This document shows, one piece after another, positions 1 through 64,000 of a DNA stretch of 64,000 nucleotides. Position 1 is the stretch's first letter. Every line of letters starts with the position of its first letter. The notes under the pieces were generated by a model. That model saw only the letters and a list, made by a program, of their open reading frames with translations, searched no databases and had not been told where the DNA came from. Position numbers and translations under genes: made by a program. Source of the DNA: Scolanthus callimorphus (lineage: Eukaryota; Cnidaria; Anthozoa; Actiniaria; Edwardsiidae); NCBI GenBank assembly GCA_033964015.1, contig CM066923.1:21811739-21875738 (forward strand), in the 5' to 3' direction.

Positions 1-940
1 CTCGTACCCTCTGAATACCTTGTTCATTCTAATGATTCTCGTCAACGGATACCGATTAAGTCGATATTTCAGTCCAGACTCACGAATCAGAGCCATAAAG
101 CTTTCTTTTATTATAAATGCTCAGTTCATTTTTGGTTCCCCAATCACCGTACTTGTGGTCTATTATCTGTTACCATGGTACGCTTTGCAAGAATCTTCTT
201 TAGCGAGAGCATTGGTTGCCGTATTCTCTCCGCTTATTATGGTCGTGCCTAAAGCCATTACAAGACTCGGTGCGCAAAGCCTGACGGGTATTCTACATCC
301 GGGTCATGCTCATGTCCTTATAGCTTCACTATACGGGGGGTCCGCAATTGTCTTCAGGGTCATGCAAGGAGAAGTGTCAAATCGATACTTGTTCTTGGGT
401 CTCGGCGTGGCGCATGCGATTATCGATCTGTTCGAGCGCACGACGATTATAATGAGGGACGAACTATGGGAATATTTTTATCGCCTTATTCGGAGAGTCG
501 GCCGCCGCCGACAAAGATATCGGACGCCGAGAAGCCGCCGATTCATTGCCGACGTCAGCGTTCACATTATCTTTATAGAAGCCACGAGTCTAGTTGGTGC
601 GTTGGGCTTCATTTACATATTTCGCTTTTTGAATGACAAAACCTCGCCTAATAACCACACGGAGTATCTCTACGAGTTCTTGCTGCGGGCGGCAATGGGG
701 CTGGCCATTGACTTGTGTTTTGGGACACTTTCCTTCGTCATTCAAACACGTGTGATGAATATAGCAGTGTGTCGAGTGTGGGAGATGAAGTGGCGGTATC
801 ACACGCTGGCTAACATGATCACAGCCACTATTGGAGCGCTGTATTTCAGCCCTTACCTCTATGATGTGGTCAGACGGAACAGCGAGGACGCAGTACCACA
901 AGGTCACTGGAACTGCACCAGTACCTTGTTCTTTCATTGA
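1..940 (+). CDS. Multi-pass membrane protein, tandem copy A (5' part outside window)
   Basis: The window opens inside this gene. In the frame starting at base 2 it reads without a stop to a TGA at 938-940. The sequence matches copy B (2929-4494) from base 3555 of the window onward at roughly 97% of bases, so it is the C-terminal 312 or so residues of the same 521-aa protein. The two proteins differ at only about ten residues here, for example Arg-Arg-Val-Gly against Arg-Arg-Val-Cys in the basic loop and Glu-Met-Lys against Ala-Met-Lys near the end. It keeps hydrophobic stretches suited to membrane spans, an Arg-rich loop and the end HWNCTSTLFFH. I do not recognise the family. The first in-window ATG (base 20) is internal, not the true start. 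Similarity to copy B ends a few bases after the stop codon. Confidence 0.72.
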   Translation, partial: SYPLNTLFILMILVNGYRLSRYFSPDSRIRAIKLSFIINAQFIFGSPITVLVVYYLLPWYALQESSLARALVAVFSPLIMVVPKAITRLGAQSLTGILHPGHAHVLIASLYGGSAIVFRVMQGEVSNRYLFLGLGVAHAIIDLFERTTIIMRDELWEYFYRLIRRVGRRRQRYRTPRSRRFIADVSVHIIFIEATSLVGALGFIYIFRFLNDKTSPNNHTEYLYEFLLRAAMGLAIDLCFGTLSFVIQTRVMNIAVCRVWEMKWRYHTLANMITATIGALYFSPYLYDVVRRNSEDAVPQGHWNCTSTLFFH

Positions 941-2928
941 GAAGCCACCTCCACCTCCAGCGGAAGGTGACGAGACAAAGGCTCTTGAAGAATCCATATT
1001 AGACTGACCACGATTCTAGGACTTCCGGTGTAACGAACTCACCTATCTTGTGAAAAAAAAAAACCCAGCGGCAAATGCAGGTGCTTGGATTGTTTGTTCT
1101 TGTGGCGGGGTTTTCTTTTAATTTCAGTTGAATTTTGACCGATAAAACGGCGAATTCGTTTGGCGTAAAATCTACTGCGCATGCTCGAAATTGGATTCTT
1201 CCTGAGCCTTTGTCCTGTCGCCTTCCGATGGCCAGATGACCGAAGGCTCTTGCAACGAAATTACCTCTCGTGCTCTTTCATTTTGCGAAGTTTTTTTTTG
1301 CAAATAATATAAGTTAAAGTAATAATAATAATCTTTATTTAGACACGATGAATAAATTATAGCGGTGCCGCTTGTGGGGTCGTGTATAAAATAAAAATAT
1401 AGGCTCGCAACGTTCTCGTGACAAAAAATGTTTTCAAATTATCAATGAGACGCTATATTGTCACGATCCATTGGTGCGTATACGCTAGAATTAGATTATC
1501 TCTATCATACGTTTACCCAAATGGAGCCGTGTACTGCTGCAAAGTTGTTAGGTTTAAGTTTAACTTTAGTATTCAGTCACTAAAATTAGAGCATTCTATC
1601 GATAATTTTGTCAAATTGTTTTGAGCTTGCGAGATATGGCGGTTTCGACTGTTGAGCGAAAATAACGCCGGACATTTAGGTTAACAGACCATAGATATGC
1701 ATCCCAGCTATAATGAAACACTAATTTATAAGTTACGCATATTGAAATGCTATACTATAAGTTATACCAGGCAGTGCAACAAACGAACAGGAAACATCGG
1801 CGTCTGTACCTTTCGGGATCACAACATGGTTTACACACCAGCGTTCTATCTCGCTTCAACCTCGTACCCAGAGCCCGTCATCTTTTGGCCAGCGGCAAGA
1901 TTCAGGGCCCTGGGGGAATCCGATTTGTGAGCATGCGTGGTAGGTCAAAAACGTAACGAACTTTCATACAACAATCAAACCGGAACCCAGAATCTGGGTT
2001 TAAAAAAATCGATTCACGCAGATCCCTGAATCTTGCCGCTGGCCAAAAGATGACGGGCTCTGGGTACGAGATTGATCTCGCTTTCGAATTCTGCGCATGC
2101 GTTAATCGAGTTCTGGTTTCGATGATTGAGTGATCTCTAGGTACGCGAAAGAATCAGCCCAGAGAAACAGAATATTATTTTATCGCGGGGGGCTTGAGAA
2201 TTCACTGAGCGGAAAGAAAAACAGGAAGTATTCGTGTGGGAGCTGTGCATAATTTCTAGTAGAATAGCGTATTTGTGAATATATTTTATAACTCTTGTCA
2301 TGTTTTCTCCCATCATTGGGACCCTTTAACATGCATTTCCAGACAGTCTACCGTGAGCCGGCTACTGCCACGGACATGCAGACATAACGTAGTTGCATAT
2401 CAAGTTTTCACAATAGTTATACTTGGTTTATCTTGCATATTCAAGGTATACTGAAATGCTAAAAAACACCAAGGTTGACTAAGACTGACTATTAATATAT
2501 ACATTTTTAGTATTATCGCCTTGACAAAATCAAGTACAACCACAGTGTTTTGAATTCCTCCAAGAGGACGTTTAATTAATCAGGGTTGCCACAGCAACCC
2601 CGATTAAACCTGGAAAGCACGCTGCGCTTGGTTTATAGAAACTCATCAAAAAATGTAAACTGAGGCGGAAGTGTTAAGCGTATAGTACAAAATCGCTATC
2701 GAGCAAGCTACCCTAGAATCTTAATCTGAATGACCGTAGCAAGGAACTTGTGAATCTAGTCTTGCGAAATTGCCATCTCAATCAGGTTCATCCGGTATTT
2801 GTTCAGGAAACTATACTGCTTTACGTTGGCATATCGCTCTGGTCCGCTACTGGTTCTGACGAGGTGTGCGCAACCCGTTCAACTGGATATCGTGATCAAG
2901 TGCGTTTGACAACGCTTCGGAGCCAGAC
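941..2928. other. Spacer between the two membrane-protein copies
   Basis: No gene recognised. It holds the 3' flank of copy A, an ATAATAATAATAATCTTTATT stretch near 1321 followed by AATAAA at about 1351 (possible polyadenylation region), one inverted-repeat element at 1857-2074, and AT-rich unique sequence leading to copy B. Short open frames at 1418, 1697 and 2750 show no recognisable domain. Confidence 0.5.
1857..2074. mobile_element. Inverted-repeat element with 9-bp target duplication
   Basis: A 218-bp non-autonomous element. Its left end CAACCTCGTACCCAGAGCC and its right end are reverse complements over about 45 bp, through the GGCCAGCGGCAAGATTC segment. The 9-bp duplication ATCTCGCTT flanks it at 1848-1856 and 2075-2083. 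A 9-bp duplication is usual for Mutator-like elements; that assignment is inference. The element at 4760-4944 has related ends. Confidence 0.75.
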
Positions 2929-4494
2929 ATGACCTGTATCGAGGAGATCGTGATTGTAATCTTGTATCTAATAGAGAATTGCACTGGTCTTGCAATCGAG
3001 AGCCGCGGCGATTCGAGCTTGCAAAGCCCAGGGGAGGAAGACGGTCTTTTGCAAAGTACTGTGCAAGGCAGTCAGGTCTTTCACGAGTTCACATCATTTG
3101 ACGCTGGTGATTCCGTTTACCAAGAGTTTCATCCTCCTCATGGTTGCGAAGATCAGCCACGAGCATGGAAACAAAGCAGGCCTTCTTTTATGAGCTCGTT
3201 GTGGCGTTGTTTCCGTAGCGTTTTCTTGATCCAAACTATCGCTGGTGGAGCTGTAGGCCTGTGGGTGACATTCTTGTTTTTCTTCGCCTTCAACACCACT
3301 GAATTATGTTACGATTTTATAAAAGAACATTCTTGGGACGAGGTGCCCGTTCGCATTCAGAGAATCCACGTGGCGTTTCAATCCATGGAGGGGTTTATCA
3401 TCCAACAATGGGACTTTCTAATTTTTGCATGCACTTTTCCTTGGTCCTTGATCAAAGATACCAACTTACTGGTGCTGAACGTTCTTGCAGGTTTTGCAGA
3501 CACTATCTACAGGCTGTCTTTTCAAGTGTTTGATATTTATAGCGTATCATGGTTCTCGTACCCTCTGAATACCTTGTTCATTCTAATGATTCTCGTCAAC
3601 GGATACCGATTAAGTCGATATTTCAGTCCAGACTCACGAATCAGAGCCATAAAGCTTTCTTTTATTATAAATGCTCAGTTCATTTTTGGTTCCCCAATCA
3701 CCGTACTTGTGGTCTATTATCTGTTACCATGGTACGCTTTGCAAGAATCTTCTTTAGCGAGAGCATTGGTTGCCGTATTCTCTCCGCTTATTATGGTCGT
3801 GCCTAAAGCCATTACAAGACTCGGTGCGCAAAGCCTGACGGGTATTCTACATCCGGGTCATGCTCATGTCCTTATAGCTTCACTATACGGGGGGTCCGCA
3901 ATTGTCTTCAGGGTCATGCAAGGAGAAGTGTCAAATCGATACTTGTTCTGTGGTCTCGGCGTGGCGCATGCGATTATCGATCTGTTCGAGCGCATGACGA
4001 TTATAATGAGGGACGAACTATGGGAATATTTTTATCGACTTATTCGTAGAGTCTGCCGCCGCCGACAGAGATATCGCTCGCCGAGAAGCCGCCGATTTAT
4101 TGCCGACGTCAGCGTTCACATTATCTTTTTAGAAGCCACGAGTCTAGTTGGTGCGTTGGGCTTCATTTACATATTTCGCTTTTTGAACGACAAAATCTCG
4201 CCTAATAACCACACGGAGTATCTCTACGAGTTCTTGCTGCGATCGGCAATGGGGTTGGCCATTGACTTGTGTTTTGGGACACTTTCCTTTATCATTCAAA
4301 CACGTGTGATGAATATAGCAGTGTGTCGAGTGTGGGCGATGAAGTGGCGGTATCACACGCTGGCTAACATGATCACAGCCACTATTGGAGCGCTGTATTT
4401 CAGCCCTTACCTCTATGATGTGGTCAGACGGAACAGCGAGGACGCAGTACCACAAGGTCACTGGAACTGCACCAGTACCTTGTTCTTTCATTGA
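2929..4494 (+). CDS. Multi-pass membrane protein of unknown family, tandem copy B (complete)
   Basis: A single uninterrupted frame of 521 codons. The ATG at 2929 has a G at -3, and an upstream short frame overlaps it by four bases. Residues 1-90 look soluble, with a short hydrophobic start and a Ser/Glu-rich stretch. Likely membrane segments are about 97-121, 156-176, 178-197, 209-225, 243-267, 277-293, 392-418, 438-465 and 478-496. A strongly basic loop (LIRRVCRRRQRYRSPRSRRF, 371-390) precedes a pair of spans, and NHT (427-429) is a possible glycosylation site. Nine or so spans suggest a transporter-like or receptor-like membrane protein, but no family motif is recognised and no function is claimed. 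The lack of introns beside a very intron-rich neighbour suggests a retro-copied or lineage-specific gene. It lies upstream of, or possibly inside an intron of, the dynein-like gene on the same strand. Confidence 0.75.
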   Translation: MTCIEEIVIVILYLIENCTGLAIESRGDSSLQSPGEEDGLLQSTVQGSQVFHEFTSFDAGDSVYQEFHPPHGCEDQPRAWKQSRPSFMSSLWRCFRSVFLIQTIAGGAVGLWVTFLFFFAFNTTELCYDFIKEHSWDEVPVRIQRIHVAFQSMEGFIIQQWDFLIFACTFPWSLIKDTNLLVLNVLAGFADTIYRLSFQVFDIYSVSWFSYPLNTLFILMILVNGYRLSRYFSPDSRIRAIKLSFIINAQFIFGSPITVLVVYYLLPWYALQESSLARALVAVFSPLIMVVPKAITRLGAQSLTGILHPGHAHVLIASLYGGSAIVFRVMQGEVSNRYLFCGLGVAHAIIDLFERMTIIMRDELWEYFYRLIRRVCRRRQRYRSPRSRRFIADVSVHIIFLEATSLVGALGFIYIFRFLNDKISPNNHTEYLYEFLLRSAMGLAIDLCFGTLSFIIQTRVMNIAVCRVWAMKWRYHTLANMITATIGALYFSPYLYDVVRRNSEDAVPQGHWNCTSTLFFH

Positions 4495-4513
4495 GTAGCC
4501 ACCTCCACATTCA

Positions 4514-4953
4514 CGGGGAATTTCTGCAGAAACTAATTCATTAGAAAGCTGGTTTTCCCATGGGAAAGCTGTTTTTTTTTTCATGGGAAAGCTGGTTTTC
4601 CCATGGGAAAGCTGGTTTTCCCATGGGAATGCTGGTTTTCCCATGGATGGGAATGCTGGTTTTCCCATGGTAGGCGTATGGGAAGTGTCCGAACTCTTCC
4701 CATACTTCAACCACGGGGAAATCTGCTTTCCCATGAATCGGTGTCTACAGAAATTCCCCCATTCTCGAACCCAGAGCTCAGTGACAGCCACTGACGTATG
4801 CGCGAGTTTTAATAGAGAGAAAGACTTTTCAGCGTATGCTCCAACGTCCAAAATCAGCCAATTAGCGACGTCCCTCAAATGGATGTCCCCAGAGCCTCCC
4901 CTGCGAGGTAGCAGATGAGCCGGGGAGCTCTGGGTACGAGAACGAAATTCCCC
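4514..4953. mobile_element. Palindromic 'TTTCTGCAGAAA' element, copy 1, internally expanded
   Basis: Starts GGGGAATTTCTGCAGAAAC and ends TACAGAAATTCCCC. It shares the inner pair GGGAAGTGTCCGAA / TTCGGACACTTCCC-type palindrome with the copies at 6678 and 40040. In this copy a segment ATGGGAAAGCTGGTTTTCCC is repeated about five times (about 4550-4670). A second element is inserted in its right end (4760-4944). Confidence 0.65.
4760..4944. mobile_element. Inverted-repeat element nested in the end of the TTTCTGCAGAAA element
   Basis: 185 bp. The left end CATTCTCGAACCCAGAGCTC and the right end GAGCTCTGGGTACGAGAACG form terminal inverted repeats like those of the element at 1857-2074. The 9-bp duplication AAATTCCCC lies at 4751-4759 and 4945-4953. 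Confidence 0.75.
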
Positions 4954-6677
4954 GTGACTGGGCCATTCCACACAGCACAGCACGTAACAAAATGCAGCAC
5001 GCGCGTTCTTATCACACTGCGAATGGTGACGTGGGAAGCCCTGTGGTTCACACAAGAACGCAAGCGCAAGAAAATCGAGATATGGCGTCCCCTTGTGCTT
5101 GCGTCTAATTGCGTAGGTGACTATTCGCCGATATTTACGGAGCCTGAGGCGACTAATTGTTTTAGTATAATTACTCAAGCGACTTTTAAGATTTTTGACC
5201 AAAAAAAATCAGGTTTAGGGGTATATTTTTAGTTTCTCGTAATAAAGTGCGCGCGCGATCCCCAATGCTGTCAATGTTTCATTCACCTATAGGTGGATAT
5301 AGCAAATTATTATTCAGCACATGGATGCACTGCCCAAATATGGTCATTGGAACGCCAATAGCTGTCTTCTGTACATGACAGCTATCCTGCGATATCCGTC
5401 TCTGAGGAAAATATGATGTTTTGAGCTCGTAAATAATACACAAAAGTCATTTATTTTCGTGGGTTTTTGTGCTATCGATGTGCTGAATAATAAAACCATT
5501 ATCCTGCTCGATTTTGCAGAATATGGTCTGATTTTAGCCAACTCGGGACTTCGTCCCTCGTCGGCTAAGTATCAGACGATATTCTGCGCAATCTCGTAGG
5601 ATAAATAGAGGATATTACATGGCCGCGCGGAGATACGAATTTTATCTTTGAGTGTTGAAAACTATGTCACGAATGATCGCAGCAAACCGGTTACGAGCCG
5701 GTTTTGCGCGCGCATTTGAGTGGCTTCCCGTCGTGTGCTAGTCAAAACATGTACGTTATCGACTGCATCTTGAAAAGAACATTTTTGTTCTTCGTACAAT
5801 AAATAACTCATTAGATGTTTTTCCGTGTAATACTGGCGGACATTTGACTCGTTGCTCACATATTTCCGTCTGCAACTTGGAAAATATCGGCTCGTATTAC
5901 ATGAAAAAACATCTAATATATAGAGGCGCTCGTTCGTAAAATATTGCTTTTGCCACTTGAAAATAAAATTCATATCGTCAAGCCATCGTGTAATTTTCTT
6001 TTTATTATATAGACAAACCAGAGAAAATTATTCAAAATTGATTTCCAAGACTTTCGTTTTGACCAATATCCTCACTAGTGAGGATATGGAAAATATGTCA
6101 CTCACGACCCGGATGTAGCTTCGTATGAGATCTACGGGTGGCGTATTTCCCAGTAAAACACTCGTGTCTATATAATAAAACAATATAGTTGATGTTCGCG
6201 GGTGTAAATATGTTTTGGGTCCGACTCAGGCTCATCAACTACATTACTTTTATTATAATAGCTTTGGAAAACATTGAGTATAATAGCGAGAATTTATGGC
6301 GAGAATCATACGCCGATTGACTCGCGCGGGCTCTAATATATTAGAGCCCGCCAAAATGTTCATTAGAGCCCGGATAATACGCCACAATGCTCGCCAAAGT
6401 TATTATAATAAGATATTTGTAAATACTTAGATGCGTAAGATCATGTTATTGAAATTCACATAATTATATCCTTGTGTATACATTTGCACCGTACTGATGG
6501 TAAAGATTTTGATACAAGACTAGCCGATGAGGTCTGTGGGCATTTATCACTCGGCAGCCATCTTGGATAAATCTTTTCTTCTTGCATGTGCAGCCTCGTC
6601 ATGATTACGAGGTTCCACGGGGAAAGCAATGGATGTTGTCCAAAATGGCTGTCGTGTGATAAGGCCCGTTAATCACA
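4954..6677. other. Gene-free stretch with dispersed repeats
   Basis: No gene recognised. An AATAAA at about 5241 could serve copy B, 750 bp away. 5340-5660 holds a repeat with inverted segments (ATTTTGCAGAATATGGTCTGA with CAGACGATATTCTGC) ending in CCGCGCGGAGATACGAATTTTATC, a motif echoed in reverse at 19040-19080. 5683-5760 resembles 12310-12370. 6320-6400 has two GAGCCCG-containing direct repeats. Confidence 0.4.
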
Positions 6678-7248
6678 CGGAATTTCTGCAGAAACCCATC
6701 CATGGGAAAACTGAATTTTCCAAGGCACACGCGTGGGGAAGTGTTCGGAATTCACATGGTTAGCCACTTGAATCCGAACACTTCCCATTCTTCTACCATG
6801 GGAAATTCCGCTTTTCCCATGGATGGGTTTCTGCAGAAATTCACACACGCCTAAATCGAGGAATGCTCACTGGCACTTAGAATTTTTTTCTAAACAAGCG
6901 CTCACCTACAGAAATGAAAAAAAGAATTATGAAAATCATCAGGGTTCGAACCTGTAACTTTCCAGTTACTATACCCAAACCCCAACCACTACGCTATGAG
7001 TGAATTCGCTGGTTCGGACAGCTCGTTTTATTGATTAAGTACCTTAATAGTATTAATCTTTAATAGAACGAGGCATATACTATAAAAATATACTAAAACG
7101 ATGTATTAACCCTTATCCTGACTAGTAGTCTTGATAGTTCAAATATTTTGAATGTGTTTAGGTCAATTTGAAGTAATATTATCAAAAATATCGTTAAATT
7201 ATTCATGGTGAGCATTCCTCCATTTAGGAATGACGAGAAATTCCCTGT
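6678..7248. mobile_element. TTTCTGCAGAAA element, copy 2, interrupted
   Basis: Left end GGAATTTCTGCAGAAACCCA at 6679. The inner palindrome GGGAAGTGTTCGGAATTC / GAATCCGAACACTTCCC spans 6738-6789. The right end TTTCTGCAGAAATTC is split by the 393-bp insertion at 6843-7235 and resumes as CCTGTGA, matching the uninterrupted end of the copy at 40040-40187. Confidence 0.7.
6843..7235 (-). mobile_element. 393-bp element with internal tRNA-like promoter boxes (reverse copy)
   Basis: Same element as 21724-22116, same length, opposite orientation. It is flanked by the 8-bp duplication AGAAATTC (6835-6842 and 7236-7243). Near its ends it carries inverted CCTAAATNGAGGAATGCTCAC segments. Read on the minus strand it contains a B-box GGTTCGAACCC (6942-6952) and an A-box-like TAGCGTAGTGG (6986-6996), a tRNA-like Pol III promoter arrangement. 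There is no coding capacity; the superfamily is not assigned. Confidence 0.75.
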
Positions 7249-7860
7249 GAATGGAACGGGGACTCGCGGTCCTTTCAAAACGGTAGCGCGATAGTATATG
7301 TTTGAGGAATGGCAAAAATATTGTAATCAGTAGTGCAGCTACAGGTATTAGACTACACAAAAAGTTAAATGTGAAAATTGACTAAAAACAAGTATATTGT
7401 CTACACTATAAATAGACTCTGTCTGCTAACGCCACTACGCTCTAGAATTTAGCGCTGTACGTTTGTGAACAGTAACATACTTTCGAGAGCAAATACGTTA
7501 GTCAGTCTGTTTTGTATTTTATGACCGGTGTAGAACAAGTGAATCAAATCATGAATAAGTTAGCATTAATCAGAATCAGAAAATGATTTAGCATTATCTT
7601 GTTAGAATATGATGTTCACCTTGTGCATGTAATTAAACATAAACGCACAAAGAAAAATGTCCTTTAGATCTCGTCTATTGCATGCTAAGGCGCCGAACTT
7701 TACAATAATACAGGAGTTTGGTTTAAATCTCTCCAGTGTTTCTTGTAAAATTTTGAATTAAAGGATACCCATGTTGCTCTATCACGCGCGAAAACCCGCA
7801 TTTTTCATTATGAAAGGTCATCAATTTTTCGAAACGTCCTTGAAAAGATCCGTAAAAGTT

Positions 7861-8114
7861 CTATAGAGCATATTTCAGATGACCATCGTGAAAGTAAACG
7901 CAATTGTGCAATCACTAGCCAATCAGAAACAAGAGTAATTACAACTGACTGCTGAATGGTTTCCAGCCCAGCCAATCAGGAGCCGAACCAATTGGCTGGC
8001 TAGTAATTCCTTGCTTGTAATTAGTTCGCAATTTGATTGGTTGATAGAAATAAACAGCCAATGAGAAAGCAAACCAATTGCAAACACGACGGTCATCTGA
8101 AATCCGCTCTATAG
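7861..8114. mobile_element. MITE with CTATAGAGC / GCTCTATAG ends
   Basis: 254 bp with terminal inverted repeats CTATAGAGCATATTTCAGAT and ATCTGAAATCCGCTCTATAG. The interior is rich in CCAATCAG/CTGATTGG-type motifs and TAATTAC. Related ends occur at 10363-10491, 13217 and 13489. Confidence 0.7.
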
Positions 8115-8371
8115 TGCAAGTTTCAGTTCCTTTTCATTCTAAGGCTTAGTTTAAGCATAACATAGGATTCTGTGTTGTTTCTACAGACCACTGCAGTCTA
8201 GTTTTTTTTTGTTAAAACAACCGTGACATAGTCCCTTTATTTTAACTTAAAGTTTCATCATCAACTGACAGCCTTTGCGGGCGATTAGCCAATCAGAGCA
8301 GCCGAAAACCAATAGATCAATCTGAAAACAATAGAAAACACAAAAACGCATGGGTACCGGTTGATGGGCCT

Positions 8372-8609
8372 TTAAAGGGGCACTCGCACGCTTTATTTTT
8401 GTACAACCTGTCAAAAACATAAGCCTAATTCTAGTCATCAAAAATACATTTAAGTTTAGCAGTAATAACCAAAATAACAGTCCAGGTTTGTTAAATGACC
8501 TTTTAACTGTTAAATCAATGCAAATCTATAGTGTTTTTATCTATTATCAAGAGGATGGAATTGGATTGCGATTTGAATTATTTGCTTGTCAGGCAAGCGA
8601 GCGAGTGCC
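8372..8609. mobile_element. Inverted-repeat element, GGGGCACTCGCACGCTT family, copy 1
   Basis: The left end AAAGGGGCACTCGCACGCTT pairs with AAGCGAGCGAGTGCC at the right. The internal segment around 8555-8590 (GGATGGAATTGGATTGCG) recurs inverted in the copy at 37127-38047. Confidence 0.6.
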
Positions 8610-8815
8610 AGTAGCGAGTCAATCCGGCAATTCCGTAATATTAATGAAAAAAAAAAAAGATGGTGAGACTCAACAATAGTCAGCTTCTACAAGTTGTGAA
8701 ATCCATATAAGCAGCAAACTTTCGCTGCAGCCCTTTTTGACAACAGCATTCAAGACATTCAAATGAAGTACTGAAAGGAACTGAAATGCTAAGTAATTCT
8801 CATTCATGCCCACAG

Positions 8816-8938
8816 GTATCCACTACACTGAATGACCTTGACTCATTCCTCAAGCGCATTGAGCCTGGAATCGAGGCCATCACGGGAGAAGAACGAGACA
8901 TCGCGTCCTTCATGAGGTTGATGAGAGTCTTCAACGAG
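8816..8938 (+). CDS. Dynein-like gene, exon 1 of window (tail)
   Basis: 41 codons, phase 0-0, between CCCACAG and GTACGA. Reads VSTTLNDLDSFLKRIEPG through to MRVFNE. A helical tail segment with no family motif. It is assigned because phase and strand continue into the next exons. The last 23 bases of this exon plus its donor are duplicated at 9023-9050. No upstream exon was found in the window. Confidence 0.65.
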
Positions 8939-11900
8939 GTACGATAATAATTGCACTTCTCCTTACTCAAACAATGTGCTCCCCCATACACTTGATGGGA
9001 GAATTTGGTTCTGCATCATCAATTTGATGAGAGTCTTCAACGAGGTACGATTTGCTTTTAGTTTTGTAGCCCGTAGAAGTCTACGCTATTGAGGTAACGG
9101 TAAGTGATATAGAGCAGATTTCGTATGACTGTGAAAAGTTCCGCGACAAAGTTGTACCGCGCCGCGACTGAGTGATTTCATTTGGTATCTACAGCAGGCC
9201 AGGTTCGGTACCGCCACCGCGACAGTACCGCGCCGTCTCGCAGCACTTTTCACAATCATACGAAATCTGCTCTATTCCCATTGTACTATATAATTTAAGC
9301 CTAGTTTCCATATAGTCTTATCTGTCGTATCTGTCAACCGTGAAACAAAAGAATAATTCCAATTTCCATTGTTTCATGGTCGACTGTTGCGATTGATACG
9401 ACAGATAAGACTATATCTAACCAGGCTTTATGGGAGATGAGTACCGCGGAGTAAAAGATGGCAAAGGCAAAGGGAGGGAGGGAGGTAGTGTGGGTGGGTG
9501 AATAATAGCCAAGAGGTACCACCAGGCCTAAGGTTGAGCACAGTGCGACCTACGACCACCACCGACACATGGCGACACATTGAATTCAATCCGTTTAAAT
9601 CTCATAGAATTTCAATCCATCCTTTAGTCTAATTCTACAACCAAATGCATAAGTCGTTGGAACACCCAGTCCTTCCTTCCCCTCCCAATGTTGAGCGGGA
9701 AATAATACTCGACACGATTTTAGGCAACATTAAAGGGAGGGCAGGGAGAGCGTGTTCTCTCGACAAAGTGTTCCAACATTTTGCATTTGATTGTAGTCAT
9801 CGCGCAGAATGCCTGTTGTTCTAGCGACATTTTCCGCTCGAACAGATAATGAGATGCAATAAAAAAATTCGCTAATCCATCGCTGTACTCACTCGAGCAT
9901 TGCGACACAAGGGCGCGCGATTGGCTATTGGTTTGCCTACCAGACTACTCACGGGAATAAGCTCTAAATAATGTGAAGTAATATGTAATATAAAATCATA
10001 GAACAGCAAACTATTGGAGTTAATTTGAAAGCTTCTTACCGTATTAGATCAACACAACAAACAGATCATCACAGTTTCACACCCATCGGTCACTAGATCT
10101 TTAACATTTCGTGTTGGCTTTTATGTCCAGGTGAGCACTCAGCAGGCTGAGATGGATAGCAAGTTCGTAGCAATGAAAAGAACCATCACCCTGCTCGAGA
10201 AATACGGGCAGAAGTTACCGGAGATGACCGAGAAATTCTATGCTGCTGCGCCACAAAGGTAAATTACTTCATAGCATCAGTTTTGTTTTACCCAAGTAAC
10301 GAATGCATATCCCTTAATAACTGAACAAGCAAACGCAGAAAGAACGTAAATCGTATTTACATTAGAGCGGATTTCAGATGACTGTCATGAGTAATTCGCA
10401 ATTACTTTGTAATTACTCCCATACGTTTTGTTCAGAATTGGTGTAATTACTTTGCGATTGGTTTCACGACAGTCATGTGAAAACCACTCTATCTAAATTA
10501 CGCTCTATTACAAAAAAAAACTACATATTATACCACAACATGCGCGTTTTTCGAATTCTGATTGGCTCTCCGCCATGGGTTCATCAGCCCCCGTCTACAC
10601 GGGACCATGTACGCTTAACCGTGCCAAACTCGATCCGGTACCGCAGTTCCCGTGTGAACGCGCGACGGTACCGTACCAGAATTGTACCTGTCCGATTTTG
10701 TACCGGTCTCCTGTGAACGGGATCACAAAGAACCAATGTAACCACTGTTTTGCTGAGCGCGCGCTGTTACTGTTTTATTTTTGCCTTTTTGTTGTGGTAT
10801 AAAACAAATGTCCTCTGATTTTCCGTGGTATGTACTCCTCTTACATACTACGGAATGACGTAATAAAGTGGTCAAAATGTACTGCGTACCCACCCGGCTG
10901 CGCCTCGTGAGTCCACAACATTTTGACCACTTTATTACGTCATTCCGTGGTGTGTATATAAGAGGACATACCACGGAAAATCAGAGGACATTTGTTAAAT
11001 AACCTTTTTAAATTTTGACAGGTGGAACAACCTCAAGATGAAGGTGAACCAGGCTAAACAGCGACTAGGGCCAAGGATACAAGCAGAGGCCAGAAGCGTC
11101 ACTCAGGTACTTTACTGCGGCGGTTTTTATAATTCTGCAAGCCTCCACGTGACATTTCCAAAGGCCAAACTGCGTTTTGGCTTCCGTCAATCAAACCTTT
11201 TAAGGCAAGTCCACGCATGTTTCTGAGTTTGGTTTACATTTTACAATTAAAAATTGTGCTTTTAAGGCTAGCTAGCCCCTATGAAATTACAAGATCTATC
11301 AAAGCCTCCGTGAAATCATCTAGAGGTCTTTACTCGTTTGATTGACGGAAGCCTAACCGTGGTCTGTTGGTCGGTGTAGAGTTCGCAGAATTATGAAATT
11401 CGCAGTAAATGATGGAGACGGAGAAGATGTAAGCGTGAAGGAATCCCGGAAGGTTCCCTTTTTCTTACGTCTCTTTCACCATCTCCCTCGCTTACGCCTC
11501 CGTCCTTGTCAATAAATTTTGACACAAACGTTGAAGGTTATGTCTCATATTACATCAACAAAACTGAGTGTTAGTAAGAATATCGACACGCTGATGGTGT
11601 GTATGTGAGTTTCAATGAATAACCTTTTTACTATCCAGTGCCTAAAATAATATGACTCTCGGTTCCATAATTAAAGCCCATTTGGCGACTATACTACCAT
11701 TTGCGTTCAACCCTGAAGCTTGACGACTTTTTCGCGTAGGTTTACGTTTCAAACGTGCACGTTTTGTCGAGAAGTAGACACGTTTCTCGCTCTCTGATTG
11801 GCTGAAAAATAACGGTCAAAACAGCAGCCAATCAGCGAGCGAGAAACGTGACAATTTCTCGACAAAACGTGCAATTTTGAAACGTAAACCTACCGCGAAA

Positions 11901-14900
11901 AAATCGTCAAGCTTCAGGGTTGAACGCAAATGGTAGTATTAAAACTTTTGCTCGCCAAACTGTAAATCCAATCGCCATTGGCGACCATGCGATCGCAGTG
12001 TATCGGGCCCTGATAACCCCCCTTTTGATGACATCTGTTTACACAGGAGCTGAAGGCGTTTGGTGATCGTTGTGATGCTCTCTCGCGTGAGTTCGCGGCG
12101 TCCGAGGCGTTCAACCGCAAGTGCGCCATCTACACATCCTTCACCCTCATGGACGCGTTTGGCAAGAAACTGGAGGCCATGGAGAGCGAAGCACAGGTAA
12201 CATTGCTGTTATCTATACTATTATTTATTTTACGACTGTGACGTCATTTTACCATATAATGTCAAAGTTTGTGGCAGATATGGAGCCGTATTACACGGCA
12301 AAAGCCGTATTAGATGTAACAAACCGGTTTTGCGGGCGCAGTGGAATGGCTTCCCGGTCGTGTGTTGAGTCATGGGAAAATCGATTTTGATAAGGGTATT
12401 TGTCATTCTTTTTGGTAAGAAATTAAAGGATTGAAAAAGTTCAGCCGGTATAGAAATAATAGGGATTCATTAAAAACTGGAAGACCGGCTCCAAAAGCTT
12501 TGAGTTACTGAAGGTGACAGAGACCCCGTTCACACGAGACCGGTACAAAACCGGACCGGTACAATTCTGGTACGGTACCGCCTGTTCATACGGTACCGGT
12601 TCAATTCTGGCACGTTTTGCAACAGTGTTCACACAGGACAGCGAACGCCAAGCCGTGCCAAAATCGGTCAGGTACCGCAGTTCCCGTGTGAACGCGCGAC
12701 GATACATTGTGCCGGTCCGGTTTTGTACCGGTCTCGTGTGAACGAGGTCTGAACCACCGTTGTTCTTTTCAGGCACCGTCTTATTTCTACATGGGCTCCC
12801 AATTTTTATTGTACAGTGATTTTGCCGAGTGCTTTAGATCTTTTGGCGACAGGGAATCTTAACCTTGTCGCAAAAAAAGTTTCAAAATGAATCCACTCAA
12901 TAAAAAGGTGTTGCGACAAAAAATGATGTTCTTGCCTTAACTGAAGGGAGTGCCAAAAATATCACCGTTTTACTTCATTTATGTTGATTTGGTTGAAAGA
13001 AAATACGCTGAGGGATTCATTTTGGTAGCGCAGGTAGAGGTAGCAGGACGAAGAAACTCTTTTGAGTGAATTTTTCCACTAGTATTGGAAATGTCGTCAT
13101 AAGCCACATTCTAAATTTTTCCATTGTATTTTCAGGATCTCATTGAACTCCAGGAGCTCTTCGAAAAAGTCGTCGTGAACTTTTCTGTGTTACCACAGTA
13201 AGTAGTTAAAATGATTTAGAGCGGATGTCACATGACTGTCAAGACTTTTTATGTAATTGCGATTGCTTTGCGTCCTCATTGGCTACTCGTTTTTCTCTGC
13301 CAACCAAATTCTGTAGTAAATACAATTGTGTAATTACTTAGTAATTGGTTCGGCTTGCAATTGGCTGAGAAAAAAAGCCATTTAGGAGCAAGTCGTGATT
13401 TCTCTCGATTCTGATTGGCTAGTGATTGCTCAATTGCAATTGTTTTCACGACACAACTTAACTTAGTTTTGAAGTCTTTGACAATAGAGCGAATTTTAGA
13501 TGACTGTCTTTAGTAATTAACAATTATTAGGTCAATTTGTATTGCCAAAAAAATGTTTTTGTTCTGGTCATTTGCCATTTTCTAGCTTTCAAATCCAAAA
13601 CTTTTCGCTACTAGTAGGCTATAACTTATAGCCTACCAGTAGCGCAACCAATCAGAACGCAGCATTGGTGATAGACCACTAGTGTCATTTGACTAATTCG
13701 CAATGGACGCTTTTCCAAAATAGCCGCCGAAAATTCAAATTTTTTTGTTGAAAATGAACATCCACACAAGAACACTTATCATCACTTTAATAAAACTAAA
13801 AAATCTCGCTGCATTATATTTGATATCTTCCGAGAAAAAGAAAGTCATACAAATCTCTGTAAAATTTTCATTTTCAAGCTCTGTTTTCTCAGCCGTCATG
13901 GCATTTGGCATAACGAAAATTTAAAGGATTAGAACTTAGAACTTAGATATAGTACTTCTATGCTAGCTTTCGCTAATACTAGAAGGGCGGTCAAGAGGTG
14001 TTTAAAGCCTCCGAAGGTGGGCTGGTGTCTTCAATGCCCGTATTGCAGAGAAGGCGGTCTCTTTAAAGCTTGACAGAGCGTTAGAGGAGACAACGGTGCA
14101 TGGTAGAGAGTTCCAGACTCTAATTGTTCTTGGGAAAAAGGAGTAGCTGAAGGACTGCAGGTTTGACTGAGGATGCTGGTATGCCAAGGAGTGTCTACGT
14201 GTAGATCTAAGACTGTTATTTCGAGCTATAGTAGCAGGCAGATGACAATTTACAACTCCGTTTCTGAATTTGTATAGAAGAGCCGTCTGGTTTAGCAAGC
14301 GCCTATGTTCAAGGCTGTCCCAATTTAGTGACTTCACTAACTGGGTTGAGCTCGACTTGATGGAATAGTCACCTAGCACAAAACGGGCGGCGTTCTTCTG
14401 CACCTGTTCCACGCGTTTCACATCAGCGTCGGTGAACGGGCTCCACGAGGAGGACGCATACTCTAATGATGGTCTTACGAGTGTAAAGTATGCCTTTATC
14501 TTTACTTCTTGGGAGCACGGCTTTAAAGATCTTCTTAAGAGGCCTAAGGTCTTGTTGGCCTTCGCCGCCACCTTAGTACAGTGTTCCCCCCAACGTAAGT
14601 TTTCCGTACACTTCACTCCAAGGTACTCACAGCTGCTGACTTGCGTGAGCGCTTCCGAATTGACAACATAGGTGATATGAGAAGGTTTGCGTTTATTCGT
14701 GACTCTGAGCAAGTGGCACTTGGTGATGTTGAAATCCATTTGCCACGTTTTTGCCCATTTTGAGAGCCCATCCAGATCATTTTGTAGCGTTTGGTGGTCT
14801 TGCTCCGTCTTTATTGCCCGGTAAATCACCGTATCGTCAGCAAAAAGCCGTATCTGCGAGTGAGACGAATTTACAATGTCATTGATATAAAGCAGGAAGA

Positions 14901-17900
14901 GGGTAGGGCCTAATACGGAGCCCTGTGGCACTCCAGACAGGACAGATGTACTGGAAGAATGAGTTCCATTCACAGATAAGGATTACTCTTTCTGGTACCA
15001 GTATTTGATTTTAAGTCAGTATAATTTTAAGGAGGCTGCCTACAATTTTGTCTGCTCTCCACCACCAAACTTTGTTTGCCTGCTGTTCAGGCTCAAAAAC
15101 CTGTACCGGTCTGAACTTTCACATGGTTACCCTGGAGGGTTTGAACTTTGTTGTAGTGTGCATTGTGTTGTGATCAGAGTTGCTATAGCAACGTTATAAC
15201 CACACCCTTGTTTATAATACGCAGCCATCAGACGCGTTGCGCGACCTAAACTTTTCAAATGACACCCCTCGTACTAATCCCTGAGTAGCTAACATTAATC
15301 ACAGCAAGTTTGGAGAGCATTCATTGGGCCGATTTTATGTTATTCGAACGGACTTTTTCAGGCTCCAAAATGTCAAAGTTATTTATGCCGCAAAGATTTC
15401 CTTGAAAAAGAATGGCTAATATCTGCGGAATTAAAAGATCCTTGCCGCCCGAATAATCTACAAACCCAAGGCAATGTACCAGCCAAGTTTCACTTCTTGG
15501 AATGCTTCCGATTTTGTTTGGCATGTGTTCAAGCAAACTGCAAAATTTGAGAAATTATATTATAAATCTTACGGTTGTTATAAAATTTACACTTTTCGCC
15601 TCTGACAAAAATCTCATATGATTTTTTTTTTTATACTTCCGTAAATTAATCTTGAATATATACCAAAAATAACCCTCTAAGTCTCGAGTTCATTGAAGTA
15701 TTTTAAGGCACCGAGAAAAAATGCTAAACTTCACTACTCTTTCGGTTTGCTCGAGCCGGTTTTTGCCATTGTACTTCGTTTTCACTTGTTGTAGCTTTCA
15801 CGTGGTTTTCCCTGTAATCAGTGAAGCGGACTACATTCCATCATGGGAATCAAACTAACTAACTACAACAACAAAAGATAATGCATATTCTATTACCTTT
15901 TAGGTACAGACCATTACATGGATTGTTGCAGTCGAAATGCCTCCAAAAATAACCCGTAAGCTTCTGAGCTGGAAAAATAGATTCCTGCAAGCCGGTTAAG
16001 CAGACGAAAATAGCAGCTAGGGCTCTCAAAAAATACCAGGCACTCCTTCCATTTTCTTTTTTTGTTTTGGCCGAATGAAGACAAAATAATTTGAGTTGCC
16101 TTGATTGCTAGTGTTGCTAAATGCCTTCTCTTTTCACGTGTTGGCTTGTGACTTACCTGAAAAGCCATTTAGTGACAATGAATATCGCGAGATAAGATCC
16201 AACAAATAGATAATAGAAAACATTTACAGCTTGGATTTGCAAGCGTTCAGGCTGGCCATATAAATGTTTAACTTGACAGATAACTGACTTTTCTCAGACA
16301 TCTCAAATGATAAAAACCACTATGTAAACAAGAAAAGACGCGAACAACAATTCAGTATTTTTCTAATCAACAGAATGCAAAGAGTTAGAAAGCTCAGCAT
16401 TATCAAGTTAACGTTCATAATAAATGTTGTTGGCTTGTTATTGCGTGACATTGTTTGCTACGCTTTGCGAGTCAGATGAATGTTGAGTCAATGGCCCATG
16501 AAAACTACAACACGCTGGAATGTAGTTCGCTTCACTGATTACAGGGAAAACCACGTGAAAGCTACAACAGGTGAAAACAAAGTACAATGACAAAAACCGG
16601 CTCGAGCAAACCGAAAGAGTGGTGAAGTTTAGCATTTTTTCTCGGTGCCTTAAAATGAACTCGAGACTTAGAGGGTTATTTTTGGTATATATTTAAGATT
16701 AATTTACGGAAGTATAAAAAAAAAATCATATGAGATTTTTGTCAGAGGCGAAAAGTGTAAATTTTATAACAAACGTAAGATTTATAATATAATTTCTCAA
16801 ATTTTGCAGTTTGCTTGAACACATGCCAAACAAAATCGGAAGCATTCCAAGAAGTGAAATTTGGCTGGTACATTGCCTTGCGTTTGTAGATTATTCGGGC
16901 GGCAAGGATCTTTTAATTCCGCAGATATTAGCCATTCTTTTTCAAGGAAATCTTTGCGGCATAAATAACTTTGACATTTTGGAGCCTGAAAAAGTCCGTT
17001 CGAATAACATAAAATCGGCCCAATGAATGCTCTCCAAACTTGCTGTGATTAATGTTAGCTACTCAGGGATTAGTGCGAGGGGTGTCATTTGAAAAGTTTA
17101 GGTCGCGCAACGCGTCCGATGGCTGCTAATTATAAACAAGGGTGTGGTTATAACGTTGCTATAGCAACTACGATCACAACAAAATACACACTACAATAAA
17201 GTTCAAACCCTCCAGGGTAACCATGTGAAAGTTCAGACTGGTACAGGTTTTTGAGCGTGAACAGCAGGCATACAAAGATTGGGCGTTGAGGGCAGAAATA
17301 ATTGTAGGTAGCCTCCTTAAGACAGGTGAATTTGCGGCGGCCATTTTGGAAAAGGGTCTATTACTTTGAATTTACTCATATAGGTTTTATTTGGAATTTG
17401 CGATTGGTTTCACTACAGTCATCTAATAGTTGTTACATTTTGTTCATTCCTCGTCTGATCATTCCACTTTTTCGACACGTTCCGTCCTGGTGAACCATTT
17501 AATAAAACATTTTATGGTAAATGTTTTCACTTTTTATGCTGCGTTCAGACCTGGAATGCCTGCGATAAGTGTGGTCCACGTTTTATAATGTTTTACTTTC
17601 TATGCTGCGTTCAGACCTGGAATGCCTGCGATAAGTGTGGACCACGTTTTATAATGTTTTACTTTCTATGCTGCGTTCAGACCTGGAATGCCTGCGCCAA
17701 GTGTGGCCCACGTTTTATAATGTTTACTTTCTATGCTGCGTTCAGACCTGGAATGCCTGCGCCAAGTGTGGACCACATTTCATAATGTTTTACTTTCTAG
17801 GCTGCGTTCAGACCTGGAATGCCTGCGCCAAGTGTGGCCCACATTTCATAATGTTTTACTTTCTATGCTGCGTTCAGACCTGGAATGCCTGCGCCAAGTG

Positions 17901-18342
17901 TGGCCCACGTTTTATAATGTTTTACTTTCTATGCTGCGTTCAGACCTGGAATGCCTGCGATAAGTGTGGACCACATTTCATAATGTTTTACTTTCTAGGC
18001 TGCGTTCAGACCTGGAATGCCTGCGCCAAGTGTGGCCCACATTTTATAATGTTTTACTTTCTAGGCTGCGTTCAGACCTGGAGTGCCTGCGCCAAGTGTG
18101 GACCACATACCGGGCTGTACAGGAACAACACAGTGAATGGAAACGAGGCAGGTGGCAGCGGATTAACACACGGCTCATGCGCAAAGCAACCGAGGCCCAG
18201 TTGGACTTGGTGCAGGCATTACCTGCTGACTCGATAGAATGGGATGTGTACCAAGGAATGATGGACTCTATACTAGATATTCAGGTAAACTGGTGTTAGG
18301 CAGGGCTGTGTTTCAAGGCCGTAGGCAGGAATGTTGGTTTCA

Positions 18343-18377
<35 letters not shown>

Positions 18378-21300
18378 AAGTCCGACTGAAAGTTTACTAT
18401 TTTTATCGTTAAAAAGGTCACCCAAAATTTTCGGATATACTTTTTCCCCTGGCATTTTCGGAAGACTTGATTTCAATCCCTAACATTTCGCAACCCTAAA
18501 CTTTCAGCTATGAAATCCGAACAGATATAAAATTTATAGGGATTAAAAATACCCAGTTTGCAGTCATTTGTATGCTCAGCAATAACTTATAAATGGCATT
18601 CGGAGCTGTTTTACGGTTTTGCGCGCAGCGTACGAGTGAAAATAACTAATCCCACTCAAAATCGAGCATGGATCACAGGCACATGTGAAGAAAAAAACAG
18701 ATCACATGAAAATTGTGAAAATAACACACTTGACTGTTCTCGCTCAAATAAAATAAGAATTTGTTATTTCATTGATGTTCATATAATTCGTATTATATGA
18801 ACATCAATGAAATAACAAATTCTTATTTTATTTGAGCGAGAACAGGCAAGTGTGTTATTTTCACAATTTTCATGTGATCTGTTTTTTTCTTCACATGTGC
18901 CTGTGATCCATGCTCGATTTTTAGGTTTGACTCGAACAAAATAAGAATTTAGTATTTCATTGATGTTCATCTAATAAACAGAACATTACATGCTTGGAGA
19001 TTACTTGGGGATTATATTGTGTTCAATCAGAGTTCAAAGTTTATCTCACGAGTGAGAGCATCTCCGCGCGGCCATCCTCTGTTTCTTTCACTCAATGGTA
19101 CATTGTTTCCACTCAGGCTTGTCTTCCTATTATCGACGACCTGAGCAAGTCCGCCATGCGGCCACGACACTGGAAACAACTGTTGAGACTAGCAGGCGGC
19201 GCTGTGCAGATCAGTAACGAGGGACTAACACGCATGACGCTTGGCCAGCTACTTGATCTCGGTCTTCATAGTAAGTGATGCTTAATCTATCTCATACGTT
19301 ATGGGATGGGATACCATGGGTCTGTTTCTCGAACACCCAAGAATTCTCGGGGCCGTAAAGTTTGTTCTGAAATTTTAATAGATTGATCCCAAAGTTTTTC
19401 GTTCTCTTTTCTACCCTGCTGATTTAAATAGTCTACAACTTCCTATTCGTGGATATCTATAGTATTTACGTCTCAAAAATGACATTTCGATTTCATTCAA
19501 ACCCTCAAATCGACGGCAAATGACCCGAAAAGTCTCGGGAGGGCAGCTTCTCCCGAAAACATTCAATTCTTTTAACGTAATTCTATGAATACTTCATATA
19601 AATATCAACGAATAGGCTGTTCTAGACTTTTCAAATCAGCAGGACAGAAAAGAAAACGAGATCAATCTATTAAATTTGCAGAACATATTTCTCGGGCCTG
19701 AGAGTTCGAGAAAACAGTCCCCTGTTATCCCTAAACAGAATTACGTTAGTTACGGGAGAAGATGCTCCCGAGACTTTTCGGGTGAAGACCTAATCCTATA
19801 GGATCAATGAATACAATAGAACAATAAGGGCATCAAGCCAATGGCGTTAGATCTTACGAGCAGCTGCTACATAACTGGAGGTGTAATGGTTCCTTTGTTT
19901 TGTAGATCACGCGGACGAAGTGCGAGCCATCATTCAACGCGCCACTAAAGACGTGGCGATAGAAAGCTCCCTCAAGACGTACGAGGAGGTCTGGCTGAGT
20001 AAGATTTTCGAGATGAGACCTCATACGAGGATGAAGGGACCTGCCTCATCAGCGGCAGCAGTTACACAAGAGGTAAGTGTATCCAAAAATACTATAAATA
20101 TATCTAAAAATACAATAAATATATCCAAAAATACAATAAATATATCCAAAAGTACTATAAATATATCTAAAAATACAATAAATATATCCAAAAATACAAT
20201 AAATATATCCAAAAATACAATAAATATATCTAAAAATACAATAAATATATCTAAAAATACAAACATATATCCAAAAATACAATAAATATATCTAAAAATA
20301 CAATAAATATATAAAAAAATACAATAAATATATCAAAAAATACTATAAATATATCCAAAAATACATTAATATATCCAAAAATACTATAAATATATCCAAA
20401 AATACAATAATATATCTAAAAATACAATAAATATAAAAATACAATAATATATCTAAAAATACAATAAATATATCCCAAAATACAATAAATATATCTAGAA
20501 ATACAATAAATATATCTAAAAATACAAACATATATCCAAAAATACAATAAATATATCTAAAAATACAATAATATATCCAAAAATACAATAAATATATCTA
20601 AAAATACAATAAATATATCTAGAAATACAATAATATATCTAAAAATACAATAAATATATCCAAAAATACAATTAATATATCCAAAAATACAATAAATATA
20701 TCTAAAAATACAATAGATAATATAAAACTGCTTCTAAAAATAGCCAGGTCAGTCATAGTACTGCCTCCATAGTCTAGTATGAGAGATGAAAGCTCATACT
20801 CATGGGATCCTATTTTCACATACACTACACTAACCGGAATCAGAGGAACGTTAAAGAACCACGAGGATCTCACCATACTAACACACACTCATGTTTATAC
20901 AACTCAGTGGTTTCTATAGGATGAGTTATCTATAAATGTAAAGCGCTTTAAGCCGTGAGGATAAGCGACATATAAGCACAGTTAATTTACTTTACTTTAA
21001 AAGTCTGATTCCTTTGAAGAGCGCAAAAATCTTCATTATGGTCGGAAATTGTTGATTCTTTTTGCAACCCTGTTACTCTTTTAGTGTTTAGAGTGGGTTA
21101 TTTTGAACAGACTTCTTGCCTTACCACACCTGACCTACGTTGAACAATAGAAAACGGTTTCTAAAAATAGCTTTTTCAGTCAAAACGCTGCCCCAAGAAT
21201 GTATCTCAGATGGAAGCTCCAACTTATCGGCTCCTGATATATCTCAAAATACAATAAATATACAAAATGAAATGAGAGCTGAGCTATGAATACAATGCAG

Positions 21301-24300
21301 TTGCGTACCTCGTAAAAATGGCTTGCTGCGCACCTGGCTGCTATTTTAAGATACACAAACATCGTTTGCCAAATTTTTGGCCTTATTAGAAAATCCCATC
21401 CCAGGGCAACTGATGAGGCAAGCAGTTTTACAGAATAACATGCAGGGGCGCGAAAGAATAAATTACATATAATTAACACTTATTGGATGAGATTGAGCAT
21501 GATAGTGAGATTTGTCAATGCCGAGGTTTGTGTTATCTGCCGAAGCGAAGCTGAGGCGGATAACACTAACTCGAGGCGTTCACAAATCTCACTATCATGC
21601 GAAAACCGAATTCAATAATTGTTTTATTATTCAGCAACCAGGAATTCTTACCTAGCTAAACGTAGTCGTCGATGAGGCTTTCGCTTCCGAGATGAAAACC
21701 AAGATGGCTGCCAAACCTATTGGCCGTCATTCCTAAATGGAGGAATGCTCACCATGAATAATTTAACGATATTTTTGACAATATTACTTCAAATTGACCT
21801 AAAAACATTCAAAATATCTGAACTATCAAGACTACTAGTCAGGATAAGGGTTAATACATCGTTTTAGTATATTTTTATAGTATATGCCTCGTTCTATTAA
21901 AGATTAATACTATTAAGGTACGTAATCAATAAAACGAGCTGTCCGAACCAGCGAATTCACTGGTAGGGTAGTGGTTAGGGTTAGGGTATAGAGACTGGAA
22001 AGTTATAGGTTCGAACCCTGATGATTTTCATAATTCTTTTTTCACTTCTGTAGGTGAGCGCTTGTTTAGAAAAAAATTCTAAGTGCCAGTGAGCATTCCT
22101 CGATTTAGGCGTGTGTCCTATTGGCTTGCGTTATGACGTCATTAGACTGCATCAATCCTAATGTCTGGAGTATGACGTCACGAACTGCGCGCCAACATGC
22201 TTTCGCTGTGTACTCTTAGCCAATGAGAATCGAGATAGTAGCATGGCTGAATAATAAAGGAAGTTATCTGTATTCAGACCGAAAAGACGACATACCCATG
22301 CTACTTTTCCCCTGAGACAAATTTGTCAATTATGGTAAACATCCCAGTGGCGGATGCAGACCCTTAAGAAGGCGGGTGGCTAGTGCAAAGGATATACTAC
22401 AGAGTTCAGACGAAGGGGGTGGCTAATCTTATGGTTTTTACAAGAAATATGACCACCCTAATCACTCCCCTAGATCCGCCTTGCATCTTCAAGGCCCCTA
22501 TGAATCCCACCTTGAGTGCTAAGCACTGCTAGAAATTGTTTCATCTTCTTTTACAGAACACGGGTAGCGAGTTCGGCAAGGATTCCGAGTTCGAGATGCA
22601 CGCGGGTCCACGCGGGATGTCCAGCCGGGTGTCAGTTACGAGTCACGGTAGTGGTGGGTTCAGCGTCAAGGATAACAAGACAGCTCGTAAGACCTCTATC
22701 GCCTCTGCTACATTCTCACAGTCACTCATTAATCTGACGCAAGTAAGAAGTACACGGGTTTCGTTTTTTTATCCGCCGCGTATTTTTTAGAGTTGTTTCG
22801 CCAAGTGATACGCCATCATATTCGTGATTAAATGCTAGCTCATGTGTATACAGGAAAATACAAGTCAGGGGCACCCAACGATTATTTTCGGTAAAATATC
22901 TGTTCGGATGGTGGAATGAGAGCGGAAACGTTCGCTTCAGAATTTCAAGCTTTAACTTTCGTATATAGATCATAAGATCCCCTGGATTTTTCGAATTGCA
23001 CAAAAAGGTTAAATTTTACTAACTTTGGGGGGATTTCTGCCGTTAAAAAGTCACCTAAAATTTTCGTATAGAGTTTTTCCCCTAGCATTTTCGGAAGACT
23101 TGATTTCAATGCCTAAAATTCTCGCAACCCAAAAATTTCAGCTACGAAATCCGAACAGATCTAAAATTTGTAGGGATTAAAAATACCCAGTTTACAGTCA
23201 TTTGTATGCTCAGCAACGACTTATAATGGCATTCTGAGCTGTTTTACTGTATTGTCTCGTTGGGTGCCCCTGACAAGTGACAAGTGAGATATTCTGCATT
23301 AGTCAAATCACACTAGTGGTCTATTTCCAATGCTGCGTTCTGATTGGCTGAGCTACTAGTAGGCTACAAGTTCTTATATCCTACTAGTAGCGAAAGTGTC
23401 GGACTTGAACGCCAGAAGAAAACAAATGACTAGCCCAGGAAAATTGTTTGGCTATACAAATTGACCTACTAGTGTGAAAGAAAAGTATAGGCAGAGTATT
23501 ACGTAAAAGCAATAAACGGAGAAAGGCTTAGTGAATACCACAGAATATGCATCTTCATTTCTGCATTATGATTGGGTGTGTTTTCTGTGCTATGGTATAA
23601 AGCAAGGAATGTCTTATCGTCCTCAAGTATGCCGACCAGAGAAACTCTGCCCGGATTTGGAATAAAAAAACGGACTGAGTGGGATTCGCGCCATGCTTGC
23701 AATAGATCCTTTTCAGAAATGGCCGCCGCAAATTCACATGTCTTAAAATTAAACTGAATGAAAATCAAATACTGGCACTAGAAAGAGTATCATCACATTA
23801 GTAATACTTTAAATTGTCGGCTGAGAAAGCAGAGTGAAAAATTTTACAGAGATTTGTATAACTGGGGGTATGACGCATACGGAAAGTCATAAAAACGTCT
23901 GTAAATTTTCAAATTTTCAACGTCCGTTTTCTCGGAAAATATAATGCAGCGAAATTTTGCAGGTTTACCAAAGTCATGAGTGATGATGCGTGTTCTAGTG
24001 CTGGTGTTCATTTTTAACAAAAATCGATTTGAATTTTCGGCGGCAATTTTGGAAAAGCGCCTATTGTAAGTCCCTGAGGATGATTTCAATATGGAATGTT
24101 GTCTTTCTAGGACGCAGGTCCTATCTGTCTGTTGGACAAATGCGAGCCAATATTCGAGGAGCTGGAGGAACATCAGGTAATCACAGCAAAAACTATTTTG
24201 CCCTTTTATCTTCTTACGGTAACAACTGGAGCTTTGCGCGCAGAGCAGTTGCATTGTTAAACCCAGTAAAACCCCGCTATAACAATGATGTTTACTTCTG

Positions 24301-27300
24301 AAGCTGCAGAGTCCAGTATAAAGTATAATATTCAATGTCATCAGCAATGCATTTCGGACTGAGAATGAAATACGTGTTTTATAGGTGTCACTACAGAGCA
24401 TGCTCACGGGGAGCGCCGCTGGCTCGTTTACTGACGACATCCTAAAATGGCAGAAGCGGCTGCAGACGATTGAGGCAGTACTGTCGGTGTGGTTAGATGT
24501 ACAAGAGAAATGGGTGGAGTTGGAAGACGTAAGTGCAAATATCGTGTGAATTATCTGATTTTCTAGTCTGAATTGAACAACAATAACCCTGTAAATTTGG
24601 CTCCCCTTGCCTAAAGGCCGGTTTAAACTTTAGATTTGTAATTCCAGCTCTCTTGTGTAAACGAGATGCAAATCCGGTGCGATTTCTGTGCTCTCTTTTC
24701 CTCAAATCGCATCAAGTTGCAAAGAGTTTGGAACATGTTTGAAATCTCTGAAACATCATCGACTAAAATCGCGGCAGATCGCGCCGAGTTGCACCTAGTT
24801 TACATTAGTGGTTTTGAGTTGACGCGTACGTGCGAGAAAAATCGCCGCGACTCATGCGACAAATTGCAGCAAAAATCGCAAGTGTGAACTGGCCTTAATG
24901 AAACAACGATTTTACCCGACGTTTGAAAGAAATTTTCTGGAATTTCTTTGAACTTTCTTTGGCTTTAGTACAAGTAATAGGTCTTTTTTTTGCGGGCACG
25001 CTTTTTAGGTACCTATTCTTACGTTTCATCACTGAACCATCCAAACTGAAACGACCAATCCCGTCTCCGCTTGAGCTATCACTGCAAAGCAATGGACAGT
25101 CTTTCCAAGTGGAATTCAAAATGTCCGAGCATCAAACACAAACAAAAGATATTATGAGACAGCTTCTAACAAATTCCTGCAATCAGTGTATTTTCCACGC
25201 TCTATGCCAAAGTAACATTTAACACTTATTGGATGAGGTTGAGCATGATAGTGAGATTTGGCAACGCCGAGGTTTGTGTTATCTGCCGAAGCGAAGCTGA
25301 GGCGTTGACAAATCTCACTATCATGCGAAAACCGAATTCAATAATTGTTTTATTATTCAGCAACAAGGAATTCTTACCTAGCTAAACGAAGTCGACAATG
25401 AGGCCTTGCAAGGCGAAATGGTTTTTCAACTTCAGCTTACGTCCATTAGTGTTTTCCTCTTCGTATTCAATTCAAATAGCCATTGTTGATGTTTAGATAT
25501 CCTGAGCAATGATCTCTCGGCAAAAAGCATAGCAGATTCAACGAAAATATTGGCTAAATTGGCTTTCGCCTTCGAAATGAAAACCAAGATGGCGGCCAAA
25601 CCTATTGGCTTACGTTATGACGCCATTAGAGTGCATCAATCCTAATGTCTGGAGTTTGACGTCACGAACTGCGCACCAACATGCTTTCGCTATGTACTCA
25701 TAGCCAATCAGAATCGAGATAGTGGCATGGCTGAATAATAATTTGGCTTGTCCGACGTAGCAACAGTAACTATGGAGTAGAACAATGAATGCGGGATCGG
25801 TGAATTGGATGAGGCATTCAACTGCGCGCGCAAAACCGGTTTGTAACCGCTTTGCTACAGTGTAATACGGCAGTCATGTAATGGGCAGTGGCAAAAATAA
25901 TTCGCACCCCCCTGTTGAGGACTCCAGTCACAGCTACCCATCCTGGAATTCCAGTGATTTTTTCCATGATCACCCTGGAAATTGCGCTTTACCATCCTGG
26001 AATTTCGTATTTTAAGGCTGGCCACCCTGGAATTCCAAGCTCTACTTTGACCACCCACCCTGGAATTCAAGAGGTCCTCAACAGTGGGGGTGCGAATTTT
26101 GTTTTGCGCCTGCCCAATACGGCTCCATATCTGCACTCAATATTGACCTTATTGGTAAATTGACGTCACAGTCGTATGATAAACTCGGATATTCCGAGTT
26201 TCAGGCGCCAATCTTGCGGAATTGGATATCCATCGATTTGGTGAATACTGATAATAAATATTTTGGGTGACTTTATATGGTAAAATGACGTCACAGTCGT
26301 ATAATAATGGATATTTTGGGTGACATTACAGGTGTACACTAGTCTGGAGTTCCGCATAGCCATGCCGCACGAGACCAATCTCTTCTCCGCAGTCAACAGG
26401 GACTTCCGTATCCTCATGAAGGCGACAGAGAAAAACCCCAATGTACTACAAGCTTGCTCCAGGACAAGTAAGCATATTTAGGGCTTTCTGATTACATTCC
26501 ATATGATAGCAGACGTACGGACAACAAAAATAGAGTCAGTCTAGCCCTCACAGTACCCCGTTCTGACATTTTAGAATCCCAAGGAGGTCTAGTAATGTTT
26601 TACGGGTGGTAGGACTTGTGAAAATGACCCGACCTAATTTCAACATTCTCTGTCTCTTTATAGCTCTTTTCATAAGACTGTCGTGAGTAATTAGTAATTG
26701 CACTCCTATAGGTTTTAGTCAAACTTGGCGTATGAAAATTAATGTATTGCAATAAGCCGTCATAAATTTCACGAGCTTTTACAGTTACGAACATTTGCAC
26801 ATCTATTTGAGGTTAACATCTAGCTTGAAAAAATACTACACTTTACCTTTTGTGTATGTATATTTTACGTTGATTTTGACTACAGCAAAATTACTGTAAC
26901 TTCCATAAAATCTGTCCTACCTAAACAAGGATTATTTTTTACTTGTTGGCTTTCTGTCTTCATGTTGTACATGCTTACTTCGAAATCTGGATTATAAAAG
27001 GATGTTGCAGCCTGTCCGAAAGCAAGATATTGTTAACATACGTTTGCTTCAGATATACAAACCAAGTTGGAAAAGCTAAACATGAACCTACAGCAGTGCT
27101 GGAAGTCCTTACTGAACCACCTAGAACGGCGCCGACTCAAGTTCCCGCGCTTTTTCTTCCTCTCACACGAGGACGTGCTACATGTCGTCTGTAATGGTAC
27201 GTCACTTCCGGTTGTATCACTTTCAGGTGTAACTTATATTCTAGGTTTGATTTGATAACCTTTCAGCTGCCAAAACAAAGACAAATTTGGATTTTGTTCT

Positions 27301-30300
27301 TATGTTATCAAGTGGATAGAATTGGATTGCGAAATGGCCTTTTTTGGTTTCTTACCGGCTGAGCACTTATCAAACTTGGGCATTTGAAAGCTAATGTCAC
27401 ATAAGAAAGCTTATTTAATGCAAATCAGTTCCTTTTTCCCTTTTTCTTTAGATATAAGTGAAGTAGAATATAGGATTTTGTGTTGTTAGTAGAACACTGG
27501 CCTAATTCTTTAGCATTCATATAAGCTTTAACACAAGAATTTATTACATTTGATACCACTAATCCAAGAATCCTTTTCGTAGTTCCTTTTGCTTGCCTCA
27601 TTAACACCATTATCTTGCAGCTCCAAAAGGAGCTGAAACTTTTGAAGAATAAAACGAATTCGAAGAGGATTCTGGCAGTAGTGGTATGAAGATGTTATAA
27701 AAGGGAATTGTGTATTTCAATTCGCCAGCTAGTTGGTAGAACAAAGGCTTTAAATTCTTGCATGATAAATGGATTTGTGCTTCCCAGTAAAAGGCTGCGG
27801 TCACCCTCTTTTTCGGGATATGTTTCCATACACCATACATTTACTGTATTTTGCAATTTTTGGTCCCTATATTATCACTATCCGGCCCCTTGTTCTGACC
27901 CTTGGCTCCGTCCCTGGTCTATCAGGTTTCTTGTTTAGATTCACGTTTCCTCACTCGTTCTGTTGTCTGTTTTCACTACATAGGGTACGATCCTGGCCTT
28001 GTGAACCCTTACCTGTCTAAAGTGGTGGAGAACCTTGGATGCCTGGACTACGAGGAGTTTGAGGCCGAGGGTCAAACGTACTTTCAGATAACAGCGGCTA
28101 TCAGTAACCATGGGGAGAGACTACCTCTTAAACAGGTAACCCTTTATAGTCCTCATGGAGCATTTATCAGCTGCCATTATATTTAAGGACCGTTCATTAA
28201 TCATAGGGTGTTCCGTGCTGGATTAATCTATATATTTCTTTTCCATTTTTTCCGTACTCCGGTGCCCGTTTCCCTAAAAAAATCAAAGCCAATATAGCTT
28301 TGACCCTTTTTTTCGGCCCGGTATAAGATTCGTGAATGTTAGGTACCTATAAAAACATACAATCAAATGCAAAATGTTGGAACACTTTGTCGAGTGAACT
28401 CGCTCTCCCTGTCATCCCTTCAGTGTTGTCCAAAATTGCGTTCCGTATTATTTTTCCGTTCAACATTGGGAGGGGAAGGAAGGACTAGGTGTTCCAACGA
28501 CTTATGCTGTTTGGTTGTAGCACTAATTGTCAACATCACAATAAAAAAAAGACTGCCATCTTGGCTGCGCCCGTATTCTGCCGAAGTTCATGCATCACTG
28601 GAAAGCTCAAATCGCGAATTTTATTGATTAAAGAAAGTATTTTTAAAAAGAGTTATCTCAGTTGAAAAGACAGGATCAGTGGGAAAACGGATTCAATGAC
28701 AAGACTTCACTTTACCTGCGTGGAATAGTGCAATCCAGAATGATGACTAACATAATACGAACGAAAAATCACAAGGGCATGGTATTTTAAAAATATAATC
28801 GTTTGACAGCTGGAATTCCATTTCAGGTGAAGGCAGGTCTGTCCAGTAAAATATTATGACTATCTATGGTAAAGCTAAATCTATGTCTCGTGAGCAGTTG
28901 GAAAAGTTGTCGACGCTGATAAATGAATGCGAGCGCAGCCAAGAGGGCAGGCTTGCGAGTTTGCGCAAACGTCGCATTCCTGGCATATTTTCATGCTCCT
29001 GGTAAACTAGTTCTTTGTTTTATTACATTGGCACGGATTTATTTTTCCGGTCAAGACAGCCCAACAAAAGACGTTTCGCATGATAGACCGTCAGGAGTAG
29101 ACAAAGAGTTCATGTCGAGTGAAGGTATAAACGGCCCTCAAAATATACCAAGACCATTTTTTCAGCCGATGAAACTTTTTAAAATAGGTCGGTTTAGATG
29201 CAAGAGTGAACCTGAGAAAGTTTGGTTCTGGTAGAAAAGCTATTTTCTCGAATATGTTTATATTTTATATTTGTACACGCAACATTTGCCAGAACCTAGG
29301 CACGAATACAAGTTCAAGATCTGAGGAGCAAACGTAAGTACCACCATCGCCTGGATATTTTTACGCGTTAAAGGTATGTGTTCAGCCCTCAGGGCGATCA
29401 GGGTACGTATGGCTGATAATTATGATTTTGTTGTTACATTGTTCCAGACAGAGGCTTCGTGTAAAAATAAAAAATATGAACATATTCAAGAAACTAGCTT
29501 TTGCACCAGAACCAACCTTTCTCAGGTTCATTCATGCATTTAAACCGACCTACTTTTGCTAGTTTCGTCGGCTGAAAAAATTTTGTTGGTATACTTTGAG
29601 GGCCATCTATACCTTCACTCGACATGAAATTGGGCTTAGTTTACTTGACGTTCAATCATGCAAAACCTCTTTTGTTGGACCACACTAACGCGTTTTCGTT
29701 TGAATCCGTATACTTTTTGATACGTTTAGGCCTTCCGTCCACAATAGCACGCTGATCGTTTACATCGAATCCGTATAAGTTTGAAAACGCTCTCGAAAGT
29801 GAATAAAAACAAATCCGTATACAAATCGTTTTAGTGTGGACGGTCGAATCCGGATAAAAATGAAAACGATAACGTCAACTGTACCATTAATTTGAGACTG
29901 TCCTTGCACACGCCAACACCAAATAATAACTGATCCCTTGTTTGGAGCTAAATCTCCAGTCCACACTAACACGCTGCGAATCCGTATAAGTTTGAAAACG
30001 AATACTTTTGAAAACGCGTTTGTGTGGACAGGGCCTTAGGCAGTATTGACTGCAACAAGTAATCCGTGCCGATGCAATAAAACAAAGAACGAATTAACCT
30101 GGCCGCACGAATATTTGCCAGGAATGCGAAGTTTCCGACGCTTAGCATAAACTCACAAGCCTGGCCGAGTAAATCCATTTCCCGAGTCAAATCCGAGTCC
30201 GAGTCAAATCCGAGCCCGAGTCAAATTTAAAAACTGCAATTACATATATATAACTGATTTAGAATTTGAGTCAGGTAATTACACTTTGTTTATTTTCGAA

Positions 30301-33300
30301 CAGAATGCATACATCGATACCGTATAACACTTTGACTGTGGCCCGTCGTTTGTCCTCTTATAAACCTGAGCTTATCTGCATTACAAGTCTTTTAAAATAC
30401 CAACTAGCATTTTGCAAGTCAGCTGAAGTCAGGCCTTTCATTCTTATTAAAGAATTAATTATAATTGATATGCTATATAGTATTTTCACGCGCTTTTTGT
30501 CACTTAGAAAAGTAGAAACAAAAGAAACCGCAACGTAAAGAGAAGCTTCGAGAGCGAACAAATACGTTTTGGAGACCTGCTTGAATTATCTAAAATAACG
30601 CCTGTATCCCGCTATCAAAATTGTCATTCTTTTTATATTATGGCTCCCTAAAACTCGTATACAGTTGTTTTGCTATCTAATGATAATGTTAAAATTAAGC
30701 GATCCATGGCATGCAATAGGCCCACTTTTCTGTCCAAAAACATTAAACCATCGGCGGCGATATGTTGTTGCCGAACATCAAAACTTGAAAAAAACATAAG
30801 CATGAAAGAAACCTAATTTGTATTTTCTTTGTTAAGCGTATTTTGTGCTAATCAAGCCAGGGAAAAGCCATAGTATATTTTAAATGCAGAAATTCCCATT
30901 TTGAAAAAAATAAAACTGACTCGGACTGTTGACTCGGGCTCGGATTTGACTCGGACTCGGATTTGACTCGGGAAACCGGTGAACTCAAGCCTGGCCTCAC
31001 TTTGACGAGCGCATGCTCTATACAAATTTCCCACCTGCTTGTGTCATGTCTTTATTTGTGTAAAAAAAAAAACGTTTGCCAGAAGCGTGCAATCACCAAA
31101 CAAGAGGCTATGCATAGGCCAGAAGGACTTTATCATCGTTTCCGATTGGCGTATCCGATTTTGAGACTTAGCGTGGCAAAGCAAACACATTCGGCTTCCT
31201 AGGCACATTTCCCAGTCGTCATAAAAAAACATCCCGAGATCTTAACAAGACCCTCAAATTTTGCTGCTATTTCCGCGTGGTTTGTTAGATGTGACTTGCC
31301 ATTAGTTTATTAACAAGCTTTAAAAAAAACCATCTACATGTATTATTCCTATGTTTCTTTTGTATAGAGATATTTTCTACTTTCTCTCTCATTATTCCTA
31401 TCTTCCTTTCTTATGGAGATATTTTCTATTCTCTCTTTTTAAATGTAAAAAATGTCAGGAATACGAAACGGTATAGATTGAAATCTTGTTCTACAAGCTA
31501 ATGGAACGAAATATATTTTTTCGGGAAAGAAATCATCATCGATAGGTCCACCCTACAAAAACATCCGGGTCAGTTATTTGACGTTCTGACCGTGGCAATC
31601 TGTCACGTGGTCAATTGCTTCTCGGACTGGCAATAGTCAAAATCGGTTAACGTTATTTGTCACCCATGAACTAGCGCACACACATATTATATCTGCAAAA
31701 TGAACAATGGTTCATCACATGATCTTCATTGGCATGCCTAACTAACTGCCAGGGACAGACAAAGACATCTACTTACTCATGGTTGTATGACACCTGAAAC
31801 ATATAACTTAGTTGAAACACGTAACGGCGAACCAAGCTGTGGAATATTCGTGGTGACTTTATGACCATATTTGGTCAATAATCAACTCTTGCCTGCTTAA
31901 CCCAAGCAGTTTTTCTTTTCATAATATTTCATTTTCGCTCACATAAAGTAGAGCAACAGTGGTATGTGATAATATACTAAAATTTAACGTCTTGAAGTCT
32001 TGCAACAACATTATTTTCAAAATCTGTTCTATTGTTTATTCTGCGAATATTCCGCAGCTTGGCACTAAAGCAATTACCCTGCGAGCAGAGCTTTCTCCTG
32101 TGTCTTTTATCATGTCGTAGTCATTCGCGTCTCGGTGTGTTTCGCGTAGCTTGGTTTGTTAAAAACAACGCGCAACACCGAATCGCGAATAAATTAGGTC
32201 AACGTAAAAGGGAGATACAGTGGAAAAGCCTCTGCTAGCAGGGTAAGTTACCCTAGGGCACACGATCTTCATTGGCATGTCTAACCGACTGTCAGGGACA
32301 GACAAAACCATCTACTTTCTCATGGTTGTGTGACACCTGATGAGAGTGTGTGATGTTCATTTGATTTGGCTTGTTTACCGGTGCGTATGACAGGTCAAGA
32401 TGCTGAATGGATTATAATTCCCAACTGATCGTGTGAGAGGCAACGCACACTTTTCGCTTTTTGGCACAAAGAGAAGTTTATTATCAAGATCAAATACAAG
32501 ATGACGTCATTTTCGGCCATTAAAATGCTAAATCAGGGATGGCAACAAAAAAATTCGGATTCAGCGTGAAAAATGACATAAGAAAAGTCTTGTTGCCAGC
32601 TTTTACTAAAAAATGCCTCATGCGCCTTACGTAAATATTGCAAAGTTCTGATATTTTGTCTAGTCTACAAAGCCAACGCGAAAATCCAACTCGAAAATCC
32701 AACTCGAAAATCCAACTCGAAATCCAACTCGAAATCCTAACTCGGGGTTTAGGTATCCTCGTGCCGCCACTAGCACTACAACTTGGTGTAAAGTCGAATT
32801 ACTCCGCCGCCGTGTTATTGTCGATAGGGGAAACCCCTATAGATTCTTGCGACTTGTCTCAAGTTCTGTCGGTGAAGCAGTTCTGTCGGTGAAGTGTTCA
32901 ACAATACAAAACGTCACGATTAGGCAGCGGCCACATTTGCGTGGGCACAGCGTATCGTACAAGAAAGCAAAGGACGCAAGTGAACACCGGCGCAAGTGTT
33001 CAAATCGAGCTCAGTACCCTTGGCAGAAATCGTACGAACAACTACAGGAAAAAAATCAAGGCCGAAAGCTGCTAGAAAAGGTAAAGGCTTTCTTTGTAAT
33101 ATTGTATATTCTTCCCCAATAATTAGCACTACCAGTTGTAAAGGTGACACAGTCGAAATGCAAAATCCGTTTTCGGTGACCCAATCTCAAAATAATGTTT
33201 TCGCTATCTACCAGGAGCTCTCTGAAGCGGGAATTCAGTGCATTTCACCGATCGCTTGAAGAGTAAATACGAAAGCCAAATTCTGATTGACGCAAAACTT

Positions 33301-36300
33301 TAATTGCATATTGCGGCTATTCTGGAAAAAAACGTTATTTTTTTGGCTTAAAATTGGCAAATATATTTTGTTTTGATGTAAATCAGCATCTAGCCAAGTA
33401 AAAAAAAAAAAATCGTCGGAATAGAAACGCTGTAGCAAAAAGTCCGTCAACTTGGCCAAGTGAGAGGGCTGGTTCTGCTTGGCTTGAATTGAATTTTACC
33501 AAGCAAAGGAATGCCCTGAGGGAGATGGCGATAACTTGCTTACGAATGGTCGAATTTCGCGGCAAATTTTAGAGTGAAAATAGTGCTCCGAAAACTCATT
33601 ATTGTGGACGTTTTCCCACTTGCACTTTTGTAAAGTAATGCACGATATTTTACCGCACGTCCGATAGCAAATACAGAAATCGTGAAAGCGCAATGAATAT
33701 TACGCTTGCGTGACCGACACAAACCACGGGTTGCGTTACGACTAGGTCAAACTCTAGGGACCAATAAGCTCTACACCGTCTCTAGTTTAAATACGCCGTA
33801 GAGCTTATTGGGAAGTCCCTAGAGACTACAAAGTTATTTTAAAACGCGTTTCACGTGCCACAAGCTTCTGGTCTATATACATCTTAGTAAGAAATAATTA
33901 ACGACACACATGTTATAAATTCATTGCGCTTTCACGATTTTGTTTCTTCGGTTAAGGTTTTTGAAAATTTTAGTAGTTGCAATCGGACGTGTTGTAAAGT
34001 TCCATGCATTTCTTTACAAGATAATGGGTTTCCATGCATTTCTTTACAAGATAATGTTTTTTTAAATTCAATTCGAAATTTGCTCACAGATGAACGCTCT
34101 TTGCATTTGAATGAATGGTATCTAGTAGGGTGGCTTAGCGACAAAAAAAAAGTCATTTTGTGCAATTTCGCGTAAAGGCACCAAATTTGGCATGAATGTT
34201 CCTTGGGTCATCCCGAACAAAACTGGAAGGGGTGCCAGACGATTCGCACTGTGTAGGGGTGGGGAGGGGCAGTTTTGTCACCAAAATGTAATCCAGTTTT
34301 TCTAATCCAAATATGACTGAATTCTTGTATTGAATAAATGTATGTGTTCCCTGATAAGCTTTGAACAATTCCAGAAAGATGACATGTTTGAAATGAAGGG
34401 GGAAGGGGAGGGGAATTTTATCAAATTATCATAACAGATTCAATTTGACACGTCAGTTTAAGTGGGCAACTGATCAAATTCGGCACACATGTTATATGGA
34501 TCACCCCTAACAGATTCGGAAGGGGTGCTAAAATGTTGGACACCCAGGGGGAGGGGAGGGGAGGGGAGGGGAGGGGAGGGGAGGGGAGGGGAGGGGAGGG
34601 GAGGGGAGGGGAGGGGAGGGGAGGGGAGGGGAGGGGAGGGGAGGGGAGGGGAGGGGAGGGGAGGGGAGGGGAGGGGAATTTTGTCAAATTATCATAATGC
34701 GTCAATTTGACGTGTCAGTTTAAGTGGGCAACTGATCAAATTCGACACATGTTCTATGCATCACCCCTAATAGATTCTGAAGGGGTGCCCAAAAAATCCG
34801 ACACCAAGGGGGAGGGGAGGAGAATTTTGTCAAATTATCACAATGCATTCAATTTGACTTGTAATTTAAGTCTGCAACTGATCACATTTGACATGCATGT
34901 TACATGTATGACTCCTAACAGATCCAGAAGGGATGCCAAAATATTGGACGCTCAGGTGGAGGGGAGGGGAATTTTGTCAAATTATCACAATGCATTCGAT
35001 TTGACTTGTAAATTTAAGTGTGCAACTGATCACATTTGGCATGCATGTTCCATGTATGACTCCTAACAGATCCAGAAGGGATGCCAAAATATTGGACACC
35101 TCAAATTAAATATATTATAATAATTTTACAAAATTCACCTCCCCTCCCCCCTTGGGGTCGGATTTTTTCGCACCCCTTCCGAATCTGTAAAGGGTGATCC
35201 ATAGAACATGTGTGCCGAATTTGATCAGTTGCCCACTTAAACTGACGCGTCATATTGAATCTGTTATGATAATTTGACAAAATTCCCCTCCCCTCCCCCC
35301 TTAATTTCAAATGTGACACCTTTCTGGAATTGTTCAAAACTTACCAGGGAACACGAAAATTTATTAAATACACGAATTCAGTCATATTTGGGTTAGAAAA
35401 ACAGGATTACATTTTGGTGACAAAACTGCCCCTCCCCACCCCTACACAGTGCGAATCGTCTGACACCCCTTCCAGTTTTGTTCGTAATGACCCAAGGAAC
35501 ATTCATGCCAAATTTGGTGCCTTTACATGAAATTGCACAAAATGTCACTAAGCCACCCGTAATCGCCTATGTCATGTCTGCGAATCCCGTTGAAACTGCT
35601 TTGAATGAAGTGGTTTTATTTTTCCACGGTGTCTTAAAGGGTGGTTTAGATCTCGTTCACAGGTAATTGAGAACAATCTTATGCCAATTTTCAAACAAAC
35701 CTCATTTTAGCAGAAACAAATTTCCTGATGTGTAAAGTTCGAACAAGCGTTTGTAGGTGTGTCTGGGTACAATAAACGATCACTCGGAGACCGACATTGG
35801 TCAGACCAATACCAATGTTTTGCGCGACAAAGCAAAAATTCTGAGAAGTTAAGCATATAAATATTACCAAATTTGTCTGGTCGGAGAACTAGTTTACATG
35901 GATAAAGAGGTCAACATAAATATTTTTTATCCCGGTGATGCCGTTTTTTTTTGACAAACAATCCTTTGTGCACCGTGAGAGATCAGCTGGGTGTCGTTCA
36001 GAAGCTGAATGCCATACATGGATGGGCAAATTGAATTTTCTTGCTGCTGCGAGTTCTCTTAATCATGATCCAAACTCAAACTGAAAAATAGTATATGCTA
36101 CAAATGAATTACAGATAACTCACTGACAGTGAAGTTCCGATTTGTAATTGCAAAGAAAATACCTCTATGGAAACAATTTTGTTTCATCACAGATTATTTT
36201 AATGAACTTTCTATACAAATACTCCATTTTGATTTTCAGGATGACTAGGATCACTCGCAATTAAAAATAAAAATGACAGCGCGGAGCTGGTGGGTCCAAG

Positions 36301-39300
36301 AAAGTGATATCAACGGACGTCTAGTCTGGGAACAACTAAATGGGCACGGTTTAGAACTAAATGTCCACTGTTTTCCAGTCCAAGAACAAAGTGGTCATGG
36401 ATTGCCAATCCAAGAACAAAATGGCCTCAGATTGCCAGTCCAGGAAAAATATGGGCACGGATTGCCAGTCCAGGAACAATATGGCCACGGGTTGCCAGTC
36501 CAGGAACAATTTGGGCACGGGTTGCCAGTCCAGGAACAAATTCGCCACGGATTGCCAGTCCAGGAACAATATGGCCACGGATTGCCAGTCCAGGAACAAT
36601 ATGGCCACGGGTTGCCAGTCCAGGAACAAATTCGCCACGGATTGCCAGTCCAGGAACAATATGGCCACGGGTTGCCAGTCCAGGAACAATTTGGGCACGG
36701 ATTGCCAGTCCAGGAACAATATGGCCACGGGTTGCCAGTCCAGGAACAAATTCGCCACGGATTGCCAGTCCAGGAACAAAATGGCCACGGATTGCCAGTC
36801 CAAGGACAAAATGGCCACAGATTGCCAGTCCAGGGACAAAATGGCCACGGTTTTCCTGTGCAGGAAGAAATTGACCATGGATTGCCAATCCAAGAATAAA
36901 ATGGCCACGGATTGCCAGTGCAAGGGCTAAATGACCAAGGATTGCCCGTCCAAGAAGACCATCACTACGGACGGAGGCCATCCAGGTTGGCGTCCGAAGC
37001 ACAGGAGTGATGAATCTATTTTAGATTGAAACCCACGATAATCAGTTGTCATGGTTTCAAATGACGTCCCAGGAAATCAGCGCCGCCATCGCACTGCCAC
37101 GACATTCCACAATGTCTTTAAGGGGGCACTCGCACGCTTCCCTGACAAGCAAACAATTCAAATCGCAATCCAATTCCATCCTCTTGGTAATAGATAAAAA
37201 CACTATAGATCTGCATTGATTGGTCATTAAACAAACCTGGGGCCCGTTTCTCAAAACGCCCGGTAATTAACGGGCCCGTAAACTTATCGGGAGAGTTTAC
37301 GGGGAAGTTTATCGGGTACGAGCGAGCGTTTCTCAAAGCTCCCGGTAACCTCCCGATAGTTATCGGGGCCCCGGAATCAAATTTATAATTTCCCGATATT
37401 ACAAATACCTTACCCAAAAAATCAATGAATTAACGAAAAACTCAGCAATTTGTCGACACTAGATTACAAACTGTACCGCTAAGTTTGTATTTCCAGCGAA
37501 AAAAGTAAAGAAATCAGCTAAAATGTACGAAAACAAGAGCATTTTGTCGTGAAATTGTGCAATGAGATTGAACATTTGTTTAAATTCTTGCAATCAACAC
37601 GTCAAACTGATTGACAGCTAAGCTGTCAAACGAATCGTTTTGATTGGTTGAGAAGCAAGATGGTTGCATCTGATTGGCTAAAACTCTCCCAGTTTATCGG
37701 AATGGCGGGAAAAACAATCCCGGTAAGTTTACGGGAAACCTTGGAACTGCAAAGCGAGAACTTTTCGAGGCAAAACGAGACAGGCCAGAAATGGTTAGTT
37801 TTGATGGAAAAAGAGTAAGTTTTCGGTAATTTTAACTTGGCAGAGTCTAGTTGAATAACTAAGCTTTACCTAGAGTGAAAAATTTCAGAAAAACAAATCT
37901 ATTTTCGACCTTATTTTAAGACTTCAAAATGCTTCCCGGTAATTAATGGGAGGGTCAAGAGCTCCCGTAAAAAATCGGCTGATTTAACGGGAACTTTTAC
38001 GATTTCGAAAATAACGAAAAAAATTAAGCGTGCGAGTGCCCCTTTAAGGGTCAAAATTTTGGAATTGATATTCCAACATAATTGAAAATCTACGAGCATA
38101 AGAAGCTTGTTTAAAGCAAATACGTATGTGCATGTTTGTCAGGACCCTCCGGCACGAGGGATACAACCAACAGGAGATTGAATATTCATTTCAGGCTATA
38201 GTTATGCCCAATTTCCTTTACGGCCTTTCGGTTTACGGGGCGTCTCCAGCTGCCCGTAATGAAGTACATTTTCAACGAATTCAATATCAAATTGCTATTA
38301 AGGCCCGTTTATACTTGCCACTTTTCCTGCTAATTTGTCGCGCGAGTCACGTTCGCTCAAAATCACTAATGTAAACTGTCCTTAATGATGCCACCTTCTC
38401 TTTAATTCCCGCTCTTTCTTGTACTCTCTTAGCTGTGAAATTCCCTTCTTTCTCCCTTAACTCCAGCAGACAGCGCTCCACGTGACGTTCGTTGCGCACG
38501 CACAATTTCCGTGGTCGACCTCCCGCATGTTTTTTGTTCTCTTTAGCCTTATTTTTCTGGCATTTCACAATCCTGTACACGGTTTTCCTTGAAACGTTAA
38601 ACCTCTTGCATATTGCTTTGATTGATTCTTGCTTGTCTTCGCGCAAAAACGTAATGTATGCCCTTGTAAAGTCATCTATGCGACCTCGAAAAACCATCTT
38701 TCTTGTTTTCACTTTCGAACGAAAATTAGGCGCGAGCACGAAAACGTCACTATTATGGCTGATTCCATATAAGGAGATCTACACATACCGTCAAACGATA
38801 CCATTCCAAAGGACTCTCTAAGGTGCTTTTATAAATACCTGAACTACAATTTAAGTCAACACTAAATACCTATAATTTGCCTTATTCCGAAAATACAATC
38901 CCCGCCAAAACTGTTGACCCATTTTGCAAAATCGGTGCCCCTACTGGCGGATATGGGTGCCTATCAATACAACTCCGCTCTGCCACGCCCATTTCCCCCC
39001 TCCCCCCTAAACCAATGTTGTAGTCCTAGGGCTGAACCTTGCCTATCGCATGCTGCTAGTAGTAACTCAACATTGGTACGGGGGGAGGGGGGAGGGGGGA
39101 GGGGAGTTTGTTTTTGTAGGGTGCGTGATTGTTAGGCACGGGATTTACAGTTGATGTTCCATAACCGGGTAATGGGTCAACTAGTTTTGGCGCGGATTGT
39201 AGGTGCGACTCGGCGCGATTTTTGTCGCGGAGATTTCAAACATGTTCGAAAATCTTTGCAACTTGATGCGATTTAAAGAAAACAGAGCACAGAAATCGCA

Positions 39301-40306
39301 CCGGATTTTCATCTCGTTTGCACAAGAGAGTTAATACTGCAAATCGCGCGAGAAAAATCGCCTCGACAAATGCAACAAAAATTGCAAGTGTAAACCGACC
39401 TTTAGAAAGGTCGGACCACCAGGCTAATCTCTCGAATAACTTGCCACTACTAGCTATAATACCTGTATATAAACCTTCAAAGTATTCGTAAAGAAAATTA
39501 TCTTTTTACCATTCTAAAGTCACCACAGAACGTTTCAAACGTTCATTTCTAAATCGATTAATATTTCAACGTACGTTTAATCAGTGAAATGTAAATAGTG
39601 TAAATATTAGATGAATATAAGATAATGTATGGAGCTTTTTACTCTGATTTTGTAAGTTAAGATATGTATTTTTATCTTTCGATTTAATAAAGACATATTT
39701 TATTATTATTATACTGCCACGTTGAACCCAACAATCTCACTCTCGAAGGACCAATTTCCCATTTAAATTAGAAACATTAAGTATTCTTTACTCCAGTGCA
39801 TAGTATTCTTAACTCCAGTGAGAGCAAGTCCAGTAGATGTTGATGGGCTCCTGTAACTGATCCAATTCAAATCATGTGATAAATCATGTGATGAATCATT
39901 TTTTACGAAATGTGCTCGGGCATGTGTTTAAAAAATTGTACAATAGACCTTTTTTGTTTTTTTTATGACGAACTGGGAAAAGTGCCTAGGAAGCCGAATG
40001 TGTTTGCCAATGCCTAGGACAAACTCCGGTCTAATCCGCAGGGATGGGAAAAGCTGAATTTCCAATGGAAAAAGAATGGGAAGTGTTCGGATTTCCCAAG
40101 GCTACCATGTGAATTCCGAACACTTCCCATGCGTGTGCCTTGGGAAATTCAGTTTTTCCCATGGATGGGTTTCTGCAGAAATTCCCTGTAATGATGAGCC
40201 ATTTCTAATGCAAATGAACTTAGACAATAGAATTTCCTCATTTGCATTAGGAACGGCTCGATATTAGATCGGCGTATGCCCTAGGCCTCATGGGCTATTG
40301 ACTCAG

Positions 40307-40342
<36 letters not shown>

Positions 40343-43300
40343 AAACATGAGTACCTATATCATAGATATAAACACGAGAACCCCGTATGTAGTGTTGTGC
40401 CTATATCGGGATTTATAGACGCTGACGTCATCCATTGTTATTAATGTGCCAACCAGAAATCGATCGGCTCACAGAATAAAGGGCGGTTTTGAATGTACGG
40501 TTGGCAAATTAGCATTACAATGGCATTGTTGATAAACAGTAAATAGCGCCATAGGATTCATCCTTTGGTCACTGAACTTATTTATGAATAACTCATGAAT
40601 TTTGTAATGTTCAATCTAAAGCTGGTTTAAACTTACCAACCCCGGTACATTTGACATGCAAAAAATTGTATACCCCGGTAGAGTTATAACATCCAAATTT
40701 AAACCCCGTCACTATTTTTAGCCAGCCCTGTATGAACGGTGCCTAGCACAGGAAAAAAAGTGCGTCAGCTTAGAGACGATAATGCAATATTAATGATTGA
40801 ATTTGGTACATGTTTGCACAAGAAATCCTCCTTCTGATGTAAATTACAGAACACGCACGGCTGAAAAAGTTAATTCAAAGATTCTTTGTACTCAACGATG
40901 TTCGAGAATCGATTTTAGCTGCCGGAAAATAGCGTGTGAGACCCGCGAACATGCCAATTCTTTTTTTTTTTTGTTTATTATAATTATTCCTTTTTGCCTA
41001 CAAATCTACATTGAGGCACAGGCAGAAAATCGTAGACCAAAGGACCTTGCCGAGGTTTTTCTTGTTTTGAAATGAGACTTCGGAGAGAGAATTGCTATTG
41101 ACGGACGGAAAGAGCACCTCGAAAGTAGTAAGTTTAACAGGCAAAATTAGGCAAAATTGGAGTCTTGGTCGCTAAGCCCCGAACGAACTAACGTAAAATT
41201 CACAAACTTTGACGAGCCTTATTGTCGCAATTTATAAATATTTTTGCCCTGAAACTTTTACAGTTTTACAATTTTTGAGGTGCTCTTCCTAGCTGTGTTG
41301 ATAGGTTTTCTTTCCGTGGCCAAATTTGGAAATACGAAAAAAAAAAATTCTTACTTTATGGGAAATATCCTGTATATAAATCCTTACCCTCTGCCGGAGG
41401 AACGTTTCTGATTGGCTGATTTTTCTCGCCACTTTTGGCGCGCGTGCGTGAAACACAGGAAGCCCGCAACCTAAATATACTGCTGAGCTCCGAGCTTGGG
41501 ATACGGTCTTTCTCTCCATTTCTTTTCAGTGAGAAAATTAGAGGACGTAAATAATTGAAAAATCGTGACAAGGTGATGGGTTATTTTCTGGTTTCCATTA
41601 AAATATTTTTATTGGTTACAAAAGTCTCTTCTACTGGAAAATCGGCTGGATATATCTGAAAAATTGGTCTGACATTTGCTGATTTTGATCAGACAATGTC
41701 CGATGACCGGCCGTAATTTCCAGCCCTGCAATAGACCTCCTCGGCTTGCCCGTTTGTTGTCCCATTTTAGATCACGTGGCATTCCCATGAGTATTCTGTC
41801 TTTCTTCTGCTACGCACCGAAGGATATATGAATATGGAAACAACCCAAACAAAGAGTATTCAAATGAACGCCACGTAATTTGAAATAGGACAAGATTACG
41901 CCCATTGTAAAGAGGTCTATTGTGTCTTCCCAAATGAACAAAAATCTAAATAGCAAGCAACCATGATATATTATATTTGCCGAAAATTATATCAACCGAA
42001 AATTAATGTCCCGATTCTTTGTATTTTAGCCCGTACTTTGCGATGGTCCTGTCGATACATGGCTTGCCACGTTCCTCACAACCCTCCGTCAAACCATCAC
42101 AGACCAGCTAAACACCATAGTAGGGACCCCTCCCTCGCAACAAAATGGTGGACCCCCTGACCAGCCCCCAGGGACATCTAGTAGCTACACACGTATCGAG
42201 CAATCATTCACGCTCGACAATTGTACCGAGGTGGTCCTACTGGCAATGCAGATTGAACTGACTAAGAAGGTCGAAAAAGCTCTCCAGGAAGTCATAGGAG
42301 GGAACAGAGAGGCTGTTAAGGACGTGTTTGGGAAGCTCACTACTATTCTAGATTCCGTTGCCGTCATGCTGAAAGGCGCGCAGAAGGAGACGGCTTTGAA
42401 GGCGGCCAAAAGTGAAGAGGAGGGATCAGAGACGGGGCTGCAGAGGCACTAGAGGAGGTTGCCCTCAAACGAGCCCTTAGCCGCAACACGAGCGCTACCC
42501 ACCGCACTGTTAGCGCAGCGTCACGCGATATTGACGGTAGATCTGATATCTCGGTGTCCTCGGCCAAGCCCGAAAAACAAGGAACGGAACAAGGGACTGT
42601 GGAATTGATAGATATGGATTCTACCCGGAAGTCCTCGACGCTTGTTCTCTTCCCCCACCAGATTCAGAAGATCAGTAATTTGATTGCGTTACTCTCTCAG
42701 AAGCGTGACTTGTTGCGTGACTTAGTGGAGAGGATAGATAGTGGTGAGCAAATCAAGGCGGCTTCTGATTGGTTCGATTGGCGTGCCCATTCGCGTTACC
42801 GCTGGGATGATGAAGAGAAAAGCTGTAAAGTCGAAATCCTTGACTTGCCGTTTGATTACGGGTTTGAGTACCAGGGCACCTGCACAAGGCTCGCGCTCAG
42901 CCCTTTTACAGACAGGTGCATTATGGGTCTTGCCAAGGCCCTCAAGTCCAACATGGTTGGAGTCTGCAGTGGGACAGCGGTAAGCCGGGATAGTGTTTCA
43001 TACGATAGAAAAGAAAAAATCTTTATTTACAACTTTTAGATGAATCAGAGCCATCCTCGGAGACCCAGGGGATTTTTCCTCTAACGAATCAGAGCCACTA
43101 TAACCAAGGTCTGTTGTAGTTATGTTCCGTTTCAATAAGCCTAGTTGGAGTGTATATTTTGTGTCTTGTGCGCATGCGATTTTAGTCCGAATATCTTGAT
43201 TTCTTTTGTTTAACAAGAACAAAGAGAAGTTCAAAAACAAAAGATTCGGACTAAAATCGCATGCACACTGAACACGAAATTTAAACGACATGCTAAGTTG

Positions 43301-46300
43301 ACACCCATACCCAAATTTTACTATTTTATCAAGTCGCCAATTATAAAAGTGGTCGCCAATTTTTAAATCTTGTTGATGTTCTTCTAACACATTAAATCGC
43401 CATATGGCGACCGCAGATTAAAGTTCTTGAGTTTCAGAGTTCGAAAGACATATTGAAGCACATTCTATGATTGTCTTATTTCGACTCGAATTTTGTTCAT
43501 CTCACATCGTTTCTATTAATTCCAGGACTGCGATAAGACGGAGACAGTTAACGAGTTGTCGAAAATACTCGGCTACCCGTTGTACTCGTTCAACTCGTCG
43601 CGCGAGCTCAATCGCTCTATGCTAGTGGATATCTGTCGTGGTCTCGCGAGCTCCGGGTCCTGGGTTTGTTTCAATAACATCACCGCTATCACCCCGCCCG
43701 TGCTGTCCGTCTTCACGCAGTTGCTACAGGTATGTGAACACAAGCGAGGACTATCAGAGGAAATCGTCTTGATTTTACAAGATATGATTATCATAAGATA
43801 TTTTAGAAGTATTGGCAAAAAGACGAGCCCGAGCCCCTCTAAGTAGACCATCTCACCTCACGTTGGGCAAATGATTGTTTGTACTCAAGACAGAAATCAA
43901 TCACATTCATCCAAAAGATCCATTATATATCCAAGGGAACAATAGCGAAAGAAAAATGTGTTTTGCGCGCGCAGTTTTTATTTTATTGATTTTTTAATAT
44001 TTCCGATTGGCGATTTTTTTCGTTCATCTATGCGTTCTGCGTCCTATGGGGTGAACAATGGTTCCTTTGACGCATGAAGAAGACATAGAAAGTAGAACAT
44101 AGACCATCATGAAGAAGACAAAGAAAGAAGAACAATGACCTGTCTTTGTTCTATTTTCTATGTCTTCTTCATACGTCACAGGAGAGTCTGAAGAGTTTCT
44201 CCCCCAAGATTTATGGCGCATAGTTGTACGAAAAAAAAAACGCCAATCGAAAATATTCGAAAATCAATAAGATATTAACGGCGCTCGTAAAACACATTTG
44301 ATAAAATGTGGTTGATTTCTGCCTTGAGTGGTGTTTTAACCAAAGGTCTAGCGTGAGAATTTTTGCATTTTTGGGAAGCGAAAACTAGATTTAATCACCA
44401 TACAAGTATAAAACGCAGTTTACATTTGATATAAGTCAAGATTTTCTGAGGAGATGGAACATATTTTTTATGTTCAAGTGCAATGTTTTTTAGAATCTGT
44501 TTGCAACGCTTGGCGATACAACAAAAACCGTTTCGATTGACGAATTGTAGCAAAAGATCATACTCCAGTCATTGTAGTTTGACATAGTTTTGACATAGTT
44601 TTGAGAAATCTGTACTGAATGTTTATCATAGAGATCATAGAGAATTTTTGCTGTTATTCAGAAAAAGTTATTTTTCCATTACACATGCAAGTGGATTCCG
44701 TACATGCCTGGTCTTCCTTGACATTTCTTTTTCTTTTTTCCACTCTAGATTATCCTTGATGGTCTGCGAGCAAACAAGACATCCATCTTCATCCAGGAAG
44801 ATGAAGTACCTCTTGTCAGCAACGCTGCGTGTTTTGCTACACTCACAAACACAACCATGAGTGATAGTTCCCCTACACAATACCTCCCGAATGTTGGCTA
44901 CTTTTCCTCATTTAATAGCTCCATATCACAGCTACCTAAGAATCTCCTCAGCCTTTTCAGGCCCGTGGCGCTAATGGGACCAGATTGGGCCGTTATACTT
45001 GAGGTGTGGCTTCTCAGCGAAGGGTTCTCACAAGGGCCTTCCCTAGCATCCAAGATTGTGGCCCTAAGGGACCTCTGCATGAAATTAATCCCCTCTGCTT
45101 CTAAGCCCCTTCCTATTGGCATGTCCCGTTGTATTCACAAGTCTACCGGTTGGGGCCTGGTTAGTCTGAAGAGGATGGTGGAAAATGCTCGGAACCAGCT
45201 GTTTAAGTGCCAGGAAGAGTGTTTGGTGACCAGGAAGGCAGAAGGTACCAGTCCAAGAGGGGAGGAAGATAGTACTTTGAGAGGTGAAGGCGATGGCGCC
45301 CCACCCTCCCCTACTGATGCTGTCGCTGCTGTGAATGCACCTGAACCTGGTATGTTGTCACCTTTGGAGAACGTTCAGTGACTTAAATTAGGGTTATCCA
45401 TGTTGGATGTTGATATGTTGAACCTTACGCGAAGAAATCTCTAGATCAAATCTAAAAGCAAAGTTTCAGATTTGATTTACCAAATTCAATCGAGAAAATT
45501 GGTCTATATTCTCTCAATCAGCCGATGGAAATGGATGCTTTCTCAGACTTGGTATGTTGCAAGGCTGCCAAAATGGCGATGACACAGACTATTTGATAGA
45601 TGTGTTTCGGCGCCGTAAAAACGTTTTTGGTGTTGTCTGCGTTCTTCTCTGATAAGACATTTAGCCCCGTCCCAGGCTAAAAAGTTTTTTTTTCAGATTC
45701 ATGATGAATCCTGTGAATAATTCAACTTCGTCCTGTACGCTGATTAAAATATGTAGCATAATCCCGCGCAATTCTATCTTCAGCCAGCCATTCATTACAA
45801 AACACGAAAAATATAACCTACTTTTGAATGGCTTCTCTTCTGCATTCTTCACAAACACTACCACTCTAATTAATTTGACCAAACGTCAGAGTTTAAAGAG
45901 CCTGTTTCAGCCGCCATTTTGACAGCATAGCAACATACCAAGTCGGAGAAAGCATCCATTTCCATCGGCTGATTTTGGAGAATATAGAGCAATGTTCCCG
46001 ATTGAATTTGGTAAACGAATCTGAAACTTGTTTTTAGATGTTTATTAAGAGATTTTAACACAAAATTTGTATTCTAATATAGAACGAAAACAATAACAAA
46101 GAAGTGGCCGACACGGGCTCTTTAAGCATCGAATCAACGAATCGTAACACTAACTCTGTTACTTATATCCATCTCTAGAAGGATCCCAGACGAGCGAACA
46201 ACAGCAGGAGAACCTTCGCCTGGAGGAGACCGCTATAGTACTCTCCCTGCGTGATACCTTCATGCGGGACTAACTGGTGGAGATGCCGTCATGTTTGCCA

Positions 46301-49300
46301 CCTTGCTAGCAGACCTTTTTCCTCACGTCCAAGTCCCGATGATCTTTGACAGCTATGGTGTAGTGGACGGCAAGATGGCCTTGAATGATCCCGTGTCGAA
46401 TCTGGACGAGATTCCAGTCACCTCTCGCAGCCGACAGCAAACACCGATTGATGAAGAGAATGGTATGTCAATGCGTGATTTGAACCGTTTCTTTACCCGC
46501 CAGCCGGCGACCAAATTATACTAGTTGACAATTTACTGATTTAATCTTAGTCCCCATTTCTTTTTATTTGGCAGTCAACTGGCTTTTTCTCGTGATGAAA
46601 ACCCAGGTGAAAAATACTAGGCGAAACAGGGCAAGGATCTAATTGACCCAGCTGGTTGGAATAGCGGAACAGAAAAGCCGAAAATTCGAAACCCAAGAGA
46701 CGTTTTGCGCTTACAAAAAGAACGATGTTTCGTTGTTGAAAGTTGTCATATAGAGTAGATTTCGGAATCGCGTAGTCACGGCACGGTCGCGGCATGGTCG
46801 CGGCACGGTCGCGCCACGGTCGCGGCATGGTCGCGGCATGGTCGCGGCATGGTCGCGGCATGGTCGCGGCATGGTCGCGGCACGGTCGCGGCATGGTCGC
46901 GGCACGGTCGCGGCATGGTCGCGGCATGGTCGCGGCATGGTCGCGGCACGGTCGCGGCATGGTCGCGGCATGGTCGCGGCATGGTCGCGGCATGGTCGCG
47001 GCATGGTCGCGGCATGGTCGCGGCATGGTCGCGGCATGGTCGCGGCATGGTCGCGGCATGGTCGCGGCATGGTCGCGGCATGGTCGCGGCATGGTCGCGG
47101 CATGGTCGCGGCGCGGCACAGCTTTGTCGCGGCACTTTTCACAGGCATACGAAATCTGCTCTAGTTGATGTGCTCCTCGTTTTCATAGTGCGTGGTCAAC
47201 CGGTTGGAGCTTCACGGGATGGCCGAAAGCTGAGACCTTGTTAGTTGAACACTACAACACGTACATTTGCAGACTTGAAATGACACACTTTTATAAGCAC
47301 TTAGAAGTCCGTCTTGTGGTTTATGAAATTTTGACCAGAGGTGTCTCACTTTTTCACAGTGCGTGGTCAACCGGTTGGAGCATCACGACATGGCCGCAGT
47401 CGAAAATCTTGTTAGTTATAAATGAAATCTTGTTATTATGAATATAACTGGGGATTGACCATAGAAGTGCAATAATTTAAACATCTACACTGACATTAAG
47501 GCAAATGAGGACTGCATGCAAAATTTACAATCTACATCAGCATGATCGGTATTTACTGAACAAAATAAACTTTTCGGAACTCAAAGGAAATTGAGACTTA
47601 AGCAGTTTCTGAAAACCTATGGAAGCGTCAAGTAAAATTTGTCTTTTCTACTATGGAGTCCATAAATTCAAGGCTTTTGCGATGAGAGAGAGGAATCGAT
47701 TTTAAGGTTCCGATACAACAAATTATAAGCAAGTTTAGGACGACTCTAGTACGACGTTTGCCTCGCCCTACCAGCGACACCACCACCTCGCCCTACCATG
47801 CATTTCCGTCGATCTTTTTTGGTTCAACTGGTTCAGATTTACCTAAGTTCGCCGTTGCCGAAAGCCTTTTATTCCTATGGTTGATGTGTTAATTCTTCAA
47901 CTTATTCACAGTGCGTGGTCAGCCAATTGGAGCGTCACGGAAGACCCGCAGGCGAAAACCTTGTTAGTTATAAAATGATATTTGTAAAATCAACATTCAT
48001 TACCCTAGTCATTACACGACAATACGGAATAGTATATTTTGAATGAGACGAGTTTCTTCTCTTGGACGTGGTTCCTTGTTCTTCTGTGATCACGCGAAAA
48101 AAAATTTTTGAAGGAGAAATATTGACGCTAATATGCCGACTAGTTTCCGACTAGAATTCACATATAAGCCAGGAAATGTTTCTGACGAGAAACTCGTCTC
48201 AAACGAGAAACTCGTCTCTAGTGTGATTTCGGCTATTATGCATGGCTGTAAAGATTCAATAGTACACGATAAGTTTTGGGCGTAGCTTGAAAGTTCTCTC
48301 CAAGGCCTGTCTTTTGACAAGATCGTTAGCTGCTGTAGTAACAACAGCCTGTGATTTGTCGGAACTATTTCTTATGTGTCTCAATTGGTCTCAGCACGAT
48401 TCAATTGGTATCGGCGCGAAAATTCTGCGACAACGCAGTTGCCATCATAAAATCAGCCATCACCTCCTGGGCTCAAATTATTTACCTGAAGCTTTTTGGG
48501 GCCTCTCGAGGAAAAATTTTACTTCTCCATTTTAAAGGGAGGCTGTCACGATACGCGCATGCTCCAGGAACGATCACTGAGCAAAACTATTTAGACCATC
48601 CTATCAGAAAACTATTGAAGAATATGTAAAACGTAATATTTTGTCGGATAGGTCCAGAAATAGCAAGATTAAAATGGATTGTTTTCGTGGTTTTCAGCCT
48701 TCGCTGGCCATCGTTACGGGACGATACTTCTTTGTTTTGAGATGCGCAGTTGAACATTTGCGAGAGAAAAATGTATTATGCTTGTTCCATGATTTTTTCG
48801 TACAGATCAAAACAATCTGGAAAGCATATTCTGAATTTTGAAAATGGTCTTCTTTACACGTCACAGTAAGGCGACTATTTTTCTTCCATGATTCTTTGCG
48901 CATGAAACCAGTACAAACAAAGCGGCAATTTATCCTTAGCGGAATTCCTTAAAAAAAAAACGGCACTTATAAGACATTTTTCTTTCGCATGAAATGGTAT
49001 TGCATGAAATGGTTGTACTTCTAAATGAAGAAGTAAAATGTCTGCCTTGAGTGACACTTTCAGAATTTGATGCTACATTGAATAACATATTTTCGACGTG
49101 TCATTGTTTCCGCAGCGCTTGACAACATCACGGACGCGATCCGAGTGGCGACGGGAAAACTCGGCTTGCAGCCGGGGATATCGTTCCAGTCTCGGGTGTT
49201 TCAGCTGGCGGAGCTGGTGTCGGCACACAGAGTGGTCAGTATTGTTATAAGAATTGTTGCTCAAAAAAGCCTCATTCAGTTGCCTAAAAAAAGGTCGCCC

Positions 49301-52300
49301 TAACAGAGCTTCTATTCCGTCGAAGTTTATGCAATATTTTTCATTGAAATTCAGTACACAAAGATTTGAACTGATAATGTCTGATGATGTTGATGATGTT
49401 TATTGAAGTATTTTTGGATATAATTCACTCCCGCTGCACCACTTTTTCCCTAGTCGCGAAGGTTTCTTTGATAAACGATAAGTGTTTGTAAGTGGGCTTG
49501 TAACCCGGGGAAGGGTATAATAACAGAGAGTCCAAATCAGTCGGGCTTACTGACATTGTTTTTGTTCTCGAAAGTAGAGGTTTTTACAGCTAAAACCGTT
49601 GCATCGCGACTCCGATCAAACTATCTGAGCCAATGAAACTCTTGCCCTGCTTCGCCTACTGCAGTCAACTGGCTTCCCTCTGAACTAAGTCCAGACAACG
49701 TCGCGACGGAAAGCCAGGCGACTGCACTAGGCGAAACAAGGCAAGAATCTGATTGGCTCATAAGATTTGACTGACGGAAAACGAATGAAAACGCGGGTCG
49801 CGATGCAACTATTTTATCTGTAAAGGGGAATAACCTATAATATGCAAAGGTTGGGTAAAATGAAAGCCACTTTATAAAAAAAAACTTTTAACCGAACAAC
49901 AACTACTTTAGTTGAAAAGGTTCACTGCATTTCGCGTTTCTGTTTTCCATGAATTATTCTTGATTTAGCTTCCAATAACATAAATGACCGAGGCTGATTT
50001 TTTTCGCCCTCAGGTATGTGTGGTAGGGCCGAGCGGTTGTGGCAAAACCGAGTGCATCAAAACGCTTGCGGCCGCTCATCGAGAAATGGGACAACAGGTG
50101 AAGACAGATACTGTGTGTACCGGAGCCATGGACTCGGAAGAACTGTTGGGATACGTTGATCAAAACACCAGGTAAACGATCTTAATTTATCACGAAATTG
50201 CCAATTGAATGCGCCGATCAGCGCGTGATTTTCCTTCGACGATGTTCACAAGCCACTATTTATTGCGGGCACATTTGCAAGCGACAACAACAGCAACTTT
50301 ATTTCGCATTTCCAAAGTTACAAAATTGCGAGCGTGTAACATCCCGCGGCAAATATCTAGATTCATTTGAGTCCTTAATTAAGTTTTTATTTATTTCATT
50401 GTCCTGGAAAAGTCCTTGAGAAGTCTTTCATTGGTGCTTTTATGTATGAAGCCTGTGTGACGCCAGGTTCCAACGCAGGAAAATATATCTTTGGACCCAT
50501 CTAATCAACACTTGTGTTCACCTGACCTTGGCTTTCCAAAGTCTGTTCCTCAGCGGAGCTCACCGAGCCGGAGTCGCAAATCCGTAGCCCCGAAATTTTC
50601 TAATATGGCTTCATTTAATGAACTTCATTTCAATTTATTTTGACATTTATTTTACAGTAACAGTTGTACATTGAGCAACTAGGTTGAATAAGAAAAAAAA
50701 AAGATGGCGGAGCGCCTAAGGCTTGTGCGAGGAGGCGCCCTCACAATATAAGAAGATAATAGGAAACAAATAACAAATGCAAGACGAGACAGATAAACAT
50801 AGATTACTAGAATATATCAATTAAAGGGATAGAAATTTAAAACTTCAATTGGAACTGCCCCCATGGTGGTGATTTATATCATATACCCGTTTGAATGATT
50901 TCGCATACAGATTTCGTAAAATCTTCATTTCATTTTCGTTAGCATATTTATGTTGTCTTCGCCAATTTGATTTCCCAGAGAGTGGAAGGACGGTTTGCTT
51001 GCCGTACTGTTACGCCGCCAGTGCCGACAGCTGTGTCTTCAAGAAAGGGACAGAACTCAGCTGCCGGGAAAACGCTGATGAAGTGGCTACACCTTGATGG
51101 AATGGTAGGACAAACCTGACCTGGTTTGTTTCTTTTTTACAATGTTAGAGCAGCTGCAATCAGAATGGAGGCTGAATGTTCTCCCCTGCTTGGATATCGC
51201 TACCGAACCAGTTCAACCGGATTGCTCTTTTTTTACATTTGTACATTTTAAACAAGACTATGGGAGACTGTGTTGGACGGTTTAAACGGAGGTTTCCAAA
51301 ACAGCGAGGTTATCCTTTGTTAAATGTTTGGCCTAGAACATACGCCAAATTAACTTAGACAATGGAGATTCCTCATTTGAATGAGACTAGCGTATGTATG
51401 TCCTACGCCTTAGAAAGGGCCGTTTTCTTGGCACTTGTCTTTTGACAAAATGTCGTTTCTCTTTCTTTTTCTCATTCAGATCGATTCTTTGCAAATGGAG
51501 ATTTTCGGTTCTGTCATTCAGAACTCAGGTAAGTATTATGTTGACATCGTTACTCCACAAAATAGTTTCAGGAAAAATATACTTTGAAGAGAATGCAAAG
51601 TGGACGGGCGAACCCATGGCTTGTCAGGTCGGCGGTGTAACAATATACCGTGATCTTTCATTCAATGTTAGCGGATTTCATATGATTAATGGCGACTCAG
51701 TTTCATATAACTAAGTAATTTCGATGGCCTCGCTTTGTGATTGGTCGGGTAAAGAGTGTCCCTTGCTACATCAGCCACCAAAAACATTTTTCACCATAAC
51801 AGTTAGTTTTCTCCCAAAACGATTGGCTGATTTGCCGTCGGAATTTCATACCATTCTGCTCGCATCAGCTTGCGCGCGCGGCTCAAAAACACAGGGAAAC
51901 TGTTCGCATACGCGCGCTATTTGCAACGAGAGATGATTATAATTCATGGGGAGAAATACCGAATGGACATGCGCACTTGAGCGTGGCACTTCTAAAATAT
52001 GGACTCAGATTACCTTCAAATAATTTACTGTAAATGTATGGCAATGAAACTTAAATTCAAGATAACACTGGGCTAAATTCGAAATCGAAAGTTACTTTGC
52101 CTCCGATCGAAACAACATGTTGTTCATCTTTCTTTTCGTGGTAATATGGTGGGCTACAGTATAAAAATCGGTTCGGTTTTGTCAAATCTAGGTTACAAAC
52201 TCAAGAGCTCTGTTTACAAGAGGAAGTCTATGCCACGGCGCTAAAATACACAGAACTAACAGTCAAATTTCGTAACGTTATAAGCTCGTACAAACCTCAC

Positions 52301-54103
52301 TTTACCTCCAGATCAAAAAGAACAAGAATTCCTTCGTAAATCACACAGATTTCACGTCATGTAAATGATTTTTCAGCTCGGTTTTTAAGATCCACTTCCA
52401 TGTTAAACGAGGCTTCATTGTTTGGCCCTTGAAGTCCGCCTCGAAGCAAAAAGCTCGAAAAAATGCCGATTTCTTCGCTTCTTTCCGCTCTGAGCGGCCA
52501 GTTCTTCGACAGTGTACAACCAGGCGTTTCCTCTGCTAATAATATGTGTCCAAAAAGACTAGAAACGAGTACCAGAGTGCCTAGCGAACTTAATTTTAAA
52601 TATTAGCGCGAACTTGAAGCGAACCGGCGAAGGCAAAGTTCAGTATTGACTCTCGTTATTTATCAACGCATCCTCGATATTTTCCCAAAATTAACAAAAG
52701 CATGATATATTATTTTACTTTGCTTTCAAATTGTTTCTTCTTGGCATGTTATCAGCCGAAAAGGCAAAGTTTTAAGCAATTTATAACAACCTTCACTCTC
52801 TCTTCTGTCTCTCCCGGAAGTCAGGGTTTGTTTTTGCATACTAATTGACCCACCAATCGACAGCGACCAATGAGAGACGCAATAGGACAATCGACTTTAT
52901 TGACAGCATAATTAGGGTCATGTTTAAACTCCTCCCATTATCATTCGCTATTTCTCGCCATGTATATCATTTGGCATTTTGTCATGGTAAAAAAACAAAT
53001 TTCCAGAGGTTTTGAGTGGTGTGGACTCTTGTTTACAGCTTTTTACGCCATCTTCTTGGCCAAAATGTGTTGTGGATTCACTAGCCGCGTATCACTTGTA
53101 TTTGTGAAATTTTAATTATCAGGCACAATCGTGTTAGGGAACAACGAACGAATCAAAGTTCCAGAAGCTTTGTTAATACTTTGGGAGGTAAGTGGTATAT
53201 TCTTTTTAAAATTCGACTCTATATTTATCGTAAAGAAAAAGCTGGTTGGATCACAGGAGCTAACCTTTTTCCATTTTTGATCTGGCTTGAAAGAGATCAG
53301 AGAAATTAAACCTAGAAAAATAACGAATGAAGGTTCTTTATCAACCTAAATTTCTTTTCTACCCATATCCCTCCGAATGTTGCATTTAACTTCCCTCCAC
53401 TCTTGTCTTGATCAAAAACAACGTACTTCTAGGTTATCTATCTGCAAACAAAACAAAAAGAGGATTTCCTATTTGAAAAATATAGTACGTGGCTTTTCGT
53501 ATTCAAGCCCTGAAATTTGTTGACCCTCACACTTTTTTTTCTATTTCACTTTTAGCTGGAATCACTGGAGAATTTGTCCCCTGCCGTCCTGTCTTCAGTG
53601 GGCATGCTCACACTAAACAGTTCAGACGTCAGCTGGCCATTGCTAGTGGAGCGCTGGCTCACTCACCGTCCCGAGCGCGAAGTCGAGTTCTACGAGAGCT
53701 GTGTGATCGCTACATCGACCCGACATTGGATTATCTCGCGTCCAAAACTTCCGTCCCGCCACAGACGGGCGCGCCCGCGGGACAGAACAAGTCGACACAG
53801 CTACGTCACGTGGTCTCTGTCAACGAGATGGGGATGGTGAATACGTTACTGACCATTGTAGAGGTAAGGTAGTGGCCTATTAGTTTTGTAGTCCTCTAGA
53901 TATCATAATACAGCCAGGGGCGTACCCAGGATTTTTGAAGTGGGGGTTCCACTTTGCTATTCCCCTGTTCCTACCCATAAATTTCGGGAAGAACATTCTA
54001 GACCTGGCAATTCAAAGCTTGATTTTGAACTGATACGGTGTCGAAGCGATTTCACCTAAATATTACTCGAATTTTCCTAAGTTAGAAATTCCGTAACCCC
54101 TGG

Positions 54104-54144
<41 letters not shown>

Positions 54145-57100
54145 CCCCCCTGGGTACGCCCCTGACAGCGATTTTAGTCGGGCCAGAATTTCGAAGCGAA
54201 CTCGTCGAACTAGACTATCCAAACAAACTAAATATACAATGAACCAATTCAAATTTCAAGAGCATGTTCATCCCACCAGATGCAGCGCGCATAGTTGAAC
54301 GAAACAAACCGCCATCAGAGATATTCAAAAATCAATAAAATATTCACGGCGCGCGCCAAAAATATTTTTCTTTCGCTATTGTTCTATTGGATAATGGATC
54401 TATTTGATTATAACTTTGCATTCAATTTGGTCCATCATTTCTGTCAACCATTCAAATTTCAAACCAATTCATTCAACGTAGCTATGTATTTAGAAATCAC
54501 GTGTTCACCGCGTGATAGTGTTTTCCTTGACTTGTGATTGGCTGACGAGGAAACCATTCAGCAGCAAGTTGTATTTTCTCTCGCTAAGTGATGTTACTGC
54601 AGTCACATCTGAATTTCGCTCTTTTTCCAGGCTATCATAGCGAACTACCAAGACCTCATGCCGAGTGAGTTTGAGAACTACTTCTGTTACGCGGCCATGT
54701 GGGCGTTTGGCGGGACGCTGGAAGAGAAACACCGGCCCTACTTCAGTCAATGGTGGAGGGAGCAATGGGGAGCGTTCGTCTCTCTTCCTGGAGATGAAAT
54801 GGTAAAGCTTTTGTCAATGTATTTAAAGCTTAGTTTCCATATAGTCTTATCTGTCGTATCAGTCAACCGTGAAATTCCAGCTTCCATTGTTTCACGGCCG
54901 ACTGATGCGACAGATACGAAAGATAGACTATATGGAAACTAGGATTTAAAGAGCTTGATGGTACAGCACCATTATTTAGGAAATGTGACCGACTTCAATC
55001 CTATATTGATTTGACAAGGTTGGCTCAGCTGGGCCTCTCACCGCTGTGGTCCAGGTTCGACTCCCGGCCCGGGTAGAGGAAATTTTATTTCTGTTCGGGT
55101 CGTGGTCGAAACTGGTTCATATTGTGAGTTGAACTTTGTTCTACTGTGTTTCACGTCTTCGGATGAGACATAAAACCGACATTCCGTCTCGCCTTAGGTC
55201 ATGATACAGCTCTCGTAAGATCTGAGCCTATTGGATTGATACCCTCAGTGCAAAACAATAGAGGGTCATAATACAACGAGGAAACAATGGGATGCTTTGT
55301 TCTGCCTATCCAATCACACAAGATCTTACGAGTAGCTGCATCCTGCTCGCCTTCACTACCCTACCCAGTTCCAGGTCCACCCTTTGGCAGTGACCACCCT
55401 CAGTGTCTGTGCTTATGACCGCTTGGCTGCCAGTGGCGCCGTTGAGACCCAGCGTAATTCAGCTTTCGAGCTTCAAGTTTGAGAAGTCGGTCTCCAATAT
55501 TTGTGTTTCTATTAAATAGTGAATTAACCTGCAAGAACAAGTGCTTGCACTGTGGGTTACAGCCAAAATCGTTGTTTTTGCGTTGGAAATTTCCAAAACG
55601 TGGTTTCTTCTTGGGCGTTTCCGTTCTGCAAGTCAAAAACTTCTCATCCAATCAAATCCTTGTCCTGTTTTGCCTAGTGCAGTCAACTGGGTTTTCGTCG
55701 CGACAGAAAGCCATTCGACTGCACTAGGCGAAACATGGCAAGGACCTGATTGGCTTAAATGGTCAGACTGGCAGGACGTTTTGAAAATGCCAAGCTTGGA
55801 ACAACGTTTTTTTTTTTTTCTGTTTTTGTTTTTTGTTTTCAAGGTTTGGAATTACTTCGTGAACCCGGAGAACGCACGAGTTCCAGAGCTGGCGAGACTC
55901 GGTTCCACCGTATGCTCAGACGGCAGCGGAGGGAATACCAAACGAGGCTTATGTTCACACCGTACACAACGAGGTTAGAAAAATCGGCAAGTCCTTGGTG
56001 TCTTGACTCGTACCAGTACCGATAACAATAGCTACAGAAAGGAACAATAGCACAAGCCAACAAAAGAATTAAATAGGGGACTCGTGATGTGTCAAGACAC
56101 CAAGGAGAGAGAACGAAAAATCTATACTTCTTTACGTCTGAATTTTCCAAGAGATTGTTTCATCAATTACGTAATTGCTTACCAATAATCTATCAGTAGA
56201 ATGTTCGCGCTGACGTCATCCATTGTTATTAATGTGCCGACCAGAGATCGATGGTTCACAGAACAAAAGGCGCTATTCAATCTATGGTTGGCACATTAGC
56301 ATAAGAAATAACAATGTTGGTAAACGGTGAATAGCGCTATAGCCTTTCACAGTACCTCGTGCAGTCGAACGATTTCACGACAACACACTCAAATAAAAAA
56401 AGGTGTAAGAACTTCCAAAAAAGACAAACTGCTGAAAAAGGTGTGCGTTGCCTTGGAAACGTGCTTTATGCTTGACAGTGATTACATATTGGATGCAAAA
56501 AATCTCAAGGTGAATTCAGACACGTCTTCTCGCAAAGTGAGGTACAATCGAGAGCGAAGGGCGAAATTCAGATCGGATGCACTTATGATGAAATGCACAA
56601 TGGAGGATTCCAAACTTTGAAGTTATATCAAAATTGTTTGAAAATCGGCCCTTTTGACGATAAAACTTACCTACATTGCTTATAGGCTTGTTATATGAAT
56701 TGGGGATGATAGATACAATTAAGAGCTGTATTTATGAATTAATCAAATAACCGTGAACCCTTCAAGGTCGAACAAACTTCTCTTCGTCTTTTACACAGGC
56801 GTATCTCCCATCTTGTCGGGCTCCTGGCCGATGCAGGAAAACCGGTTTTACTGGTTGGCGAAGAAGGAGGCGGAAAGACCTCGATCTTACGTCACCGGTT
56901 AAAAACACAACATGGCGGCGACATAGGCGAGGTACTGAGTATGACCGTGTATTGTAACAAGTTCACTTCCGGTCGGAGTCTGTGGCGGGAGATGTCCAAC
57001 TGTCTGGTGGTGGAAACACGCGCATACGTACGTACCGAAAGGCAACAAGAGGCTCACGTGTCTGGTGGATGACTTGAACCTCAGCAAGGTATGGTCAGAG

Positions 57101-60100
57101 GTGCTTTAAGTGATCTTGATTGACTAAATATATGGCTATTTAAAGGAGCGGTTGTTACGATTTAGCAACACTTTTGGTGATGTAAGAACATCTAGGTTTG
57201 TTAATAGCCCTTTAACTACAAAGCGATAACAGAAGGCAAACACAAAACAGATCATAACATTGTCATTGTCAATGTTATGATCTGTTTTTTTGTTTGCCTT
57301 CTGTTATCGCTTTTTAGTTAAAGGGCTATTAAATAACCTAGACCGAAAAAAGGTTCTTCCATAGGTTTTTCCGAGGAGTGCAATAAAGGAAAGCCTCTTC
57401 CATGGGTTTTTCCGACGGGGTGCAATCCCATAAAGCCTCTTCCGTAGGTATTTCCGAGGGGGTAGAGCAAGAATTTCCGAGGGGGTTAGTAAAAAGGGGG
57501 GGGGGGGGTGTAGCTAAAAAATGGAGTGCCCTCTGTAGGTAGAAAACCAACCTTGTGGTGTTTTTTTAAGTTTTGTTTTTTAAGTTTTGTGCCATATTAA
57601 TTAGACAACGCAACAAACCAAATCATAATATTGACACCCATCGGACACAGGCTTTTTAAATGAGTCTCTTATCTAGGCGACAGAATTGGCACCCAGTCAT
57701 CCTGCGAGCTCGTCCGACAACATATCGATCACGGCGGCGTGTTCGTGTTCGACCCTGAGACACACAAATGGCGAGAAATTCGAGACGTGTCCTATCTGTC
57801 GTCCTACAACCCTTACACCCCACCCACTACCGCCAAGCTTAGCAACCGGTTGCTAAGGCACTTTGCTCTTTTCAGTGTCTCATTTCCAAGGTAAGGCTAG
57901 TTTTTATAAGTAAGAATAAAAAAATAACGAAATGCCTTTTGGTAAACGCAGATTTATTTTTGCGTGTTTTGCGAGCGAAATATAGTCATAGAACCTTAGG
58001 TTGAGAACATATCGTAACATAAGAAGGAATGACAATGTGTAAGTTTATAAATGCAAAAAAAACCGTGTCTTGTAGTAGTACATGTAACAATTATATTGCG
58101 AATTGGCATTTTCATGGCTTACCAGGCTGAAACAGTTTTCAAAATTTTACGTAAGAATGCCTTATATGCACGTTTCAGTTTCCTTTTCCTTATAGCACTT
58201 AATAAAAGTATAATAAAGGATTCAAATTCTGATCCCACTGGTTTAATTGCGTTTCGACAAAGAAGAAACGCAACCTACTCGCGTATGCCAAGTTTCTTTG
58301 AGTGAAATTCAAGCAATTAGCCTCACTTATGTACCCGGGCTTCTCACGGCTAGCCTTCGCGCAAGCAAACCAGTCAAAGTTTTGCCGGCTCTGTATGCCA
58401 AGATTCTTTGAGCGAAATTCATGCAACTAGCCTCGCTTTCGTATGCCAATGTTTCTCACGGCGAAACGAAACGCACTTACTAATCTAAGATTACTTCTAG
58501 TGTATAACATTTGTTGAAACAACCGCGACATAGTCCCTTTAATTTTTTTAGCCCCTTTAACTTTTTCTCATTTAAGCATTTCTGAGCTTCACTACATCTA
58601 CACCAACAACTCGAGAAGCACTTCCTTCTCAACGTGCACCAGCCTCAATCAAGTGCGCGGATAGCTCGTCCACGGGGACTGGGGAGAGCGCGAAGAGCAA
58701 GCGGGGACTGGGTACCAGGACCGTGCCATGAGGGAGCTGCTGAACTCCATCACGTTTGTGACCCTGGAGCTTCAGGACCATTACGGACCATGTACCTGGC
58801 AACGGCCCAGAGATGTCACTACATGTTCACCATGACCGATCTTACGATGATCTCAGGTAAGCTATGCTGTATCACGTTTGGTCGGTGAATTATTTTCGCG
58901 AGAAATAAGATCAGATTTCGTATGACTGTGAAAAGTGCCGCAACACGGCGCGCCGCACGGAACTGGCCTACTGGGTAGATAGCGATGCATGAAATCAAGT
59001 AGTCGCGGCGCGGCACAACTTACTCGCGGCACTTTTCACAGCCATACGAAATCCGCTCTAAAGTTCTACGAACGTGGAAATAAGATATCTGTCTCTCAAG
59101 GTATGGCTAGATCAAGGTTTACAACTTTTCGACGACTTTATTGTTAAGGATTTACTTGACAACCTGCGATCCGCTATCTGTAGGTAGAGATGATGCTTTG
59201 AAGGACTAAAAGTTTAGTTAACCGATCAGTGAGTGGTATATGTGTATTCGATTCTGCTCTTCAAATATTCGATTCCTCCCTGCGTTTCCACATTCTTGTT
59301 AATCCCCGTCGCTAACTACAAGTAGAAGACAAAGATTACAAAAACAAGCATGCAAATACAGAATTCACATAAAGATCTAACCAAAATCCTTTCGTTGCTA
59401 TAGAAACATATGCCTGACTCTGCGCCCTGGTTGTTCACACCGGAGCTGTTGTTGCTATGGAAACATGAAGTTGATTGGGTTTACAGTCGTCGGCTGATTG
59501 ACGCGGTCGATAAGGAGAGATTGCAACAGGCGTTCCTGGTGGCGGCCAAGAAGAGATTTACTAACGAGGAACAGGTTTGTCGAGATAACATTTGTACACT
59601 AGCGAGTCCCTGTGCAAGAAAGGCTTTTGAGTAGTGAGTTGAGACATTCTTACTGATGACGTAATATCTCTGCTTTAAGCATATGAAGCGAAATCAGTTT
59701 TACATTTTTCAATACATCTATTACTGCGATTTTCATAGTTCTGCGAACTCCCACTTGACATTTCCGAACGCAAAAATGCGTTTTGGCTTCCGTCAATGTA
59801 AAAGAAGGAAAAACCAACACAGAAACGCAAGATTTGCCCTGAAGAAGGACCGAAATAAAGGTACGAAAAGTTGGCAAATCTTGCGTTTCTGTGTTGGTTT
59901 TTCCTTCTTTTACATTGCATTACCTCAAACCAAGGCATCCCGAAGGGATCCAGAAAACATTGCTGTTTGCACACCTTTGATTTTAAGAAGAAGCTTCCGT
60001 CAATCAAACCTTTTAAGCCGTGTCCACGCGTGTTCCTGAGTTTGTATTAACAGTGAAAAATTGTATTCTGAGCCTAGCTAGCTCCATAAGATCAGGTAAT

Positions 60101-60491
60101 CAAAGTTGTTCATCGTTTGATTGGCGGAAGCCAAACCGTGGTAAGGGCTATGCTATGGCCGTTCAAAGTTACGTATTTTGCTGTGGCCTCTGACTAGCAC
60201 ATTAGCATTCACGATATCAGATGACACTGTTTCGTGACGCAATTCTGTTTCTACACTACAAAGTGAGATCAAAGGGAACCCCAGCTGTTTAGCCTTTTAA
60301 AGCTTAGAGGGAACTTTGACAACTCAAAAACATTCGTCAAAACTTTATAACTGAAAAGAAACTCAGTTTGGACAATGCGTCTTGTTTTACTTTGGTGAGA
60401 TTCTTATTTGAATGTCGCCATATTAGAAACATGACGTCACTCCTGCGCTTGCAACAGGTTATCCTATTAGGCTGCATTCATTATGTATACT

Positions 60492-60522
<31 letters not shown>

Positions 60523-63500
60523 AGGGCAGAGGAAATTTTTTTGACTGCAAAATTTTCAGATCCCCCCAAGGCACAACATATTTTTTACGAATCCCCCCTC
60601 TTGGTCAAAGAAAAAAAAAAACATGGAAAAAACATTTTCAAGTATATATTTATATCAATTTTACATTTTTCAAAAAATAAAGAACAAGGCTCAATGATAA
60701 AAAAATACAAAGCGTAAAAAAATGCAAATAAAAATCCTAGGTGCTTTACTTTTTTGTGTCGGTATAAATGGACTTTCTACCAAGTGATCTGGTGCGCTCC
60801 TCGAATTGGAGCCTACTACACATAGGCTGAGTATCACTTTATTTGTATTTGATTGTTTGGTATGTTTTCCGTTGTGCGCGCAAAGCGCGCCGCAATTTGA
60901 CAATGAAGCTACAAGACTATTAATCAAAAGTCCAAAGGCGTTTTTGTCTGGCAGACGAAAGCCACCGAAGAGGACCTCGAGGAATTGTAGTAACAAGAAG
61001 GCCTTTTACGACTTTTTAAGTTTAAAATAATTAATAATAATTCTAATAATATAATAATTAATATAATTCTTTATGCGCGCGAAGCACGCAGTTTTTTTTC
61101 AACATATCAGTTGAAAGAGGGTGAATACACGAGAATAGTAGTGCAAGTGATATTTCTTCAGGAAGGAGGTTCAAACTCGGTGTTCAACAATTGAGCCTTC
61201 CTTCATTTACTAAAACTGCACAACCTTATCTTAAATATATATAATACNNNNNNNNNNNNNNNNNNNNNNNNNNNNNNNNNNNNNNNNNNNNNNNNNNNNN
61301 NNNNNNNNNNNNNNNNNNNNNNNNNNNNNNNNNNNNNNNNNNNNNNNTTGCTTTAATAGTGCAACCTATCATAGGATATATAATTTGCACAGCGCATTAT
61401 TATGTAATTGCGATTTACATACTTTTTACTGCTGCATCAAAGGCCTCCGTATTATTGCGAAGAGCAATGGCATTAGACTCAAGACTGTTCCACAGTCGTA
61501 TTGCACGTGGAAAAAAAACTAAATTTAAAAATGTTCGGCATAAGGAACATTATGATCTTCTTGGGTTTGTCTAGACCTCTTATGAGGTTTTCAAAACTCA
61601 GCTAGCGTCAGATTAGTAGACACAAGGTTGCAGCCAAATGAGTATGACAGAGTTTTCCAGTGCTTCGCGGATTTCTCAGTTGGACTGTAGAGTTGAATTA
61701 GTGTTTCGTTTTCTTGTCAGGGTGTAATGGAGGTCATTTGTCGCCTGGTGCGCATCGTGCAGTGTCCACACGAATGTGGTCATGCTATGATAGTATCCGA
61801 AGGCTCCCTGGACTGGCTACTAAGCTGGCTCAGCTTGCCGCACATCTATGTGATTACGCCGTGTTCCGTATCAACCCCTCCTCAGTGTCAAATGCAAATA
61901 AATACACCTTGGAGAGCTTCAAGGCGGATCTCGTACAAGCGTACACCAGAGCAGGGGTTAAGGTATGTAAGGCCCAGCGCAAACGAACTTCTTCTGTCGA
62001 ACCTTTTCTTTTTCAAAGGATGCCGCTTTATTAGACTTTCTAATAGAAAACTTTCTATTGTTTGGATTGGAACGGCGCGACTGTGGCACGACGTTTGCCG
62101 TAGGCCTTAGGGCCTGTTCACATGAGGCGATATATCTCCGGGGGTAGGGATTTCTCGGGGGGTATGGACGACTGGTTGTGTTTCACATGAGAACATTTGC
62201 ACCGAGACATCTCCGTGTTGTGGCTAGAAAGCATGCGCCACGCACGTATTTTTCTTACCCAAAATCAGTCACTACAACTCTGATTAAAATCCGGTGAATT
62301 TCTCAGTAAGACGTGCAGGCGAACGATTCCATGACAACACACGCTCCCCCAAGCAACAAAAGCATGCGAAAACTTCCAAGCCAGACAACCAGGCGCTACG
62401 ACTGTTGAAAAAGGCATATTGTATTGTCTTGGAAACGTTGTTAAAAAATATCGTTTTTTATGTGGCTGTGATTTACATAATGGATAAGAAAATCTCGTAG
62501 TAAATCCAGACGGCTCCTTTCGCAAAGTTGATGGAATTGATCGTAGTTAAGGGAGGCTGTCGCGATACGCGCATGCTCCAGGAACGATCACTGAGCAAAA
62601 CTATTGGGCCATCGGAACAGAAAACTATTGAAGAATATGTAAAGCGTAAACATTTGGTCGGATGGATCGAGGAATAGCGAGATTAAAACGGATTGTTTTC
62701 GTGGTTTTCAGCCTTCGCTGGCCGTCGTTACGGGACGATACTTCTTTGTTTTGAGATGCGCAAAACAGCTGCGCAGTTGTTTGCCTACTATTGTGCACAG
62801 GTTTCTTGTAGTTTCCAGGTTTCCATGTTCTGTTATTTCCACAGGGTGAACACCTGTTGCTATTGCTTCCCGAGTCGGACATGATCGAGGAGGACTTCCT
62901 AGTGTACGTCAGCGAGTTTCTCGTCTCCTGTTCAATCTCCCATCTGTTCAGCGAGGAAGAACAGACGTCCGTTATCAACGCCGTGCGTACCGAGGTCACA
63001 CAAGCAGGGCTCACATACACGCGGGATGTGGCATGGGACTTCTTCCTTAAGTAAGTGTGGCGATCAAGCGCGGAATACTGATTTAGGGTTCTGAACTAAG
63101 CCTGGTGCACACTTACGACCTTCTCAAAGCTCTAAAGCCTGGTGCACACTTGCGACATAACGTCATAAAAAATATCACGCAACAAAATTTAGTGGTTTCA
63201 AAGTCCACAACAAAAACACATAATATTGCTTTGGTGAAGTAATCTAATGATGATCCATGGCAAATACAGCCGATTGCGTTTGAGCGTTTTACCCTAACAG
63301 TTCGCACATTATGTTTGAACGTTTAAAAGTTGTGTTTCTAGGATGAAACGAGACGTTTCTATGGCGAACCAAAGAGTTCTGTCCTCTCTGATTGGTCAGT
63401 GAAAAATACACATGGCGGTTGCCCTTGGAAACGTCTGACTTTTTGTCTCACAACGCAACTTTCAAACGTTCAAACGTAACGTGCGAACTGTTTGGGTAAA

Positions 63501-64000: not shown

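Follow-up and report, generated by a model that had tools for sequence, protein, structure and literature searches.

The host gene, a divergent dynein, and its second copy on contig C297

The analysed stretch of the Scolanthus callimorphus genome (termed the window, 64 kb in length and located on contig C13) carries on its plus strand much of the gene for a divergent, coral-type dynein heavy chain. The conceptual spliced protein of 815 residues (42030 to 51104) is 53% identical over 838 columns to a protein from Orbicella faveolata (P0001) with a length of 5226 residues, and it displays the organization of a dynein heavy chain, with an AAA1 followed by an AAA2 module, which can be aligned with dyneins of known structure. 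In Pfam, AAA_6 scores above its cut-off and AAA_5 just below its own, and 84 sequences of the PDB are matched at E ≤0.001, the best of which is DNAH9 (2.7e-52). Besides P0001, a search for orthologs identified proteins from Pocillopora, Acanthaster, Babylonia, Lingula and Lineus and one that is 80% identical to P0001 (P0002-P0007), while the remaining 32 of 39 rows are general dyneins with at most 84 bits. The sources name these relatives 'dynein beta chain' or uncharacterized, and the name DNHD1 is absent among the named rows of this search (39 rows). The vertebrate counterpart of the host gene may be DNHD1. DNHD1 is described as an orphan or 'ghost' dynein heavy chain and resembles the host gene as a divergent animal protein outside the standard classes (PMC8754002).

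The region of interest is located at the transition between AAA1 and AAA2, where spliced alignment to P0001 defines the following features:

46179..46462, plus strand: upstream constitutive exon, encoding the C-terminal part of AAA1 and most of the AAA1-AAA2 loop and ending in phase 1
46463..49115, plus strand: host intron of 2653 nt with GT..AG boundaries
49116..49234, plus strand: downstream constitutive exon, encoding the start of AAA2 and entered in phase 1

Both flanking exons and their phase-1 junction had been proposed in a preliminary description of the locus and are upheld by the alignment with orthologs. In our mapping, the exon that ends at 46462 is number 18 and the one that starts at 49116 is number 19, in line with the earlier count, if numbering begins at the first matched exon at 8813 and tblastn rows with E ≥1 are left out. 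The junction falls into a loop of about 40 residues that directly precedes the first AAA2 helix. At this site, the loop comprises 41 to 96 residues in this dynein family and about 6 residues in a solved outer-arm dynein (between 2150 and 2157 of u124594). The AAA1 module itself (42943-43729) looks degenerate despite the strong constraint on the gene. The position that we take to be the catalytic Glu of Walker B is replaced in all seven orthologs (Asn in five, Lys in one and Asp in one) and by Asn in the window, and the standard Walker A sequence GxxxxGKT found in P0001 and P0002 is altered in the other five orthologs and in the window.

A second, partial copy of the gene resides on the 25-kb contig C297. 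The first 20 kb of this contig run collinear to the window from about 33 to 57 kb, and the introns differ much. Since the exon at 62842-63051 is found at a single place in the genome, C297 would be either an allelic contig or a duplicate of part of the gene. Constitutive exons of the two copies differ by a dS of 0.105 and a dN of 0.012, equivalent to a dN/dS of 0.12, and the host gene is thus under strong constraint. This comparison covers 884 codons from pieces of 42030-51044 and from 53556-53863, with slip-bearing pieces cut or left out and 53118-53187 aligned and uncounted. Between 42030 and 61962, several strongly conserved constitutive exons contain single-base frame slips, one of them near 46265 in the exon 46179..46462, where the length of C297 differs by one base. 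At all four slips that were compared, C297 has one additional base, in agreement with an open frame in that copy. The slips are probably errors of the assembly, or else damage of very recent date. We do not favour a pseudogene as their explanation, as neither copy has an in-frame stop in the 884 codons, at the dN/dS quoted above.

Three 51-nt segments in the intron between AAA1 and AAA2

The host intron contains three related segments, starting at 47189, 47360 and 47912, that are each 51 nt long, open, and in phase 1 on both sides. Each is located directly 3' of an AG and directly 5' of the sequence GTTAGT. We refer to them as cassettes:

47189..47239, plus strand: cassette 1, 51 nt, VRGQPVGASRDGRKLRP; 54 nt and in frame in C297
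47360..47410, plus strand: cassette 2, 51 nt, VRGQPVGASRHGRSRKS; one substitution in C297, His/Gln
47912..47962, plus strand: cassette 3, 51 nt, VRGQPIGASRKTRRRKP; five substitutions in C297, of which four are synonymous and one is Ile/Val

The coordinates, lengths, AG and GTTAGT boundaries, phase and three peptides of the preliminary description were reproduced without change, as was its observation that five of the first ten codons differ, four synonymously and one by a Val/Ile exchange. As a correction to the reported drop outside the exon, similarity continues past the exon edge for about 10 nt on both sides, and between copies 2 and 3 it extends further into the flanks. The spacers measure 120 nt between cassettes 1 and 2 and 501 nt between cassettes 2 and 3. 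By manual count, the peptides carry a net charge of about +4, +5 and +7, respectively, and any cassette-to-cassette junction reads TTG (Leu). The cassettes have a G+C content of 55-59%, compared to 52% in exons and 40% in introns. In the proposed frame, their codons are used unlike those of exons (0.115, -0.233 and 0.098 per codon vs an exon mean of 0.271), and those of the other frames that are open have higher scores. When read on unspliced, all three segments end in TGT TAG, with the in-frame stop located inside the donor, a feature absent from the preliminary description.

The corresponding splice sites, scored with generic weights, are:

47159..47188, plus strand: 3' splice region 1, with a branch-like TTGAT (A 21 nt upstream), a T-rich tract and AG; score 8.5
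47330..47359, plus strand: 3' splice region 2, TTGAC, A 26 nt upstream; score 9.5
47881..47911, plus strand: 3' splice region 3, TTGAT, A 28 nt upstream; score 4.9
47240..47247, plus strand: donor 1, GTTAGTTG, weak, score 2.9, with an in-frame TAG; 1.0 in C297, where the preceding exon bases differ
47411..47418, plus strand: donor 2, GTTAGTTA, score 2.9, identical in C297
47963..47970, plus strand: donor 3, GTTAGTTA, score 2.9, identical in C297

Acceptors of the gene have a mean score of 8.1 (n=26), and the three cassette acceptors rank 7, 1 and 12 among the 127 AG of the intron. Their branch-like TTGAY sites are accompanied by other weak candidates. Donors of the gene have a mean score of 7.4 (n=26), with only one of 26 scoring as low as the 2.9 of the cassettes; two of the 26 junctions are unreliable due to nearby slips (introns 55991-56798 and 57101-57696), and one of these contains that lone weak donor. 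None of the 26 gene donors has a T at -1 or at +3. A score of at least 2.9 is reached by 13.9% of 2225 intronic GT, and in the host intron the cassette donors rank 10 to 12 among 156. Weak donors are usual for optional exons. Those of the cassettes fit conditional use, yet they would equally be expected of an accident.

No VRGQP-like insert is found at the exon 18/19 junction in any of the seven orthologs, which are cluster representatives only; the closest fragment (P0040) breaks off where the exon ends and is uninformative about an insert.

Several other features of the window were recorded. An 11-nt minisatellite of about 31 units (46775-47112) ends 76 nt before cassette 1, and the matching stretch between aligned blocks spans 172 nt in C297 vs 429 nt in the window. 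By eye, its unit resembles the middle of a cassette; an origin from a fourth cassette was dropped as explanation, given that the likeness is partial and that the profile of the three segments has no hit there. A 66-nt tandem array of about nine units (17520-18108) copies the 3' splice region and the start of the exon at 18065, and of the eight copies listed 5' of the true exon, six have AT in place of the acceptor AG and two retain the AG. On the minus strand, an open reading frame of 326 aa (14002-14982) resembles by eye the end of a LINE reverse transcriptase, and a single-exon open reading frame of 532 aa with many hydrophobic stretches is located at 2896-4494.

Distribution of the segments in the genome

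We searched the genome (597 Mb in 302 contigs) for further copies. With up to one mismatch, a 22-nt core of the cassettes is found at six places, three in the window and three on C297, and no other copies appear in the 597 Mb at up to two mismatches. Four further places carry it with three mismatches, compared to seven in all for a reversed control pattern. Within the 64-kb window, the core has three matches at up to three mismatches and none in 100 shuffles, and a profile of the three segments finds no fourth copy there (nhmmer, next hit with E 4.8). An 851-nt query yielded 38 matches genome-wide, namely itself, one place on C297 that includes the cassettes, and 36 elsewhere. None of the latter falls on a cassette, as all are confined to a part of the second spacer:

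47546..47867, no strand assigned: fragments of repeats located between cassettes 2 and 3, accounting for 36 of the 38 matches

These repeats may be the reason for the length of this spacer (501 vs 120 nt). The core pattern had no matches in the collections viral_contigs and genome_contigs, a result of little weight as neither holds animal genomes. Rfam contains no family that matches the segments, either at E 2 or even at E 10, and a search for tRNAs found none in them. Covariance models thus rule out a tRNA or other structured RNA, the likeness to a tRNA D-arm being by eye only.

The arrangement of frame and splice sites was compared to two controls. In shuffled alignment columns, an open phase-1 cassette with a length divisible by three and equally good sites in all copies was obtained once in 30,000 trials, a number that is optimistic because the shuffle also breaks the T-run. 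The window contains 14 other local direct-repeat families, the array-like D1-D7 and the two-copy D9-D15; in the latter seven, analysed on both strands, a comparable cassette was found in 0 of 14 cases. Among the eight families and both strands, only the cassette family on the plus strand is open with such sites in all copies, and it passes in two phases, one of which is that of the gene. The organization of the cassettes is thus more than chance.

Preservation in the second copy and evidence for selection

All three cassettes are kept in C297 with lengths of 54, 51 and 51 nt, the first containing a single in-frame 3-nt difference, and all are open and in frame with AG and GTTAGT intact in each case. 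The acceptor regions (-30..-1) have no changes at 90 positions, and the sequence remains unchanged over -40..-1 at acceptor 1 and over -31..-1 at acceptor 3. Similarly, the donors show no changes at 24 positions of +1..+8 and three at 36 positions of +9..+20. Since 32% of plain 30-nt intron windows are unchanged between the copies, finding three unchanged acceptors by chance would have a probability of about 0.03.

The exons themselves carry 11 changes in 153 positions compared to 21 in 547 of plain intron. Six of the 11 substitutions are synonymous vs 3.5 expected (P 0.096), distributed as two of five in cassette 1, none of one in cassette 2 and four of five in cassette 3, and the dN of 0.044 is about the intron rate. 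As the exons outpace the surrounding intron with a dN close to the intron rate, constraint on the protein, if any, would be loose. Comparison of the three copies in the window reveals 16 amino-acid differences vs 21.2 expected over the whole exon (P 0.058) and two vs 6.9 in codons 1-10 (P 0.027), with no signal in codons 11-17 (P 0.61). If all six frames are compared, the frame of the gene shows the fewest amino-acid changes (P 0.064, the others ranging from 0.11 to 0.46), and a test on the six sequences of both gene copies gives P 0.065 when the exon is taken as a whole, with P 0.016 in codons 1-10 and P 0.66 in codons 11-17. These three tests share data and are not independent, and codons 1-10 are a choice of the preliminary description that was made after the data had been seen. 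Together, the results are no more than suggestive of a codon-phase bias toward synonymous change. The selection on protein that had been proposed from the same pattern finds weak support or none, with P values between 0.016 and 0.10 and nonsynonymous change close to the rate of the nearby intron.

Alternative explanations

In light of these properties, we regard the segments as probable cassette exons that are lineage-specific, duplicated and optional, and that would add a charge of about +4, +5 or +7 to the AAA1-AAA2 loop. This reading from genomic sequence retains the in-frame optional exons of the preliminary description, for which frame, site, acceptor scores, G+C content, the constraint on the host gene and retention in the second copy speak, and against which stand the weak donors with their in-frame TAG, the codon usage unlike that of exons, the rate of change of the segments and the lack of the insert in the seven orthologs. 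As in tandemly duplicated alternative exons, the copies are of equal length or differ by a whole codon (54/51/51 in C297) and share a matching frame with AG and GT in six of six cases, albeit with weak donors, and homologous sequence is restricted to this locus and its second copy. Exclusive use of the segments, one of the modes considered previously, has no basis in spacing or in docking pairing. In a simple exact-complement test, no docking/selector pairing was found beyond that of shuffled flanks, and steric exclusion is unlikely at spacers of 120 and 501 nt. Moreover, seven of seven orthologs pass the junction without any cassette, so none is always needed, unlike in mutually exclusive exons.

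The main competing explanation, which we consider somewhat unlikely, assumes that a piece of intron of about 75-80 nt was duplicated locally long ago and was never, or is no longer, spliced, with acceptor, frame and donor as accidents or fossils of earlier exons. Such duplications do occur in the window, which contains seven further two-copy families of 45-82 nt (D9-D15), five of them with copies less than 600 nt apart, and the poor donors, the codon usage, a nonsynonymous change at about the intron rate and the absence of the insert from orthologs would all be accounted for. It is at odds with the rarity of a comparable cassette in both controls (0/14 strand-families and 1/30,000 shuffles), with acceptor regions and donor positions +1..+8 that are unchanged between the gene copies (0/114), and with a codon-phase bias in the frame of the gene itself.

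The TGT TAG that ends all three segments when they are read on unspliced instead raises the idea of alternative terminal coding exons, which would cut the protein after AAA1 with a Pro-Cys or Ser-Cys tail. The stop is common to all segments and remains in frame despite the 3-nt difference in C297, and a TATAAA, which we take to be a minor variant of the poly(A) signal, starts 7 nt past segments 2 and 3 (47417 and 47969). No such signal is found at segment 1, the lone AATAAA and ATTAAA of the intron are located at 47564 and 48668, and the product would stop after AAA1 without most of the motor ring, which makes this explanation improbable. Least credible, to a degree that we hardly consider it, is a dispersed repeat such as a tRNA-derived SINE inserted three times. 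The first half of the segments does resemble a tRNA D-arm by eye. The searches described above, with no additional core at up to two mismatches and a background level at three, and with neither an Rfam family nor a tRNA, are incompatible with the many copies of such an element, as the segments are found only in the window and C297. The claim that they are not a scattered repeat has thus withstood the search for copies outside the gene, which recovered only the second gene copy.

Proposed use of the cassettes and relation to known systems

If the segments are optional exons, the default transcript would join 46462 to 49116 and encode a loop as in the orthologs. With donors this weak (CTT followed by GTTAGT), inclusion would be conditional, and cassettes would be added one or more at a time under conditions that help these donors, each introducing a basic 17-residue piece into the loop just before AAA2. 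Because each consists of 17 codons in phase 1 with junctions reading TTG, any of the eight combinations would keep the frame. We tentatively propose, with more doubt than for the exons themselves, that the set might act as a lineage-specific charge rheostat, with eight isoforms whose AAA1-AAA2 loop carries about 0 to +16 extra charges. In an orphan dynein with degenerate AAA1, splicing would thereby tune a non-canonical motor or structural dynein.

Related arrangements have been described. The cytoplasmic dynein heavy chain SmDHC1 of Schistosoma mansoni has a mutually exclusive exon (PMC3228551), which leaves the earlier remark about the lack of such sets in this family without support. As at the present locus, the gene encodes a dynein heavy chain and the duplicated exon has copies that are homologous, of equal length and bounded by split codons at both ends, but in SmDHC1 one copy takes the place of its partner within the protein body, whereas here three copies would be extra to a complete protein of a different dynein gene, with exclusion unsupported (PMC3228551). 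In vertebrates, the exons 5-7 of dynactin1 (p150) are three small optional exons whose combinations increase the count of Arg and Lys in steps, from none up to nine, with the charge of the basic exons influencing sliding along microtubules (PMC3583065). The cassettes, if used, would resemble them as three small optional basic exons in a gene of the dynein pathway; the dynactin1 exons belong to a different protein, are not described as copies of each other in the excerpted text, and their inclusion is documented by EST and cDNA, whereas that of the cassettes is predicted from genome sequence (PMC3583065). In our best reading of the locus, the cassettes would work in a way that is the same in kind. 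Duplicated alternative exons, including one case in a dynein heavy chain, are thus already known, and the present set would be a new candidate, for which we recognised no description among the papers listed by literature searches, as judged from titles and the starts of abstracts.

If used, the cassettes would form a group of exons located within the motor ring of a dynein heavy chain, with inserts that change its charge in steps, and the cell types making each isoform would offer a handle on the role of this orphan dynein. The locus would also provide a case for the origin of short optional exons with weak donors by duplication.
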